DNA from: Candidatus Schekmanbacteria bacterium
GTDB taxonomy: Bacteria; CSSED10-310; JACPHN01
Reading direction: 5' to 3'
DNA length: 64,000 nt
Assembly: GCA_016188575.1 (NCBI GenBank)
Contig: JACPHN010000006.1
Span: 40,128 to 104,127 of the forward strand
Each line of letters starts with the position of its first letter. Within the stretch, counting starts at the first letter, position 1. Shown here piece after piece: positions 1 through 64,000 of the stretch. The translations under genes were made by a program, and so were the position numbers. The notes under the pieces are model-generated. The model was not told the DNA's origin. It made no database searches and saw only the letters and a program-made list of their open reading frames with translations.

Positions 1-42
1 CGCTCAGCAAGGTCGCATGATCGCACCGATTGTTGCGACGTC

Positions 43-68
43 GCCGGCTCCGCGCACGCGGAGCCGGC
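43..68. repeat. Perfect 11-bp hairpin near the window edge
   Basis: Arms at 43-53 and 58-68 are perfect reverse complements around a 4-nt loop (core GCCGGCTCCGC). There is no T tract, so it is either an end signal for a gene lying left of the window or one of the many GC-rich palindromes seen elsewhere here. The remaining bases before the first gene show no coding sense. Confidence 0.5.
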
Positions 69-119
69 ACCCCAAGGTCCCATGATTTCGCGGCTTCCGG
101 CCGCGGCGGAGTCTGCTAA

Positions 120-1532
120 ATGAAGGTCCACATCACTGCAGTATGTGGCAGCGCGATGGCGAATCTCGCAGTGCTGCTGCGCGAGGCGGGACACGAGGTG
201 CGCGGCAGCGACGCCGGAGCGTACCCACCCATGAGCACGTATCTCGCGGACCAGGGCATCGAGGTCCGCCCGGCGTATGCCGAGGCGAACGTGCTCGGCG
301 TCGATCTCGTGGTGATCGGCAACGCCGTGGGACGCGGCAACCCCGAGGTCGAAGCGGTACTGGAGCAACGCCGGCCGTTCATGTCCTTGCCGGAGGCCCT
401 CCGGCATTTCGTGCTGGCGGGGCGGGAGGTCATCGTGGTGGCTGGCACCCACGGCAAGACTACCACCACCTCGCTGGTCGCCTGGATGCTCGAATGCGCG
501 GGGCGCGCCCCGGGTTTTCTCGTCGGGGGGCTTCCCCAAAACTTCGGCGTGGGGGCGCGACTGGGCAGTGGGCCACATCTGGTGCTCGAAGGCGACGAAT
601 ACGACGCGGCTTTCTTTGACAAGGTCCCGAAATTCCTGCACTACTGGCCACAGCGCGCGATCGTCACCAACGTGGAGTTCGACCACGGCGACATTTACCG
701 CGACATCAAGGACGTGCAGTGGGCTTTCCAGCGACTCTTCCGCATCATACCGCGCAATGGCTGCATCTACGCCGGCGCTGACAGCCCGTATCTGCGCGAG
801 ATCTTGCCGGACACGTTCTGTCCGGTGCGCACATTCGGTGCAGGCGACAGTGTCGATGCGCGCGTGACCGACATCGACAGCACACCTGAGGGCGTCGGGT
901 TCCGGTTGCTGAGAGCGGCAGGCGGCGCTTGGGGTTCCTTCTTCCTGCCGCTCAGCGGTGCCCACAACGCCTTCAACGCCTCCGCCGTCGCACTGCTTGG
1001 CATCGATCTGGGCATCGAGCTTGAGGCCATTCACCACGCCTTTTCCACGTTCCGCGGAGTAGCGCGGCGACAACAAGCTCGCGGCATCTTTCGCGGAGCG
1101 CCCATCGTTGATGATTATGGGCACCACCCGACAGCGGTCGCGGCGACGCTGGCGGCGATCCGCAAGCGATTCCCGGGGCGACGGGTGCTCGCCGCGTTCG
1201 AGTTCCGGTCAAACACCTCGCTTTCGGACGCTTTTCGCGCTCTGTACCCGCGAGCCTTTCAAGACGCCGACGAGGTCCTGTTCGGCCCGCTGCTGAAGAA
1301 ACGGTATTCGCAAGGAAACGTGGCCACGGGCGACGTGTCACCGGCGGATGTCGCCCGGGAGACGCGAGCGGCCGGGATCGCGGCGCGGGCGTGCGAGGAC
1401 CTGGATGAGCTGATCGCGCACCTGCACCGTTCTGCTGGGCCGGACGCGGTGATCGTGGTGCTTTCGAGCGGCAGCTTTGGTGGGCTGATCGAGCGGCTGC
1501 TGGCGGCGGACAGCGCGGGAGGTGGCAAATGA
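120..1532 (+). CDS. mpl: UDP-N-acetylmuramate:L-alanyl-gamma-D-glutamyl-meso-diaminopimelate ligase (Mpl)
   Basis: This cytoplasmic Mur-family ligase recycles the murein tripeptide onto UDP-MurNAc with ATP. The 470-residue length is right for Mpl. The N-terminal Rossmann domain begins MKVHITAVCGSAM, the ATP-binding loop GTHGKTTTT lies at residues 109-117, and the central domain carries the LEGDEYDAAFFD stretch, which is distinctive for Mpl against MurC. The C-terminal domain carries DDYGHHPTAV. The ATG follows closely on the upstream region with only a weak ribosome-binding site. The stop overlaps the next start (ATGA), so the two genes are translationally coupled. MurC is the main alternative, but the EGDEYD segment and sequence tone favour Mpl. 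Confidence 0.93.
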   Translation: MKVHITAVCGSAMANLAVLLREAGHEVRGSDAGAYPPMSTYLADQGIEVRPAYAEANVLGVDLVVIGNAVGRGNPEVEAVLEQRRPFMSLPEALRHFVLAGREVIVVAGTHGKTTTTSLVAWMLECAGRAPGFLVGGLPQNFGVGARLGSGPHLVLEGDEYDAAFFDKVPKFLHYWPQRAIVTNVEFDHGDIYRDIKDVQWAFQRLFRIIPRNGCIYAGADSPYLREILPDTFCPVRTFGAGDSVDARVTDIDSTPEGVGFRLLRAAGGAWGSFFLPLSGAHNAFNASAVALLGIDLGIELEAIHHAFSTFRGVARRQQARGIFRGAPIVDDYGHHPTAVAATLAAIRKRFPGRRVLAAFEFRSNTSLSDAFRALYPRAFQDADEVLFGPLLKKRYSQGNVATGDVSPADVARETRAAGIAARACEDLDELIAHLHRSAGPDAVIVVLSSGSFGGLIERLLAADSAGGGK

Positions 1533-2173
1533 CGCGGGGGGGAAACGGCCGCCGCGGGCGGGGACGCGCGGTTATTGGCACCGCGCTGCTGTGGGCCTGC
1601 GTGGCGTGCGGCGGCGCGCCGGTCATTCCCGTGGCGCGGGAGCCATGGCCGCAGGCGCCCGTTGTGCTGGCTTGGGTCGGAGACGCGCAGGCCTATCGCT
1701 ACCGCGATGGCGAGTGGGAGCGCGCTCCGGCGCACGACTACACCTTCAGCGTCGTGCAGCGCCGATATCCTGGAAAGTGGCTTGCCGTCAAGGACTTGCA
1801 CCGGAGGCATCCGGACTTTCCGGGCGGCCTCTCCGGCCGCCGGGACAGCACGCTCTATTTTGAGCTGTCGTACCGCGAGGCCGAACCAGGTCACGTGACA
1901 TTCGCCGTGTCGTCGTCCCTCGGGGAGGGACAGGGGAGCACGGAAGACGGCTTTCAGACCTCGACCGTGGAGATTCAGACGCCTGGGCGTTTCGCTCCGT
2001 TCAACGTGCTCCGCTTGAGGCAGCGATTCGATTGGCCACGAGGCGCGCTCGCGGAGACCGTGGAGCTCGTAAAGCGCGCGAAGGCGGGCGAGGAGACGCC
2101 CTTCATGAAGTTCGAGGAGACGGCGCGGCTGCTGGAGCCGGCGACCAGGGAGCGGCCGCCGGAGCAACCGTAG
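1529..2173 (+). CDS. Hypothetical lipoprotein, 214 aa
   Basis: I do not recognise a family. The N-terminus has a basic stretch (RGGNGRRGRGR), a hydrophobic run and a lipobox-like LLWACVACGG, so an envelope lipoprotein is likely. The mature part is soluble, with regularly spaced Tyr/Trp/Arg residues and a Glu/Arg/Pro-rich tail. It overlaps mpl by 4 nt and probably shares its transcript, so a role linked to cell-wall recycling is possible but not shown. Confidence 0.65.
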   Translation: MTRGGNGRRGRGRAVIGTALLWACVACGGAPVIPVAREPWPQAPVVLAWVGDAQAYRYRDGEWERAPAHDYTFSVVQRRYPGKWLAVKDLHRRHPDFPGGLSGRRDSTLYFELSYREAEPGHVTFAVSSSLGEGQGSTEDGFQTSTVEIQTPGRFAPFNVLRLRQRFDWPRGALAETVELVKRAKAGEETPFMKFEETARLLEPATRERPPEQP

Positions 2174-2175
2174 TT

Positions 2176-2374
2176 AGGCCCCGTAACGAAATAACTGTTG
2201 CATTCGGCCGGCTGCGAAGGCCGCCGGCTTCGTCTCTCCTCCTCACCGTATCGCTCCATTGATACGCTTCGTCGTCGTTCCTCGAAAGCGGCCTTCTCGC
2301 TCGGCCTCGGTGCTTGACACGCGGCCTTCTCGCTCGGCCTCGGTGCTTGACACAGTTCTTTCGTTACGGGTCCT
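2176..2374. repeat. 199-bp MITE-like element with 23-bp terminal inverted repeats
   Basis: The left end 2176-2198 and the right end 2352-2374 are reverse complements with two mismatches, sharing the core CCCGTAACGAAA. The interior carries a small hairpin (CGTATC at 2247-2252, GATACG at 2261-2266) and a 33-bp tandem duplication, but no convincing ORF. It begins 2 bp after the preceding stop codon. This is the architecture of a non-autonomous miniature transposable element; no target duplication is clear. Confidence 0.5.
2288..2353 (+). repeat. 33-bp perfect tandem duplication
   Basis: Positions 2288-2320 and 2321-2353 are identical (unit begins GCGGCCTTCTCGCTCGG and ends GCTTGACAC). It lies inside the inverted-repeat element and abuts its right end. 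Confidence 0.85.
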
Positions 2375-2403
2375 TTAGCCGCGGAGGCTCTCCGGAGCCT
2401 GGT

Positions 2404-2440
2404 GTGATCACCCGTGCACACCGTGTGCGCACGTGATCAC
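2404..2440. promoter_or_regulatory. Paired GTGATCAC palindromes upstream of the subtilase promoter
   Basis: Two identical 8-bp palindromes, GTGATCAC, lie at 2404-2411 and 2433-2440, 29 bp apart, with a GTGCACACC/GTGTGCGCAC stretch between them. They are about 180-215 bp upstream of the sigma-54-type promoter at 2620, a usual distance for an activator binding site. The role is inferred from position and symmetry only. Confidence 0.4.
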
Positions 2441-2619
2441 TGCGCCGTGCGGTGGCGGGTGGCGTAGTAATCATGCGGGGCGCTGGTCATCGCGGTGCGA
2501 GGTCCGTAGCATGCGGTTTACACACAGCGGCGTGCCGGCGCCGAACCGCGGCGCGGCGACGGGGCGCTAAAGCGCTCCACAGCGATCTCGAGCGCGCTGA
2601 CGACATGTTCGAGCAAGAT

Positions 2620-2635
2620 CGGCACGATCGTTGCA
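2620..2635 (+). promoter_or_regulatory. Sigma-54-type -24/-12 promoter of the subtilase gene
   Basis: CGGCAC-N5-TTGCA differs from the TGGCAC-N5-TTGCA consensus only at the first base. The invariant GG and GC are correctly spaced, giving a predicted start near 2646 and a leader of about 65 nt to the ATG at 2712. Confidence 0.6.
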
Positions 2636-2711
2636 ACAACTGGGGACCGCCGGCGTTTCCACGCAGGACCCGGACAAAAAGTGCTCAGGTAATGGCGATC
2701 GGAGGTTTGCG

Positions 2712-3971
2712 ATGAGAAGGATTTGGACTGTTGCGATGGCGCTTGTGGTTGGCGCCGCGTTGGTAACTTCGGCCGCGGCGGAGTTCGATACGAGCAAGGT
2801 GCTGGTCAAGGTCAAGAATGGAGTGGATCTCTTTGACCTGTCGGATCAGCTTGCGGCGCGCGGCTTCTACATGGAGTCGGTAACGGCGCTCGGCGGCGGC
2901 CGACTTGATGTCGACGAGTTTGCTCTGACCGCTCGTGAAAGCGCTCCGGCCTTCGTCAGCGTGCGCGTGCCTCAGGGCGCCGACGTCCGCCAAGCCGTCC
3001 GCACCATCGGCGGGATCCAGGGCGTCGAGCACGTCGCGCTCAATCAGATCTTTCGCGCCTTCGCCACGCCGAATGACTACAACGCCACGGAACAATGGAA
3101 CTTCGCCAAGATCGGCATGCCCGCGGCGTGGGATGTGAGCTTCGGCGGTTCCTCGAGCACCATCGTGTCCGTTGTCGATACGGGCCTCTATCGCGGCTAC
3201 AATGACGGGCCCGCCAACATTCTGCCGGGATACGACGCGGTGGACAACGACAACGACCCGAGCGATGGTAACGGCCACGGCACGCACGTTTCGGGCACGG
3301 TTGCGCAGGCGACGGGCAATGGCACCGGCGTCACGGGCATCGTCTTCAATGCCTCGATGCTGCCGGTCAAGGTCCTCAGCGACAAGGGTGAGGGCACGCT
3401 CGAGCAAGTTGCGAACGGCATTCGCTGGGCGGCGGACAACGGCGCGCACGTCATTAACATGAGCCTCGGATGTGAAGCCACCGAAGAGGGCTGCGACGAC
3501 CCGATCCTGCACGAGTCGGTCCAGTACGCCGCGGGCAAGGGCGTATTCATCGCCGCGGCCTCCGGCAACGCGAGCGCCTCGGTGGTCGGCTTCCCGGCGG
3601 CCTACGAGGAGTGCATGGCGGTCGGCGCGACGGGTTCCAGTGATACGCGCGCCAGCTTCTCGAACTACGGCACGGCTCTGGACATTGCCGCTCCCGGCGA
3701 TGGAATCAAGCAGCAGACCCACCTGTTCACCTGCTTTGGCTTCGCGGTCGTCGGCACGCCGAACATCGAGTCCTGCAGCGGGACGTCGATGGCAAGTCCG
3801 CACGTGGCCGGTCTGGCGGGCCTGATCCACTCCGCGGCTTCCTCGACCGTCAATATCCGCGACGTCATCGAGAGCACCGCAACCGACCTCGGCACCAGCG
3901 GCTGGGATCAGTACTATGGGTGGGGCCGCATCAACGCGGCGGCCGCTCTGCAAGCGGTGTCCGGAAACTGA
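2712..3971 (+). CDS. Secreted S8 family serine peptidase (subtilase)
   Basis: This is an exported subtilisin-type endopeptidase of 419 residues. The signal peptide (MRRIWTVAMALVV to about residue 23) is followed by a prodomain-like region of about 95 residues and then the catalytic domain. The triad is visible: Asp156 in VVDTG, His189 in GHGTHVSG and Ser359 in SGTSMASPHVAG, with the oxyanion Asn region in AASGNAS. The ATG at 2712 is chosen because GGAGG lies 7 nt upstream and the signal peptide starts there; upstream in-frame codons are not credible. Transcription probably starts from the sigma-54-type site at 2620, and a strong terminator follows. The substrate is unknown; a nutritional or maturation protease is equally possible. 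Confidence 0.92.
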   Translation: MRRIWTVAMALVVGAALVTSAAAEFDTSKVLVKVKNGVDLFDLSDQLAARGFYMESVTALGGGRLDVDEFALTARESAPAFVSVRVPQGADVRQAVRTIGGIQGVEHVALNQIFRAFATPNDYNATEQWNFAKIGMPAAWDVSFGGSSSTIVSVVDTGLYRGYNDGPANILPGYDAVDNDNDPSDGNGHGTHVSGTVAQATGNGTGVTGIVFNASMLPVKVLSDKGEGTLEQVANGIRWAADNGAHVINMSLGCEATEEGCDDPILHESVQYAAGKGVFIAAASGNASASVVGFPAAYEECMAVGATGSSDTRASFSNYGTALDIAAPGDGIKQQTHLFTCFGFAVVGTPNIESCSGTSMASPHVAGLAGLIHSAASSTVNIRDVIESTATDLGTSGWDQYYGWGRINAAAALQAVSGN

Positions 3972-4051
3972 TTGACCTCCAAGGCGGGGCATTTTCCGCT
4001 CGCCCCTCCTGAGAACACATGGCCGAACGGCAACGACCGCCGTTCGGTGTC

Positions 4052-4086
4052 GCGGCCATCCCGAGGGATGGCCGCTTTTTTGTTTT
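4052..4086 (+). terminator. Rho-independent terminator after the subtilase
   Basis: A 10-bp stem (GCGGCCATCC paired with GGATGGCCGC, loop CGAG) at 4052-4075 is followed directly by a T-rich run. It lies about 80 bp past the subtilase stop. Confidence 0.88.
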
Positions 4087-4199
4087 CGCGCCATTGACGG
4101 CGACCGGCCAATTGAGCGCCGCACTCTCCGGTGCTATCGTGATGTACGGGTGGCGATGAACCGCCCGAGGCGATTCGCAATCTTCATCAGGACAGCCCG

Positions 4200-5417
4200 A
4201 TGAGCAACATCTTCATGGCCCGCCAGCCGATTTTCGACAAACAGGAGGAAGTTTACGCCTACGAGCTGCTCTTTCGCAGCAGCTTGGAAAACTTCTTCAG
4301 TCACGTCGATCCAGACGCGGCGTGCTCCACGGTCATCGCCGACAGCTCACTGATTTTCGGCATGGACAAGCTCGTCGGCGGGCGTAAGGCCTTCGTCAAC
4401 ATCACCCGCCAGGCGCTGGTCAACGAGTATCCGACGTTGCTCCCCAAGGACATCTGCGTCATCGAGCTGTTGGAGACCATCGAGCCAGACGAAGAGGTCG
4501 TTGAAAAGGTCATCAAGCTCAAGGAGCTCGGCTACCTCATCGCCCTGGACGACTTCGAATACTCGCCGGCCTACGATCATCTGCTCCGCTATTCGGACTT
4601 CGTCAAGGTGGATTTCATTCTCAGCAGCCCCGAGCGGCGCTGGGAGATTCCGCAGTTGGTACCCCCGGGCGTGCGGCTGCTCGCGGAAAAGGTCGAAACC
4701 CGGGAAGATGTCGAGCAGGCGAAGGAGATGGGGTACGAGCTCTTCCAGGGATACTACTTCAGCAAGCCCGTGGTGCTCACCAAACAGACCCTGACCGGGA
4801 ATCGCCTCAACTATATGCGCATGCTTCGCGAGATCAATCTGCCGGGTATCGATCTCAAGAGCATGGAGGACATCATCAAGCCTGACGTTGCGCTGTCATA
4901 CAAGCTGCTCCGTTATATCAACTCGGCGTTCTTTAGTTTTCGGAGCGAGATTCGCTCGATCAAGCACGCGCTTGTGCTGATGGGAAACAACGAGATCCGG
5001 AAGTGGGCGACGCTGGTCGCGCTCGCCACGGTCGGCGAGGACAAGCCGCGCGAGCTTCTCCTCAATACCGTTATTCGCGCGCGCTTCTGCGAGGAGCTCG
5101 GAAACCATGCCGGCTTCAAGAAACAGGAGCAAGACTTCTTCATGATGGGGATGTTCTCGCTGATTGACGCGATCATGGACCGCAATCTCGCGGACATTTT
5201 GGCGGAGCTGCCGATCGCCCAGGAGATCAAGGGGGCGCTGCTCGGGGAGCTCACCAACGCGTATCGACAGGTGCTCGACGTGCTGCTCGCCTATGAGCGC
5301 GCGGACTGGGAGACCGTCTCCGGCGTCGCGGCACAGCTCAACGTCGCCGAAGCCGTCATCCCGCCAGCGTACATGGAGGCGGTAACCTGGTCTCAGGAGC
5401 GGCTGGAAGGACTCTGA
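4200..5417 (+). CDS. EAL-HDOD signalling protein (YuxH type)
   Basis: The protein has 405 residues, typical of the family. The N-terminal EAL-like half starts MSNIFMARQPIFDKQEEVYAYELLFRS, with ELLETIEPDE and ALDDFEYSPAYDHLL, and runs to about residue 200. The C-terminal HDOD half (VALSYKLLRYINSAFF, HALVLMGNNEIRKW) takes up the rest. The EAL signature reads ELL and the usual acidic metal ligands are not all present, so c-di-GMP hydrolysis is doubtful; such proteins are generally sensors or scaffolds. The start codon follows the upstream terminator region by about 110 bp. The next gene begins 2 bp after the stop, so the two may be cotranscribed. Confidence 0.9.
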   Translation: MSNIFMARQPIFDKQEEVYAYELLFRSSLENFFSHVDPDAACSTVIADSSLIFGMDKLVGGRKAFVNITRQALVNEYPTLLPKDICVIELLETIEPDEEVVEKVIKLKELGYLIALDDFEYSPAYDHLLRYSDFVKVDFILSSPERRWEIPQLVPPGVRLLAEKVETREDVEQAKEMGYELFQGYYFSKPVVLTKQTLTGNRLNYMRMLREINLPGIDLKSMEDIIKPDVALSYKLLRYINSAFFSFRSEIRSIKHALVLMGNNEIRKWATLVALATVGEDKPRELLLNTVIRARFCEELGNHAGFKKQEQDFFMMGMFSLIDAIMDRNLADILAELPIAQEIKGALLGELTNAYRQVLDVLLAYERADWETVSGVAAQLNVAEAVIPPAYMEAVTWSQERLEGL

Positions 5418-5419
5418 CG

Positions 5420-7495
5420 ATGGCCACCATCGCGGCGCCGCAGCGTTGGAGCGCGGACGGTCCTACCCAACAGGTCGTCGTTGCCATCGCCGGCCGCGAT
5501 CGCCCGGGAATCACGGCGGCGGCGTGGGTTGGGCTTCTTTTCGCCGCGATTGTGCCGCCATGCGTGCCGGCGCCAGCGGCGGTGGCGGCGGCGCCAGCGC
5601 TCACTTCCTGGGGATACCAGCTCAACGGTCTCGGCGGCTCGGCTCTGGCACAGCTCGACGCCTCGCTCTACGGCCTGCTGGTCATCGACTACTCCACGGA
5701 AGGGGACGCGGCCAGCGAGCTAACGCCCGCGCAAGTGGCGATGCTCACCGACAGCGCGTGCGGCCGGCGCCAGGTGCTGGCGTACATGAGCATTGGCGAG
5801 GCTGAAGACTATCGGTTCTATTGGGATCCGGCGTGGGTGGATCAGGGAAACGGTGATCCGGACCGGCCTGCCTGGCTGACCGCGGCGAACCCGGACTGGC
5901 CTGGCAATTACAAGGTGCGGTACTGGATGCCGGAATGGCAGCAGATTATCATGGGCGATCCCGGGACCTACGGCCCGTCCTACCTGTCTCGCCTGCTCGG
6001 GCAAGGGTTCGACGGCGTTTATCTCGACATCATCGACGCCTACGAGTATTTCGGACCCGACGGCAATGGAGAGAACCCGAACGCGGCGGCGGACATGGTG
6101 GCTTTGGTGCACGCGATCGCGGCAGCGGGTCGTGCCGCGCACCCGGGGTTTCTGGTCTTCCCGCAGAACGGCGCTGGGCTCGGGGCGCTCTTTCCCGACT
6201 ACGTGCAGATGGTCGACGGGATCGGCGTCGAGGACACCTTCTTTGATGGAGACGTCGCCCAGCCGCCAGAGGTGGTCGCGGCGGCGACGGAGAACCTCAA
6301 CGCGTTTCGCGATGCAGGCCGCCTCGTGCTGTCGATCGACTATCCGACCCTAGCAGCGAATGTCGACGCATTCTACGCCCAGGCCGCCGGCGAGGGATAC
6401 GTCCCCTACGTCGGGCCACGCGAGCTCGACAGCCTGCTGATTCACCCCGGCCACGAGCCGCAGTGCGAGACCGAACCGACCGCCACGCCCACGGCGACGC
6501 CACTCGCGACCGCGACGGCGTCCGCCACCCTGACTCCCGCGGCCGGGCCGCGGCAACTGACCGAAGTCGGCGCCCCGGCGTCCGCGCAAAACCCCTGCTG
6601 GATCGGGACGGACTCGTTGCTGTACACCGTCTGGCCGGCCGGCTACAACCAGGGGCTGGCCGAGCTCTGGCTGGTGCCGCTGACGGGCGGAAACGGCACG
6701 CGGCTGCTGGGTGGCGACGGCACGACCAACGTCAACCTGCCGGGAGCTTGCTATTCTCCCCGGCGCGACCGCATCGTGTTCAGCCGGGAGGAGGGTGATG
6801 GCGACGAAATATGGACTCTGCCTTCCGCGGGTGGCGCTCCGGCGCGGCTCCTGGCGGAGCCCGGCATGAACCTGATCGAACCGAGCTGGTCACCGGACGG
6901 TGAGTGGGTCGCGTACGAGCGGAACGACCCGGGCATCGACCGATCCGCCATCTGGAAAGTCCGATTCGACGGCACCCAGGCCACCGCGCTTACGGACGGC
7001 AGTGGCGACGACCGCGAGCCCAACTGGTCACCGGGCGGCGATCGCCTCGTTTTCCAGTCGCAGCGCACCGGCGACTGGGAGATCTGGACGATGACGGCGG
7101 CTGGCGGTGCGCTGGTAAACATCAGCAGCGAGGCCGTGGCGGAAGACACGGACCCCGCGTACTCCCCAAGCGGCGCGAGCATCGTCTTTTCGTCCGACCG
7201 CGGCGGTCTGGACCAGGCGAAGCTGTTCGCGGTGGGTGCGCTCGGGGGAGCTCCCGAACGCGTTACGGACGCCTCGGGCACCGAATACGAGGGAGCGCCG
7301 GCGTGGTCGCCGGAAAGTGGCGCCTGGATCGCGTACGAGTCGGCCGCGGGGGATCCGGACGCGGGGCGGACGCAGCTTTGGGTGGCCCCGGCGCCAGGCT
7401 CGGCGCCCGTGCCCGCAGCCGGGTGGCTGGCACTCGGCGCCGCTGCCGTGCCGGTGCTGGTCAAGCGCAGAGTCGGTCCGCGACCCCGGTCGTGA
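5420..7495 (+). CDS. Exported GH114-like glycosidase fused to a TolB-type propeller with a sorting-like C-terminus
   Basis: The protein has 691 residues. A hydrophobic export segment (AAAWVGLLFAAIVPP) lies around residues 34-60. Residues about 58-345 match the TIM-barrel endo-alpha-1,4-polygalactosaminidase (GH114) family: SWGYQLNG, LVIDYS, LAYMSIGEAEDYR, GFDGVYLDIIDAY. A short Thr/Pro/Ala linker follows (TPTATPLATATAS). Then come TolB/PD40 propeller repeats (SPDGEWVAYE, SPGGDRLVFQ, SPSGASIVFS). The tail PVPAAGWLALGAAAVPVL followed by KRR resembles VPLPA/PEP-CTERM sorting signals (Pro motif, hydrophobic helix, basic end), so surface anchoring is likely. It sits 2 bp behind the EAL-HDOD gene. 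The long N-terminus before the signal region makes the exact start uncertain. Confidence 0.82.
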   Translation: MATIAAPQRWSADGPTQQVVVAIAGRDRPGITAAAWVGLLFAAIVPPCVPAPAAVAAAPALTSWGYQLNGLGGSALAQLDASLYGLLVIDYSTEGDAASELTPAQVAMLTDSACGRRQVLAYMSIGEAEDYRFYWDPAWVDQGNGDPDRPAWLTAANPDWPGNYKVRYWMPEWQQIIMGDPGTYGPSYLSRLLGQGFDGVYLDIIDAYEYFGPDGNGENPNAAADMVALVHAIAAAGRAAHPGFLVFPQNGAGLGALFPDYVQMVDGIGVEDTFFDGDVAQPPEVVAAATENLNAFRDAGRLVLSIDYPTLAANVDAFYAQAAGEGYVPYVGPRELDSLLIHPGHEPQCETEPTATPTATPLATATASATLTPAAGPRQLTEVGAPASAQNPCWIGTDSLLYTVWPAGYNQGLAELWLVPLTGGNGTRLLGGDGTTNVNLPGACYSPRRDRIVFSREEGDGDEIWTLPSAGGAPARLLAEPGMNLIEPSWSPDGEWVAYERNDPGIDRSAIWKVRFDGTQATALTDGSGDDREPNWSPGGDRLVFQSQRTGDWEIWTMTAAGGALVNISSEAVAEDTDPAYSPSGASIVFSSDRGGLDQAKLFAVGALGGAPERVTDASGTEYEGAPAWSPESGAWIAYESAAGDPDAGRTQLWVAPAPGSAPVPAAGWLALGAAAVPVLVKRRVGPRPRS

Positions 7496-7607
7496 GCCTT
7501 GACCGAGCTCATGGACACCGATATGCTCGCGTCGGCAGTCTGGCCCAAGAGCCCCGAAATTACGGTCTTCGTGGAGCTTCGGGCGGCAAGCTCAGAGGAG
7601 TGGAAAC

Positions 7608-7850
7608 ATGGGTGTTCGCCTTTATAACACTGAAACCGGTTCCATGATCGGCACTGCATCAGACGAAGACATGCAGTTTCTCGTAGACAACCTCGAGGAG
7701 GAATCCTCATCCGACACCGATTACTTCATTGATTCCGATACAGTCGACATGCTGGAGGAGTCGGGAGCCAGCGCCTCGCTCGTCGGCATTCTGCGGGCGG
7801 AAGTCGCAACGTCGGAGGGTTTCGAGATGCGGTGGGAGACCTATAGATAG
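7608..7850 (+). CDS. Small acidic conserved-type protein, 80 aa
   Basis: It begins MGVRLYNTETGSMIG and is strongly acidic (DNLEEESSSDTDYF). A GAGGAG-type ribosome-binding site lies about 8 nt before the ATG, and the gene is flanked by other plus-strand genes. It looks like a folded single-domain protein: a beta-hairpin start, then an Asp/Glu-rich helix region, then a second helix (SASLVGILRAEV). I recognise it only as a type of small uncharacterised protein; no function is assigned. Confidence 0.7.
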   Translation: MGVRLYNTETGSMIGTASDEDMQFLVDNLEEESSSDTDYFIDSDTVDMLEESGASASLVGILRAEVATSEGFEMRWETYR

Positions 7851-7902
7851 GGCGGAGCGCGTGCGCGAGCTCGAAAGCGCCTCCGGCCAAGGAGACAAAC
7901 AC

Positions 7903-8529
7903 GTGAAAATAGCGGTCATTGGCACCGGGAATGTCGGGAAGGCCCTGGGTCTCGCGTGGGCCGGTGCTGGACACGAAGTGGTTTTCGGCTCGCGCGAGCC
8001 CCATGCGGATGGCGACGCGGGTGGCAACTTGGGCGGGCAGCCGGTGCGCTCCCAGCGTGACGCTGCGGCCGCTGCGGAGGTAGTTGTGCTCGCCACCCCG
8101 TGGGCCGCGACGCGCTCGATCCTGGCTGGCATCGGCGAGCTTTCGGGGAAGATCGTCGTCGACTGCACCAATCCGCTCCTGCCGGGCTTCAACGGCCTGG
8201 ACAGCGGTGGCGGTAAGTCGGGCGCCGAGCGCGTGGCCACGTGGGCCACGGGAGCCCACGTGGTGAAGGCATTCAACACGACCGGCGCGAGCAACATGGC
8301 GAAGGCGCGTGCGCTTGCGGGTCCTGCACTGTGGATGCCGATCTGCGGCGACGATCAGAGCGCCAAGGACAAGGTCGCGGCGCTGGCGCGGGAGCTCGGA
8401 TTCGAGCCGATGGACGTCGGTCCGCTGGCGAACGCGGGGCTGCTCGAGAGCCTGGCCATGTTGTGGATCACCATCGCGTACAAGCAAGGAGTGGGACCCG
8501 GGTTCAGTTTTTCCGTGGTCCGCACGTGA
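7903..8529 (+). CDS. NADP oxidoreductase, coenzyme F420-dependent family
   Basis: The 208-residue cytoplasmic Rossmann protein starts MKIAVIGTGNVGKALG, a dinucleotide-binding GxGNVG. ATPWAATRSIL, DCTNPLLPGF and VVKAFNTTGASNM follow, the usual landmarks of NADPH:F420 reductase-like proteins. The GTG at 7903 is chosen because AAGGAG lies 8 nt upstream and the Rossmann strand begins exactly there; the longer in-frame extension is not credible. No F420 biosynthesis gene is visible nearby, so the real substrate may be another quinone or flavin-like acceptor. A glutathione transferase gene follows 13 bp later, consistent with a detoxification pair. Confidence 0.85.
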   Translation: MKIAVIGTGNVGKALGLAWAGAGHEVVFGSREPHADGDAGGNLGGQPVRSQRDAAAAAEVVVLATPWAATRSILAGIGELSGKIVVDCTNPLLPGFNGLDSGGGKSGAERVATWATGAHVVKAFNTTGASNMAKARALAGPALWMPICGDDQSAKDKVAALARELGFEPMDVGPLANAGLLESLAMLWITIAYKQGVGPGFSFSVVRT

Positions 8530-8542
8530 CCGGGAGAGCGAC

Positions 8543-9295
8543 ATGAGCAGTAGCGGCGTCGTCTTGTATCAGTATCCGCGCGCCGGGCGGCTTGAATCCG
8601 TTTCGCCGTTTTGCGTGAAGGTGCACCTGGCGCTCAAGTACAAGCGCCTGCCCTATGAGGTCGTGGACGTGCACAACCGCTTTCTGCTCGGGCGAATCAC
8701 GCCGCGCGGGCGGCTGCCGGCCGCGGACGTCGGCGGCGAGCGCGTCGTGGACTCGAGCGACATCGTGGCGGCGCTGGAACGGCTCGCTCCCGATCCGCCG
8801 CTGTATCCCGCCGAGAGTTTGCTGCGCGCGCGCGCCCAGGTCTACGAAGATTGGGCCGATGAGGTTCTCTACCCATACGTGCTGTATTGGCGCTGGCTGA
8901 TCGAGCCGCCTCACCCGACGCGGGCCTTCGCATTCCTTCCGATCTTTCTTCGGCCGGCGGCGATCGCGTATTATCGGCACACCGTTCAGCAACGCCTGCG
9001 CTACCAGGGAACGGGAACGAAGCCGGAGAGCGTCGTGCGGAACGAAATAGCGGCGGAGCTGGCGGCGCTTTCAGCGCTGCTCGCGGGCGCCGGGGGGCCG
9101 TTCCTGCTGGGCACGGCAGAGCCTACGATTGCCGACATCGCGGTCTTTGCGCAGATCGACGGCCTGTACTGGAAGCCGCTGCCGCAGGCCATGGCGCTGC
9201 TCGAGCGGCACGAGTCGATCATGACGTGGTATCGGGCCGTCGATGAGCGGACGCGTGGCCGCGAAGGTCTCAATTCCCCCCGAGACACGCCATGA
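8543..9295 (+). CDS. Glutathione S-transferase family protein
   Basis: The protein has 250 residues. The N-terminal thioredoxin-like domain carries LYQYPRAGRLESVSPFCVK and VDSSDIVAALE (a cis-Pro region precedes it). The C-terminal all-helical domain contains TIADIAVFAQIDGL, a typical GST pattern. The ATG at 8543 is 13 bp after the upstream oxidoreductase, with GGGAGAGCG as ribosome-binding site. Its 3' end overlaps the convergent transglycosylase gene by 26 bp. The likely role is conjugation or disulfide chemistry in the cytoplasm; the substrate is unknown. Confidence 0.88.
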   Translation: MSSSGVVLYQYPRAGRLESVSPFCVKVHLALKYKRLPYEVVDVHNRFLLGRITPRGRLPAADVGGERVVDSSDIVAALERLAPDPPLYPAESLLRARAQVYEDWADEVLYPYVLYWRWLIEPPHPTRAFAFLPIFLRPAAIAYYRHTVQQRLRYQGTGTKPESVVRNEIAAELAALSALLAGAGGPFLLGTAEPTIADIAVFAQIDGLYWKPLPQAMALLERHESIMTWYRAVDERTRGREGLNSPRDTP

Positions 9296-11183
9296 GACGC
9301 GACACGTCGCCGCGCCGCACGGACTGAAACTTCGTCCAGAACAGCTCGTCGATTTGGCGGAGCGAGGGCTTTTCCTCCGGATCGCGATAGCGCCGCAGGT
9401 GTCCCGGGCCACCGTTGTAAACGGCGTACGTGGCACGCGCCAGGTTATCGTTGTTGCCGGTAGTGGTGTGCTCGCCTTTCTTGATGGCGTAGTCGCGCAA
9501 GTACAGGAGCAGAATCTCGGCTCCGGCGCCCGCGTTATAGCCGGCGTCGCGCGCCAGAGCGTCGAGATCGTACAGCCCTCGCCATACCCTCTTGTTGATC
9601 TGCATGAGCCCGACCGCACCCGCCGCCGATTCGATCGGCACCGGGCGGCCTTTCAGCGCGACAAACTGGCGCCAGCAGCTCTCTTGCCAGGCCGTGGCGA
9701 GAACCATGTGGTGGTAGAGATCCGCGTAGGCGGCGTCGAGCCGCTCGCGAGCAGCGGCGGTGCGGCCGGACAGCGTCGCCTTGCCGGTGTCGGTGAGCAG
9801 GGTTCGCACGGTGCCCACGTACTCGCGAAGCTCCTTTCGGACCGGGAGCCACCCGGCAAGTCGGCGCGCGGCGAGCGTGCGCGGGGAGTCGGGTGATGCC
9901 CACGCCGTGCCCACGAACAGCTCCAGCAGCGCCAGGGGCGTCGGTTCGCTCGCCGGCGGCGTGATTTCGGGCTCGGGCCCCAGCCCGAAGAGCTCGCGCA
10001 GACGCGCATCGACGCCGAGGTCATAGGCGAGCGGGTCGGCGGTTTCGTCCGGCGCGATCATGAGCGCCAGCCGCCGCAGCCCGTCCACCGACAGGTCCAA
10101 CGGGATCTCCGGCCCCGCCTCGTCCAGTGCCCGAAGCGCGTCGGCCGAGCTCACGAACGCCAGATAATGGAGGGCAGCTTCTCCGGGCAGTGAGGGCACC
10201 AGTTGGCGTAGTATCGGCGCCAGGCGATCCCACGTTCGCACGAAGATGCCCCGCACCGGGTCGGGACCGCCCGCACGCGTGGAGGTGAGAGCCGCGAGCA
10301 GCTCGTGGCGCGCCTCGAGCAGAACCGCGGCGAGATCCGCTTGCAGTGCCTCCTCCGTGCTGTCCGGCGTCGCCGCAAACGCGGCATGCTCGATAACAAA
10401 CGTCAGGAACGGGTCAAAGCGCCGCCAGGCATTCTCCCAGGCCGCCAGATCCTGTGGGGACAGCTCCGGCTGGCGATCCGCCGGCACCACCGCCGCGTTG
10501 GCACCAGGGGTCGCGGGTAGAGCGGACCGACCGGCGGCGAGCTTGAAGCTCAGCGTTGCCGCAACTCCATCGGGCACGGCCTGCACCTTGCCAAGGGCCA
10601 GGGACGCGAGCAATCGCTCGACGTCGGCGACCTCCTCGCGCGACAGCACTTCCGGCAGCAGCGCGCGCAGCTCGGCCAGGGCCGGCCCGAGATCGACGGT
10701 CACGCGCTCCAGGTACTCCTGCGTTGCCGGTTTGGCGAGGTTCCAGAGCTCGCCGGCAATCCCGGGCTCGCCGTCTGCGCCGAGCAAATTCGAGTCGACC
10801 ACGCGGAAATGCACCAGCGGTCGAGCCGGATCGAGCACAATGTCCTCGTAGATTTCAGCCGTCCCCGACCACTCCACGGGCGTGACGCAGTAGTCGCCGA
10901 CCGCACCTCCAGCCATTCCCTGGGCGCGAGCACGCACCCGGAGCCGGCCGAGGTTGTGGTCCAGCCGCGGCTCGGACAGATCGAGGTAGCTACACTCCTG
11001 ACCGTCGTCCCAGACGCGCGCAGTCGCGCCGGGACCGGTGAACACCTGCTCGACGAGGGCGCGGCGCAGGAAGGCGTGGTCGAGGAGGATGGGAACCTCG
11101 ATGACTTTGGCCTGTGCAGGGGCCAGCAGCAGCAGGACGATCGTCAAGGTCGGAAGCGAGCGCGTGGCGAAGCGGCGAATCAT
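9270..11183 (-). CDS. Periplasmic lytic transglycosylase with C-terminal SLT domain
   Basis: The protein has 637 residues. The signal peptide MIRRFATRSLPTLTIVLLLLAPAQA precedes a long domain of about 450 residues with no recognised family. The last 130 residues are a transglycosylase SLT domain: catalytic Glu in ATAWQESCW, GAVGLMQINKRVW, AGYNAGAGAEILL and YAVYNGGPGHLRRY. The enzyme should cleave the MurNAc-GlcNAc bond to 1,6-anhydro-MurNAc. The ATG at 11183 is chosen for its signal peptide and an upstream AAGGGG. The reading frame stays open about 600 nt upstream, but that part is repeat-rich and not protein-like. Murein turnover fits with Mpl at the window start. Confidence 0.88.
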   Translation of the reverse strand: MIRRFATRSLPTLTIVLLLLAPAQAKVIEVPILLDHAFLRRALVEQVFTGPGATARVWDDGQECSYLDLSEPRLDHNLGRLRVRARAQGMAGGAVGDYCVTPVEWSGTAEIYEDIVLDPARPLVHFRVVDSNLLGADGEPGIAGELWNLAKPATQEYLERVTVDLGPALAELRALLPEVLSREEVADVERLLASLALGKVQAVPDGVAATLSFKLAAGRSALPATPGANAAVVPADRQPELSPQDLAAWENAWRRFDPFLTFVIEHAAFAATPDSTEEALQADLAAVLLEARHELLAALTSTRAGGPDPVRGIFVRTWDRLAPILRQLVPSLPGEAALHYLAFVSSADALRALDEAGPEIPLDLSVDGLRRLALMIAPDETADPLAYDLGVDARLRELFGLGPEPEITPPASEPTPLALLELFVGTAWASPDSPRTLAARRLAGWLPVRKELREYVGTVRTLLTDTGKATLSGRTAAARERLDAAYADLYHHMVLATAWQESCWRQFVALKGRPVPIESAAGAVGLMQINKRVWRGLYDLDALARDAGYNAGAGAEILLLYLRDYAIKKGEHTTTGNNDNLARATYAVYNGGPGHLRRYRDPEEKPSLRQIDELFWTKFQSVRRGDVSRLMACLGGN

Positions 11184-11248
11184 GAGCAGCGATCCCCTTG
11201 GGGTTGGCTTGCAGGGCAACGTGTCGTTACAGGTAGTGGAAGCTATCC

Positions 11249-11470
11249 GTGTTGTCAAGCCGCAGCGGGGCGGCAATCGTCGGGCGCCGGCCGGTGTTTG
11301 CGAGCTGGCGCGCGGCGGCAGGCAACGTGACGCGCGCGGCCGAGCTCCTGGGCGTGAGCCGGCACCAGGTCCACAAGCTGGCGGCCAGACACGGGATCGA
11401 CACCACCGCCGTCCGCACCCAATCGCGGGACGCTGGCAGGGCCCTGGGCGGCGACCGCGGCGAGGGATAG
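11249..11470 (+). pseudogene. Fis-type helix-turn-helix fragment
   Basis: The 73-codon frame holds NVTRAAELLGVSRHQVHK, the classic Fis/NtrC C-terminal DNA-binding helix-turn-helix, but nothing of an ATPase or receiver domain. There is no good ribosome-binding site, and the sequence after the helices loses sense. It is most likely the relic of an NtrC-like regulator; a very small stand-alone DNA-binding protein is the alternative. Confidence 0.45.
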
Positions 11471-11510
11471 GGAGATCTCGACGGCGAGCCACAAGGCGCC
11501 GCGGTGCCGG

Positions 11511-11637
11511 ACAGTGTTGCCTCGAAGGCAACACTGTCGCCTCGCTGGAAACAGCGGCATAAATGTGAAAATGAAGCGCTTCCGGGCGCGGGCGCGGGCG
11601 CGGGCGCGGGGAGAGTGTTGCCTCCGGGGCAACACTC
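11511..11637. repeat. Pair of related GTGTTGCC/GGCAACAC hairpins flanking a GGGCGC array
   Basis: Hairpin one (11511-11537) has a 12-bp perfect stem and a 3-nt loop. Hairpin two (11613-11637) has a 10-bp stem and a 5-nt loop. Both contain GTGTTGCC and its complement. Between them, 11584-11610 holds about 4.5 copies of GGGCGC. The arrangement resembles REP/BIME-type palindromic repeats. Confidence 0.75.
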
Positions 11638-11811
11638 GTGGCGCCTGTCGCTGGCGGGAGTGGTGGCCGAAACCGCTTCGGAGTCGCATCGCACCGAAGC
11701 GCCCGAGGTTGGCATGGCGCATGCACCGCGCGTCGCCGGTTGGGCGCACCGCAGCGCCCCAGGGTCCGCGCGGCACCCACACAACGCACCATCTACAGGA
11801 GGTGAAGCGAG

Positions 11812-11901
11812 ATGAAGAAGCAAGCGGCGAAGGTCCGACCCGAGCAGGTCAAGACCGTGAAGGCAGGGCCGACTCAGGCTCACTGGATCATAGCCGCCTG
11901 A
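11812..11901 (+). CDS. 29-codon small gene with a near-ideal ribosome-binding site
   Basis: ATG at 11812 is preceded by AGGAGGTGA with 7 nt spacing, the strongest Shine-Dalgarno sequence in this area. The peptide starts MKKQAAKVRPEQVKTVKAG and ends in a hydrophobic HWIIAA. It is basic in its first half, has no Cys and lacks a signal peptide. A 15-bp hairpin follows 30 bp after the stop. I do not recognise it. It could be a leader peptide, a small regulatory protein or a precursor peptide; no modifying enzyme is adjacent. Confidence 0.5.
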   Translation: MKKQAAKVRPEQVKTVKAGPTQAHWIIAA

Positions 11902-11931
11902 CGAGCCGAGCCATCGACCGGCTGACGCCGA

Positions 11932-11963
11932 GGCGCGACCCGCGACTTGTCGCGGGTCGCGCC
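11932..11963. terminator. Very stable 15-bp hairpin after the small gene
   Basis: GGCGCGACCCGCGAC at 11932-11946 pairs perfectly with 11949-11963. There is no T tract, so factor-independent termination is uncertain; it may protect or end the small-gene transcript. Confidence 0.45.
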
Positions 11964-12033
11964 ATCGACGGAGGGGATTGCACGCCTCCAGCGGTGCATG
12001 GCACAAGGGATCCGGTGAGACCGCAACGGTTCA

Positions 12034-12619
12034 ATGAAGGCCCGCACGATGGCACAGCCCTCGCCTCCATTTTTCGATCCCAAGGCGGTTTCTGACGATC
12101 GTGCTCGTGGAAGTGCCAAAGTTCTCCAAGCCCCCCGAGGAGGCGGCGGATCTCGGGGAGCGCTGGATCAGTTTTCTCAGGGAGGGCAATCGCATGTCAT
12201 CGGTCGTACTGGAGGAATGGGCGACGCCCGAGCTCAAGAAGGCGATCGAAGAGCTCGAGCGCCTGCGCGGCGACGAGAAAATGCACCGTCTGTATGAACG
12301 ACGCCTACTTGCCGTACAGCTTCTTGCCACCGAGCTACAGGACTCATATCAGCAAGGTCGCGAGAAAGGCCTCGAGGAAGGACCTGAGAAAGGACTCGAG
12401 AAAGGACGCGAGGCAGGGCACCGAGCGGGGTTTGTCGAGTCGGTGCTGTTCGACTTGGAGATCCGCTTCGGAGAAGCAGCTTTGGGCTTGAAGGCGCGAC
12501 TCGAGGCCATGGAGGATCTGGCGTCGTTGCGAGCCATCGAGAAGGCGCTTGCCGCAGGGAAAGACCTCGAGACGATTGGCGCGATGCTCGACGGTGAAGC
12601 CGGCACATCCAAGCTCTGA
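12034..12619 (+). pseudogene. Rpn/PD-(D/E)XK nuclease family transposase, internally deleted
   Basis: The 3' part (about 12101-12619) encodes VEVPKFSKPPEE, WATPELKKAIEELERL and a repetitive GREKGLEEGPEKGLEKGR region, the hallmark C-terminal half of Rpn-type recombination-promoting nucleases. The 5' scrap at 12034 reads MKARTMAQPSPPFFDPK in another frame, resembling the family's N-terminus. The nuclease core with its catalytic D-ExK residues is missing: about 172 residues remain of a usual 300 or so. It is therefore a remnant of a selfish or mobile gene, beside other mobile-element debris. Confidence 0.65.
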
Positions 12620-12807
12620 GATGCGTGACCGCCTCGGCGCGGGACCCAACAGACCCGTGCCTCGAAACAGACCGTTCGCTCGGTAAAGGGTCGGGTGACT
12701 GCGGCACAGCATCTCGGTGCACGCCGCGCACGGTTGCCACTTCCGGCGAAAGTACCGACGACTCATTTTTCGGGCTTTTTGCTCGGTGGTGCCAGGTTTG
12801 AAAGACT

Positions 12808-12984
12808 ATGGGGAGTAACAGCGACGCGATTGAAAAATGGCGTACGACCAGCCCGGAGGAAGAAAAAGCATGGCTGGCCGAGTTTGAGGCGGCGGCGCGA
12901 CACCCGCTCAGACTACGCTTCCGCCGTCACGAGGTCGATAGCGATGTGGAGTCGGCAATCGGTCCCTTGGCGCCGGGGGCCTGA
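12808..12984 (+). CDS. Possible truncated 58-aa protein
   Basis: The frame begins MGSNSDAIEKWRTTSPEEEKAWL and looks protein-like for about 40 residues. Its 3' end runs into the antisense IS4 transposase remnant, so the gene was probably cut by that insertion. No family is recognised and no strong ribosome-binding site is seen. Confidence 0.3.
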   Translation: MGSNSDAIEKWRTTSPEEEKAWLAEFEAAARHPLRLRFRRHEVDSDVESAIGPLAPGA

Positions 12985-13199
12985 ACGGTTGTGGCATCGA
13001 CGACTACGATGCGAGAGCTCCGCAGCTCTTCAGCTTGGGACAGCGTTTTTGCTTCCGACATTTCCGCTACCATCGCCCGCAACAGGCCCATGCGCGATCT
13101 CCATGCCAACGCTACGCGGTAAGTGGATTGCAGGAGTCCGTGCGGCCAAATGGGCGACTGGAGAATCCAGGCGGTTTCTTGCATGGTGCTCGTACGCAA
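12913..13199 (-). pseudogene. IS4-family transposase remnant
   Basis: Reading the minus strand gives RIVVVDATTVQAPGAKG, the conserved first-Asp region of IS4 DDE transposases. One base is then missing: after AAGGG the next frame continues TDCRLHIAIDLVTAEA, completing the family motif. Only about 95 residues of some 350-400 remain and no terminal repeats are visible, so it is inactive. Confidence 0.65.
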
Positions 13200-13291
13200 G
13201 TAACCTGGCTGCGTCGCCGCAAGCGGGCTTGCGGTCGGCCGGTGAGCAGGTAATACTCTTACAAATCGGAGTACGACCAGGAGGTAGGCAG

Positions 13292-13537
13292 ATGCGAGTC
13301 ACCGAAAAAGGGCAAGTCACAATTCCGATTGAGATCCGACAGCAACTCGGCATTGTGCCGGAAACAGAGGTCGAGTTCTACGTCATCGGAAACGAAATTA
13401 GGGTGCGTAAGGTCGAAGGACAACAGCGCCGTGGGCGCGACCTGATCAGCCGGCTACGAGGACGGGGTGCCGTCAAAATGACCACTGAAGAGATCATGGC
13501 CTTGACCCGAGATGAAGATGAGCCGCGTACTAGTTGA
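13292..13537 (+). CDS. AbrB/MazE-type antitoxin (VapB-like)
   Basis: The 81-residue protein starts with a swapped-hairpin AbrB domain (MRVTEKGQVTIPIEIRQQLG) and ends with an acidic, flexible tail (MTTEEIMALTRDEDEP) suited to wrapping a toxin. AGGAGG lies 7 nt before the ATG at 13292. It overlaps the PIN-domain toxin gene by 26 bp. Such antitoxins neutralise the RNase and repress their own operon. The pair sits directly after mobile-element debris, as toxin-antitoxin modules often do. Confidence 0.85.
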   Translation: MRVTEKGQVTIPIEIRQQLGIVPETEVEFYVIGNEIRVRKVEGQQRRGRDLISRLRGRGAVKMTTEEIMALTRDEDEPRTS

Positions 13538-13922
13538 CAGCAACGTCATTCTTGATGTTCTGACAGAGTCTGAGGAGTGGTTCGACTGGTCTGCCGCAGC
13601 TCTCGCGCGTTGTGCCGACGAAGGCGAGCTGGCGATCAACCCGATTATCTACGCCGAAGTCTCGATTCGCTTCGAACGAATCGAGGCGCTCGATGACGCT
13701 CTGGCGCCAAGTCAGTTCGTACGCCTGGCGTTACCTTGGGAGGCGGCGTTTCTGGCCGGGAAGTGCTTTCTGGCCTATCGCCGCAAGGGCGGCGTTCGGC
13801 GCTCGCCGCTGCCGGATTTCTACATCGGCGCCCACGCTGCAGTCGGCAGCCTGACGCTGCTTACGCGTGACGGCAGCAGGTACCGAACTTTTTTCCCCAA
13901 TCTCGAGATTATTTCACCATAG
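13512..13922 (+). CDS. PIN-domain ribonuclease toxin (VapC-like)
   Basis: The 136-residue PIN domain has its metal-binding acids in place: Asp9 (VLVDSNVILDVL), the Glu of NPIIYAEVS, and the Asp of LPDFYIGAHA, with the C-terminal TRDGSRYRTFFP typical of the family. It should cleave RNA with Mg2+ or Mn2+ unless bound by the upstream antitoxin. ATG at 13512 or 13518 (MSRV) could be used. No stop or frame damage is present, so the module looks functional. Confidence 0.85.
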   Translation: MKMSRVLVDSNVILDVLTESEEWFDWSAAALARCADEGELAINPIIYAEVSIRFERIEALDDALAPSQFVRLALPWEAAFLAGKCFLAYRRKGGVRRSPLPDFYIGAHAAVGSLTLLTRDGSRYRTFFPNLEIISP

Positions 13923-14264
13923 ACTCAATAAGCAGCCAAAGTAGCCACTCCTCCTTCGTCTACAATCGGACAGAGCGGCTGGAGGCCTGAGGGTGTGTTG
14001 CGTTGCATGCCCACACACCGACCCCGTTGCAGGCTGGACCGATCATGATGAGCCTCGACTGCGGCCCATGGATCTCCCGGGTGATTCCCTCTTGCTCCGA
14101 TCTCCTCATGGATTATCCGTGTTCAATCCGTGAAAACGCGCTGTTTCCCGGGATCCTCGGCTACCGCTCGCGCTTCATGCTGCGGGACGACACGACGTCC
14201 GTGGTCTTCTCGGTGTGACTGAGGTGCCGATAATCGCGGCACCGGTCGCGGGCACAAACGAAAC
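13923..14264. other. Non-coding interval, nothing recognised
   Basis: About 340 bp follow the toxin gene. A 71-codon frame here lacks a ribosome-binding site and protein character. I see no repeat, RNA gene or promoter that I can support, apart from the terminator that follows. Confidence 0.5.
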
Positions 14265-14297
14265 GGGGCGAGCCACCACGAGAGCTCGCCCCTTTTT
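14265..14297. terminator. Hairpin terminator between convergent genes
   Basis: A 9-bp perfect stem, GGGGCGAGC paired with GCTCGCCCC, has a 10-nt loop. TTTTT follows on the plus strand and a weaker GTTTCGTTTG on the minus strand, so it can end transcription from the toxin-antitoxin side and probably from the exported-protein gene. Confidence 0.75.
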
Positions 14298-14332
14298 GGA
14301 CTACGAGGAGTCAGGTCAGGAGAAACACCCGA

Positions 14333-14950
14333 CTACCGATGGACATCGTTGAGCTTGGTGGCCGTTGCGGCCGCCGCGCCGGCCTTGATCTGGCCGTTCT
14401 TCTCGAGAGTCACGGCGGTGGCGGAATACATCATGCCGCCGCCCTTACCGCTGCTGTTGACGGCGAGCCGGATGTAACCGACGGTGCCGGCCTTGAGCGT
14501 GTGAGGGGTATTGGCCGCCTCGTACAGGAAGCCCTTGCCACCGAGCAGGAAGATCAGGTACTCGCTTCCGGCCTGGACCGACTGGGCGGCGTTGACCTGG
14601 AAGGTCTGCTTGCCGATGGTAACGGAACCGCAATTCAGCTTGGCAAGGGCATCGGCAAACGCCTTCGGATCGCCCTGCGCAGCCTGCAGCGTCGCGAGGT
14701 CTTCTTCGGTGATGTATTTGGTGATGTTCATGTTGACGAGAGTGCCGGCGGTCACGGTTCCGCCGACGCCACTGGCACCGCCACCGCCTGCGCCGATGAC
14801 CGCACCGCCGCCGGTTGCCCCGGTGGCGCCCATGACGGCCTGGTAGGCCCCGGTAGGCGCCTGCGCGGCCAGGGCCAGGCTCGTGGCCGCGGAAAAGGCC
14901 AGCGCCATGGCGAGAGCGGCAAGCTTTGTAGAACGTAGAGTGAGCGTCAT
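14333..14950 (-). CDS. Exported Gly/Ala-rich protein of unknown function, 205 aa
   Basis: The signal peptide is clear (AALAMALAFSAATSLALAAQA). A glycine-rich stretch (VIGAGGGGASGVGG) is followed by a compact C-terminal domain of about 130 residues with NITKYITEEDLATLQ, CGSVTIGKQTFQV and YEAANTPHTLKAGTVGYI. AAGGAG sits 8 nt before the ATG. No family is recognised. A full-consensus sigma-54 promoter lies about 70 bp upstream, so it belongs to the same regulatory class as the cytochrome operons. A surface or matrix component is plausible. Confidence 0.75.
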   Translation of the reverse strand: MTLTLRSTKLAALAMALAFSAATSLALAAQAPTGAYQAVMGATGATGGGAVIGAGGGGASGVGGTVTAGTLVNMNITKYITEEDLATLQAAQGDPKAFADALAKLNCGSVTIGKQTFQVNAAQSVQAGSEYLIFLLGGKGFLYEAANTPHTLKAGTVGYIRLAVNSSGKGGGMMYSATAVTLEKNGQIKAGAAAATATKLNDVHR

Positions 14951-15021
14951 TCTTCGAACTCCTTGCTAACAACCCATCGATTCTCGAGTCGGACAGTCCG
15001 GCTCGCTGCCGCCTCTCATAG

Positions 15022-15037
15022 AGCAAGTCGCGTGCCA
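15022..15037 (-). promoter_or_regulatory. Sigma-54 promoter of the exported Gly/Ala-rich protein
   Basis: Read on the minus strand, TGGCAC-GCGAC-TTGCT matches every defined position of the TGGCAY-N5-TTGCW consensus. The predicted start is near 15011, giving a leader of about 60 nt. Confidence 0.75.
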
Positions 15038-15244
15038 CTGCAATCCATGGCAATCCTGGGCGCCGAGGGTGGGAGAGGCCGCAGTGGGAAGAGCAGGGCG
15101 GGGGCGGTGGAGCGGAAGAAAAGGTGATTGGAAGCGGAGAGGGGCGGGCCGCGCAAATCCATGGTGCCGTAAAGACGCCACGAGTCGCCGCCGCCCGGCG
15201 GACCGGCTCACCGGGAAGGCGCGATCTTGACCGATTGTTGTCTA

Positions 15245-15610
15245 CTACTTGCCGTCCCGGCCCCGCGCCCCCGATACCTCCGGCACCGCCGTTGCCGGCG
15301 GTTCGCTTGCCGCGCCACCCACTCGGCTCTCGCGCCCCTGCCGCACGACCACGAGCACCAGCCCCAATAACCCGAAGTCGACGAGCAGCAGGCCAGCGAG
15401 CACCAGCCTCCGAAGCAACGACAGCAGCGGGTCCGCCGCGGGATAGTAGGCGGCAGATTCGGCCCAAAGCATCTGCCCCAGCCACCAGGAGACGCGCAGC
15501 CACAGACCGGCAACCGCGGCCAGGATCGCCGGCCGCGCCCGCCGGGAAACCCAGGCGCCAGCCGACCCCGCTGCCACCGCCGCCGCTGCCGCCTCAACCG
15601 CCAGGCTCAT
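15245..15610 (-). CDS. Small membrane protein, 121 aa
   Basis: It has an Ala-rich amphipathic start ([16 protein letters not shown]), a first hydrophobic segment around ILAAVAGLWLRVSWWLG and a second strong one (LLLVDFGLLGLVLVVV), then a charged tail. The ATG overlaps the end of the upstream kinase gene by 17 bp, so the two are coupled and probably work together at the membrane. No family is recognised. Confidence 0.55.
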   Translation of the reverse strand: MSLAVEAAAAAVAAGSAGAWVSRRARPAILAAVAGLWLRVSWWLGQMLWAESAAYYPAADPLLSLLRRLVLAGLLLVDFGLLGLVLVVVRQGRESRVGGAASEPPATAVPEVSGARGRDGK

Positions 15611-17921
15611 CGGACTTCCTGGGAAAGCTCAAGTAGACCCCGGGCTTGAACGTCGTCGGATAAACCAGTGGCTCCACGCCCGGAATGCGATATTGCAGCC
15701 GCACCCGGTGAATCTCGGGACCCGCCGCTACCGGCCACTTCAGCAACGGGCTCTCGCCCAGCGGAACGTCATCCACAAACACGTCGCACGCGGCAGAGCA
15801 ACTGACATTCAGATATCCATACTGGGGCTCGGGAACCGTCACCGGCACCGGGGTGCCCGCCCGCACCTCGATCGTCTTGCGAAAGAGGTAATACGGCCGC
15901 ACCGAAACGAGCACGACTTTGTGGACGCCGGCCTCGAGCCGCACCATGCGGCCGCCGCCGCCCACCTTTCCGTACCCCTTGTCGTCGACGGACAGCTCCA
16001 TGTCCACCGGACTGGTCACCTGGATCGCGGCGTCGGTGCTGGCCGCAAGCTCGACCGCCAGCTCCGCGCTTGCGGGCAGATCTCTCACCGCAGCCTTGTA
16101 GCCGTCAAGCTCGAGCTTGAGCTTGCCGCCGCCACACCCCGCGGGCGGCAGCATGGCAGTCAGCGGCGTCCTGCCGAGAGCGCGACCGGCAAGAGATACC
16201 GCGGCGTGCGCCGGCACGGAAGTCACACGCACCGCTCGCACCTCGGGTTCCAGCCGCAGCTCGAGGGCCTCCGGTGCCGCGGAATCCAGGGTGATGCGGC
16301 GCTGCGTGGCGACGTGACACGGAGTGGAAGCCGTGATGAGATGGTCCGAACCCGCGGCACCGCGGATCGTTATCGTTGCCGGTGCCCGCTGCGGTACGGT
16401 GCCGCCATCGACGGTGATCGCCGCTCCGGTCGGGTTCGTGGTGAGCGTCAGCTCGCGCTGCAGGATCACCGGTGCGCCGCCGCTGTCCGGCGCGGGCGTG
16501 GCTCCCGGCCTGGCCGTTGCCGCTCCCGGCAGGCTTGGCACCGCAACCACATCAAAGGTCGGCACCCCTGGCGGCGCTGTCGGCTCACCTGCCTCGCCAT
16601 CGGCGGCCCGCGGCGTCGCTGGCACGAGCCCAAGCTGGCCGTCACCCGCGCTACCGCGCAGCAGCCCGAGAATGGCCGAATCCACGCGACGAAGATCGTA
16701 CACGGCCGCGCCCAAAACCACGATCAGCGCCCCCATCAGGACCAGGAGCCACGCCGGAATCGCTCTGGCACCGCGAGGCGGCCCTGCAATGGCTGCTTCA
16801 TGCGCCGAAACACCGGTCAACGACGCCAGGCTGCCAAGCGCCGTTTCCGACGACAACGGGGTCGCCGCCGGCGGCGGCACGGCCGTCGATCCTGTCGGTT
16901 GCGCCACCGGCGCGCCGGTCGACGCTTCCTTCACCTGGTCGCCGGTGACCGTCGCTACCGGTATGCTGAGACTTTCTACCGGTCGATCTTCGGGCGCTTC
17001 GATGATCTTGTTCTTGCGCAGGTAGGCCATGAAATGCGGGATGTCGCCCGCTCCCGGCGAATCCGCGGTAGCCCGCTGAATTTCCGCCAGCTCGCGGCGA
17101 AAGTGCTCGGCCTGCTGATAGCGCTCTTCAGGGTTTTTGGCCAGAAGCTTCATGACCACTCCGTCGAGAGCATCGGGAACTTTCGTGTTGCGTCCGCGGA
17201 TCGACTCCGGCGCCTCCGACAGAATCTTGAACAGAATTTGGTAATCGCTGTCGCCGCCGAACGGCTGGATTCCCGTAAACATTTCGTAGGCGAGAATCCC
17301 GAGCGAAAACAGATCCGACCGGCCATCGAGCGGCTGGCCGCGGATCTGCTCGGGAGACAGATAGGCGATCTTTCCCTTGATGATGCCGCTCTTGGTGTTG
17401 TAGCTACGGCCCGTCGCCTTGGCGATGCCGAAGTCCATGAGCTTCACCGCGCCTTCGAAGGAAATGAGGACGTTCTTGCTCGACACGTCCCGATGCACGA
17501 GCCGCAATGGTTCGCCCTCGGGGGTCAGAGCGCGGTGCGCGTACCCCAGGCCGGAAGCGATTTCGCTGAGGATGGACAGCGACACGGGAAGCGGAAGGAC
17601 GCGGGACTGCGCTGCAAACTTCTTCATCAGCTCGTGCAGCGACGGACCGGGAATATATTCCATCGCGATGTACCACGCGCCGTCGACGCACCCGAAGTCG
17701 TAGACCTGCACGATATTCTGGTGCATGAGCTGCGCGGAAATGCGCGCCTCGGTCCGGAATTGCTCGATGAACTCGGGATCTTCGGAGTTTCCCGGGAGAA
17801 TCCGCTTGATCGCCACGAGCCGCTCGAAGCCGCCCTCGCGCGCGAGACGTGCCTTGAAAACCTCGGCCATGCCGCCGGCGCCGATTCGCGATATGAGCTC
17901 GTAGTTACCGAAGCGCACCAT
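15594..17921 (-). CDS. Membrane Ser/Thr protein kinase with PEGA repeats
   Basis: The protein has 775 residues. The N-terminal Hanks-type kinase has a glycine loop at GAGGMAEVF, Lys39 in VAIKR, HRD with Asp145, and DFG with Asp163, so all catalytic residues are present. A single transmembrane helix ([21 protein letters not shown]) lies near residue 385. The outer part carries several PEGA-like domains ([51 protein letters not shown]). It probably senses an envelope cue and phosphorylates cytoplasmic targets. The ATG at 17921 is chosen because the kinase fold begins at [11 protein letters not shown]; its ribosome-binding site is weak. Confidence 0.9.
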
Positions 17922-18189
17922 CTCTACCGCACTGAGGGGAGAAGTGCTCGCTAGTCTTGGTGATTCGCGCCAAGATTGCAAGCGGTGGCGCCCGCTGCAC
18001 CCACCGCCTGTTCTCCGCCGGCGTGACGGCGCCCCCCACCGCATCTCCCCGCAAGCGGCGGGACAGAGGGCCGGCGGAGTGGGTCATGGCCGGTGCTTGA
18101 CAGGTGACCGTCAATGGCGCTTTCCTCCACGTCTCAAGCAACGCGCGCGCCGCGCAACCGCGACCGCGCTCCACGCAAGAGGACACGCG

Positions 18190-20505
<2,316 letters not shown>

Positions 20506-20526
20506 GAGCCGCACAAGGAGCACCCC

Positions 20527-21915
20527 ATGACCAACATCGCACAGTTGCCGTGCGGAACCACGACCGTCCCGGTCGAGCTCGACGACCACACCTTCCTCGT
20601 GGAGCAGGCGCCGAACCTGCCATTGCCGCCCCAGCCCGATCTCGCCGCCGCTGTCCGCAACGCGCTCGATCACCCGCTGGACCGCCCGCCCCTGGACACG
20701 CAGGTCGGCCCGCGATCACGCGTGACCATCGCGTTCGATGACCCTACAGTCCCCTGTTTCGCGCCGGTGTGGCAGGAGGGGCTCGGCCAGATTGTCGAGC
20801 AGCTTCTGCGCGGCGGGGCTCAGGAACAGAACCTCACCCTGTTATGCGCGAACGCGTTGCACCGCAAATTCCGCCGCGAGGAGCTCGCGCGCACCATCGG
20901 GCAGCGCCTGGTGGACCGCTTCGGCGACCGGCTGCGCTGTCACGACGCCGAGGATCCGGACAACCTGGTCCACGTCGGGGAGACGTCCGGCGGTTTCCCC
21001 GTCGAGCTGCACCGCGCCGCCGTGGACGCCGACCTGTGCATCTACCTCAACACCTCGTGCTGGAAGGCCTTCAACGGCGGTTGGAAGTCGATCTGCGTGG
21101 GGTTGTCGACCTATCGCTCGATCCGGTGCCACCACACGCCGGAGTCGATGTCCATGTCGCTCGAGCGAAACAGGATGCACGAAATCCTCGATGAAATGGG
21201 CGCACTCCTCGACGAGCGGCTCGGTACCGAGCATTTCTTCAAGGTCGAGACGGTGCTCGCAAACCCCTTCCAGGTGGGGAAAATGTGGTCCGGCAGCATC
21301 GCGGCGACGCGGGCCGAGGTGCTGAAGCTGCAGGCGGAGTCCGGCCAGAGCCGCAGGAGCCTGCTCCAGGAGAAGGCCGACATCGTCTGCTACGGCGTCC
21401 CGGCCTGGAGCCCCTACGCAGCCTTTGCGGGCATGAACCCCTTGCTGACCCTGGTTTCCACGGGGCTAGGGTACCTGGGCGGGGTGATCGAGGCTCTCGG
21501 GAAACCCGGCTGCTCCGTGATTCTCGCCACCCCCTGCCCGGACGAGTGGGACGACGCGCACCATCCGTCGTATCGCGAAGTGTGGAACAGGATCCTGCCG
21601 CAGACGAAGGATCCGGAGGATATCCGCGTGCGCTTCGAGGAGGAGCTCGCCGCACGACCCGACTACGTGGACAAGTACCGCAACGGGTTCGGGTTCCATC
21701 CCGCGCATGGCATCATGGCCACGTACCCATTGAAGCGCCTCCGACACGCCGCGCGGATCTTCGTGGCCCACGCACAGTCCCCCGAGCTGATCACGCATCT
21801 CGGCTTCACGCCCGTACCCACCGTCACCGGCGCCCTCGCCCAGGCGCGAGAACTCCACGGTCCCGGGGCAACCGTGGCGGTCGTCAAATATCCCATGGCG
21901 GTCAATCGGCACTAA
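20527..21915 (+). CDS. LarA (nickel-pincer lactate racemase) family protein
   Basis: The 462-residue length fits LarA homologues. IAFDDPTVPCFAP corresponds to the conserved DD-T-P loop, CANALHRKFRREE to the catalytic His region, and LNTSCWKAFNGGWKSICVG to the Lys-containing segment that binds the pyridinium-thiocarboxylate cofactor. Racemisation or epimerisation of a 2-hydroxyacid is the family chemistry; the substrate here is unknown. No larB/C/E cofactor genes are in the window. AAGGAG precedes the ATG by 7 nt, and the gene probably shares a transcript with maeB, which would link it to hydroxyacid (malate or lactate) use. Confidence 0.8.
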   Translation: MTNIAQLPCGTTTVPVELDDHTFLVEQAPNLPLPPQPDLAAAVRNALDHPLDRPPLDTQVGPRSRVTIAFDDPTVPCFAPVWQEGLGQIVEQLLRGGAQEQNLTLLCANALHRKFRREELARTIGQRLVDRFGDRLRCHDAEDPDNLVHVGETSGGFPVELHRAAVDADLCIYLNTSCWKAFNGGWKSICVGLSTYRSIRCHHTPESMSMSLERNRMHEILDEMGALLDERLGTEHFFKVETVLANPFQVGKMWSGSIAATRAEVLKLQAESGQSRRSLLQEKADIVCYGVPAWSPYAAFAGMNPLLTLVSTGLGYLGGVIEALGKPGCSVILATPCPDEWDDAHHPSYREVWNRILPQTKDPEDIRVRFEEELAARPDYVDKYRNGFGFHPAHGIMATYPLKRLRHAARIFVAHAQSPELITHLGFTPVPTVTGALAQARELHGPGATVAVVKYPMAVNRH

Positions 21916-22025
21916 GGACGCAACTCACAACAACCTGAACAAATCAGGGTTGGCCAGCCGAGAGAACCGCGGAGCTCGCCGAGGCCGCAGAGGTCCATGG
22001 TCGAACCAGCGGTGGATTTGGACCT

Positions 22026-22943
22026 CTACCGCGCCCGCGCCGAGAGCCCCAACGCCGGATACACATCTTGCCACGTGGCCTGCTTGAGCGACGTAGTATG
22101 GACGTACTCGAGCGCCGCGATCCCTTCCGCGGAGGTATTGATTGTCTCGACAGCGGTCCGCAGCGCGACGACCTCGCCTGCGCTCAGGTTTCCCGCGCCG
22201 ACAAAGAGATTGATGGGGATCGGCTGAGATTCGTGGATGGACTCGATCACGCGCCACATCTGCGGAAATCGCTCCCGAAACAGCTCGAAAACGCGATTGG
22301 ACACGAGCGCCGCATCCGCCTGCTTGAAGGCCATGCCGGTGAGGGCGCTAATCGATGACGACGCGGCCTCGAGCTTCGCGAAGTCGGTCAGCGATAGCTT
22401 GTTTTCAAAGACGACCTCTCGCGGTCGCTTCGAGGCCGGGTCCCAGAACTCTGGCGTCATCAGCACGCGGCCGCGCAGGTCCTCGAGCGACTTGATCCCG
22501 GATCCGCGCCTGACGACCACGCAGATAATCTGCGTGTCGCCTGTTGCCTCGACGACGGCTCGGGCAAACACCTGCAGCTCCCAGGCGTCCTTCTTTTCCA
22601 GCGCCAGTTCAGCGTGGAGCATGCCTCCCAGCGGAAACTGCCCAATGACACGCCCGCAATGGTCCATGAAAGTCTCGAGGTCGTGCCGTCGGGTGAAGTA
22701 GAAACCCTGGAGCTGTTTGCCAAAACGCGCCGAGAGTGGGCCGTGGATGACCGAGAGCACGCGCCGGGCGATCTCCCCGTGATCGCGACCAACCGTGTCG
22801 GGATAGTAGAAGACCAGGCTGCGCCGGCAGTCCTCCCGGGTGCGAGGCAAGCCGTCGCCGGCCGCGACATCAGACGCGATCGCGACGAGAACGGTCGACA
22901 CGAGCCATGCAAGTAGATGTGAGCATACGGATGCAGTGCGCAC
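22026..22943 (-). CDS. PhnD-like periplasmic substrate-binding protein
   Basis: The 305-residue protein has a signal peptide (LLAWLVSTVLVAIASDVAA) and a two-lobe binding fold of the phosphate/phosphonate (PhnD) type: FYYPDTVGRDHGEIARRVL, ICVVVRRGSGIKSLEDLRGR, and FKQADAALVSNRVFE. The GTG at 22943 is chosen for the GGGAGG 5-6 nt upstream and the signal peptide. No permease or ATPase gene is adjacent, so it may serve a distant transporter or act as a sensor's binding partner. The ligand cannot be read from the sequence. Confidence 0.75.
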   Translation of the reverse strand: MRTASVCSHLLAWLVSTVLVAIASDVAAGDGLPRTREDCRRSLVFYYPDTVGRDHGEIARRVLSVIHGPLSARFGKQLQGFYFTRRHDLETFMDHCGRVIGQFPLGGMLHAELALEKKDAWELQVFARAVVEATGDTQIICVVVRRGSGIKSLEDLRGRVLMTPEFWDPASKRPREVVFENKLSLTDFAKLEAASSSISALTGMAFKQADAALVSNRVFELFRERFPQMWRVIESIHESQPIPINLFVGAGNLSAGEVVALRTAVETINTSAEGIAALEYVHTTSLKQATWQDVYPALGLSARAR

Positions 22944-23219
22944 TTGTCCTCCCTGAGTGATGCGGCAATGAGCGAGCGAAGGGGCGCTACCGTCCCCTGC
23001 TTGTGGCACCAGGCGCGCACGGGCGACCTGGCGAAAAAGGGGCGGTGAGGCGAGGAGACTGGGAAAGAAGGGTGATAAGGAGATACGGTACGCGGGTGTG
23101 CGCAATCTGTCAAGAAGAACATGGTCAGCCGACTTGCGTTGCGTGCTCGCTCGCTGCTACAGTGGTACCTGACCGGCCGGCCAGTCACCAACCTTCTCCC
23201 CGGCAAAGGGCCTCGCTCC

Positions 23220-23876
23220 ATGACCATTGTTCGCGTCGCACCGCCGCGTTTCCCTCTCATCGCCGCCACCGTCGACACGGAAAACGAGTCCGTTCTGAGT
23301 ATCCTTCGCGCCGCCGAATGCTGCTTCTACGGCAGCGGCTATGCCGCCGCCTCCATGCGCGAAATCGCCGAGACCGCCAACGTCTCCAAAAGCCTCCTTC
23401 ACTACCATTTCAGCTCCAAGGAGCACCTCTTTCTCGAAATGCAGACGCTCGTCTACAACCGCCTGGCGGAGCGCATCCGCGCGGCAATGCAGCGCGACGC
23501 GCATTCCCCCGAAGAGGGGCTGCGCATGCTCGACACGTTCATTCAGATCCTGCGAGAGCACGTAGAGATGCCCGTTCACGTCGAGCTTTGGGCTCGCGCG
23601 CTCATGAATGACAAGCTGAAACGCCACGTGATCCTCTTGCGGGATTTCCTGACGGACGCTCTCGTCGCCACCGCGGAGCGTATCTTTTCCGCCAACCGTG
23701 AGGACCTCCCCATCAACGTGGGAGTGGCGGCCGACCTGCTCTGGGCTGCACTTACCGGAATGGCACTCATGGAGGCGTTCGATCCCAATCCGCAGCGCGT
23801 GGAGAACGCGTTCGCAGGGCTCAGAGAAATGGTCGTCCTGGCACTCAACTCGGGAGAATCGCATGGAAACTCATGA
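23220..23876 (+). CDS. TetR/AcrR family transcriptional regulator
   Basis: The 218-residue protein carries the TetR helix-turn-helix at about residues 40-70 (ASMREIAETANVSKSLLHYHF, preceding SSKEHLF). The rest is an all-helical ligand-binding domain. The ATG at 23220 is preferred because the fold needs little before it, but an in-frame start at 23121 is possible. The stop overlaps the next gene by 14 bp, so it is the first gene of the oxidoreductase operon and probably represses it in response to a small lipophilic ligand. Confidence 0.85.
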   Translation: MTIVRVAPPRFPLIAATVDTENESVLSILRAAECCFYGSGYAAASMREIAETANVSKSLLHYHFSSKEHLFLEMQTLVYNRLAERIRAAMQRDAHSPEEGLRMLDTFIQILREHVEMPVHVELWARALMNDKLKRHVILLRDFLTDALVATAERIFSANREDLPINVGVAADLLWAALTGMALMEAFDPNPQRVENAFAGLREMVVLALNSGESHGNS

Positions 23877-25509
23877 TTTCGTGATTATCGGCGCCGGGCA
23901 CAACGGACTGACACTCGGCTGCTATCTCGCCACGGCGGGAGAGGACGTGGTGGTGCTCGATCGGCGAGCGGAATTCGGGGGTGGATTGTGCACCGAGGAA
24001 GCGACCATCCCGGGTTTCTACCACAACCTGCACTCCAACTTTCACGGCGCCATGCCGTTTTTCCCGCCATACAAGGACTTTGACCTGGAAAGTCGTGGCC
24101 TCGCCTACTACCACCCGGACGCCAACATCGGCATGCCGCTGCGCGACGGGCGAGCGTTGATCCTCTACGCCGACGAGCTGCGCAGCCACGAGGAGATCGC
24201 CCGGTTCTCAAAGACGGATGCGGAAACCTGGTTGCAAGTTCGGGGAATGATCACGACGCATCTGGAGGAGATTGTCGCGGGCGGGTTCTCGCCGCCGTTT
24301 AAGGAGCCTGACGCGGAAGCATACGTGCGCGGCCACTTCGACGAATGGTTCGGCGAGGGGGTCAATCGCATGTCGGCGCTGGCTTATATCACGTCGCGGT
24401 TCGAGAACCCCCACGTGCAGGCGTTGCTCTTGTTTCACATGGCGGTAGGCGGCTGGGACATTCGAGAGCCGGGTCTGGCGCCGCTCGGGATCGCTTTTCT
24501 CGGCTATATTACCAACTGGCAGCTCTGCCGCGGCGGTTCACACCAGCTCGCGCATGTGCTCGGCGGGGTGCTGCTCTCTTCGGGCGGGGATCTGCGCGAG
24601 CACAGTCACGTGTCGCGGATCCTGGTCAAGGGCGGGCGCGCGGTGGGGGTGCGGCTGAAGGACGGCACGGAGATCGGCGCGCGCAAGGCAGTCGTCTCCA
24701 CCGTAGACCCGCACCAGACGTTCCTGGAGATGCTGGGACCCGGCGAAGCACCCGCGGAGCTTGTCGCGGAGGTGCGGCAAGTGCGCTATGGCCACGGCGA
24801 CGTGCTGCTCGGCGTCCACCTCGCGCTCAATGAGGCGCCGCGGTATGCGGCGGCGCGCTTCAACCCCGACCTCGACCAGACTTTGAACGTCAACATCGGC
24901 TACGAGACGCCCGCGGATCTGATCGAGCACTACGAGGAAATCGACCGGGGAGAAGTGCCGGCGAGACCGCGCCTGGAGGTCGGCTGCAACACCCTGTTCG
25001 ACCCCAGCCAGGCGCCTCCGGGCAAACACACGGGTCTCGCCTGGCAGTTCGTTCCCTACCAGCCCGGCGGTCGCTCCCCGGCCGTGTGGGACGACATCAA
25101 GAAGGAGTACGGGGAGCGCTGCGTGGAGGCATGGCGAGAGTACGCTCCGAACATGACGCCGAAAAACATTCTGGGCATGTACGTCTATAGTCCGCACGAC
25201 ATCGCGCGAAAGATGCTCAACATGCGAAACGGGGGTTTCCATTGTACGGCGGTCCTGGAGAGGCAGGCCGGGTACAATCGCCCGGTCGCGTCGGCGGGCA
25301 CGCTGCGCACGCCGATTGGCGGGCTCTATCTCGGGGGCGCCTCGGTTCACCCGCACGGGGGCATTCTCGCGGCGCCGGGCTACAACTGCTTCCAGGTGCT
25401 CGCGGAAGACTTCTCCTTTCGCGGCCGCGTGCTGATCGGGAACAAGTTCTGGGAGCCAGCGGCCAAGGAATGGCGACGCCGGCTGCGGGCCAAGGGATTC
25501 GCGGTATAG
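23863..25509 (+). CDS. FAD-dependent oxidoreductase, phytoene dehydrogenase (CrtI/COG1233) family, copy 1
   Basis: The 548-residue flavoprotein opens with an ADP-binding fold (FVIIGAGHNGLTLGCYLA, then VVVLDRRAEFGGG). It shares TEEATIPGFYHNLHSNFH with the following gene and ends with the CrtI-type FAD motif region (TPIGGLYLGGASVHPHGGI). ATG at 23863 overlaps the regulator gene. Family members desaturate, isomerise or saturate isoprenoid or other lipids. No phytoene synthase is present here, so carotenoid work is only one option. It is paralogous to the next gene. Confidence 0.87.
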   Translation: METHDFVIIGAGHNGLTLGCYLATAGEDVVVLDRRAEFGGGLCTEEATIPGFYHNLHSNFHGAMPFFPPYKDFDLESRGLAYYHPDANIGMPLRDGRALILYADELRSHEEIARFSKTDAETWLQVRGMITTHLEEIVAGGFSPPFKEPDAEAYVRGHFDEWFGEGVNRMSALAYITSRFENPHVQALLLFHMAVGGWDIREPGLAPLGIAFLGYITNWQLCRGGSHQLAHVLGGVLLSSGGDLREHSHVSRILVKGGRAVGVRLKDGTEIGARKAVVSTVDPHQTFLEMLGPGEAPAELVAEVRQVRYGHGDVLLGVHLALNEAPRYAAARFNPDLDQTLNVNIGYETPADLIEHYEEIDRGEVPARPRLEVGCNTLFDPSQAPPGKHTGLAWQFVPYQPGGRSPAVWDDIKKEYGERCVEAWREYAPNMTPKNILGMYVYSPHDIARKMLNMRNGGFHCTAVLERQAGYNRPVASAGTLRTPIGGLYLGGASVHPHGGILAAPGYNCFQVLAEDFSFRGRVLIGNKFWEPAAKEWRRRLRAKGFAV

Positions 25510-25532
25510 GCGCAGGACAGGAGAAGCAGACA

Positions 25533-27119
25533 GTGGCGAGACAAGCGCAATTCGATGTCGCGATTATCGGCGGTGGCCACAACGGCCTGATCTGCGGTGG
25601 CTACCTGGCCCGCGCCGGGCTCGACGTGGTGATCTTCGAGCGACGCCTCGAGGCCGGCGGCGGGCTCTCGACCGAGGAAGCAACCTTGCCGGGCTTCTAT
25701 CACAACTTTCACTCCGTGTTCCACGACGCGGTCGAGCACATGCCCGCGATGAAAGACCTGGAGCTCGAGAAGCATGGGGCGCGCTACGTGCTGCCAGAGG
25801 TTCAGGTGGGGATAACCCTGAGCGACGGCCGTTGTGTGCTCATGCACGGCGAGCTCGGGCGCACGCTTGCGTCCCTGCGCCGCATCGATTCCAGAGACGC
25901 CACCGCCTGGCAGCAGATGGTCGACGATTACGGCGAGTTCATGCAGACGCTGGTCGTGCCAGCGCTCTATACGGCGCCTGCCGCGCCGTCCGAGCAGACA
26001 ATGGTGTTTGAGGAATCCTCCGAGGGGCTCGATTACCTGCGCCTGTCGCGGTGCTCGCCCATCGATGTCGTGCGCGAAACGTTCGCATCCGAGGCGGCGC
26101 GGGCGCTGGTGCTCTTTCAGCTTGCGGTGCCGCGCGGCATCGTCCCTGACTACCACGGCCTCGGCATGCTCGTGCCCCTGGTCGTATCGCAGGTCGAGCG
26201 CTCGCACCTGGCGGTGGGCGGTTCTCACGTGCTGGCCCATGCCCTGTGGCGCTCGTTTCTGACCGCTGGCGGCAAGATGCGCGGCTGCAGCGAAGTGCGG
26301 CGGATCCTCATCGAAAAGGGCAAGGCGATCGGCGTGGAGCTGGAGACGGGCGAACGGGTGCTCGCGCGCAAGGCGGTGATCAGCGCGGTCGACCTCGAGC
26401 AGACCTTTTTCCGCTTCGTCGGCCGCCCGGCGCTAGACCCCGCTTTCGCGCGTCGCGTGGAGCGGTACCGGCTCGACGAGTTTTCGCTCTTCGGGGTGCA
26501 TCTGGCCTTGCGGGAAGCCCCGAAGTATCGCGCCGCCGCGCACGACCCCGACATCGACAGAGCGTTCAAGGTGGCGATCGGTTTCGAGTCGGTAGCGGAT
26601 TTCCAGGACTGTTGGCGACAGATCCGCGACGGGCTGGCGCCCCATCCGCCGCGCCTCTACGCGTGCACGCCGACGGTTTTCGACCCGCTGCAGGCGCCCG
26701 AGCACTGCCATACGGCGTTTTGCTGGGCGCCCGCGCCGTACGCCCTGGGCGAGGGCGGAGCCGAGCGCTGGGACGAGATTGCGGAGACCTATGCCGATCG
26801 CTGCCTCGAGGCGTGGCGGCAAGCGGCGCCCAACTTGACCCCGGACAACATCCTTGCCCGCCGCATTCTCTCGCCCCTGGATATCTTCCGAAAACTGAAG
26901 AGCATGCCGGGCGGCGGCGTGTTCCACGGCCGCACGTCGCTCGACCAGATCGAGCGCTTCCGGCCGCTGGCGGAGCTCGCCTACGCGCGCACGCCGATCG
27001 CCGGCTTGTATCTTGGCGGCGCAAGCCTTCACCCGGGAGGCGGAATCCTGGGAGCGTGTGGTTTCATCGCCGCGGGCACCGTCGCCGAGGATTTGGGCGT
27101 CAAGAAATGGTGGGAATGA
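25533..27119 (+). CDS. FAD-dependent oxidoreductase, phytoene dehydrogenase (CrtI/COG1233) family, copy 2
   Basis: The 528-residue protein is a second member of the same family, with VAIIGGGHNGLICGGYLARAG, TEEATLPGFYHNFHSVFH and a terminal TPIAGLYLGGASLHPGGGI. The GTG at 25533 is used because AGGAGAAG precedes it and the Rossmann strand starts there. It begins 23 bp after copy 1, so the two were likely made by tandem duplication and may form a heteromer or act in sequence on the same substrate. All FAD landmarks are intact. Confidence 0.87.
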   Translation: MARQAQFDVAIIGGGHNGLICGGYLARAGLDVVIFERRLEAGGGLSTEEATLPGFYHNFHSVFHDAVEHMPAMKDLELEKHGARYVLPEVQVGITLSDGRCVLMHGELGRTLASLRRIDSRDATAWQQMVDDYGEFMQTLVVPALYTAPAAPSEQTMVFEESSEGLDYLRLSRCSPIDVVRETFASEAARALVLFQLAVPRGIVPDYHGLGMLVPLVVSQVERSHLAVGGSHVLAHALWRSFLTAGGKMRGCSEVRRILIEKGKAIGVELETGERVLARKAVISAVDLEQTFFRFVGRPALDPAFARRVERYRLDEFSLFGVHLALREAPKYRAAAHDPDIDRAFKVAIGFESVADFQDCWRQIRDGLAPHPPRLYACTPTVFDPLQAPEHCHTAFCWAPAPYALGEGGAERWDEIAETYADRCLEAWRQAAPNLTPDNILARRILSPLDIFRKLKSMPGGGVFHGRTSLDQIERFRPLAELAYARTPIAGLYLGGASLHPGGGILGACGFIAAGTVAEDLGVKKWWE

Positions 27120-27140
27120 AAAGAAGGGGGGATTGAGCTC

Positions 27141-27821
27141 ATGCTAGCAATTGAAAACAGTTTCGTCGTCCGCGCTACGCTCGACCGCGCCTGGGACCTG
27201 TTCACGCGCTTTGAGGATCTGGCCATGCTGATCCCCACCGTCCAGGAGCTCAAGGCGGAGCCGGATGGGGAGTCCTTTCACGGGCGCGTCGGCGTGACGC
27301 TCGGCAAGCTGCCGGTAACCAGCCGCCTGTCGCTGCGAATCATCGAGACGAAGCCATACGCGTGTCTGAAGGCCGAAGGGGTGTCCTACTTGGGGGAAAC
27401 CGTCCAGGATCAGCTCAAGAAAGGCACGGCAGGAGCCATCGACCGGAGCTCGATGGGTCGATTCCGCCTGCACCTCGACCTGCGTCCGGGCGAAACATGC
27501 GAGGAGGTTCTGATCAAGTACGAGGCCGAGGTGGAGGCCGACGGGCGGCTGCGTCGCATCTACCAATCGATCATCAAGAACAAGGCCCCCGCGATGATGG
27601 AGCAGTTCGCCGAGAACATCCGCCGCAATCTGGAAGCGCCCCTGGCTGCGCCCGGCGAGGCGTCGCAGGAAGTGGCGGTGGCCGCCGTCGATACGGCGGC
27701 TGTGCCGGCGCGGCGGAGGCCCTTCGGCGCGAACGCTGCCGCAGCCCTGGCGCGGCTGGTGATGGGCGTGTGGCGCTGGCTGTGCCTGAGACTGTTGCCC
27801 AGCAAGGGGATTGCAGCATGA
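27141..27821 (+). CDS. CoxG/SRPBCC family protein with hydrophobic C-terminus
   Basis: The 226-residue protein has an N-terminal helix-grip domain of the carbon monoxide dehydrogenase subunit G type (NSFVVRATLDRAWDLFT, CLKAEGVSYLGETVQDQL, KNKAPAMMEQFAENI). The C-terminal 50 residues add an Ala-rich linker and a membrane-binding segment (LARLVMGVWRWLCLRLL). CoxG proteins tether partners to the membrane or bind hydrophobic ligands. No CO dehydrogenase genes are present, so here it may present a lipid substrate to the two flavoproteins just upstream. It overlaps the next gene by 4 bp. Confidence 0.8.
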   Translation: MLAIENSFVVRATLDRAWDLFTRFEDLAMLIPTVQELKAEPDGESFHGRVGVTLGKLPVTSRLSLRIIETKPYACLKAEGVSYLGETVQDQLKKGTAGAIDRSSMGRFRLHLDLRPGETCEEVLIKYEAEVEADGRLRRIYQSIIKNKAPAMMEQFAENIRRNLEAPLAAPGEASQEVAVAAVDTAAVPARRRPFGANAAAALARLVMGVWRWLCLRLLPSKGIAA

Positions 27822-28057
27822 GAATTGAAAGCAAGTTCCTGAAGGCGGATGTGCGCGTCACCACGGTGACGTTGGTCGCGGGGCGGATTGTCGCGGAGGG
27901 TACGATCAAGAACGCGATGCCCGTCAAAGTGACGATGGGTTTGGATGACTTGCGGGATCTGGTGCGGGCAGTGGCGGGGCCCTTCGCCGAGCGCCTCCGC
28001 GACGTCCTGCCGGAGCGCCTCGCGCGCTTCGTCGCCGCGCCGGAAACGGCGCACTAG
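27818..28057 (+). CDS. Small uncharacterised protein, 79 aa
   Basis: ATGA overlap with the CoxG-like gene shows coupling. The protein starts MRIESKFLKADVRVTTVTL, a beta-rich first half, and ends in an amphipathic Arg/Leu helix (AERLRDVLPERLARFVAAP). No family is recognised; the position suggests an accessory of the flavoprotein operon. Confidence 0.6.
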   Translation: MRIESKFLKADVRVTTVTLVAGRIVAEGTIKNAMPVKVTMGLDDLRDLVRAVAGPFAERLRDVLPERLARFVAAPETAH

Positions 28058-28099
28058 CGCCCGCACGGCGCGCACGGGCGGGCGCGCGCCGGCGGCGCG

Positions 28100-28356
28100 A
28101 AGCGGCGCTCGCCAGGCAAGAGCACCTCGATGGCCTGAGCGGTCAGGAAGAGCAGCTATGGACCGAGGTCGACAGTCTCATTGCCGAAAAGCAGGCGAAG
28201 GCGTACGACCGGGCCATCGACATCCTCACCGACCTGCGCGATCTGGACGCCCGCGCCAGTGGCGGCAAATTCTCGGCGCGACTGGCGGCGTTACGCCAGG
28301 CCCATCCGGGGAAGAGGGCCCTGCTCCAGCGCCTGGAAAAGCTCAAGCGCTGCTGA
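28100..28356 (+). pseudogene. C-terminal gene remnant (possibly SWIM zinc-finger type protein)
   Basis: In the third frame this stretch reads LWTEVDSLIAEKQAKAYDRA, ILTDLRDLDARASGGKF and RALLQRLEKLKRC before a stop. This is a convincing protein tail with no usable start codon. It recalls the C-terminus of uncharacterised SWIM zinc-finger proteins, from memory only. It directly precedes the sigma-54 promoter at 28423. Confidence 0.4.
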
Positions 28357-28422
28357 GCGGCGCCCTACTCTTCGCTGGTGATCAGGGGAGTGAGCTGGGA
28401 TCGCGAAGGAATCCGTAGCTTC

Positions 28423-28438
28423 TGGCACTTCGTTTGCA
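28423..28438 (+). promoter_or_regulatory. Sigma-54 promoter of the FG-GAP/sensor/activator operon
   Basis: TGGCAC-TTCGT-TTGCA is a perfect match to the -24/-12 consensus. The predicted start is near 28449 and the leader about 46 nt. It would make expression of the sigma-54 activator itself sigma-54-dependent. Confidence 0.8.
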
Positions 28439-28494
28439 ACTCTTGATCAGGCCATGATATCCGCGGCCGCGGCCAATCTCCCGGAGAGCTCCAA

Positions 28495-31458
28495 ATGGCC
28501 TTCCCCACTCCGCCAACTGCGATCCCAATCGGCGGATCAAGCACGGTTGTCTCACGCCCGAGACGCCGGTTACCCGGTAGACTCCGAGTCCGCAGCCGCG
28601 CGCTCGTCGCGCTCGTCGTGGCGGCCTGCGCCACCGCGGTGGTGGCCGCGCCGGGCGGCGGCAACGCGGCAAGCCTCGCCCCCGCCATTCTGGCTCCCGA
28701 ACCGCCGGCGCCGCCACGCGTCACCACGGCACGCGCGATCCTGCTGTCTCCTTTCGCCGCGACGACGGCGTGGTCGGCCCAGGCGAGCCAGCCCGACGTG
28801 CGCCTGGGCGCTGCCGTGGCTGGCGCGGGAGACGTCAATGGGGACGGATTCGCCGACCTGCTCGTTGGTGCGCCGGGATTCACCGGCACCTTGCGGGCAC
28901 AGGGGCTGGCGCTGCTCTTCCTCGGCGGGCCGGACGGGCTCTCACGCGAACCCGCATGGAGCCTGCTGGGAGACGCGGAGCTCGCCCGTACCGGCGCCGC
29001 CGTCGCCGCCGCCGGAGACGTCAACGCCGACGGCTATGCCGACGTCATGATTGCAGCGCCCGGCTGGAACGAGGGCGCGCTGCCTCTCGGGAAAGTCAGT
29101 CTCTTCCTCGGTGGTCCGCAGGGTCTCCAGAAAACTGCGCAGTGGACCGCCTACGGGGACGAGGAGGGGGCGGGCTTCGGCACGGCCGCCGCGGGTGTAG
29201 GCGACCTGGACGGCGATGGTTACGGAGACGTGCTGGTCGCGGCACCGGGGCACGACGCCGAGAAGGTCGATGCGGGCCGCGTCTACGTCTTCTCCGGCGG
29301 GGCAGCGGGGCTGGCCGCGACGGCGTCGTCGTCGCTGGACGGTGACGCCCCGGGCGCGCAGCTCGGCGCGAGCCTCGCCGCCGCGCACGATGTCGACGGC
29401 GACGGCCGCGACGACATCGTCATCGGCGCCCCGGGGTACCCGCACGACGGCCACCTGGGGCGCGCCTACGTCTATTCCGGCGGCAGCCGCCGCCTCGGCG
29501 AGGCGCGCCTACTCGCGACCATTGCCTCCACCGAACCGCTCTCGAAGCTCGGATACGCGGTCGCCGGCCTTGGCGACGTCAACGCGGACGGCTATGCGGA
29601 CATCGCCGTAGGGGAACCCGAGTATCGTTACATCGGCCAGCTCGCGGGACGCGTTCTCCTGTATCTCGGCGCCCCGGGCGGCCTGTCCGCGACGCCCGCG
29701 TGGACCGCTCACAGTCACTCGCAGAAGCACGCCGGCTTCGGCGCCGCACTGGCTGCGGCCGGCGACGTCAACGGCGACGGCTACGCGGATCTCGTGGTCG
29801 GCGCCCGCGAGTATGACAACCGCAATACCGACGAGGGCCGCCTTTGCCTGTACCTCGGCTCCGCGGCCGGCTTCGCGACCAATCCCGAGTGGATGGCCGA
29901 CGGCGGCCGTCCCCTGGCCTATCTCGGGCATGCCATTGCCGGTGTCGGAGACACAGACGCGGACGGTCTGGACGACGTCGCCGTGGGCGCACCCGGAATG
30001 AACGCCACCAAACGCGGCGCCGGCGCGGTCTATTTGCTCCGCGGCGCCGCAACCGAGCTGTCTCATGAGCCGAGCTTCGTTCTGGACGGCCCGCCCCTGC
30101 CTCACCCGGGAGCCCCCGCCATTTCCGGCACCAGCGATCTGGACGGCGATGGCTACGCCGAAATCGCCGTCGGCAGCTCGCCCCCACCAGAGGACAGCGA
30201 GGACAGCGGCGTCGTGTACGTGTACGCGGCCGGAACCGCAGGATTCGACCCGCGGCCACGGTGGATCATCTCGGGGCCGCGGGCCGATGAGCGCTTCGGC
30301 GTCGCCGTGCATGCCGGCGCCGACCTCGACGGCGATGGTCGCGACGATCTCGCCGTGGGAGCGCCGCGGCGCGAGGGCCGCGCCAACCCAGGCCGGGTGT
30401 ACGTGTTCCCGGGATCGGCTCTGGGGCCGGGCACTGCGCCGCTGGAGATCCGCGATGACGAGAGCGCTGGTTCCTTCGGTTCGTCGCTCGCAACGGGCGA
30501 CTACAACTGCGACGGGCGCGCCGACCTGGCGGTCAGTGCGCCGGAGGATGACAGCGCCGGTGCAAAGCCGGGATCCGCCACCGTTTTTTGGGGTAGTCTG
30601 GGCGAAGAGGCGCCGGCTCGCTACTGGCGACACGTCGGCCCTGAACCCGGCGAGCACTTCGCGGCCGCGATGGCGGGGCCGGCGGATTTCAATGGTGACG
30701 GCTGCTCCGATCTCGCCGTATCCGCTCCGGCAGCCCAGGGTCAACCGGTCGGCAGCGGTCGCATCTACATTTTCGCGGGCTCCGCCGCCGGCCTGCCGGC
30801 GCGTGCCTCGCTCGTGCTCTCAGGACCTGACCGATGGGCGCGCTTCGGCGCCTTCGTCGCGGCAACCGACACCAACGGAGACGGGTTCGACGATCTCCTC
30901 GCCGTGGCTCCAGAGGCGGTTGCTGCCGGTCCGGGGCCCGGCTACGCCGCGGTCTACTTCGGGTCTCCGAGCGGTCTTGCGGGTGCGCCAGCGTGGCGCG
31001 CGCCGGACGATCTCATGCCGGCGGGTGTGGTCGCGGTGGCCGCGCTCGGCGACGCCAACGGTGATGGTACGGCAGAGCTCGTCGTGGCGGGAACCGACCA
31101 GACCGGAAACGAGACCGCGTTCGTCCTCTGGGGACGACCGCAGGGTCCAGCCGAGACCTGGCAACCGCTGGCGATTGCGAAGTGGCCCAGCGCCAGCGTC
31201 CCACTGTCATCCCATGTGAGTCTGGCGGCCGGCGACGTCAATGCAGACGGTTTCGCCGACCTCCTGGTGGCCACGAAGCCCCCCTGGACTCCTGACTCGC
31301 CTTCCCGCCTGAGCGTGTACGCTGGCAACCGCGGCGGCAAGCGGTTCGCGCCCAGCGCGCCCAGCGCCGACTGCACCTCTGCCGACGTCGCGGCGACCGC
31401 GCCTTGCCGCCGGCGGACCCGCGTGGTACAGAAACCTCGCACGAGGATTGAGGAATGA
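28495..31458 (+). CDS. Exported FG-GAP repeat protein with fourteen repeats
   Basis: The 987-residue protein starts with a long basic N-region and an export helix (ALVALVVAACATAVVAAPG). It then contains fourteen FG-GAP units, each with a calcium-binding D-x-D/N-x-D-G loop and a following AP/AVGAP strand (for example GDVNGDGFADLLVGAPG, GDLDGDGYGDVLVAAPG, ADLDGDGRDDLAVGAPR). Fourteen blades would make two seven-bladed integrin-alpha-like propellers. GGAGAG precedes the ATG by about 7 nt. It sits 26 bp before the sensor-kinase gene under a shared sigma-54 promoter, so it may be the extracellular cue-binding partner. Function is inferred from fold and position. Confidence 0.88.
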   Translation: MAFPTPPTAIPIGGSSTVVSRPRRRLPGRLRVRSRALVALVVAACATAVVAAPGGGNAASLAPAILAPEPPAPPRVTTARAILLSPFAATTAWSAQASQPDVRLGAAVAGAGDVNGDGFADLLVGAPGFTGTLRAQGLALLFLGGPDGLSREPAWSLLGDAELARTGAAVAAAGDVNADGYADVMIAAPGWNEGALPLGKVSLFLGGPQGLQKTAQWTAYGDEEGAGFGTAAAGVGDLDGDGYGDVLVAAPGHDAEKVDAGRVYVFSGGAAGLAATASSSLDGDAPGAQLGASLAAAHDVDGDGRDDIVIGAPGYPHDGHLGRAYVYSGGSRRLGEARLLATIASTEPLSKLGYAVAGLGDVNADGYADIAVGEPEYRYIGQLAGRVLLYLGAPGGLSATPAWTAHSHSQKHAGFGAALAAAGDVNGDGYADLVVGAREYDNRNTDEGRLCLYLGSAAGFATNPEWMADGGRPLAYLGHAIAGVGDTDADGLDDVAVGAPGMNATKRGAGAVYLLRGAATELSHEPSFVLDGPPLPHPGAPAISGTSDLDGDGYAEIAVGSSPPPEDSEDSGVVYVYAAGTAGFDPRPRWIISGPRADERFGVAVHAGADLDGDGRDDLAVGAPRREGRANPGRVYVFPGSALGPGTAPLEIRDDESAGSFGSSLATGDYNCDGRADLAVSAPEDDSAGAKPGSATVFWGSLGEEAPARYWRHVGPEPGEHFAAAMAGPADFNGDGCSDLAVSAPAAQGQPVGSGRIYIFAGSAAGLPARASLVLSGPDRWARFGAFVAATDTNGDGFDDLLAVAPEAVAAGPGPGYAAVYFGSPSGLAGAPAWRAPDDLMPAGVVAVAALGDANGDGTAELVVAGTDQTGNETAFVLWGRPQGPAETWQPLAIAKWPSASVPLSSHVSLAAGDVNADGFADLLVATKPPWTPDSPSRLSVYAGNRGGKRFAPSAPSADCTSADVAATAPCRRRTRVVQKPRTRIEE

Positions 31459-31484
31459 AGCATCTTTCGCGATCGGGTGGATGA

Positions 31485-33278
31485 ATGCAGCTCGTACAGA
31501 CAATACGCCGGCGCCTCGCGGCGATGGGCCACGTCGAAAAGTTTTCCGCTACGGCGCTCGTCGTGACGCTGGCTCTGGCCGCCGTCTTCGCCACGGTGAC
31601 CGAATCGGTAGTCTATCGCATGGCCGAGCAGGCGGAAACCGAACGTACTGCGGCCATCATCCGCCATCGATACGAGCACACCTTGCGGCCGGAAATCTTT
31701 GCGCTTGGAGATCCGGTTAGCTCGGAGAGCCTGCGGGCCTCCCTGAACCGCGCCTTCATCCTCGATGACATCTTTCGGGTGAAGATTTACGCCGCGTCCG
31801 GCATGGTCACGTGGTCGGATGAGGCGCGACTGATCGGCAAGGACCTGTCCACCAACGAGCTCTTCCAGGTCGCCGTGCAGGGCCACCCCGTAAGCAAGAT
31901 CGAAGCGCCCCATCGCCACGAGCACGAGTTCGAGAAGGGCACGCACGAGAAGGTCATGGAAACCTACGTGCCAATCTTCGCTCGCGGCAAGCTCCTTGGA
32001 GTCATAGAAACCTATCGCTATCCGGAGGATTTTTTCCGCAGATCCGCCACCGCCGGCTGGATCATCTGGGCCGGGATCCTGGTCGCTGGCGCGATTCTAT
32101 ACGGAATCATGGTTGGCGTCGTGCGGCGGATCAACACCTACCAGCGCGGGCTCGAAAAGGCCTTGCGGTATTCCCGGGATTCTCTGGCGCGAGAAAAGAC
32201 CCGGCTCGAAAACATCGTCAACGCTATCGGCGCGGGATTGGTGCTCGTGGATCAGCGCGGAAACATCCTGTGGAGCAACGACATCGCGACCAGATGGTTC
32301 GGGCTGGCGGAGGATCGCGAAGGCACGTGTTATGGCCGCCTCTGGGGAGCCAGTGCCCCGTGCCCATCCTGCATCCGCGCCTGCGGCGACGCGCAGGACA
32401 AGCTCCGCTACTGCGAGCATCGCGTTGTCGATGAGAACGGCCGCGAACGCCACTACGAAGTCATCACGACGACCAATCCCGCGCTCGACCCAGCCGAGCC
32501 CATGCGCTTCCTCGAGCTGGTGCTCGACGTCACGGAGGCCAAGCAGGCGCAGAAGCGACTGCAGCTTGCGGACAAGTCGGCGCTGATCGCGCAGCTTCTC
32601 GGTGGCCTCACGGAGCAGATCAACACGCCTGTTTCCATTCTCTTGACCACCGTGACCCGGCATCTCGGAGAGCCCCTTCGCAGCCGTTACGAGAAGGACC
32701 TGCTGCACGATCTGGAGTTGATGGAGCGGCAGTGCCAGCGCATCGATTTCGCCTTGCGGAGCCTGCTCAGCTTTTCGCAGTCGGCCGCGGAAGCACGCGT
32801 GGCGGTAAGTCTGTCCGAGGTCGTGAGCAAGGCGGCGACTCTGCTATCCCCGCGCATCGCCAGGAACGCCGTCGAGCTCCAGACCAGCGCGTCGGCCCCG
32901 GCGGCCTTGGCGGAGGGAGCCCCCAACGATCTCCTCCAAGTCGTCCTCAATCTGCTGGATAATGCTCTCGATGTGACGCCATCCGGAGGCAAGATCGAGG
33001 TGGGGCTCGTCATCGAGCCCAAGCACAACGGGGCACCGGAGGAAATCGTGCTTACGGTGTCCGACACGGGCCCGGGGCTGGAACCGGAGGTTCTGCCGAA
33101 ACTCTTCCAGCCGTTTTTCACTACCAAGGGTGACCGCGCCGGCAGCGGCCTCGGCCTGGCCGTATCGCAGCGGATCATCGAGTCCATGGGCGGCTCCATT
33201 CGGGCGTTCAACAAGGACACCCTGGGCGCTTGCTTTGAGGTCCGACTTCCTGTCTTTCGCGACGCTCCGACGAACTAG
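31485..33278 (+). CDS. Membrane sensor histidine-kinase-like protein lacking the phospho-accepting histidine
   Basis: The 597-residue protein has two transmembrane helices (SATALVVTLALAAVFATVT and GWIIWAGILVAGAILYG) enclosing a Cache-like periplasmic domain of about 140 residues. A PAS domain (NAIGAGLVLVDQRGNILW) with a Cys cluster (CYGRLWGASAPCPSC) follows, then the dimerisation helices and an ATPase domain. The ATPase boxes are intact: NLLDNALDVTP, SDTGPGL, FQPFFTTK, GSGLGLAV. The H-box, however, reads GGLTEQINTP where the family has G-x-AHEINNP: Glu377 replaces the His. Autophosphorylation at the usual site is therefore impossible, and the protein may signal by conformation or ATP binding. 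The partner activator starts 11 bp downstream. Confidence 0.9.
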   Translation: MQLVQTIRRRLAAMGHVEKFSATALVVTLALAAVFATVTESVVYRMAEQAETERTAAIIRHRYEHTLRPEIFALGDPVSSESLRASLNRAFILDDIFRVKIYAASGMVTWSDEARLIGKDLSTNELFQVAVQGHPVSKIEAPHRHEHEFEKGTHEKVMETYVPIFARGKLLGVIETYRYPEDFFRRSATAGWIIWAGILVAGAILYGIMVGVVRRINTYQRGLEKALRYSRDSLAREKTRLENIVNAIGAGLVLVDQRGNILWSNDIATRWFGLAEDREGTCYGRLWGASAPCPSCIRACGDAQDKLRYCEHRVVDENGRERHYEVITTTNPALDPAEPMRFLELVLDVTEAKQAQKRLQLADKSALIAQLLGGLTEQINTPVSILLTTVTRHLGEPLRSRYEKDLLHDLELMERQCQRIDFALRSLLSFSQSAAEARVAVSLSEVVSKAATLLSPRIARNAVELQTSASAPAALAEGAPNDLLQVVLNLLDNALDVTPSGGKIEVGLVIEPKHNGAPEEIVLTVSDTGPGLEPEVLPKLFQPFFTTKGDRAGSGLGLAVSQRIIESMGGSIRAFNKDTLGACFEVRLPVFRDAPTN

Positions 33279-33289
33279 AGACACCCCTC

Positions 33290-34708
33290 GTGAAATCGAT
33301 TCTCCTCGTCGGCAATGAACCCGACATGCACGATGTCTGCGCGGCCGTGCTCCGCCAGGAGCTGACGGCCGACTTTGGCGAGCCGGACATCGTCGCCGCG
33401 GATACTGCCGCGAATGCCCGCGAGTGGCTCCTCCGCAAAGGCTTCCACCTCATCGTCATGGAGCTGCAGATGCCAGGGGTGGCCGACACGGAGCTCCTGG
33501 ATTTTGCGATTGCCCAGGCTCCAGGCGCCGCGGTAGTCGTCGTGGCCTCAATCCCCTCGCTTCAGCAGGCGGTGGCGGCGATCAAGAGAGGGGCGGCGGA
33601 TTATCTCGACAAGCCCTTCAGCGCGCAGCGACTCGCGGAGACGGCGCGCAAGGCACTCAGCAGAGCGCCGCTCGCCACTGCGCCGCCGCGACCGGCGAGC
33701 ACCCACGATCAGGCGCACCCCGCACTCGCCCGGGTCCTCGGAAACAGCGAGGAGACCCGCCGCCTTCGCGCCCTTGTCTCCAAGCTCAGAACCGTGCGGG
33801 AAAACGTCCTCATTCTGGGGGAAACGGGGGTCGGCAAGGGACTGGTCGCCGAGATCATTCACGAAACGGGGCCCACGAGCGGCGGACCTTTCATGGTATT
33901 GGATTGCGCTTCGATTCCGCCGGAGCTCATGGAATCCGAGATCTTCGGCCACGAGCGCGGCGCCTTTACCGGTGCAAACAGCCGGCACTGCGGCATCCTG
34001 GAGTCCGCCGGGCAGGGGACACTCTTTCTCGACGAGATCGGGGAGTTGCCACTGACGCTTCAGCCGAAGCTCTTGCGCGTGTTGCAGGAACGGCAGTACC
34101 GGCGCCTGGGTGGCACCGCCAAGTGCGTCTTCGAGGCGCGGCTCATTGCCGCTACCAACCGAGATCTGGCCGAGCAGATGCAAGAAAGGCGATTTCGGCA
34201 GGATCTCTACTATCGGTTGAACGTCATTCCGGTGCACGTGCCGCCGTTGCGGGAACGCAGAGCCGACGTTGAAATCCTGGCGCGGCACTTCGTCCAGGAG
34301 TTTAATCAGAATAATCCACACCACGGCCCGCGCGAATTGGGTGCGGACGCCATCGACGCCCTGTCCCGGTGCGACTGGCCGGGCAATGTGCGGCAGCTCG
34401 CAAACGTCGTTCGGCGCGTGTGCAGCCTGTCGCCCAATCGCGTTCTCAACTCCGGCGACATGCCGCCTGAGGTTCTTGTGGACCGCGGGGTATCCCCACC
34501 GCCGGCGGTTCTCGCAGACTCGGCCGCCGACTTTTTCGCGACGCGCGACCAGCACCTTCGCGATTTCGAGGAGCGATACTTCCAGCTCTTGCTCGGACAG
34601 ACCGGAGGCAACGTTGTCGGTGCGTCCAACCTATCCGGAATTCCGCGGCCGACGCTGTATCGGTATCTTCGCAAGTACGGCCTGGAGCCGGATGACTACC
34701 GTTCCTGA
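33290..34708 (+). CDS. Sigma-54-dependent NtrC-family activator with a degenerate receiver
   Basis: The 472-residue protein has receiver, AAA+ and Fis-type domains. The receiver begins ILLVGNEPD: the paired acids that bind Mg2+ are Gly8 and Asn9. The phospho-accepting Asp is Glu58 (IVMELQMPG), while the conserved Lys remains (DYLDKPF). The AAA+ domain is complete: Walker A GETGVGKG, GAFTGA at residues 224-229, Walker B TLFLDEIGELP, and an arginine-rich sensor region. The C-terminus carries NVVGASNLSGIPRPTLYRYL. It can thus open sigma-54 promoters but probably not by phosphorylation; Glu58 may mimic the phosphorylated state. Start is GTG. It ends tail to tail with the PPIase gene, overlapping 13 bp. 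Confidence 0.92.
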   Translation: MKSILLVGNEPDMHDVCAAVLRQELTADFGEPDIVAADTAANAREWLLRKGFHLIVMELQMPGVADTELLDFAIAQAPGAAVVVVASIPSLQQAVAAIKRGAADYLDKPFSAQRLAETARKALSRAPLATAPPRPASTHDQAHPALARVLGNSEETRRLRALVSKLRTVRENVLILGETGVGKGLVAEIIHETGPTSGGPFMVLDCASIPPELMESEIFGHERGAFTGANSRHCGILESAGQGTLFLDEIGELPLTLQPKLLRVLQERQYRRLGGTAKCVFEARLIAATNRDLAEQMQERRFRQDLYYRLNVIPVHVPPLRERRADVEILARHFVQEFNQNNPHHGPRELGADAIDALSRCDWPGNVRQLANVVRRVCSLSPNRVLNSGDMPPEVLVDRGVSPPPAVLADSAADFFATRDQHLRDFEERYFQLLLGQTGGNVVGASNLSGIPRPTLYRYLRKYGLEPDDYRS

Positions 34709-35739
34709 GCGCTTGCTGGCGCACTGGCAGCCGGCGCCGCCGGGACCGCGTCCGCCCTGGCGGCGGTTGCGGCCACTTCGGGGGCCGCGGAAATAATCTG
34801 CACCGGGATTCGCGCGCGGAGCTCGCCCAGCCAGCGCTCGAGCAACGCCTGGCGCCGTTTCTCTAGCACGTGATTGCGAATCGACTCCTTCACCTCGGCG
34901 AACGCATACCGCCGCTCCTCCTTGCGGTCAACCAGCTTGATGATGTGGAACCCAAACGACGTCTCGACAACGTTGCTGAGCCGGCCGATCTCGAGCTCGT
35001 CGATGGCCTTCTCGAAGGGCTCCTCGACGCTGCCGGCAGCAAAATAGCCGAGATCGCCTCCGACCCACTTCGTCCGGTCGTCGGACTCGTAGTAGGCGAC
35101 GTCGTGAAAGTCTTCGCCGGCGGTGACGCGGCCAAGGAGCTGCTCCGCGCGGCGACGCTTTTCCGCCTTTTGCTCGGCGGAATCCGTCGCCTTCAGCTCC
35201 ACCAGGATGTGGCTCGCCCGAAAGCGCTTGGGTTCGACGTACCGTTCCTGATTCTCGGTAAAAAGCGCCTCCAGCTCCTCATCCTTCACCTCGGACTTCG
35301 CGTTCACCTCGGCGTCCATCGCCTGGTGTGCGAGAAGCTCGCGGCGCATCGAATTCTCGAAGTCCGCGAGGGGCTCCTTGCCGAGAGCGTCGCGAAAAGC
35401 CTGCTCGGTATCAAACTGTTGCTTGACCTCGGCCAACGTGGCCGCAAAATCCTCGGTGGAGACAGTAAGTCCGGCACGCCGCCCGTGCTCGGCCATGAGA
35501 CTTCGGCGAATGAGGGATTGCAGCGCCTCCGCGCGGAGCTCGGTCTGGCGTTCCTGAGAGATCCCGCCGTGGTAACCCTTGGCGAAGGGGAGGAGCCGCT
35601 GGTACTCGCGCTGCACCTCGTGCTCGGAAATCTCGAAGGAGCCAACGCGAGCGACTGTCGCTGCCCGCGCCAGCGGCCATGAAGAAAACACGAAAAGCGC
35701 GGCGGTCGCCGCCAAACCGAGGCATGGAAGGGTCCTCAC
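34696..35739 (-). CDS. Periplasmic peptidyl-prolyl isomerase (SurA/PpiC type)
   Basis: The 347-residue protein has a signal peptide (LGLAATAALFVFSSWPLARA). The N-terminal chaperone region holds REYQRLLPFAK and LIRRSLMAEHGRRAG. One parvulin domain spans about residues 170-275 (FRASHILVELK, GGDLGYFAAGSVEEPFEKAI, FGFHIIKLVDRKEE). The C-terminal Ala/Pro tail is low complexity. It should help fold or deliver exported proteins such as the beta-barrel and cytochromes encoded next door. The gene starts 3 bp after the stop of the small membrane-protein gene, so the two form an operon. Confidence 0.9.
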   Translation of the reverse strand: MRTLPCLGLAATAALFVFSSWPLARAATVARVGSFEISEHEVQREYQRLLPFAKGYHGGISQERQTELRAEALQSLIRRSLMAEHGRRAGLTVSTEDFAATLAEVKQQFDTEQAFRDALGKEPLADFENSMRRELLAHQAMDAEVNAKSEVKDEELEALFTENQERYVEPKRFRASHILVELKATDSAEQKAEKRRRAEQLLGRVTAGEDFHDVAYYESDDRTKWVGGDLGYFAAGSVEEPFEKAIDELEIGRLSNVVETSFGFHIIKLVDRKEERRYAFAEVKESIRNHVLEKRRQALLERWLGELRARIPVQIISAAPEVAATAARADAVPAAPAASAPASAQER

Positions 35740-35742
35740 GAT

Positions 35743-36300
35743 CTATCTCCACGAAGCTGACCGCGGGCTGCGGTCGATGTCCTTTTGGGCGGTGTGCTCG
35801 TCCGGTTCCGCGCGGTAGCCGCAGGTGACGGTGCTGGCGGCGGCGCGGTCGGGACGGCACTGGGTCGAGAGGGAGTCGGACCCGAGGCCGACCAGTGCCG
35901 GCAAGCAGGCGATGACCAGGAGAAGAACCAGGCTACCAGCGATGATCCCGACCTCTTCCATCCACCATTTTCGTCTTGGGGTGTCGCGCTGCAGCTCATC
36001 CTCGCCGATGACCCCAGTGAGGATGGCGATATTGGCGGTTGCCTCTTCCAACTTGGCAGACAGGAGCGCTCTCTCGCGCTCGTAGCGCGACGCCGAGAGC
36101 TCGTGGCGGTCGCGGTCGAGTGCCTCGATCAGCGCGGTCAACCGGCTGCGGCGACGGCGCTCCCCCGAGAGGCGGCCCGCGAGCTCCGGAGGCGCCTGCG
36201 AGGTGTCCGTGTCTGCCCGAGGCCGCGACAGCAAGAGCACTACAATGGACGCGACGATGGCCGTTGCCATGACGATGAGGTTTGCATGGAGTGGCGTCAT
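35743..36300 (-). CDS. Membrane protein with coiled coil, 185 aa
   Basis: One membrane helix lies at the N-terminus (LIVMATAIVASIVVLLLS) and another near residue 130 (VGIIAGSLVLLLVIACLPALVG). Between them a charged region of about 90 residues (RRRRSRLTALIEALDRDRHEL) looks like a coiled coil. The tail is Cys- and Arg-containing (TVTCGYRAEPDEHTAQ). GGAGA precedes the ATG at 36300. No family is recognised. It is the leading gene before the isomerase and is divergent from the cytochrome operon. Confidence 0.65.
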   Translation of the reverse strand: MTPLHANLIVMATAIVASIVVLLLSRPRADTDTSQAPPELAGRLSGERRRRSRLTALIEALDRDRHELSASRYERERALLSAKLEEATANIAILTGVIGEDELQRDTPRRKWWMEEVGIIAGSLVLLLVIACLPALVGLGSDSLSTQCRPDRAAASTVTCGYRAEPDEHTAQKDIDRSPRSASWR

Positions 36301-36666
36301 CTTGCGATCTCCGTGGAGCCGCGAGCCAACACGGCGCGCGTGATAAGTTCGTGTCCCAGCGCTCACATCGAAAACCGGGCCGGCATTGCAACGCGAACGT
36401 ACGCCGACCTCTTGAAGGAGCGCTACGAGCGGGTAGCTCCGCCGGCCCAGGTTGGAGTCAATCCGCAAGAAAGCATGCTTGCAATTGACGGGCCAACGTT
36501 CGAGCAGCCGTGAGCGGGACGGATCACCGGCTCGCCCGGGAGCGCGCGATTCGCTTCCCGCTGCACCTGTCTCACCGCTGAAACAGCTCCTGTATCACGA
36601 GTGATTCAGGGGCGCTCCGGGCGAAACGGGGGTTTCTCAATCCGCTGCCGGTTCGACGTCGACGCA

Positions 36667-36779
36667 TCAGCACACCCTCCATCCCTCCCCACGCTTGCGG
36701 GGAAAATTGTCGTGTCCCGGCAGGTCGTCGTGGTCGTGCGTCCCTCCCCCCGCCTGCGGGAGAGGTGAGGTGGGGGGTC
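36667..36779. repeat. C-rich/G-rich palindromic intergenic repeat, copy 1
   Basis: Two tandem units of the pattern C-tract, short GC spacer, G-tract (TCCCTCCCCACGCTTGCGGG and TCCCTCCCCCCGCCTGCGGG, followed by GAGAGGTGAGGTGGGG) occupy the interval upstream of the cytochrome promoter. Related copies occur at 47241-47303 and 62282-62338. Confidence 0.6.
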
Positions 36780-36797
36780 TTCGTGAGGCCGTTTCCG

Positions 36798-36816
36798 TGC
36801 TGCCGACTGGGCAGCA
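36798..36816. promoter_or_regulatory. TGCTGCC-N5-GGCAGCA inverted repeat beside the cytochrome promoter
   Basis: A perfect 7-bp inverted repeat with a 5-nt spacer ends 10 bp before the -24 element. This is the form of a dimeric regulator site, but the distance is short for a sigma-54 activator, so a repressor operator is also possible. Confidence 0.4.
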
Positions 36817-36826
36817 GCCCCGCTTC

Positions 36827-36842
36827 TGGCACGTTCCCTGCA
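36827..36842 (+). promoter_or_regulatory. Sigma-54 promoter of the multihaem cytochrome operon
   Basis: TGGCAC-GTTCC-CTGCA keeps the invariant GG and GC with correct spacing and differs from the consensus at one base of the -12 box. The predicted start is near 36853, 38 nt before the first ATG. Confidence 0.7.
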
Positions 36843-36890
36843 AGACAGCTCGCTGTCCAAAGCCGACCTCTTGAAACCGGAGACCAGCAG

Positions 36891-38105
36891 ATGCACCGCC
36901 AAGAATCCATAAAAGAACGCTCCCGGGTGACCGATCTCGCGTTCGGCGCTACCGCCGTCCTCCTCGCGCTCACCGCGATGGGCTGCCCGAGCACCCAACA
37001 AGCTCCCCCGAAAGCGGCCATCGACCTCGTGTGGCCACTGCCACCCGAGCAGCCGCGCATCCGCTACGTCGGCTCCCTGGCGTCGGGCGAGGATGTCGGC
37101 AAGGACAAGGGCGCCGCCGCCAAGCTCTCCGAGAAGCTGCTCGGTGTTCAGTCTTCGGACATGGCGGTGCTGGCCAAGCCGTACGCTGTCGCTTCGGATC
37201 GCGGTGAGCGGGTCTACGTCGCCGACTCCGCGCTCGGCACCGTGATCGTGTTTGACTACGACAAGAAGGACGTGCGAATCCTCGGCCAGGAGGGCGCCGG
37301 ACAGCTCGGCAAGGCCATGGGTGTGTGCGTGGATTCGCAAGGCAACGTCTACGTCTCGGACTCGTCGTCACGCCGCGTGGTCGTCTTCGATCGGGACGGC
37401 AAGTATCTCCGCGCCCTGGGAGGGACCGAGATTCTCTATCGGCCGATCGGCGTGGCGCTGGACGAAGGACGTAAACTCCTCTACGTCGCCGATAGTGGCG
37501 CGCACCAAGTTGCCGTCCTCGAGCTCGAGACCGGCGAGCTCGTGCGCCGCATCGGCCGCGACGAGAACCCCGCGCAGGTGCCGACGGGCGCCGCCGACTA
37601 CGCCTGGAACCGCGGCGGCAACGACGGCGAGTTTCGCTTCCCGACCTCCCTTGCCGTGGACGGCCAGGGACGCGTGCACGTCATGGACACGATGAATTTC
37701 CGCGTCCAGATCTTCTCACCCGAGGGCAAGTTTCTGCGCTCGATCGGCCAGAATGGCAAGAGCCTCGGCACCTTCGCACGCCCCAAGGGCGTCGCCGTGG
37801 ACTCGGCGGGAAACGTCTATGCGGTGGACGCCGCGTTCAACAATGTGCAGATCTTCAGCGCCGATGGACAGCTCCTCATGTTCTTCGGTTCGATCGGGAC
37901 AAAGAAAGGGGAGTTCTGGCTCCCGGCGGGAATTTGCATAGACAAAACAGACAAGATCTTCGTTGTCGATCAGTACAATAAGAGAATACAGATTTTTCAG
38001 CCACTGAATCAGGAGGTGGACAACGCAAACAAGATGGGTTCCGTAGTAAGCAGCACAAACCAATCACCAGCTTACGTTGACACTGGGAACAAGAACAGGA
38101 GCTAG
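36891..38105 (+). CDS. NHL-repeat lipoprotein 1 of the cytochrome cluster
   Basis: The 404-residue protein has a lipobox (LLALTAMGC) at about residue 31 and then an NHL six-bladed propeller (GVCVDSQGNVYVSDSSSRRV, GVALDEGRKLLYVADSG, GVAVDSAGNVYAVDAAFN, ICIDKTDKIFVVDQYNKRI). GGAG precedes the ATG at 36891. The segment IDLVWPLPPEQPRIRYVGSL before the propeller also occurs, in related form, in the second NHL protein of the cluster. As a lipid-anchored propeller it likely scaffolds cytochromes at the outer membrane. It is first in the sigma-54-driven operon. Confidence 0.9.
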   Translation: MHRQESIKERSRVTDLAFGATAVLLALTAMGCPSTQQAPPKAAIDLVWPLPPEQPRIRYVGSLASGEDVGKDKGAAAKLSEKLLGVQSSDMAVLAKPYAVASDRGERVYVADSALGTVIVFDYDKKDVRILGQEGAGQLGKAMGVCVDSQGNVYVSDSSSRRVVVFDRDGKYLRALGGTEILYRPIGVALDEGRKLLYVADSGAHQVAVLELETGELVRRIGRDENPAQVPTGAADYAWNRGGNDGEFRFPTSLAVDGQGRVHVMDTMNFRVQIFSPEGKFLRSIGQNGKSLGTFARPKGVAVDSAGNVYAVDAAFNNVQIFSADGQLLMFFGSIGTKKGEFWLPAGICIDKTDKIFVVDQYNKRIQIFQPLNQEVDNANKMGSVVSSTNQSPAYVDTGNKNRS

Positions 38106-38107
38106 AA

Positions 38108-38803
38108 ATGAAGTCCAAGCTTTCCGTCGTATGTCTTTCAGCCGTTGTCGCCCTCGCAACCGTTAGCATCGCCCGCGCCGAGGATGACGTTACGAGCACG
38201 AAACACAACATGAGAAACCTGTCAAGTCTCGACGCTACTGCATACGGCAGCGCTACTGACCATGGCGAGGTATGTGTCTATTGCCATACCCCACACAACA
38301 AAAACACGAGCGTGGAAGCGCCTCTGTGGAACCGCCAGGTCAATACGAGTGGGTACACCGTATACTCGAGCACGACCATCGACATGACCATCGACAGCCA
38401 GCCCACTGGAGTATCCCTGGCCTGCCTGTCCTGCCACGACGGAACGATTGGACTCGACGTGATTGTAAACCAACCGGGCGACACCTACAGCGCGCCGAGC
38501 GGCACGACCATGCGCAGCGGCAACAAGGCCGGTGGAACCCCACCAGTCGGTGACGCCACCTTCCGGCCGATGCTGACCCAGGACCTGAGCGACGATCATC
38601 CGGTCTCGGTGACCTACGACCCCGCTATTGACGTGAAGTTCAACTCGGTCGCGAGCATTACCTCCGCCGGCCTGCGCCTCTTCAGCGGCAAGGTTCAGTG
38701 CGCGACCTGCCACAACCCCCACGAGTCCGACACCGCCAAGAAGCCGTTCCTGCGGATCGCCAACGGCAACAGCGCCTTGTGCAAGACCTGCCACATCAAA
38801 TAG
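38108..38803 (+). CDS. Exported tetrahaem c-type cytochrome
   Basis: The 231-residue protein has a signal peptide (LSVVCLSAVVALATVSIARA) and four CXXCH motifs: CVYCH, CLSCH, CATCH, CKTCH. CHTPHN and CHNPHE contexts match the doubled-CXXCH family. An Asp-His segment (LSDDHPVSV) between motifs 2 and 3 could supply distal ligands. It shares this layout with the N-terminal part of the undecahaem protein at 42732. It starts 2 bp after the NHL gene stop. A periplasmic or surface electron carrier is likely. Confidence 0.92.
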   Translation: MKSKLSVVCLSAVVALATVSIARAEDDVTSTKHNMRNLSSLDATAYGSATDHGEVCVYCHTPHNKNTSVEAPLWNRQVNTSGYTVYSSTTIDMTIDSQPTGVSLACLSCHDGTIGLDVIVNQPGDTYSAPSGTTMRSGNKAGGTPPVGDATFRPMLTQDLSDDHPVSVTYDPAIDVKFNSVASITSAGLRLFSGKVQCATCHNPHESDTAKKPFLRIANGNSALCKTCHIK

Positions 38804-38853
38804 GCCGGCGCGCGCTCGGCGCCAGCCGAGCGCCGCGTCGAGGGATTTGACCG

Positions 38854-39765
38854 ATGATGCGAAACCGCGAACAGAAGGAGAGGACATGGATCTTGCCCGC
38901 GCTGTTGGCGGTTTTGCTGTGCGGAGCGTGTAATCGCAAGACGCTGTCGATCTTTTTCGACGTGCCGCCTCCGCCGCCCACGCCCACGGCAACACCCGCG
39001 CCGCCGGAAACGGCCGCGGGTGGCGGCGCGCCGGGGATCGGCGGCGCTGCCTGGGCGCCGACGCCGACGCCCACCCCGCCCGCGATCGAGAAAACACTCG
39101 CGTGGAGCGAAGCGCGCCCGCAGCTCCCGCTCGATGCGCTGGGCGAAGTCGCCTGGGATACGGCCCTGCGCGAGGGAGTCATTCGACCGCGCAAGGATGT
39201 TGGCAAACCCGCCAGGGACGACGACTTTCTGTTTGGGTTCGATTTCTTTTTCCCGGGCCCAGACCCCTTGTTCGACGCCTTTTTCCCGCATTCGGTCCAC
39301 ACCCGGTGGCTCGCGTGCTCGAGTTGCCATCCGGCGATTTTCCCGGTACGCGGCACGCGATTTTCGATGGCCGACGTCGCCGCGGGTGAATACTGCGGGC
39401 GATGCCACGGAAAAGTGGCCTTTCCGCTGAGCTCGGGGTGCAGCAAGTGCCACACGAAAGTGCCTGCATTCAAGAGCCATACGCCGCGCAGCAAGGGGGT
39501 GTACGGCGACATCGAGTTCACGGCTCACGACCAGACGGCACCCGTTCCACCGGCATACTTTCCACATTGGCTACACCGGATTCGCTTTCGCTGTAGTGCC
39601 TGCCACCCCGACACCTTTGAAATGCGCAAGGGTGCCAATCCGATCAAGATGACCGAGATCCAAAAGGGGCGCTACTGCGGCAAGTGCCACAACGGATCGG
39701 TGGCCTTCGCGGTGGCCTTCGACACGTGCTACCGCTGTCACAAGCCCGCCCAGGAACGGGAGTAG
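38854..39765 (+). CDS. Hexahaem cytochrome lipoprotein, fused type A + type B trihaem modules
   Basis: The 303-residue protein has a lipobox (LLAVLLCGAC), then a Pro/Thr linker (PPPPPTPTATPAPP). Six CXXCH motifs fall in two cytochrome c7-like modules. Module A is HTRWLACSSCHPAIF, CGRCHGKVAFP, CSKCH. Module B is FPHWLHRIRFRCSACH, CGKCHNGSVAF, CYRCH. The same modules appear as separate genes downstream. The lipid anchor puts it at a membrane face, probably plugging or loading the beta-barrel encoded next, whose gene starts 8 bp later. Confidence 0.92.
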   Translation: MMRNREQKERTWILPALLAVLLCGACNRKTLSIFFDVPPPPPTPTATPAPPETAAGGGAPGIGGAAWAPTPTPTPPAIEKTLAWSEARPQLPLDALGEVAWDTALREGVIRPRKDVGKPARDDDFLFGFDFFFPGPDPLFDAFFPHSVHTRWLACSSCHPAIFPVRGTRFSMADVAAGEYCGRCHGKVAFPLSSGCSKCHTKVPAFKSHTPRSKGVYGDIEFTAHDQTAPVPPAYFPHWLHRIRFRCSACHPDTFEMRKGANPIKMTEIQKGRYCGKCHNGSVAFAVAFDTCYRCHKPAQERE

Positions 39766-39773
39766 GTGTCCTC

Positions 39774-41738
39774 TTGCGCCAGGGTTACTCGAGGAATCTC
39801 GGAAGAGCTCGCTCCCCAGGGTTGTTGCCGCTATTGGTGACCGCGCTGCTGGCGGCGGGCCGCCTCGTCCCGGGACCGGCACCCGCACAGGCGGCGATTT
39901 TCGCGCTTGGTCCCTGGTCGGGAGAGGTGCTGCTCGGGGTCGACGCGCTGCAGCGGCGGGGCGTGAGAGCCGGAGACACCCGCTCGCTCGGCTACCGCGG
40001 GCAGCTTTCGCTCGGCAAGAGCGTCTCCTTTCTGGATGCGGGAATCCTGTCGTGCAATGCGGGCGTGAGCGCGAAGCACGCGTCACGGTCCACCACTGTC
40101 GCCGGCGACGGCATCGACTTCGACAACGACTTTCTCGGTTACAACCTCTGGCTTGGCATCCTGCAGGCAAAACGCGTTTCGCTCGAGGCCACCGCAAATC
40201 GCGCGGCGACCGTCGGCGAGGAGTCTCTGGGGAGCCGGCGGCTCAGCGAAACACAGGACTGGAGCACCGCTCTCAGCTTTCGCTTTCGGCCGCTGCGGGC
40301 GACTCTGAGATACTCCAATGCCGCTCTGGACGAGACGATATCCGAGCGGACGCTCAATGGCGATCGCCGCCGCCGCGAGCGCGTGCGGCGCCTGGCCGTC
40401 GACGCCAGGAGCACCAAGCTCGGCCTGTTGGCGGAGCGCACGTGGTTCACTCAGCCAGATACCTCAGAGGAGTATCTCGTCGACACCCTTGCGGCCTCCC
40501 ACGCCTTCAACTGGGGAAAGGGCAGCACCTTGCGCACGGCGATCGACGGGCTCGATCGCGGGGGTGTCAATCCCGTGCGCTCCCTGCGCTTCGGTGAATC
40601 CGCGCGGATACAGCACACGGAGTCACTGGCGAGCGTCTTGTCCATACGCCACACCACCGAGCGGCGCCAACAGTCGCTTGAGAGCCTGGGTGCTCAGCTC
40701 AGCATCCAACACAAGCTGTACAGCAACCTGACGTCCGCGGTCAGTCTGTCCGGCGCGCGCACGCGCTACGCGGCGAGTCGCGACGACACGCTCGGAACCG
40801 CGGTTTCGCTCTCCTATCGGAAGGGCTTGCCGCATGATGGTGCGATTCAGATCGGGCTCGGCACGGGGATGCAAGCATCGCGAAGCACCATGGCTGACGA
40901 CGAAATTCGGGCGACGAGCGAAAATCATCGCATCGACGACAGCCGGCTGCTCGGTCTGCGCCAGCCAAACGCGCTCACCGGCACGATCGTCGTCACCAAC
41001 GAGCGGGAACAGGAAATCTACGAGCTGGGCGTGGATTATACAATCCTGGAAGACGGTCCGCCGACCCAACTGTTGGTGCTCGAGGGAGGGCGAATAAAAG
41101 TCGGCCAGATTGTTGTCGTCTCGTATCAGTTCCGCGCTCCCGGAAAGAACCGCGATCGGTCGGAGAGTTACGAGCTCAATGCGGCAGTCGATTTTCAATG
41201 GATCAACCTGAGTCAGTCGGTATCGCTGTCACGCGAGGGGTCGCCGGCAAGCGCCGCCAGCGGGGAACGCGCTTCCACTCTGAACAGTGTTACGGGTGCG
41301 GATCTGAGCTGGGGCGAGGGCAACACCCGCGCGTCGGCGGGCGTGAGCTACCGCCACCTGCTCTCCTTTGGCGCGCGCACCACCTCCTACACGGTGCGCG
41401 GTGCACTCAGCTTTCAACCATCGGCGGCTTTCAGTCTCAATCTCTCCGCAAAGCAGGTGTACGCGAGCACAACGTCCCGAGCCTACCATCTGGCGGACCT
41501 CGACCTCGGTGCGAGCTGGCGGATCAGCCGGGCGCTGTGGGCGCAGGGGCAAGCGCTGGCCAGTTACCGGGCCGAATCCAATGGAGTCCGGGAGCAATTC
41601 GCCCGCGCCACGGTAACACTCGGTTTCGGACTGGGGATGATCGATCTGGAACTGGAGCACTCGTTGTCGATGGCGAGCGGCTTTGCCGGCAACAGCATTG
41701 AAAACCGCCTGACCACGCAAATCAGGAGGAAGCTCTGA
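39774..41738 (+). CDS. Predicted outer-membrane beta-barrel of the cytochrome cluster
   Basis: About 654 residues. A signal peptide (GLLPLLVTALLAAGRLVPG) leads into long runs of alternating polar and hydrophobic residues ending in aromatic or Arg positions (SLEATANRAAT, ASVLSIRHTTERRQQSLES, RASAGVSYRHLLSFGARTT, RATVTLGFGLGMIDLELEHSL), the signature of a large barrel. It has no haem motif. The start is uncertain: TTG at 39774 is preferred because it follows GGAGTAGG and the previous stop, and gives a normal signal peptide. By analogy with MtrB/OmbB it would be the pore through which haem proteins pass electrons. Confidence 0.8.
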   Translation: MRQGYSRNLGRARSPGLLPLLVTALLAAGRLVPGPAPAQAAIFALGPWSGEVLLGVDALQRRGVRAGDTRSLGYRGQLSLGKSVSFLDAGILSCNAGVSAKHASRSTTVAGDGIDFDNDFLGYNLWLGILQAKRVSLEATANRAATVGEESLGSRRLSETQDWSTALSFRFRPLRATLRYSNAALDETISERTLNGDRRRRERVRRLAVDARSTKLGLLAERTWFTQPDTSEEYLVDTLAASHAFNWGKGSTLRTAIDGLDRGGVNPVRSLRFGESARIQHTESLASVLSIRHTTERRQQSLESLGAQLSIQHKLYSNLTSAVSLSGARTRYAASRDDTLGTAVSLSYRKGLPHDGAIQIGLGTGMQASRSTMADDEIRATSENHRIDDSRLLGLRQPNALTGTIVVTNEREQEIYELGVDYTILEDGPPTQLLVLEGGRIKVGQIVVVSYQFRAPGKNRDRSESYELNAAVDFQWINLSQSVSLSREGSPASAASGERASTLNSVTGADLSWGEGNTRASAGVSYRHLLSFGARTTSYTVRGALSFQPSAAFSLNLSAKQVYASTTSRAYHLADLDLGASWRISRALWAQGQALASYRAESNGVREQFARATVTLGFGLGMIDLELEHSLSMASGFAGNSIENRLTTQIRRKL

Positions 41739-42742
41739 TGCCCAGGCCCGCGTGGATGGCGCTCGCATTGCTGCTCGGGACGTGGGTCGCCTGCGCCACA
41801 GTCCCGACTGTGCCGGTTTCGCCGGCGCTTGCCCCGGCATGGCCAGCGCCGCCCGAGAAAGCGCGCATCGCCTATGTCAGCACCATCCGCGGGCCCCGCG
41901 ATCTCGGACTGAGAAAGCCTTTCTTTCAGCGGCTGCGCGAGCTCATTGTAGGATCTCTTCCCGGCGCTCTCGCCCAACCCGTAGCGGTCGCGGTTGCCGA
42001 CGACCGCATGGCCATCGCCGATGCCGGCTGCGGATGTGTTCATGTCTTCGATCTGGCAAAGAAGACCTCCTACCTGGTGCGCAACGGCGGGGGTGCGGAG
42101 CTGCTATCGCCGGTAGGAGTGGCGCTCGGCTCTCGCGGTCTGTGGATCGCGGATTCGGCGCGGCGGGCCGTCTTTCTGATCGACCCGCACGGCAAGACCC
42201 TGCAGACCATCCCGGAGCTCGAACGGCCGACCGGTCTCGCCTGGGACGCTGCGGGGTCGCGGCTGTTCATTGCCGAAACCCTGGCGCACCGCGTCTGCGC
42301 CTTTACAGAACAAGGGGGCAGGCTGCTGTGCTTCGGCGCGCGCGGGCGAGAGCCGGGCGACTTCAACTACCCTACCCACCTGACGTTCGCCGAGGGCCCC
42401 GGTCTGCTTCTCGTCACCGATGCGATGAACTTCAGAGTCCAGGCGTTCCGGGCCAGCGGGGAGCTGGCCTTCGCCCTTGGGAAAGCCGGCAACGGCTCCG
42501 GTGACTTCTCCCATCCGAAAGGCGTGGCGGTCGATCCGGATGGCAACATCTACGTGGTCGACGCGCTCTTTGACCGCGTCCAGATTTTCGATCATTCCGG
42601 GCGGCTGCTGCTCGGGCTCGGCGGTGCCGGGGCGGGGCCCGGCCAGTTCTGGCTGCCCTCGGGAATCGCCTTTCACGGCAACCGTTTCTTTGTCGCCGAC
42701 ACCCACAACGGACGAGTGCAGGTGTTCAGATATGAACCGTAA
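41738..42742 (+). CDS. NHL-repeat lipoprotein 2 of the cytochrome cluster
   Basis: The 334-residue protein has a lipobox (LLLGTWVAC) and a propeller of NHL type (GVALGSRGLWIADSARR, GVAVDPDGNIYVVDALFDRV, GIAFHGNRFFVADTHNGRV). PPEKARIAYVSTI before the propeller parallels NHL protein 1, so the two are paralogues. It overlaps the barrel gene (TGATG) and the next cytochrome gene (11 bp), the tightest coupling in the operon. This suggests fixed stoichiometry of barrel, propeller and undecahaem cytochrome. Confidence 0.9.
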   Translation: MPRPAWMALALLLGTWVACATVPTVPVSPALAPAWPAPPEKARIAYVSTIRGPRDLGLRKPFFQRLRELIVGSLPGALAQPVAVAVADDRMAIADAGCGCVHVFDLAKKTSYLVRNGGGAELLSPVGVALGSRGLWIADSARRAVFLIDPHGKTLQTIPELERPTGLAWDAAGSRLFIAETLAHRVCAFTEQGGRLLCFGARGREPGDFNYPTHLTFAEGPGLLLVTDAMNFRVQAFRASGELAFALGKAGNGSGDFSHPKGVAVDPDGNIYVVDALFDRVQIFDHSGRLLLGLGGAGAGPGQFWLPSGIAFHGNRFFVADTHNGRVQVFRYEP

Positions 42743-44630
42743 TGCTGCCCTGGCCTCGGCTCTCATGGCGCTATGCATCGCCGTGGTTCCCGCGGGTTCG
42801 CGCACCTTCGGGGCGCAAAATGTGGAAAACACGGTGCACAACCTGTCTGCCACCGGGACCGGCACCTTCACGGTGCCCGCGGTCGGCGAGATTTGCGTCT
42901 TTTGCCATACCCCCCACAACGCGACCCCCGCAACGCCCCTGTGGAACCGTTATGAGGGGGGTCAAACCTACGATCCGTACCAGAGCACGACACTGCAGGC
43001 CAGCCCCGGCCAGCCCACGGGCAAATCCCGCCTGTGCCTCTCCTGTCATGACGGGACAGTCGCACTGTCCGCCATCCGCAACCAACCGGGAGAAACCTAC
43101 GCCGACTTCGGCTCGCTGTTCCTCTCAGGAAGAGCGCTCCTAGGCACCTACTTACGCGATGACCACCCCGTCTCCTTTACCTTCGATGCCAGCCTACGCG
43201 CCGCAGATGGGGAGCTCGCGGACCCTGCATCCATCGACCTTCCTCTGGAAAGCGGCCAGGTCCAGTGCACGAGCTGCCACGACCCACACGAGGCCGACAT
43301 CAGGCCGTTCCTGCGCAAGTCGTCCATGAGCGGGGAGCTGTGCGTGACGTGCCACGACCGCGGAGGGACGAGCTGGAGCTGGACCGCCTGCTCCCACGCC
43401 ACCTCGAGCGCGACGTGGAATGGCAGCGGAACCGATCCGTGGGGCGAGCGGAAGGCGGAGTGGAAAGCGACGACGGTGGCCACCAACGCCTGCTTCAACT
43501 GCCACACACCGCACACCGGCGGCGGCTCTAGCCGCCTCCAGAAGAAAGTCGAGGAGCAGACCTGCTTCCTCTGTCATACCGGCACGGTGGCATCCAAGAA
43601 CATTCAGGCAGAATTCTCGAAGAGCTACCGCCATCCCGTTACGATCACTCCAAACGCCAGCCACGACGCCATGCTCAGCGAAAATCCCACGTCCATGTCC
43701 TTGCACGCGGAATGTATGGATTGCCATAACCCGCACGCTGCGAAATCAGATCCGTACATGATCAGTTTCAATCCGTCAAACCCGTCAAACACAAATCATT
43801 CCATTGCACCAGACGCCAATGGGAGAATAAAGGGTGTCGGTGGGATTGACATAAGCGGAAGTGTAATCTCCGAGATTTCCAGGCAGTACGAGCTTTGTTT
43901 GAAGTGCCATGGTGTTCCTGGAAGTAGCTCTTGCGGCACGCAAAGGTGCCCTACACCGCGCTCGTATCAAATGACGCGGCTTGACGGAGTGTACAATATC
44001 CGAGAGAAAGTAGACTTCGGTGATGCGTTGTTGTATTCCTATCATCCTCTCGCAGCAAATAATCCTTCTAACAATGATGAAGTGCCGAGTCTGAAAACGG
44101 GAATACAACTCGACAAGATCACGAGCATGGTATATTGCACCGATTGCCACAATAACAATGCCGGTCCAGCGGCGGGGAGCACCGGTCCTGCCGGGCCTCA
44201 TGGCTCTACCCGAGAAGGCCTGCTCGCGTTGCGATACAACTTCAATCCCAATCCCGGATCATATCAATCGTCGGACGCCGAGATTTGCTACAAATGCCAC
44301 AGCGAAGACAAATTGGTGAACCAGGAGGCATCAGGGTTTCTTCATGATCGACACGTAAAAAACAGAGAAAAAATGTGCGTCAATTGCCACGACCCGCACG
44401 GCTCTTATGCGGCCCCGCACCTTATCAACTTTCTCACAAACGCCTGGTACGGTGGAACTACATACTCTATTACTGGAGCAGGAAGCTATTCACAACCAAC
44501 GTTCATAGACTACGGAAAGTACCGAGGAAAATGCTTCTTGAGATGTCACGGAGAAACCCACAACCCAAGATGTTACACAGAAACAGATTCAGGTAAAGAT
44601 GCGAGCGAATGCGCCTCGCTGTTGCCGTAA
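42732..44630 (+). CDS. Large multihaem cytochrome: eleven CXXCH plus one CX3CH
   Basis: The 632-residue protein has a signal peptide (LASALMALCIAVVPAGSRTFG). Eleven CXXCH sites are seen: CVFCH, CLSCH, CTSCH, CVTCH, CFNCH, CFLCH, CMDCH, CLKCH, CTDCH, CYKCH, CVNCH. Near the end GKCFLRCHGETH gives a CX3CH spacing, an unusual possible twelfth haem. Several sites read CHxPH (doubled-CXXCH family). The 3' half (from about 43750) is clearly poorer in G+C than its surroundings. It has no lipobox. Its size and haem number make it the likely terminal extracellular conductor of the cluster. Confidence 0.92.
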   Translation: MNRNAALASALMALCIAVVPAGSRTFGAQNVENTVHNLSATGTGTFTVPAVGEICVFCHTPHNATPATPLWNRYEGGQTYDPYQSTTLQASPGQPTGKSRLCLSCHDGTVALSAIRNQPGETYADFGSLFLSGRALLGTYLRDDHPVSFTFDASLRAADGELADPASIDLPLESGQVQCTSCHDPHEADIRPFLRKSSMSGELCVTCHDRGGTSWSWTACSHATSSATWNGSGTDPWGERKAEWKATTVATNACFNCHTPHTGGGSSRLQKKVEEQTCFLCHTGTVASKNIQAEFSKSYRHPVTITPNASHDAMLSENPTSMSLHAECMDCHNPHAAKSDPYMISFNPSNPSNTNHSIAPDANGRIKGVGGIDISGSVISEISRQYELCLKCHGVPGSSSCGTQRCPTPRSYQMTRLDGVYNIREKVDFGDALLYSYHPLAANNPSNNDEVPSLKTGIQLDKITSMVYCTDCHNNNAGPAAGSTGPAGPHGSTREGLLALRYNFNPNPGSYQSSDAEICYKCHSEDKLVNQEASGFLHDRHVKNREKMCVNCHDPHGSYAAPHLINFLTNAWYGGTTYSITGAGSYSQPTFIDYGKYRGKCFLRCHGETHNPRCYTETDSGKDASECASLLP

Positions 44631-44671
44631 CCGCTACACAACCTACGCCACACGATCAGGATCACCTTGAT

Positions 44672-45154
44672 ATGAGCACTACGTCAAGAACGCGCTTGAG
44701 GAAAACGCGCCTCATCCTTTTCTTGTTGCTTCCCGCAACCATGCTTGTTCACGCACCGACTTTTGCCGAATACGGCGACGTCGTCATCAACAACTTCAGC
44801 GACGGCGCCGGCATTCGCCCCGTCGTATTTCCGCACTGGTTCCATCGCATTCGCTTCCGATGCAAGGTGTGTCACAGCGATCTTGGATTCAAGTTCCAGG
44901 CCGGTGGCAATCAGATCAACATGCTCAAGATCATCGATGGCGAGTATTGCGGTGGGTGCCACAACGGTGAGGTCGCCTGGTCGGTGGAAAACTGCCAGCT
45001 TTGCCATTCGGGAGCCACTGGCACCAGGACCCAGGTGCATCACAACACGCTCTCCAAGCTGGATCCCGCGTCGGCCGCCAAGGCGGCGACCACCGCAGCA
45101 CCGCCGGAAGCTCCCGCGAATCAACCGCCGGCCGCCAACCAGGGGAGGCCGTAA
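44672..45154 (+). CDS. Exported trihaem cytochrome, type B module
   Basis: The 160-residue protein has a signal peptide (LILFLLLPATMLVHAPTFA), then VVFPHWFHRIRFRCKVCHS, CGGCHNGEVAW and CQLCHSG, the same pattern as the C-terminal half of the hexahaem lipoprotein. The tail is a low-complexity Ala/Pro region. ATG at 44672 is chosen for the signal peptide; AGGA lies about 10 nt upstream. The first part of the gene is lower in G+C, continuing the patch in the previous gene. Cytochrome c7-like; a periplasmic carrier is likely. Confidence 0.88.
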   Translation: MSTTSRTRLRKTRLILFLLLPATMLVHAPTFAEYGDVVINNFSDGAGIRPVVFPHWFHRIRFRCKVCHSDLGFKFQAGGNQINMLKIIDGEYCGGCHNGEVAWSVENCQLCHSGATGTRTQVHHNTLSKLDPASAAKAATTAAPPEAPANQPPAANQGRP

Positions 45155-45155
45155 C

Positions 45156-45767
45156 ATGAAGCACAGAACGCTCGCCGGCCGCTTCGTGGCCGCCGCCGCG
45201 ACCGTTGTCATCTGCGCCGGCGCAGCAGCCACGGGCCTCGGCGCCGCCGATCCGAACTCCTTCAACCGCTTGTTGGCCTCTCCCTCCGAGCGCAACGCGC
45301 CACCGACGCTGGACGGAATTCACGACCCGCAAAACCCCGGCACCGCGCTCCTGCAATCCCCCAAGGCGGCCTTCGAGCTCTTGCCCAAGAGCCCTGGAGG
45401 AAATTACGTCAATTGGGTCAAGGCCGTGCAAGAGGACAAGATCCAGCCGCGGTACGACCGGCTCGATGCAAACGCCAAACCGATTCCGCTGGACATGAAC
45501 ATCGTGCGCGAGGTCAAGGGCTCGATGCCGGACGTGGTCTACCCCCACAAGCAGCATACCGAATGGCTCGACTGCGCAAACTGCCACCCTAGCCTTTTCG
45601 TGCCCAAGAAGGGTGCTAACCCCATCTCGATGGCGGAGATCCTTCTCGGCCAGAAATGCGGTGTCTGCCATGGCAAGGTGGCGTTTCCGGTCACCGAGTG
45701 CGCGCGGTGTCATTCACTGCCCAAACAGAAAAAGGACCAACAGGCCGTCGCACCGGCCGGAAAGTAG
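45156..45767 (+). CDS. Exported trihaem cytochrome, type A module
   Basis: The 203-residue protein has a signal peptide (FVAAAATVVICAGAAATGLGA). A preliminary domain carries GIHDPQNPGTALLQSPKAAFE, followed by HTEWLDCANCHPSLF, CGVCHGKVAFP and CARCH. It matches the N-terminal half of the hexahaem lipoprotein and is paralogous to the product of 46646, which shares the GIHD..NPG..LQ.P lead. It starts 1 bp after the previous stop, with GGGGAGG as ribosome-binding site. An electron carrier. Confidence 0.9.
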   Translation: MKHRTLAGRFVAAAATVVICAGAAATGLGAADPNSFNRLLASPSERNAPPTLDGIHDPQNPGTALLQSPKAAFELLPKSPGGNYVNWVKAVQEDKIQPRYDRLDANAKPIPLDMNIVREVKGSMPDVVYPHKQHTEWLDCANCHPSLFVPKKGANPISMAEILLGQKCGVCHGKVAFPVTECARCHSLPKQKKDQQAVAPAGK

Positions 45768-45773
45768 GAGTTG

Positions 45774-46640
45774 ATGGACACGAGACGCACATTGCTTTGC
45801 CTTCTCGGGGCGGCGTGGGTGCTGTTCCCGCCGGCATTGCCGGCGCAGGAAGTCGACCGAGCGGCGCTGCTGCTACAGGTGGACTTCGTTCACAAGCTGA
45901 TCGAGGAGTCGTCCGCCGCCAAGCAGGTAGAGGAAGCCGGGATTCCGGAAGCTGCGGAGCTTCGCGCGACGGCCCGGGAGCTCTACGAGCAGGCGCAGCA
46001 GGAGCTGAAGGCGGAGGCGCTGCCGGCGGCGAAAGCACTGCTCGACAGCGCGACGAAGAAGATGTTCGAGGCGGTTCGCGCCGCGGGAAAGGACGAAGTG
46101 GTTGCCGAGAAGCGCGGCGTCGACTTCGATAATCGGCTGGCCTCGCTCGACGCCCTCGTCAAGGCCCTGGGCGAGATCAGCAAGGAAAAGGGCAAGGATT
46201 CGGCAGCGCTGCTCGCGCAGCTCGCAGAGCAGCGGGCCTCGGCCGTGTCGCTGCGCACCTCCGGCGACCTCGGCAAGGCGCGCACGGTGCTCGACGGCGC
46301 GTACCAGCAGACGCGGCAGTCCATCGAGGAGCTGCGCCGCGGCGACACCCTGGTGCGGTCGCTCAACTTCGCCAGCAAGAAGGAAGAATACGCCTACGAG
46401 CTCGACCGCAACGACACCCACCGCATGCTGCTCGAGGTGCTGAGCAAGGAGCGCTCCGGAGAGGACAAGGGCCTCGAGGAGATGGTGCAGAAACTCGTCG
46501 CAACCGCGAACGAGAAGCGCTCACAGGCAGAGCACGAGGCGAGCATGCAACGGTTTGAGAACGGCATCGCCTTGCTGGAAGAGGCGACGACGCAGTTGAT
46601 CCGAGCCCTGCGGCTGTCCGGCACGTACATACCGGGATAG
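45774..46640 (+). CDS. Exported coiled-coil protein of the cytochrome cluster, 288 aa
   Basis: A signal peptide (LLCLLGAAWVLFPPALPAQ) is followed by about 260 residues of almost pure helix rich in Ala/Glu/Lys/Leu (LRATARELYEQAQQELKAEAL, LIRALRLSGTYIPG at the end), with no Cys. AGGAG precedes the ATG. It is inserted between trihaem genes in the same operon, so it is probably a periplasmic spacer or assembly factor for the haem proteins. No family is recognised. Confidence 0.75.
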   Translation: MDTRRTLLCLLGAAWVLFPPALPAQEVDRAALLLQVDFVHKLIEESSAAKQVEEAGIPEAAELRATARELYEQAQQELKAEALPAAKALLDSATKKMFEAVRAAGKDEVVAEKRGVDFDNRLASLDALVKALGEISKEKGKDSAALLAQLAEQRASAVSLRTSGDLGKARTVLDGAYQQTRQSIEELRRGDTLVRSLNFASKKEEYAYELDRNDTHRMLLEVLSKERSGEDKGLEEMVQKLVATANEKRSQAEHEASMQRFENGIALLEEATTQLIRALRLSGTYIPG

Positions 46641-46645
46641 CATCC

Positions 46646-47191
46646 GTGGGCAGGCGCGTCTCTTTCTGGACAGCGAGGGCCGGCCGGCATGCGGCGTGGG
46701 GTGCCCTCGTTCTGATTGCCGGCGTCGCCGTCGCGGCGCCCTGGGGCCGGCTCGAGGACGACGGCATTCACGACCGCAATAACCCTGGGCTACCCATGCT
46801 ACAGCAACCTGCCGATGCGCTTTCGCCGTTGCCCCCGGCCAAGGGGGGCAACGGCGTCGACTGGCGTGTCGCTCTGGAGTCCGGCGCCATCTCACCGCGC
46901 CCGACGCTCGATGGCGCAGGGAGCGTCAAGACGCTGGATCTGGACATCCTCATGAAGCGCACCGGACAGATGCCGTGGGTGCGGTTTTCTCATGCCATTC
47001 ACACGCCCTGGCTCGATTGCTCCAACTGCCACGAGCAGATCTTCGCCACCAAGGCGGGGGAAACGCCGGTGTCCATGGCGCAAATTCTCGAAGGCCGCTT
47101 TTGTGGCGTCTGTCACCGGTCGGTGGCCTTTCCCGTGACGGAGTGCGACCGCTGCCATCGCGAAGCGCAGACGGCTGCGGGCACGAAGTGA
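46646..47191 (+). CDS. Exported trihaem cytochrome, type A module, second copy
   Basis: The 181-residue protein starts at GTG and has an export segment (AWGALVLIAGVAVAAPWG). GIHDRNNPGLPMLQQPADAL mirrors the lead of the 45156 product. Haem sites are HTPWLDCSNCH, CGVCHRSVAFP and CDRCH. It starts 5 bp after the coiled-coil gene, and its stop overlaps the preferred GTG of the next gene. An electron carrier by analogy with cytochrome c7. Confidence 0.88.
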   Translation: MGRRVSFWTARAGRHAAWGALVLIAGVAVAAPWGRLEDDGIHDRNNPGLPMLQQPADALSPLPPAKGGNGVDWRVALESGAISPRPTLDGAGSVKTLDLDILMKRTGQMPWVRFSHAIHTPWLDCSNCHEQIFATKAGETPVSMAQILEGRFCGVCHRSVAFPVTECDRCHREAQTAAGTK

Positions 47192-47871
47192 GGCTCGGCG
47201 TGGCGCCACGGAAGCCGTTCGCCGCACTGCCGCCGGGCGGAAAAAATGATGACCCAAGCTCACCTCCCCGCGCGTGCGCGGGGAGGCAGGGAGGGGGGCA
47301 TGCTCGCATTGCCGCTGCCAGGCGGGCAATCGGGGTCGGGGTGCTCGCGTGCGTGTTGGGGCTAAGCAGCGCCGGCGCCGAGCACGGCGACGTCGTGAGA
47401 AGCCGGCGGGCGACCGCCGGCAACATGGCTCCCGTCGTCTTTCCGCACTGGTTTCACCGCATCCGGTTTCAGTGCCGAGTGTGCCACGCGGAGCTCGGCT
47501 TCCAGATGCGCGTCGGCGCGACGGAGCTCGGCATGGGCGATCTCGTCGCGGGCCGATACTGCGGTCGTTGTCACAATGGCGAGATCGCGTGGGGCCTGGC
47601 CAGTTGCGGGCTCTGCCACTCGGGCCGCGAAGGCTTGCCCGACGGCATCGCTTCGTGGGCATTCGGCCCATACTTCATCGAAGCGGTGCCGGAGCTGCCT
47701 TTCCGCGAAACGGGTCATCGCGAAGGCGGTGCAGCGGCCAGCAGCGAGCCGCCCGCGGGGACACCTTCGCCCACTGCAGTGGCAGCGCCGGCAAGCACCC
47801 CGCCGAGCGGGCCAGAGGCGGCAGCGCGCCCGGAAAATCCGGTGCCGGTCACGCCGACCCCGAAACCGTGA
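47188..47871 (+). CDS. Exported trihaem cytochrome, type B module, second copy
   Basis: Haem sites are VVFPHWFHRIRFQCRVCH, CGRCHNGEIAW and CGLCHSG, pairing it with the 44672 product. A Pro/Ala-rich tail of about 60 residues follows. The start is unsure. The export helix (AIGVGVLACVLGLSSAGA) has no good ATG near it; the GTG at 47188 overlaps the previous stop but puts a 63-bp palindromic repeat (47241-47303) inside the N-terminal coding part. A GTG near 47340 is the alternative. It is the last gene of the operon. Confidence 0.78.
   Translation: MRLGVAPRKPFAALPPGGKNDDPSSPPRACAGRQGGGHARIAAARRAIGVGVLACVLGLSSAGAEHGDVVRSRRATAGNMAPVVFPHWFHRIRFQCRVCHAELGFQMRVGATELGMGDLVAGRYCGRCHNGEIAWGLASCGLCHSGREGLPDGIASWAFGPYFIEAVPELPFRETGHREGGAAASSEPPAGTPSPTAVAAPASTPPSGPEAAARPENPVPVTPTPKP
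47241..47303. repeat. C-rich/G-rich palindromic repeat, copy 2, at the 5' end of a cytochrome gene
   Basis: CTCACCTCCCCGCGCGTGCG continues into GCGGGGAGGCAGGGAGGGGG, the same design as the repeat at 36667-36779. It lies between the likely GTG start and the export helix of the trihaem gene. Confidence 0.6.
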
Positions 47872-47885
47872 GCGCTCCCGGTATT

Positions 47886-47948
47886 GGCGCGCGATAGATC
47901 GCGCGCCTACGCTCTTCGCGAGGCCGTAGCGGCGCGTTTCATCGCGCC
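47886..47948. repeat. Two REP-like hairpins between convergent operons
   Basis: GGCGCGCGAT paired with ATCGCGCGCC (47886-47907) and GGCGCG-TTTCAT-CGCGCC (47931-47948) stand between the plus-strand and minus-strand cytochrome operons. A near-identical GGCGCG-ATTCAT-CGCGCC occurs at 60786-60803. They may act as transcript ends or as mobile palindromic repeats. Confidence 0.7.
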
Positions 47949-48021
47949 GAAATACGGGTGCGGGCAAGACCAAATGCATCACGCGTTTCGGGGCGGAGTT
48001 GCTGACCGGCTGACGAAGGGA

Positions 48022-48663
48022 TCAGGGGAGAGTCCGCGGGTCGGCGCTCGCGCCGGCGTCTTCAGCAGCGAAGAAGGCGGCGACGCCGACGAGGTCGGCC
48101 AGGGCGCTCGAGACTTCCCGCCGGAGCGCCACGCCGGCATCCCGGGCAGCCGCCGGCGCCAGCGGCGTGGCGCTTGCAGTGCGCAGCCGCTCGCAGGCGC
48201 GTGTCGCGATGTCGAGCTGGACTTGGATGGCGGCTTGCGCCTCGCCTACGAGAGCGTCCCAGGGGGGCCGCAGCACGTGCGCCCGGCGCGGCGACTGGCC
48301 GCTCTGATCCAGGCCCGCGATCGCGTGCTCGAGCGCCTTCAACCGGGCCGTTGCCCGCGCGTTGAGCGCCACGAGCACGGCTGCCGCCAGGAGCACGGTG
48401 GCAATCGCGAATACGGCGTTGACCCGCGCAAATGGTTCCCAGACGAGGTCCCACACGCGATCGGTGGGAAGGTGCGTGCGATAGGTAAGATCTTCGAGCA
48501 GCCGCCTCAGGTTCGCCTGCAGAGCCAGCGATGCGGAGACGATCATGCTGGCGGCGAGCGCGCTCAAGGCGATGATGTACGCGAGCTGAAACCGGCGATC
48601 GACGAGAAACCGCCGCCGACTCCTCCGCCCCGTGGCGGGATTGGTAATAAATAGCTTGCCCAT
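48022..48663 (-). CDS. Two-helix membrane protein with HAMP-like region, 213 aa
   Basis: A cytoplasmic basic start (GRRSRRRFLVDRRFQ) precedes helix one (LAYIIALSALAASMIVSASLA), a periplasmic loop of about 35 residues, and helix two (VFAIATVLLAAAVLVALNA). A HAMP-like linker follows (RATARLKALEHAIAGLDQ), then helical output of about 90 residues with no kinase or methyl-acceptor signature. It is third in the minus-strand operon after the heptahaem cytochrome and resembles the operon's first protein in layout. A redox-signal transducer or assembly partner is possible. Confidence 0.7.
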   Translation of the reverse strand: MGKLFITNPATGRRSRRRFLVDRRFQLAYIIALSALAASMIVSASLALQANLRRLLEDLTYRTHLPTDRVWDLVWEPFARVNAVFAIATVLLAAAVLVALNARATARLKALEHAIAGLDQSGQSPRRAHVLRPPWDALVGEAQAAIQVQLDIATRACERLRTASATPLAPAAARDAGVALRREVSSALADLVGVAAFFAAEDAGASADPRTLP

Positions 48664-48677
48664 GCTTAGTCTCTCTC

Positions 48678-49535
48678 TTACTTCACGTGACAGGACAGGC
48701 AAAGGTCTGACGCGCGATTCGGCATCGTCAGAATGTGCGTTTCGGTTGAATAGGCCTCGTGGCACGTCAAACAGGTGATCATGCCATTGAACAGGCGAAG
48801 CCGGGAGTCGAGCTGCGCCAGGGGCCGGTAGCCGCGCGCCTCCTCCCCCACCGTGGGGTAGCGCACGCCGATGGGGTGGCTGAAGCCGACGCCGCGATGA
48901 TCCCAGACGTCGCTGCCCTGGTCCGCGTCGCCCTGCGGCAGCACTCCGACCTGTTCGTCGTGGCAGGAGACGCACGCCATGCTCTCCTCGTCGATCGGCG
49001 CCGCGGCGCCGGGCGCCGCGAGCGGCGACATCGTCAGGTGTGATTGCGCCAGAAACCCCGAGTGGCGTCCGGCGGCCTGCTCGGCGCGGGGAGTGGCGTG
49101 GCACTGGATACAGAGGTCGCGGCCGAGCTTCTCGGCGCGCAGCATGTTCCCGGTCAGATCTGGCTTCCCCGCGCGGTGGGCGTAGTGACACGAGCTGCAC
49201 GTGAGGCGCCCTGCCCAATCCAGAGGGAAAGCGTCGGGCAGTTTCCTCCCCGCCGCAAATCCCGAAGGATGCGTGAGCCGGGGTTCGAGCTCGTGGCAGC
49301 GGCGGCACAGCTTGTCGGCGTCGCCGACCAGCAACACGTCCTGCCCGCGCGCGACCGCCGCCTCCGGCGCGTTGAGATGGCAGGTCGCGCAGTCACCTCC
49401 CAGGTCGTGCGGGCTGCCGTTGGGGTTGGACAGAGAGGGCCAGGGAACAAGGACGAGGAGCAGCGCTGCGAGACCCACCGCGAGCGAGGTGAGGAATGAT
49501 TCTGCCGGTCGTGGCGTGATCCAGGGGCGTAGCAT
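48678..49535 (-). CDS. Exported heptahaem c-type cytochrome
   Basis: The 285-residue protein has an N-terminal export helix (SLAVGLAALLLVLVPW) and seven CXXCH motifs: CATCH, CRRCH, CSSCH, CIQCH, CVSCH, CLTCH, CLSCH. Extra His residues (SHLTMS, GVGFSHPIGVRY) can serve as distal ligands. The spacing suggests a doubled-CXXCH protein rather than NrfA-type. It sits between two HAMP-like membrane-protein genes, 4 bp after one and 14 bp before the other, in an operon headed by a sigma-54 promoter. It may feed electrons to, or report redox state from, the larger conduit encoded opposite. Confidence 0.92.
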   Translation of the reverse strand: MLRPWITPRPAESFLTSLAVGLAALLLVLVPWPSLSNPNGSPHDLGGDCATCHLNAPEAAVARGQDVLLVGDADKLCRRCHELEPRLTHPSGFAAGRKLPDAFPLDWAGRLTCSSCHYAHRAGKPDLTGNMLRAEKLGRDLCIQCHATPRAEQAAGRHSGFLAQSHLTMSPLAAPGAAAPIDEESMACVSCHDEQVGVLPQGDADQGSDVWDHRGVGFSHPIGVRYPTVGEEARGYRPLAQLDSRLRLFNGMITCLTCHEAYSTETHILTMPNRASDLCLSCHVK

Positions 49536-49539
49536 TGCA

Positions 49540-50142
49540 CTATTGCCTCGATGGCGTCGCAGCGGGAGCAGGAGCGAGGCAACCGCGGACGTCGGCGGCG
49601 ATGTCCAGGAGGTCGCGCTGCAGGCGGCCAAGCTCGATCGCCGAAGGACCAGGCTGGAGGTCGTTCTCCGGAAGCTCGGAGGCAATGTCATGGAGTCGTT
49701 CGATCGCCGCGCGCAAGGTCGCCGCGCGCACGTCGGATCGCGCCGAAAGTGCCCGCAGGGCGGCGGCAACGTTGCCGTCCTCGTCGCCCGCGCGCAACCG
49801 CACGTCGCGCGGAAAGCACCCGCCGGGAATCTCCGACAGGATCCGCCTGATGCGCACGAGGGGACCCGCGATCCGGTGAGAGGCGAACAGCATGAGCAGG
49901 GAGGCGACGCCGACGGCGAGGAGAAGCTGGCCCGCGGCGGAAAGTAAGATGGCGCTCGACAGCGCGTCACCGGCTCGTGTGAGCAGGCCGAGGGCGTCGC
50001 CGTATCCGGTGGCACGCTCGCGCGGCAAGCGCAACGCCATGACGCCGAGCGACACGGACGGCAGGATTGCCAGCAGCAGCGTGATGCGAAAGAGCTGCTG
50101 GAGCTGGAATCGACGCGAAATAGCAACTGGCGAAGCGGCCAT
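49540..50142 (-). CDS. Two-helix membrane protein with HAMP domain, 200 aa
   Basis: Helix one (LFRITLLLAILPSVSLGVMAL) and helix two (LLLAVGVASLLMLFASH) flank a short periplasmic loop. A HAMP domain follows (IAGPLVRIRRILSEIPGG), then a helical tail with no catalytic domain. AGGGAG lies 8 nt before the ATG at 50142. It is the first gene of the operon with the heptahaem cytochrome. Its general layout matches the third gene, so the two may flank or anchor the cytochrome and pass a signal across the membrane. Confidence 0.75.
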   Translation of the reverse strand: MAASPVAISRRFQLQQLFRITLLLAILPSVSLGVMALRLPRERATGYGDALGLLTRAGDALSSAILLSAAGQLLLAVGVASLLMLFASHRIAGPLVRIRRILSEIPGGCFPRDVRLRAGDEDGNVAAALRALSARSDVRAATLRAAIERLHDIASELPENDLQPGPSAIELGRLQRDLLDIAADVRGCLAPAPAATPSRQ

Positions 50143-50181
50143 AGAAGCTCCCTGGCGAGAAATGTTGTCCCGCGGAATAGA

Positions 50182-50197
50182 TGCAACCCGCATGCCA
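50182..50197 (-). promoter_or_regulatory. Sigma-54 promoter of the heptahaem operon
   Basis: On the minus strand TGGCAT-GCGGG-TTGCA matches every defined position of TGGCAY-N5-TTGCW. The predicted start is near 50171, giving a leader of about 29 nt. Confidence 0.72.
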
Positions 50198-50390
50198 GAG
50201 GACCGAAGGACGCGCCGCGCGCAGCCCACCTGTCCGCCACCGCGATCCGGGCCGCCCGCCGGAAGCGCCATGTCTCTCGGGTGATACACCGCGCGCTGCC
50301 GGGCGCAAACCTGTGAAAACGCCGCGAATCGCCGCGGTGTTGAGGCGCCGGGCTGCTGGAGAATCGCGAAAAAGCGTCGACCGACGGACT

Positions 50391-50456
50391 TCGGCGGGCC
50401 GGAGTGGGGCTGTCAACGCAACCAGGCGCACATCGGCCGGCCGGAGTGGGGCTGTC
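50391..50456 (+). repeat. 24-bp direct repeat, 42-bp period
   Basis: Positions 50391-50414 and 50433-50456 match with one difference (core GGCCGGAGTGGGGCTGTC). They lie in a non-coding interval of about 500 bp (50198-50694) that otherwise shows only a GC-rich inverted repeat near the next start (ACCGGCAG at 50641, CTGCCGGT at 50657). Confidence 0.6.
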
Positions 50457-50694
50457 GAAAGCGCAGACCCGACGAGGGCCGGGCCAGGTGAGTCGGATGT
50501 ACGTTAGCGGTGAGCGCAGGGCCGGCGAAGTGTGTTTGTGGACAGGGAGGTCGCGCCGTTCCGCGCGGGTGTGATCGCAGATGGGTCTTCGCGGGGCAGA
50601 CGGCGCGACGAGCTCGCTCGATGCAACTTGAATGGAGCCGACCGGCAGCCTAGACTCTGCCGGTATCAGCGGGTGAAATCAGGAGGGAACGGCG

Positions 50695-52213
50695 ATGCGA
50701 ATCGAGCTGTTTGGGAGTATGAGCGTTGGTTTCATCAGCAAGGGGGGGTAGCATTCCTCGCGCTGGCGTTGATCGCGTCGCCGGCTCCGGTCGCGGGCGC
50801 CATTACCGCCACGGCCGCGCCTGACGCGACGGGAGCTCCGTCCATGACGGCCACACCGGCGCCGAGCGCCAGCCCGACGCGCACGGCGACCGGCACTCCC
50901 ACCGCCACCCGCACCCCAACCGGTACCCGCACGGCCACCATGACCCGGACGGCCACGGTAACCCCAACGCCGACCATCACGCGCACGCCGACTGCATCGC
51001 GCAGTCCGGCGCCGGCACGGTGGTCTACTCCTGGGTCGGCAAGGGGCCGGACCCGGCCGATCCAGCCAGCGGCGGCGATATCTCCGGGGCGATCGGCGAT
51101 TTCGCCGCCTGCCGGCCGGTGCAGGAGGCGGAACCGGACCCGATCCAGGGGTCCGGGCCGTCGCCCGGCTTCGACACCGAGATCGAGACGCTGATCGCGC
51201 TGCTGGCGGAAAAAGGGATCGCCACCGCGTTTCTGGTGGACGCGACCGTGGATCCGCCGTACAAGTCGCCGTACCACGTGGTCCGGGAGCAGAAAGGAGT
51301 GCTCTACACCTACGGCCACCAGGACGGCCTCTTCTACGACATCAGCCGCGCGGGGAAGCCGTTGTTCGTGACCTTCGCGACGCAGCGGTTCGGGCTGGAA
51401 CCTATCGTGCAGGCGATTCCGGCTTGCCCGACCGGAGTTGGTGGCGCTTGCGAGCACACCCTGGCCGCCGACGACCCCGCGAATCAGGCGTGGTGCCCGC
51501 ACCTGGCGAAGCTGACCGGGCGCTTTCGCGCGCAGGTCACCGCGCATGCGGCGCCGCCGGAATATGTGCGCGACGGGGGATTCGCGGGACTCAATCACTA
51601 CGCGCCGTTGCACGTAGGCCCGGACCCGCAGCTCGTCGGTCGCCCGTTCGATCGGGCCGACCAAACCTTTCGTAGCTTTCGCGAGGACTACGCGCCACCA
51701 CCGCTCCTCTGGATCCCAACCTGTGCCACGGGTTTCGACAAGACGCGGGCGGCGAGCCACGACCGGACGAAGATCGAGCGCATCGGGCGCCACTACGACG
51801 CATCCGAAGCGCCGCCGTGGAACGACCCTTCCTGGGGCGTGGACGCCCCGGCCGACGCCCGTTATGTCCGCCCTTGCGGCGACGAGCATGCCTTCTTCGA
51901 CGACTTCTTCGCGCTCGCGCTCAAGTACAATCCCGACTACGTGGGGATCACCGAATTCAACGAGTGGTACGAAGGTACCAACGTCGAGCCGGCCACACTG
52001 CCCCCGTTTGCCGCACCTGCGCCGTATCCCGCGGGTGGCTGCACGTATGAGGATGCGGAGGCAATCACGCCCGCAGCCGATATCTACGACTTCTTCTGGC
52101 GCGGCGTCGCTGACCCCGATCCCGGAGCGGCTGCCGCCTCGCAAACCGCCGAGATGTATCTCGACCACGTGTGCACCGCGCACCTCCCGGAGGTGGCGGC
52201 GTATGGCTGGTAG
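50695..52213 (+). pseudogene. Exported GH71/99-like glycosidase gene with two frame breaks
   Basis: ATG at 50695 has an ideal GGAGG site. The signal peptide is split by a G7 run (50742-50748): as read, translation stops at once (after SKGG), but one more G would continue into VAFLALALIASPAPVAGA and a Thr/Pro linker (TATRTPTGTRTATMTRTA). A second one-base shift near 51000-51020 joins the linker to the catalytic domain, VVYSWVGKGPDPADPASG through ITEFNEWYEGTNVEPA, the GH71/99-type signature, to the stop at 52213. Either the gene is decaying, or the G run is phase-variable, or the assembly has indels. The next gene overlaps by 11 bp. Confidence 0.65.
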
Positions 52214-53186
52214 AAGCAAGGCCCGGTCTGTTATCGGCGCTCTCACAGCCGCAGGGATGACCGTTTCCTGGACCTGTGATGACGACCCGGAAGGTCGCGG
52301 GATTACGCTGAATGGGAGAGGGGATTATTCGACGATTCAGGCAGCGGTTGACGATGCCAGGACTGGGGATACGATCTTCATTCCGGCTGGGCGGTACGCT
52401 GAGGACGTAGATTCCACCCGGGTCTCAAACTTGACCTTCGTTGGCGAGTCAAACACCGGCACCATTATTGAGAGGATTAACATCTGGGCAGGATCTGGCT
52501 TGACCGCGAAGAACCTTGGGTTCGAGCGCGCAAGCATCACTGGACTTGTTTCCGTAGAGGTATACGGTTGCCGGTTTCACGGAGCTGGGGTAAGCGTCTC
52601 CATCTCCTGGATCCTCGAAGGCAACGTGTTTCAGTGTGACAATGGCGGAGGTGCTATCAAGAGGGGCCAGGGCTTCAGCCGGCTCGCGTATAATGATATC
52701 CTCGCTTGTCCCGGCGGCATCGGCGGTGCCGTCACCGCCTACTTCGGGATTAACGAAGTAGTGGCCAATCGGATCAATGACACGGACGGGCTGGCGATCG
52801 ACTACTGGGTGGATGGCGGCGGGCTCGGCCTGGTCGAGGACAACGAGTTTCGCAACAACACCGCCGGGGCGCTGGCCGGCGGCCACCCGATGCGCTACAG
52901 CGGCCCCGGCGACCTCGGCGGCGGCACGCTCGGCAGCCGCGGCCGCAACATCTTCGTCGGCAACGGCATCCCTGTCATCCACGGCGTCACCGGATCCTAT
53001 CCCGTGAAGACATTCGCCAGATACAATTACTGGGGCACCACCAACCCCCGCGGAGCTCGCGGCGATGGTGCGCGACTGCTCCGACACCCCGGATCTCGGC
53101 TGCATCGACACCTCCGAGCCGCTCGCCGAGGAGCCGCTCGTCCCACGCGGGGCGGACGCCTGGCCGGGCCGCCGGGCGCTCGATGA
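52203..53186 (+). CDS. Right-handed beta-helix (pectin-lyase fold) protein, C-terminus frameshifted
   Basis: The protein starts MAGRSKARSVIGALTAAG and enters a parallel beta-helix: GRGDYSTIQAAVDDARTGDT, then short strands with Asn/Gly turns (LEGNVFQCDNGGGA, VEDNEFRNNTAGAL, YNYWGTTNP). At a C5 run (53045-53049) the frame shifts into Arg-rich nonsense ending at 53186. With one C less it would read PAELAAMVRDCSDTPDLGCI and continue to a stop at 53265. It overlaps the glycosidase gene by 11 bp and probably works with it on a polysaccharide. The first 500 bp are lower in G+C than the flanks. Confidence 0.7.
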   Translation: MAGRSKARSVIGALTAAGMTVSWTCDDDPEGRGITLNGRGDYSTIQAAVDDARTGDTIFIPAGRYAEDVDSTRVSNLTFVGESNTGTIIERINIWAGSGLTAKNLGFERASITGLVSVEVYGCRFHGAGVSVSISWILEGNVFQCDNGGGAIKRGQGFSRLAYNDILACPGGIGGAVTAYFGINEVVANRINDTDGLAIDYWVDGGGLGLVEDNEFRNNTAGALAGGHPMRYSGPGDLGGGTLGSRGRNIFVGNGIPVIHGVTGSYPVKTFARYNYWGTTNPRGARGDGARLLRHPGSRLHRHLRAARRGAARPTRGGRLAGPPGAR

Positions 53187-53296
53187 GGAAGTGGCGGCTC
53201 TGAAAGCCGCGTCCCTCACTGCCGGCGGCGGCATCACGCTGTTCACCCGGGACGAGGCGCCGTGAGCGACAAGGAGCGGTCCAAGCGCGGCCGCGC

Positions 53297-54049
53297 TTAC
53301 TCGACGCCGAAGACGTAGTAGCCGAAGCCCATCGTGCCCCGGCCCCACCGCAGGTAGCCGTCGCGCCACTGCTTCCGGCGCTCACGCAGCGCCCGGAGCT
53401 CCTCATCGTCGCTGCCGCCGCCGCCCGGACAGGTGGCGACCGCGCGCCAGAACGCCCACTCGAAATCGTCCCATTCGTCCAACGTCGCGGTCCCGGCAAA
53501 GAGCGGCAGCAGCCCCGCACGTTCCGCGAGCCAGACGTTTTCCTCGTGAGCCCGCAGCTCGTCGCCTCCCCCCAGGAACGCAACGTATTCTGCGCTGGGC
53601 GGCCGGTGCCAGAACCCCTCGCCGACGAGCACGCGCCCCCCCGGAGCCGTGCAGCTCACCAGCGCCGCGAGCGCGGGCAGGTAGCCGCCGAACGCATGCG
53701 AGGCCCCGACACACAACGCGCGGTCGAAGCGGCGCCCGGCGCCGCGGCACACCTCGCTCGCCCCCTCGGCGCGCCACTCGATGCGGTTCTCCACGCCCCT
53801 GACGAGCGCGCGGCGGCGCGCTTCCGCCAGCGCCTGGTCATCGATGTCGACGCCGACGCCTCGGCATGCCGAGCCGGCGACGGCGCGAATCAACCACTCA
53901 CCGGTTCCGCACCCCAGGTCGACAATACTCGCCGCCGCCGCCAGGTCGAGAAGCTCGAGCAGATGAGCGACGCGGGCGTCGCTTGCAGGCGCGTTGATGA
54001 CCCGCAAGCGATGAGAAAACGCGCTGAGCTTGTTATGATTACCGTCCAC
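53297..54049 (-). CDS. SAM-dependent methyltransferase
   Basis: The 250-residue class I methyltransferase has motif I VDLGCGTGEW, motif II-like VGVDIDDQALAEARRRA, and a later strand CTAPGGRVLVGEGFWHRPP. GTG at 54049 is preferred; the frame stays open to 54121, but that would overlap the divergent kinase gene by 19 bp. The 3' end lies on a 16-bp perfect palindrome (53283-53298). The substrate is unknown; a small molecule is more likely than DNA or RNA. Confidence 0.82.
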   Translation of the reverse strand: MDGNHNKLSAFSHRLRVINAPASDARVAHLLELLDLAAAASIVDLGCGTGEWLIRAVAGSACRGVGVDIDDQALAEARRRALVRGVENRIEWRAEGASEVCRGAGRRFDRALCVGASHAFGGYLPALAALVSCTAPGGRVLVGEGFWHRPPSAEYVAFLGGGDELRAHEENVWLAERAGLLPLFAGTATLDEWDDFEWAFWRAVATCPGGGGSDDEELRALRERRKQWRDGYLRWGRGTMGFGYYVFGVE

Positions 54050-54102
54050 GGCTTCCAATCCCGGAACAATGTGGTGTCCGCGTCGTTGGCATCGGACGTG
54101 AC

Positions 54103-57100
54103 ATGGTAGAACCGAATTCACGATTGCCGCGAGCCAGCCTCGGCACCTACCGGCTGCTCGAGCCTCTGGGTCAAGGAGGCATGGGCATCGTTTACCGCGC
54201 CGAACATGCCGAGACGGGCGGCGAGGCGGCCATCAAGACTGTCACCACGGTCGACGCCGCCATGCTTCAGGGTATCCGGCTGGAGATCCTCGCGCTGGCG
54301 GCACTCGCCCACCCCGGCATCGTGCGCATTCTCGACCACGGTGTGGAGGACGGCGTGCCCTGGTACGCCATGGAGCTCATTCGCGGCGTGTCCCTGGCCG
54401 GCGAGACCGACGCCGACTACTCCGCCGCCACCACCCAATATGCGCTCTCCGGAGCAAAGGCGGCGGGATCTCCTGGCGCGCCGGCGGAGGGCGACGTCTC
54501 GCATCGCTGGTGGACCACCGAGCTGACCCGCAGAACCGCCGACAGCACGCTCGCTCACCCGCGTACCGCGTACCGGCTGCCAGCGGCGCCTCCCCCCCAC
54601 GCGGCGATTACGGCGCCCGCACTGGCGGCCGGATCCGTCGCGCGCACCTTGACGGTCGCCCGCCGCCTTTGCTGGACGCTTGCCTACCTGCACGGCGAAG
54701 GCGTCGTGCACCGCGATCTGAAACCGGCCAACGTCGTGCTGCGCCGCAACGGTACCCCCGTCATCGTGGATTTCGGGTTGACCACGCACTTCGCTGGACG
54801 CAGTGGACGTGAAGGCCCGCTGTTCCGCTCCGGAGCGGTGGGCTCCGCGTGCTACATGTCACCCGAGCAGGTGCGCGGGGAGCTCGTGGATGCGCGGGCA
54901 GACCTGTACAGCTTCGGCTGCTTGCTGTACTACCTGCTCGCCGGCCGGCCTCCCTTCGTCTCCGCGCACTCCCGCGAGGTGCTGAGGTCGCATCTCGCCG
55001 CCACGCCGCCGCGGCTTTCCGAGCTCGTGCGCGGCATTCCCAGCGCGCTCGACGAGATGGCGGCGGCGCTGCTCGCCAAGCAACCCCAGGACCGCATCGG
55101 TCATGCCAGCGACGTGGCCGCCATTCTCTCGGCCTTCATCGATGAGGAAGACCCGTGGATCGCCCAGACGCCGGCGCCCAGGCCATACCTGTATCGCTCC
55201 TCGCTGGTGGGCAGAACGTACGAGCTCATGCTTGGCCGCGAGGCTCTCGCGCGGGCGGCCGAGGGCGCCGGCAGCGTCTTCGCTCTTTTTGGCGAAAGCG
55301 GGGCGGGAAAGACGAGACTGCTCCTGGAGCTGGCGCGCGAGGCCGATGCCGGTGGCCTGATCGTCCTGTTCGGTGAATGCCTGGAGCTCAGCTCCGCGCC
55401 GCTGCAGGGCCTGCGCCGCCCGCTGCAGGCGATCGCGGACCACTGCCGTGCGGGCGGCATCGAGGCGACAGAGCGGTTGCTGGCGGGGCGCGCCAGAATT
55501 CTGGCGAGCTTCCAGCCCGCGCTCGCGGATCTCCCCGGGCAAGCGGCATGCCCGCCTCCCCCACCACTGACCGCAGAGGCGGCGCGGGAACGGCTGTTCG
55601 CGTGCCTGACGCAAACCATCCTGGCGCTGACCGCGGAAGGACCCGTCGTTCTCATCGTCGAGGACCTGCACTGGGCCGACGAGCTGACCCGCGCCTGGAT
55701 CAGCTCCGCGGCCAAGAACCAGCAGTTGCGGGCCGCGGCCTGTCTGATCCTGGTCTCATTCCGCCAGGAAGAGGTAGATGATGCAGTCCTCGCACTGCTC
55801 GACGAGGGCGCCATTGCCGGGTGCTGCCTGCACCGGCTGGACGAGCGCGGAACGGCCCAAATCGTCGCGGACATGCTCGGCGTGCGTAAGCCACCCATGA
55901 TCCTGACTCATTTCCTCATCACCCGCTGCGAGGGGAATCCGTTCTTCATCGCGGAATACCTGCGGGTAGCAGTCGCGGAGGGTTGCTTGTGGCGGGACGG
56001 CCTCGGCATCTGGCAGGTCGACGACGCCGGCGAGGCTCGCGGGGAGCGGAGCGAGGGGTTCGCCGTCTCGTTGCCGGCGGCGATCGAAGCGGTGATCGAG
56101 CGCCGTCTCTCGATGCTCACGCCCCCCGCGCGCGCGCTCGCCGAAGTGGCCGCAGTGCTCGGCCAGGAGATCGAGCTCACGCTGCTGGAGCTTCTGGCGG
56201 CGCGGGAACACCTGAATACGTCGGCCGGGCTCGCCGAGCTGCTGCGCCGCGACGTGCTCGAAGAAGATCGACCAGGCGTGCTGCGCTTTGGACACGATCG
56301 CATCCGGCACGCGGCCTACGGGCGTCTGGACGCGCCGCGGCGCTGGGCGCTGCACGCCGAGGTCGCGCGCTGTTTGCAAGCCTGCCGCCAGCCCGATCTG
56401 GATGGGCGTCACGGCTCGCCCGCCATGTACTGGGAGGGTGGCGGTGGACGGGCAGGACATCACGCCATCGCCGCCGCCAGGGCAGCGCGCAGCCAGTACG
56501 CTCACACTGATGCGGAGCGCCTGTTTCGAGACTTCCTGCGGCTCGCGCCGCGGCCGAGCCGGGAAACCGTTTCGGCCCGTCTCGATCTGGCCACTCAGGT
56601 GCTCATGGTTCAGGGGCGGACGGAGGAAGCGCTGACAACGATCGCGGAGGCTACTTCGGAGGCGCGGGCACTGGGCGATCCGGGGGCGGAGCTGGCGAGC
56701 TCGCTGGCGCTCGGCAACGCGCTGTGGCTGACGTGCCGGCCGGGCGAAGCACGGGCGCTGCTCACCGACCTCTTGCCGCTGGCGCGGAGCCAGGGGGATC
56801 GGCGGTCTGAGGTCACGATCTTGGGGCTGATGGGGAACATCGACCTGGAGCAGTGCCGCTGGTCGGCCGCGGAGGGCCGGTATGCGGAGGCCGCGCAACT
56901 CGCCGAGGCGCTGGCCGACGAGCGCGAGCAGGGCGTCATTGCGCTCAATCGCGGCGTCGTTCAAGCCAAGCTCGGCCGCCTGGCGGACGCGGTTCCCGCG
57001 CTGCAGCGCGCCGCGGAGCTGCACCGGCGGGGCGGTAACAAACGGCTGGAGGCGGCGGCACTGGGGAATCTCGGGCACGCCTACTTGATCGCGCGGGATC

Positions 57101-57708
57101 TGAGCACCGCCGAGGCGACGCTGCTGGCGGCGCTGGAGCGTGGCCGTGAGGCCGGCAGCCGGTCCTGGGAGGCCATCGCCGTCGGGCTACTAGGCGACGT
57201 GTCCGCCGGGCGGGGCGAGGTTGCCGAGGCGTGGCGGCGCTACGAAGAAAGCGAGCAGCTCGCGCAACAGTGCGGGGAGTCATGGTGGCGGGCACTGTGC
57301 CTGCTGGCGATGGCCAGGCTGTCGCGGCGGGGCGACGAGGATCCGGTCCGCGCCGCCGAGCTGCTGGACCGCGCACAATCCGAGTTGGCGGTGGGGGGAT
57401 TCCCATTCGAGCTCGGCCTGTGCCAGGCTGAACGCGTCCACATCGAGCTCGCCGCAGGCACCGGTGGAGCGACAGCGGCGCTCGTGGCGGCCGAAAGCGC
57501 GGCGCTGGCGCTCGACGCACCGCAGGCGAGCGAGCTCGGTCAGGCGGTGGCGCGGGCCCGGCGAGCACACGATGCACGCGCGGCCCACGGCGCCGCCGCG
57601 CTGCTCCGCGGCGAGGTTCCCGCCGATCTTCCTGCAGCGCTTCGCAGCCAGGCGCGCGCGCCGACCTGCACGGTTCCCAATTGCACCCCGACCAAGGTAG
57701 AATCCTGA
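54103..57708 (+). CDS. Large Ser/Thr protein kinase-AAA ATPase-TPR regulator
   Basis: The protein has 1201 residues. The Hanks kinase has GQGGMGIVYRA, Lys45, HRDLKPAN with Asp205, DFG in VIVDFGL and GSACYMSPEQ, so it is catalytically complete. A low-complexity insert of about 70 residues (SAATTQYALSGAKAAGSPGA and on) sits in the middle of the kinase. An ATPase domain follows with Walker A GESGAGKT (K403) and Walker B VLIVEDLHWADE. The C-terminal 400 residues are TPR-like helices. Such kinase-ATPase fusions act as signal-integrating regulators in bacteria with complex lifestyles. The gene is divergent from the methyltransferase. Its targets are unknown. Confidence 0.9.
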   Translation: MVEPNSRLPRASLGTYRLLEPLGQGGMGIVYRAEHAETGGEAAIKTVTTVDAAMLQGIRLEILALAALAHPGIVRILDHGVEDGVPWYAMELIRGVSLAGETDADYSAATTQYALSGAKAAGSPGAPAEGDVSHRWWTTELTRRTADSTLAHPRTAYRLPAAPPPHAAITAPALAAGSVARTLTVARRLCWTLAYLHGEGVVHRDLKPANVVLRRNGTPVIVDFGLTTHFAGRSGREGPLFRSGAVGSACYMSPEQVRGELVDARADLYSFGCLLYYLLAGRPPFVSAHSREVLRSHLAATPPRLSELVRGIPSALDEMAAALLAKQPQDRIGHASDVAAILSAFIDEEDPWIAQTPAPRPYLYRSSLVGRTYELMLGREALARAAEGAGSVFALFGESGAGKTRLLLELAREADAGGLIVLFGECLELSSAPLQGLRRPLQAIADHCRAGGIEATERLLAGRARILASFQPALADLPGQAACPPPPPLTAEAARERLFACLTQTILALTAEGPVVLIVEDLHWADELTRAWISSAAKNQQLRAAACLILVSFRQEEVDDAVLALLDEGAIAGCCLHRLDERGTAQIVADMLGVRKPPMILTHFLITRCEGNPFFIAEYLRVAVAEGCLWRDGLGIWQVDDAGEARGERSEGFAVSLPAAIEAVIERRLSMLTPPARALAEVAAVLGQEIELTLLELLAAREHLNTSAGLAELLRRDVLEEDRPGVLRFGHDRIRHAAYGRLDAPRRWALHAEVARCLQACRQPDLDGRHGSPAMYWEGGGGRAGHHAIAAARAARSQYAHTDAERLFRDFLRLAPRPSRETVSARLDLATQVLMVQGRTEEALTTIAEATSEARALGDPGAELASSLALGNALWLTCRPGEARALLTDLLPLARSQGDRRSEVTILGLMGNIDLEQCRWSAAEGRYAEAAQLAEALADEREQGVIALNRGVVQAKLGRLADAVPALQRAAELHRRGGNKRLEAAALGNLGHAYLIARDLSTAEATLLAALERGREAGSRSWEAIAVGLLGDVSAGRGEVAEAWRRYEESEQLAQQCGESWWRALCLLAMARLSRRGDEDPVRAAELLDRAQSELAVGGFPFELGLCQAERVHIELAAGTGGATAALVAAESAALALDAPQASELGQAVARARRAHDARAAHGAAALLRGEVPADLPAALRSQARAPTCTVPNCTPTKVES

Positions 57709-57791
57709 GGCCACGAGCCGACGCGCGGCGGCACGGTGCTCGCGCGTTTCACCGGACCGGCAACCTTTCAGCGAGAACCGAGGTGCACGGC

Positions 57792-58817
57792 ATGTCGCCA
57801 ATCCGCAGGAATAATCGTTGGCTTCCAGCAGCGCTGTGGCCGGTCGTGGCGGCAGTGATCACGGTGTCCTCCGTGCCGTCGTGCGCCGGCGATGCTGGTG
57901 ACAAGCCGGCCGAGCAGCCGCCGGCAGGTCCCGCGCCCCTGCGCCTGGTAGTCGATCTTCCTGACGCCGTGGGCCTCTCGGGTCTCGACTTCGACGAGCG
58001 CGGGCTGCTGCTGGCCGTGCCTGAGCGCCGCCCGCTGCTCCTGCCACTGCGCTTCGACGGGAGCCGCGTCACGGCAGGAGGACCACCCGTGCCGCTGACG
58101 GGTGCGCCGCCGGACCTCGACCTCGAAGCAGTGGCCGCCATCGGCCCCGGGCGGATCGCGCTCGGGACGGAAAGTCAGGAACGCGACCGGGCCGAAGACA
58201 CCATTCTGGTGGTCACCCTCCATGGTGACCGCGCTGCGGTAACCGAGACGCTGGCACTGCCCTATGCGCTTTGGGAGCTGCGGGGAGATGGCAATCGCGG
58301 TGTCGAAGGTCTGTGCGCCGCCGGTAACCTCCTGGTCGCGGCCGCCGAAATCGTGGGTACTGCCGGCAAGCGGCGCTTCGCCCCGGTGGCCCGCCGGCCG
58401 CTCACTGGCGGTAATTGGGTGCCGTACCGCCTCATGCTTGCGAGCGAGACCGGCAGGATCTCGGCGCTGGCGTGCCGCGAAACGGCGAGCGGCGCCGCGC
58501 TCGAGATGCTGGCGATCGAGCGTCATTACGGCGTCGTCCTCCTGCTCGGCTTCGAGCTCCCGACAGCGGGACCCGGCGGCGATCTCGAACCGCGCGTCCT
58601 CGCGGATCTCACGCGGCAGCTCGACAAGGCCCCGAACTTTGAGGGCGTCGCCTTCCTTCCCGACGGCAGCATTGCCCTGCTCGCCGACAATGACAATGGC
58701 GGCGTCATCCAGGGCCAGACGGAGCTCGCGATTCTCCGCCTGCCGGCGCCGGCCGCGGACACACCGGTGGCCGCGGCGCGCGAATCACGACAGCGGGAGC
58801 AGGTCGCCGTCCCGTAG
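57792..58817 (+). CDS. Exported esterase-like activity of phytase family protein
   Basis: The 341-residue protein has an export region (LWPVVAAVITVSSVPSC) that may be a lipobox. The mature part follows the phytase-like esterase pattern: VGLSGLDFDERGLLLAVPERR, DLEAVAAIGPGRIALGTESQ, APNFEGVAFLPDGSIALLADND. ATG at 57792 has only a weak ribosome-binding site. It overlaps the convergent peptidase gene by 33 bp. Phosphoester hydrolysis is the family expectation; the substrate is unknown. Confidence 0.72.
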   Translation: MSPIRRNNRWLPAALWPVVAAVITVSSVPSCAGDAGDKPAEQPPAGPAPLRLVVDLPDAVGLSGLDFDERGLLLAVPERRPLLLPLRFDGSRVTAGGPPVPLTGAPPDLDLEAVAAIGPGRIALGTESQERDRAEDTILVVTLHGDRAAVTETLALPYALWELRGDGNRGVEGLCAAGNLLVAAAEIVGTAGKRRFAPVARRPLTGGNWVPYRLMLASETGRISALACRETASGAALEMLAIERHYGVVLLLGFELPTAGPGGDLEPRVLADLTRQLDKAPNFEGVAFLPDGSIALLADNDNGGVIQGQTELAILRLPAPAADTPVAAARESRQREQVAVP

Positions 58818-59720
58818 CGCGACGGGTTCCTCGCCTCCCTTCAGGTACATGCCGTCAAGCCTGGTTCTCGCCGCGCGAAACGTAAGCCGGCGGCTACCGC
58901 CATCGTGCCGCGTGACCAGCGCGCAGGCGTTCGGGAGCCCCACATGCAGATAGTCCGGGAAAAGCTCCCCGAGAATCCGGAGATGGCACTCGAGGTAGTG
59001 GAACCTCCCGCCGAAGTGGGGGTTCCCCGTGATCCCGGGATTGAGCCGAAAACCTGCCGACTGTTCCATCCAGTGCCGCGCCGCCAGGAACGTGTCCTGC
59101 TCGGCGGTCAACGGCTCCTCCGCCTCGAGGCGCGCCCGCAAGGCGTCCAGGAATTCCTGTGCGTCGTCGCGCTTGAGCAGGCCCCGCATGGTGGCTTCGA
59201 GCTCATCGCGCGTGGGTTGCGCGAGCGAGATGTGATCCAACAGGTCCAACTGCAGGAGCAGGTCGCGTCCGGTAAACGGACGAAAATACCCTTCGCCGAT
59301 GGCCAGAGTCCCCGCCGAGTATCCGACAAAGTGCTTGCCCGCGAGGTGGAGCTGGCGAAGCAGGTCCGGCGGCTGCTCCAGGCGCCGGATGACGTCGATG
59401 TATGGCTCCGGAAAGCCGGAACCGAGGACGATGAGGTCGGCCTCATGCAGCCACGCCAGGATCTCGGCGAGGTTGTCCGGGAGCTCGGGCGGCCGGAGCT
59501 GAGCACACCGGATCCAGCCAGGAATGCGCGCGCCATGGATGCGCGTGAACCGGGCCAGGTCACCCGAATCCGGGGGCATTGCGTGAAACGGAAAGAACAG
59601 AACGTTGCGCACCGCGGGCTCGAGCGCGGCGAGCAGCGCCGCCTCGAAAGCCGCGCTGCCATCCTCTCCCGGATGGCCTGAACCGAATTGAATGATCGTC
59701 CCCGGGTCTGTCGCCGGCAT
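58785..59720 (-). CDS. Peptidase S51 / cyanophycinase-like protein
   Basis: The 311-residue protein has a class-I-amidotransferase-like fold: IIQFGSGHPGEDGSAAF at the start, ADLIVLGSGFPEP in the middle, and the nucleophile elbow VGYSAGTLAIG with Ser, typical of dipeptidase E and cyanophycinase relatives. NPHFGGRFHYLECHLRIL carries candidate His and Glu partners. Cytoplasmic, with no signal peptide. It is somewhat longer than dipeptidase E. No cyanophycin synthetase is near, so a role in peptide turnover is safer. Confidence 0.75.
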   Translation of the reverse strand: MPATDPGTIIQFGSGHPGEDGSAAFEAALLAALEPAVRNVLFFPFHAMPPDSGDLARFTRIHGARIPGWIRCAQLRPPELPDNLAEILAWLHEADLIVLGSGFPEPYIDVIRRLEQPPDLLRQLHLAGKHFVGYSAGTLAIGEGYFRPFTGRDLLLQLDLLDHISLAQPTRDELEATMRGLLKRDDAQEFLDALRARLEAEEPLTAEQDTFLAARHWMEQSAGFRLNPGITGNPHFGGRFHYLECHLRILGELFPDYLHVGLPNACALVTRHDGGSRRLTFRAARTRLDGMYLKGGEEPVALRDGDLLPLS

Positions 59721-59762
59721 GCGTCCTCCTGTAGCTCGGCCGGAGCGCCGGCCGCGCGAGCA

Positions 59763-60545
59763 CTATTTCATGAAGCGCGCCGCCATGGGGATGAGCACGC
59801 TCTTGGGTGAGAGCCGTGCCGCCGCGTAGCTGATCTTGTTGATCAGCCCCGGAGTGCACGAGCGCTTGCCCTTGAACATTGCCGCGAGCCCCGCAGCGGC
59901 CACGGTACGCGCGTCCATGCCAATCCAATCAATCATCGCGTTCGACTTGTGCGCGGCGACCTCGAGGAATTCGGTCTTTGTGACGCCGGGATTAAGTGTC
60001 GTAACGCTCACGCCGGACCCTTTTAGCTCGTGGTGGATTGCCTCGCCAAAGGACAATACATACGATTTTGTCGCTGAATAGGACGCATAAAGCTGGACCG
60101 GTTGAAAAGCACCGATGGACGCTACTTGCAGAATATATCCGCAGCCTCGCCGCCTCATATCTTCTCCATAAAGCCTTGTGAGGATTGTAAGCGTTGTCAC
60201 GTTGAGATTCAACATCTCGTGAAGCCTCGATACGGATCCTTCCAAGAAATCTCCGTATATTCCGAAGCCCGCGTTGTTAACCAGGATGTCGACGGTATGG
60301 CCGGCCTGTTTTATCGCCTCGTAGAGCCGTTCGCCGGCAGCCTCAGCGGAAAGATCGAACGCGATCACTTCGACCGCCACTCCGTGGGCGTTGCGCAGCT
60401 CTCCGGCGAGCTCCTCGAGGCGCTCCCGGCGCCGCGCCACGACCACGAGATCGCATCCTTGCTCGGCCAGCAAGCGCGCGAGCTCGCGGCCCAGCCCGCT
60501 GCTGGCGCCGGTAACCAGTGCCTTTCCCAGTTTCGTCTCATTCAT
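59763..60545 (-). CDS. Short-chain dehydrogenase/reductase (SDR)
   Basis: The 260-residue classical SDR has the cofactor motif TGASSGLG near residue 13, NNAGFGIYG, a catalytic Ser in VASIGA, and YASYSATK with Tyr and Lys. ARRRERL after strand two favours NADPH. AAGGAG lies about 10 nt before the ATG at 60545. The central part (about 60050-60290) is visibly lower in G+C than its ends, hinting at recombination with another source. The substrate is unknown; DltE-like SDRs are the nearest type by eye. Confidence 0.88.
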   Translation of the reverse strand: MNETKLGKALVTGASSGLGRELARLLAEQGCDLVVVARRRERLEELAGELRNAHGVAVEVIAFDLSAEAAGERLYEAIKQAGHTVDILVNNAGFGIYGDFLEGSVSRLHEMLNLNVTTLTILTRLYGEDMRRRGCGYILQVASIGAFQPVQLYASYSATKSYVLSFGEAIHHELKGSGVSVTTLNPGVTKTEFLEVAAHKSNAMIDWIGMDARTVAAAGLAAMFKGKRSCTPGLINKISYAAARLSPKSVLIPMAARFMK

Positions 60546-60785
60546 TGCCACGCTCCTTTGCAGCGCCGCCATTCCTGTGTAACCGCTCTCTCCCCCTGAA
60601 GCACCGCCTGCTCGACGTCGACGCGAAAGCATCGCCCTCCGTCCTTCCACGAGCGGGCGGGGCTTGCCACGCTCATGATATGCCGCGGCCAGAACATTTC
60701 AAGGACCGCGGGCAAAGAAAGGCGTCGGCCGAATGTCGGGTTTCGTCCTTTACATTTCTTCCTGGCAGAGCCTGCGATGAGCAGA

Positions 60786-60847
60786 GGCGCGATTCATCGC
60801 GCCCCAATGCCGGGCTGGGGATAATTCCGGCCGGCTGGAAGCCGGCC
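60786..60847. repeat. REP-like hairpins in the mobile-element graveyard
   Basis: GGCGCG-ATTCAT-CGCGCC (60786-60803) is a third member of the family seen at 47886-47948. GGCCGGCT paired with AGCCGGCC around GGA (60829-60847) adds a second hairpin. The interval 60546-60944 holds no gene I can support. Confidence 0.65.
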
Positions 60848-60944
60848 CCACTGGCAAGCTCCTCCAAACTGTCGAGCCGGCTTCCAGGCGGCGGTTGGCG
60901 GCGCAAGGTGTAAAGCAGATTCGGCCGACGCCCGAAAACTAAAC

Positions 60945-61549
60945 TTGGCCACCGAGATCTCCGGGCTGCTCGCTTTTCCGCGCGAGCCGCGGCGCCGCTT
61001 CGACGTGGCGGTGCTGCTGGTGCACCACGCCGGCAAACGCGACCGGGCGCGACCCGGACAGTCGTTGCGCGGGTCGAGCGACTTACGCAGTTGGACCGAC
61101 TCGGTGGCCTACCTGCGCCGCGGGGGAGAAACGCTGACGCTCCAGCTCGAGCATTCCTCGGCGTCCCCTGCCTGCGCCGAGCTTGGCGCGGCAGGCAGGT
61201 CCCGCCCGAGGTGCGCCTTCGCCTCGATGCCGCGACCGACGACAGCAGCAGCGGTCGTCCCGCTGCCGCGTGCCCGCGCGTGGTTTCTACCTCCTGCACG
61301 GCTGCCGCAATCGGCCGCGGCGATCCTGCCCGGGCCGACCGTCTGCTCGACGCGCTCCGTCGCATCGCGGAGCCGCGCACCCGCGAACAGTTGCGCGCGG
61401 ACCTCCACGTCCGCAACGAACCACTCGGCGAGGTGCTGCAGACGCTCGAGAAGAGCACGCGCATCCACCGCGCCGGCGAGGGATGGTACCTCGCGACGGC
61501 GACCGCCAACGGTGGTCAGCCCGTGACCGGAAACCCCGAAGCCGACTGA
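60945..61549 (+). pseudogene. RepA-like (AAA/DnaB-type) plasmid helicase remnant
   Basis: The first frame reads FDVAVLLVHHAGKRDRARPG then QSLRGSSDLRSWTDSVAYLR, RRGGETLTLQLEHSSA, the distal half of RepA-like replicative ATPases. The sense then moves to another frame (PPEVRLRLDAATDD, LLDALRRIAEPRTREQL, VLQTLEKSTRIHRAGEGWYL), a winged-helix tail. A 33-bp hairpin (61167-61199) lies exactly at the switch. The Walker A part is absent. A remnant of an integrated plasmid or phage-like element. Confidence 0.6.
61167..61199. repeat. Imperfect hairpin inserted in the RepA-like remnant
   Basis: CCTGCCTGCGCC (61167-61178) pairs with GGCGC-GGC-AGGCAGG (61185-61199) with a 3-nt bulge. It separates the two frames of the remnant and is probably the disrupting insertion. 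Confidence 0.55.
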
Positions 61550-61780
61550 GCCTCGTTCCCGATTCCGGGCTTCCGCCTACCAGGTGCAGCCCGGAACGGA
61601 ACGCAGCGAGGCACATGGAAGGTTCCCGCACGGAACGAGGAATGCGCGACCGCCGGCGCCAATCACCCCGAGCAAGAGTCGAGCGGGGATTGTGAGCCGT
61701 AACACCCCACGCACTCCGACCCGGTCCGCAACCCGAACCGTTACGTGCACTCAGAACCGGATGACGCCTGCTACGAAGCC

Positions 61781-61870
61781 GGAAAGAAGGTGGCTGGCGA
61801 GGCCATGAATTCCCTGGCAATCGAGCGCTGCGAATTCCATCCGGACTGGGGCTACGGCATCACACCAAGT
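61781..61870 (+). pseudogene. ISAzo13-type transposase C-terminal remnant
   Basis: GKKVAGEAMNSLAIERCEFH followed by PDWGYGITP parallels the conserved end of ISAzo13-family transposases (GKKVSDEQM, then FH.EWNYTI). Only about 30 residues are left. The surrounding 61550-62159 shows no other recognisable gene. Confidence 0.5.
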
Positions 61871-62159
61871 GGTGCGGCACCGCGTGGAATTTGGCGCCGC
61901 TACACGGAACGCGATGATCGTGGACCTGGTACCGCAGGACCGAGAGGCCGCAATGTGCGGGGGACAGGTGCCCGGTAGATATGCACGACGATGCAGGTTG
62001 CGGGAACTTCGGTTCACAAGAGCAAGGGCGCGTCACGAAGCGGATCGCAGTGGTGCAGAGTCGCGCAGCAGGACGGAAACGGGACAGGGCGGCGTGAGCC
62101 AGGCGGGCGCAGAAGCGGTACAAGACGCGTGGTAGAGCGATCGATTGTCTTGATGATGA

Positions 62160-62175
62160 TGGCATGAGGATTGCT
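62160..62175 (+). promoter_or_regulatory. Sigma-54 promoter of the C10-tract exported protein
   Basis: TGGCAT-GAGGA-TTGCT matches every defined position of TGGCAY-N5-TTGCW. The predicted start is near 62186, leaving a leader of about 170 nt that contains a palindromic repeat. Confidence 0.68.
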
Positions 62176-62281
62176 TGCTTGGGACGCGGCGGTTTGTGCG
62201 CCGCGCCGCGATTTCACCCACTCACGCCTCTCCCCGATCGCAGCCGACGGTGGGTGGCACCGCGGCGGGAGCGGCGATCCA

Positions 62282-62338
62282 CGAATCCCTTCCTCCGCTC
62301 GCGGGGGGAGGGTTGGGTGAGGAGCGGTGGGTGCGGCG
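62282..62338. repeat. C-rich/G-rich palindromic repeat, copy 3
   Basis: CCCTTCCTCCGCTCGCGGGG followed by a G-rich GAGGGTTGGGTGAGGAGCGG has the same design as the repeats at 36667 and 47241. It lies in the leader of the next gene. Confidence 0.5.
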
Positions 62339-62354
62339 GCCAGGAGGCTACGAA

Positions 62355-63859
62355 ATGACCTGCGGGTTTCTGTCCAGACCTCTTTCGACCGGGTTGTTCC
62401 TGGCCGTGGGGCTGGTGTGCGGCCTGTTGCTGCCCCCCCCCCTGCGGCCGCGCAATTCTGCGCCGAGGCGCCCGAATGCCGGCCGGGCCAGTGCGATTTC
62501 CCGGACGATAACGCCGCGGTGTCGCCGGTCGTCCTCAGCCCACTTGCCTCCGCGCCGACTGCCCTCTTCGCCCGGACCCGGCCGCGCCTCGCGGTGCTCG
62601 CCGCGGGGTATGACGGCGCCGTCCGCGCGCTGCTCGGGCGTTTCGGGCGCACGGCGCTGAGCGTTCCGCCGGGGACACCCGCGGGCGAGATCGCCGCGGC
62701 CGCCGAGCTGTTGGTCGTACCTTCCGGAGCGCTGGCGGGGCTCGATGGCTCACGGCTCCTCAGCGAGGCGCTCGCCGACTTCACGGCGGTGTACGGCGGC
62801 ACGGTGCTCGTGTTTACCCAGCAGTACGGCCGCGATTACGCGGCGCTGCCGGCAGGGGACGGGATCGCCGTCGCCGCGGCCGGTTGGCGTCAGGACATGC
62901 GTTGCTTCCAGGAGTCCGCGGAGCTCGCGATCTTCCATCCGGCGCTCGCCGCGCAGACCCGGGCGCGGCCCTCGCTGTCTATCGACGGCTTCTTCGCCGG
63001 GCTGCCCGCCGGCGCGGCGAGCCTGCTGCGGCGCACCAAGAACGCTCAGCCGGTGCTGGCGGTCTATCCGCATGGGGCCGGGCGCGTGGTCGTGACGTCG
63101 CTGTACACGCCGACCGCGGTCGAGCTCGGGCAGGCGTCGGCGGAAGAAATCGCGCTGGTGCGCGATCTCGTCACGTGGGCGCTGCGACCGGCCGCGCTGC
63201 CGCGCGCGGGGGCGGGCCAGAGCATCGCGCTGTCGCTGTCGCTCGAAAACGGGTCCGGGATCACGGGAACGGGCGCGCGCGTGCGGGTGTGGGACCCGGA
63301 CGGGGTCGTGGAAATCGCCGGCGCTACGCGCGACGCGATGGTTCCCGCCGGGGGGAGCGGGCGCGCGGCTATCGACGTGACGCTGCCGGCAGACGCGGTG
63401 CTGGGAATCTACCGCGCCGAGTACGAGATCCTCGACGCGAGCGGCAGGCCCATTTACGGGCCGGTGGAGGCACTCGACGGGCGGTTCTACGTGGCCCGGC
63501 CGCCTGATCTGGTGGCGCCCGAGGCCGAGCTGTCGCTGGTCGCCAGCGGGAGCGACGACTTCTTTGTCCGCGGCGCGAGCGCGGCATTCACGCTGCGCGT
63601 GGCCAGCCGCGGGAGTCGCTCCCGGCAGCTCAGATTGCGTTGGGACCTGCCGCACCACCGCTGGGAATCGCGTGACGAGGCGTCCTACCGCGGGGAGGTC
63701 GCGGTGGCGGTGCCGGCGGGCACGCCCGCCGCGCCGGGAGCTGCCGAAGCTTCGACACTCGGCAAAAAAAGGCCGGCCCTGGGCACCAGAATTGGGCAGC
63801 GGCACGGCTGCTCACCGGAAACAGGCCGCCTACAAGCTAGCCGACCGAAAGCTGGCTGA
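62355..63859 (+). CDS. Exported protein with signal peptide out of frame at a C10 tract
   Basis: ATG at 62355 has AGGAGG 7 nt upstream and encodes a clear signal peptide (MTCGFLSRPLSTGLFLAVG, then LVCGLLLPPP). At C10 (62433-62442) the frame is wrong by one base; with eleven C it would run on as PAAAQFCAEAPECRPGQCDF into a long open frame. That frame holds a flavodoxin/ThuA-like region (LLVVPSGALAGLDGSRLL, VFTQQYGRDYAALPAG, AVYPHGAGRVVVTSLY) and then Ig-like beta segments (ARVRVWDPDGVVEIAG). Sense weakens after about 63740 (SSTLGKKRP-like tail), so the 3' end may be damaged. It is driven by a sigma-54 promoter. Family unknown. Confidence 0.65.
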
Positions 63860-64000
63860 GGTATGCGGCCGACTGGCAGGGGCGCGCGGGAATGCGGCCG
63901 CCGGAGGGGAGCCGGCATTTTGCCCATTTGCGCTTCACCGCGGGCCGGTGTGGTCCGCAAAAGTTACGACGCACCCCTCGATTGCCAGGCCACTGCGTAG
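63860..64000. other. Window end, nothing recognised
   Basis: The last 140 bp carry a GC-rich sequence with no start, repeat or domain that I can support. Confidence 0.5.

Follow-up and report, generated by a model that had tools for sequence, protein, structure and literature searches.

A histidine kinase-like sensor and the sigma-54 activator encoded directly downstream of it have both lost the residues of His-Asp phosphotransfer, while the ATPase parts of the two proteins are intact. The two genes lie in the 64,000-nucleotide stretch of Candidatus Schekmanbacteria DNA analysed here, hereafter the window, and all features discussed are located in Table 1. With neither an H-box His in the one protein nor a receiver Asp in the other, standard phosphotransfer is excluded by established chemistry, as the initial annotation had claimed from the residue losses. 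The losses appear restricted to phosphotransfer residues, which chance or decay would not readily produce, and the pattern suits a changed mechanism better than decay. We put at somewhat short of an even chance a phosphorylation-independent pair resembling NifL-NifA, in which the kinase-like sensor gates the activator by contact.

Table 1. Coordinates of the kinase/activator operon and of neighbouring features in the window.
Feature	Position	Strand	Basis
Sigma-54 (-24/-12) promoter-like site TGGCACTTCGTTTGCA, 0 mismatches, before the FG-GAP/kinase/activator operon	28423..28438	+	
FG-GAP (integrin-like beta-propeller) protein, first gene of the kinase/activator operon	28495..31458	+	ORF, Pfam
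Pseudo-histidine kinase, 597 aa	31485..33278	+	ORF translation, Pfam, alignment
Kinase parts: two membrane helices; periplasmic sensor; Cys-containing PAS; degenerate DHp; intact HATPase_c	sensor, residues ~45-187; PAS, ~240-353; HATPase_c, 479-590		
Degenerate H-box GGLTEQINTP, residues 373-382	32601..32630	+	ORF reading, alignment
HATPase_c (ATP-binding) domain of the kinase, conserved columns all kept	32919..33254	+	Pfam, alignment
NtrC-type sigma-54 activator with pseudo-receiver, 472 aa	33290..34708	+	ORF translation, Pfam
Pseudo-receiver domain	33299..33643	+	Pfam, alignment
Receiver residues Gly8-Asn9; Glu58; Ala86; Lys108	33311-33316; 33461-33463; 33545-33547; 33611-33613	+	ORF reading
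Sigma54_activat AAA+ domain with Walker A/B and GAFTGA	33737..34234	+	Pfam, motif reading
Fis-type helix-turn-helix (HTH_8)	34556..34678	+	Pfam
PpiC-type peptidyl-prolyl isomerase, convergent with the activator	34696..35739	-	ORF, Pfam
Weaker sigma-54-like site, 1 mismatch, heading the minus-strand gene set that ends with PpiC	36480..36495	-	
Sigma-54 promoter-like site TGGCACGTTCCCTGCA, 1 mismatch, before the beta-propeller/cytochrome operon	36827..36842	+	
NHL beta-propeller lipoprotein, likely start ATG 36891 (mechanical ORF from 36765)	36891..38105	+	Pfam
Multihaem c-type cytochrome (doubled CXXCH)	38108..38803	+	Pfam
Multihaem c-type cytochrome (cytochrome c7 type)	38854..39765	+	Pfam
Candidate outer-membrane beta-barrel	39684..41738	+	inferred from sequence, no Pfam match
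Second NHL beta-propeller lipoprotein	41738..42742	+	
Large multihaem cytochrome ORF with MtrC/MtrF-like domain; true start downstream of ORF start	42477..44630	+	

In the kinase, Glu377 (codon GAG, 32613-32615) stands in a column that is 99% His among the aligned kinases (n = 96), and the substitution already read off by the initial annotation is thus confirmed from both the open reading frame and the alignment. Kinases inspected individually have His there, apart from the exceptional cases described below. The H-box has changed further, with Gln378 replacing the catalytic Glu and Thr381 replacing Asn. Across the whole dimerisation/His (DHp) domain only 1 of 5 columns that are at least 85% conserved is retained, and the Pfam model HisKA finds no match in the window kinase, while canonical homologues exceed its cut-off. 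By the same threshold, all 20 conserved columns of the ATP domain are kept, in line with the ATP-binding boxes having been described as intact. Lacking the phospho-acceptor His and a HisKA match, the protein would class on its sequence as a pseudo-histidine kinase. Two other histidines that might be considered as phosphorylation sites, His393 and His408, both lie outside the H-box position. In its sensory parts, the periplasmic domain carries a His cluster (APHRHEHEFEKGTHEK, window 31908-31950) and the PAS domain five Cys, including CPSCIRAC; metal, haem or redox sensing by these residues is possible.

The initial description of the activator's receiver gave Gly8-Asn9 in place of the acidic pair and Glu58 in place of the phospho-accepting Asp, and reading frame and alignment agree on both. 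Moreover, the switch Thr is replaced by Ala86 and a conserved Gly by Asp66, so that D8, D9, D58, T86 and G66 are lost among the 16 columns that are at least 85% conserved; Lys108 is kept. The domain is still recognised as a receiver (PF00072, 44.7 bits against a cut-off of 30.2), and, having lost DD, D and T and retained K, it falls under the definition of a pseudo-receiver. In the sigma-54 ATPase (AAA+) domain, 59 of 67 conserved columns (at least 85%) are retained. Walker A (GETGVGKG), Walker B (LFLDEIGELP), GAFTGA and the Arg fingers are all present and, with the Fis-type helix-turn-helix, they identify the protein as a sigma-54 activator (bacterial enhancer-binding protein). That Walker A/B and GAFTGA are intact therefore stands, with the nuance that Gly184, directly following the Walker-A Lys, occupies a position that is 97% Glu. 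Median identity to the comparison set is the lowest of 66 for the receiver (29% versus 39%), and it is also the lowest for the AAA+ domain, with a smaller gap (43% versus 48%). Set against a canonical two-component system, the pair lacks the H-box His, the acidic pair and the Asp, and has the intact ATP domain. Retention of the ATPase parts implies a continuing role for ATP, bound by the kinase and hydrolysed by the activator. Sequencing error was considered as a source of the substitutions and rejected, since both frames are open with normal coding signal and the differences affect several codons independently.

The kinase gene follows the FG-GAP gene after 26 bp and precedes the activator gene by 11 bp, and the kinase and activator genes both have good coding signal. 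The promoter-like site heading this operon precedes the FG-GAP gene by 72 bp, and the one heading the beta-propeller/cytochrome operon precedes the start of the NHL lipoprotein by 64 bp. In the window as a whole, 8 sigma-54-like sites with at most one mismatch were found against 1.7 expected, two of which head the two operons on the right strand; the joint probability of 2e-6 for these two is optimistic, because the windows used for it were picked after the hits were known. The genome contains rpoN, and the sites before the activator's own operon and the cytochrome operon fit a working activator. A search for an upstream activator site common to the two operon heads found none, and the genome holds 91 matches to the sigma-54 activator domain, some of them weak, so the assignment of target genes is insecure. 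Elsewhere in the window, another perfect sigma-54 promoter-like site (TGGCACGCGACTTGCT, 15022-15037, minus strand) lies 72 bp upstream of a minus-strand ORF (14333-14950), and two large Ser/Thr protein kinases are encoded at 15594-18044 and 54103-57708, one with a PEGA domain and one with AAA_16 and TPR repeats. A search of Rfam gave no match in the window.

Propeller, cytochromes and PPIase form the core of electron-transfer operons in other bacteria (PMC5539420), and the cluster in the window likewise combines multihaem cytochromes with NHL propellers and a PPIase, but its genes are ordered differently and its cytochromes differ in size. Neither histidine kinase nor response regulator occurs as a term in that paper. 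Kinases matching the sensor or the PAS part of the window kinase adjoin multihaem cytochromes in other lineages (loci L123, L198, L203 and L206). At L206 (8659-14937), the neighbour of such a sensor-matching kinase is a 2093-residue open frame with 49 CXXCH motifs. At another multihaem cytochrome locus (L122, genome G236, 5605-7017), an in-frame stop codon between 6417 and 6421 divides a sigma-54 activator in two.

Both proteins sit on long branches, the activator having the longest of 66 tips and the kinase a branch longer than 90 of 97. The nearest relative of the activator in the sample is a paralogue from the same genome (G000:C165, locus L143; support 0.976), which has a canonical receiver and a canonical kinase alongside, and placement of the window kinase in its own tree is insecure (support 0.33). 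Every adjacent pair read in the same genome is canonical, and the best full-length homologues in other genomes are canonical too, keeping His and Asp. Among these comparisons, a full-length co-linear kinase homologue from another lineage (L124, genome G194; 26% identity over 594 aligned columns) reads GLTHEINNP, and the same H-box is found in an in-phylum kinase (L129) with a canonical activator and adjoining multihaem cytochromes. As own-genome pairs and best homologues are canonical, the degenerate state is derived, and it is so far confined to a single genome in a phylum that has been sparsely sampled. Searches of 7 other genomes of the phylum, 386 relatives, 4 genomes of the phylum of G194 and 393 relatives of G177, and a peptide-pattern scan of the species collection, returned homologues that carry His and no orthologous pair sharing the double loss; a plasmid search returned distant kinases only. 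Selection on the pair is thus argued from one genome.

A kinase of the same kind is nevertheless retained in a related locus. In L205 (genome G830), three genes stand in a row, encoding a canonical sensor kinase from the family of the window kinase, a second membrane kinase and then a canonical sigma-54 activator; the second kinase (8699-9997 of G830:C191) reads WIAEKVNNP, with Glu for His, and its ATP-domain motifs are present. By sequence, the ATP domain of this Glu-bearing kinase is intact and the adjoining activator is canonical. The same three-gene order occurs in L124, where the H-box of the second kinase is AHSINNP. A receiver-kinase protein at L128 (849-2036 of G380:C16, minus strand) has the H-box GLAEELRNP, again with Glu for His, and adjoins a canonical receiver-kinase gene.

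HisKA domains without the His make up 0.9% and receivers without the Asp 2.0% (PMC12632262), so that a double loss would be expected in ∼0.02% of pairs (∼1 in 5,000) if both losses were independent; at this frequency such pairs are expected somewhere across many genomes. A strict DNA pattern for the Glu H-box gave 3 matches in 386 genomes, namely the window kinase, one other real kinase (that of L128) and one non-kinase, and this count is a lower bound, since the strict pattern misses cases such as L205. The pattern gave 0 matches in 195 further genomes of the phylum of G035, and the search in the phylum of G031 took in 3 genomes. The His version of the pattern gave 275 matches in 60 genomes.

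Among known systems, NifL-NifA offers the closest working model: NifL is histidine kinase-like without phosphotransferase activity, and its DHp and GHKL domains bind the AAA+ domain of NifA (PMC12998174), which blocks ring formation (PMC12998174; PMC3466315). The window pair resembles NifL-NifA (complex PDB 9qq6) in joining a PAS/H/ATP sensor without phosphotransfer to a sigma-54 activator, and judged by sequence and gene order a non-transferring kinase-like gene here adjoins a sigma-54 activator gene. In contrast, NifA has a GAF domain where the window activator has a pseudo-receiver, NifL is soluble with a FAD-PAS whereas the window kinase spans the membrane, and the NifL equivalog model TIGR02938 (NCBIfam) scores the window kinase at 72 bits, far under its cut-off of 242. 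The pair is therefore no member of NifL-NifA; by analogy it may work like NifL-NifA without belonging to it. AtoS/AtoC and NtrB/NtrC share the domain plan and give the best family scores, but the window pair lacks phosphotransfer residues on either side. In the pseudo-histidine kinases DivL and a natural ChrS variant, the phospho-acceptor His or the kinase function is likewise lost and the fold kept. To our knowledge these proteins act on canonical regulators or on other kinases, unlike the window kinase, whose cognate regulator is degenerate too. FleQ, an atypical sigma-54 activator that responds to c-di-GMP and FleN (PMC12632262), also combines an intact AAA+ part with a receiver that lacks phosphorylation chemistry; unlike FleQ, the window activator has a kinase-like gene directly upstream in its operon.

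In the contact model, a former two-component system would have abandoned His-Asp phosphotransfer. The membrane sensor, keeping its periplasmic and Cys-PAS sensing domains and its ATP domain, would act as a conformational gate, and its dimeric DHp/ATP domains would touch the activator to restrain or release it, in the manner of NifL and NifA. The pseudo-receiver would serve as a docking and dimerisation surface, and Glu58, opposite Lys108, may tilt it to the active shape. Once freed, the AAA+ domain would make its ring and open RNA polymerase-sigma54 at promoters serving the activator's own operon and the neighbouring cytochrome/beta-propeller operon, which is of the extracellular electron transfer type. 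Binding, direction of control, target genes and signal are what we infer for this pair. By analogy, Glu58 could favour the active state, which would make the kinase an anti-activator. The model draws on losses largely confined to phosphotransfer on both sides with ATP-domain and AAA+ columns kept despite the long branches, on the close spacing and good coding signal of the two genes, on the sigma-54-like sites heading the two operons in a genome that has rpoN, and on the L205 kinase, which shows that His-to-Glu kinases are retained elsewhere. Moreover, both proteins match partners in 9qq6, a complex without phosphotransfer (kinase residues 235-589 against the histidine kinase-like chain, E 7e-16; activator against NifA, E 7e-60), though these matches are ordinary family-level ones. 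Due to the receiver in place of the GAF domain of NifA, the contact surface may differ. Single-sequence AlphaFold models of the two proteins are of low confidence (pLDDT 36.5 and 38.8). More tentatively, and with well under an even chance, the two may form a phosphate-free two-component system whose pseudo-kinase and pseudo-receiver evolved together, make ATP-state-dependent contact and control extracellular electron transfer genes.

Glu58 might instead mimic Asp-phosphate and lock the activator on, its level being set by sigma-54 autoregulation and the kinase being a leftover or serving another partner. D54E is activating in the NtrC-like regulator NmpR (PMC6211767), the Lys that would face Glu58 is kept, a perfect sigma-54-like site precedes the operon, and a constitutive pseudo-receiver controlled through its level is an accepted model (PMC12632262). 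However, complete conservation of the kinase ATP-domain columns is unexpected for a leftover at such divergence, and with the acidic pair and the switch Thr gone Glu58 is unlikely to work by the standard route; we regard a locked-on activator as unlikely. Control of the pseudo-receiver by a ligand, by some other protein or through mixed oligomers formed with a second activator, with the kinase having a different partner, is harder still to credit. Known pseudo-receivers employ ligands or protein partners (PMC12632262) and both kinases and sigma-54 activators are numerous in the genome, but the two genes are closely spaced in one operon, no other two-component gene was recognised among the window ORFs scanned, and a kinase without the H-box His should phosphorylate no partner by the usual route.

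Early decay, with a redundant system drifting and caught ahead of stop codons, would agree with the long branches of both proteins, with the lack of orthologues showing the state conserved and with the canonical paralogue pair in the same genome. We nevertheless consider early decay very improbable: the losses hit phosphotransfer residues and spare those of ATP binding, Walker motifs, GAFTGA and Arg fingers, and both frames are open with normal third-position GC. The preference for selection over decay voiced in the initial annotation is thus supported, as both partners lose the phosphotransfer parts and keep the ATPase parts.

Pseudo-kinases and pseudo-receivers are each known, and the novelty here is a cognate pair degenerate on both sides; a limited literature search found no description of such a pair with a receiver-type sigma-54 activator. 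The on/off switching of bacterial pseudo-receivers has been described as unknown (PMC12632262). A pair without the chemistry on both sides and with both ATPases kept is a clean system in this respect, as any signalling that remains must be free of His-Asp phosphate. If the pair is NifL-NifA-like, contact control of sigma-54 activators would no longer be limited to nitrogen fixation and would take in activators of the receiver type as well as electron-transfer genes.
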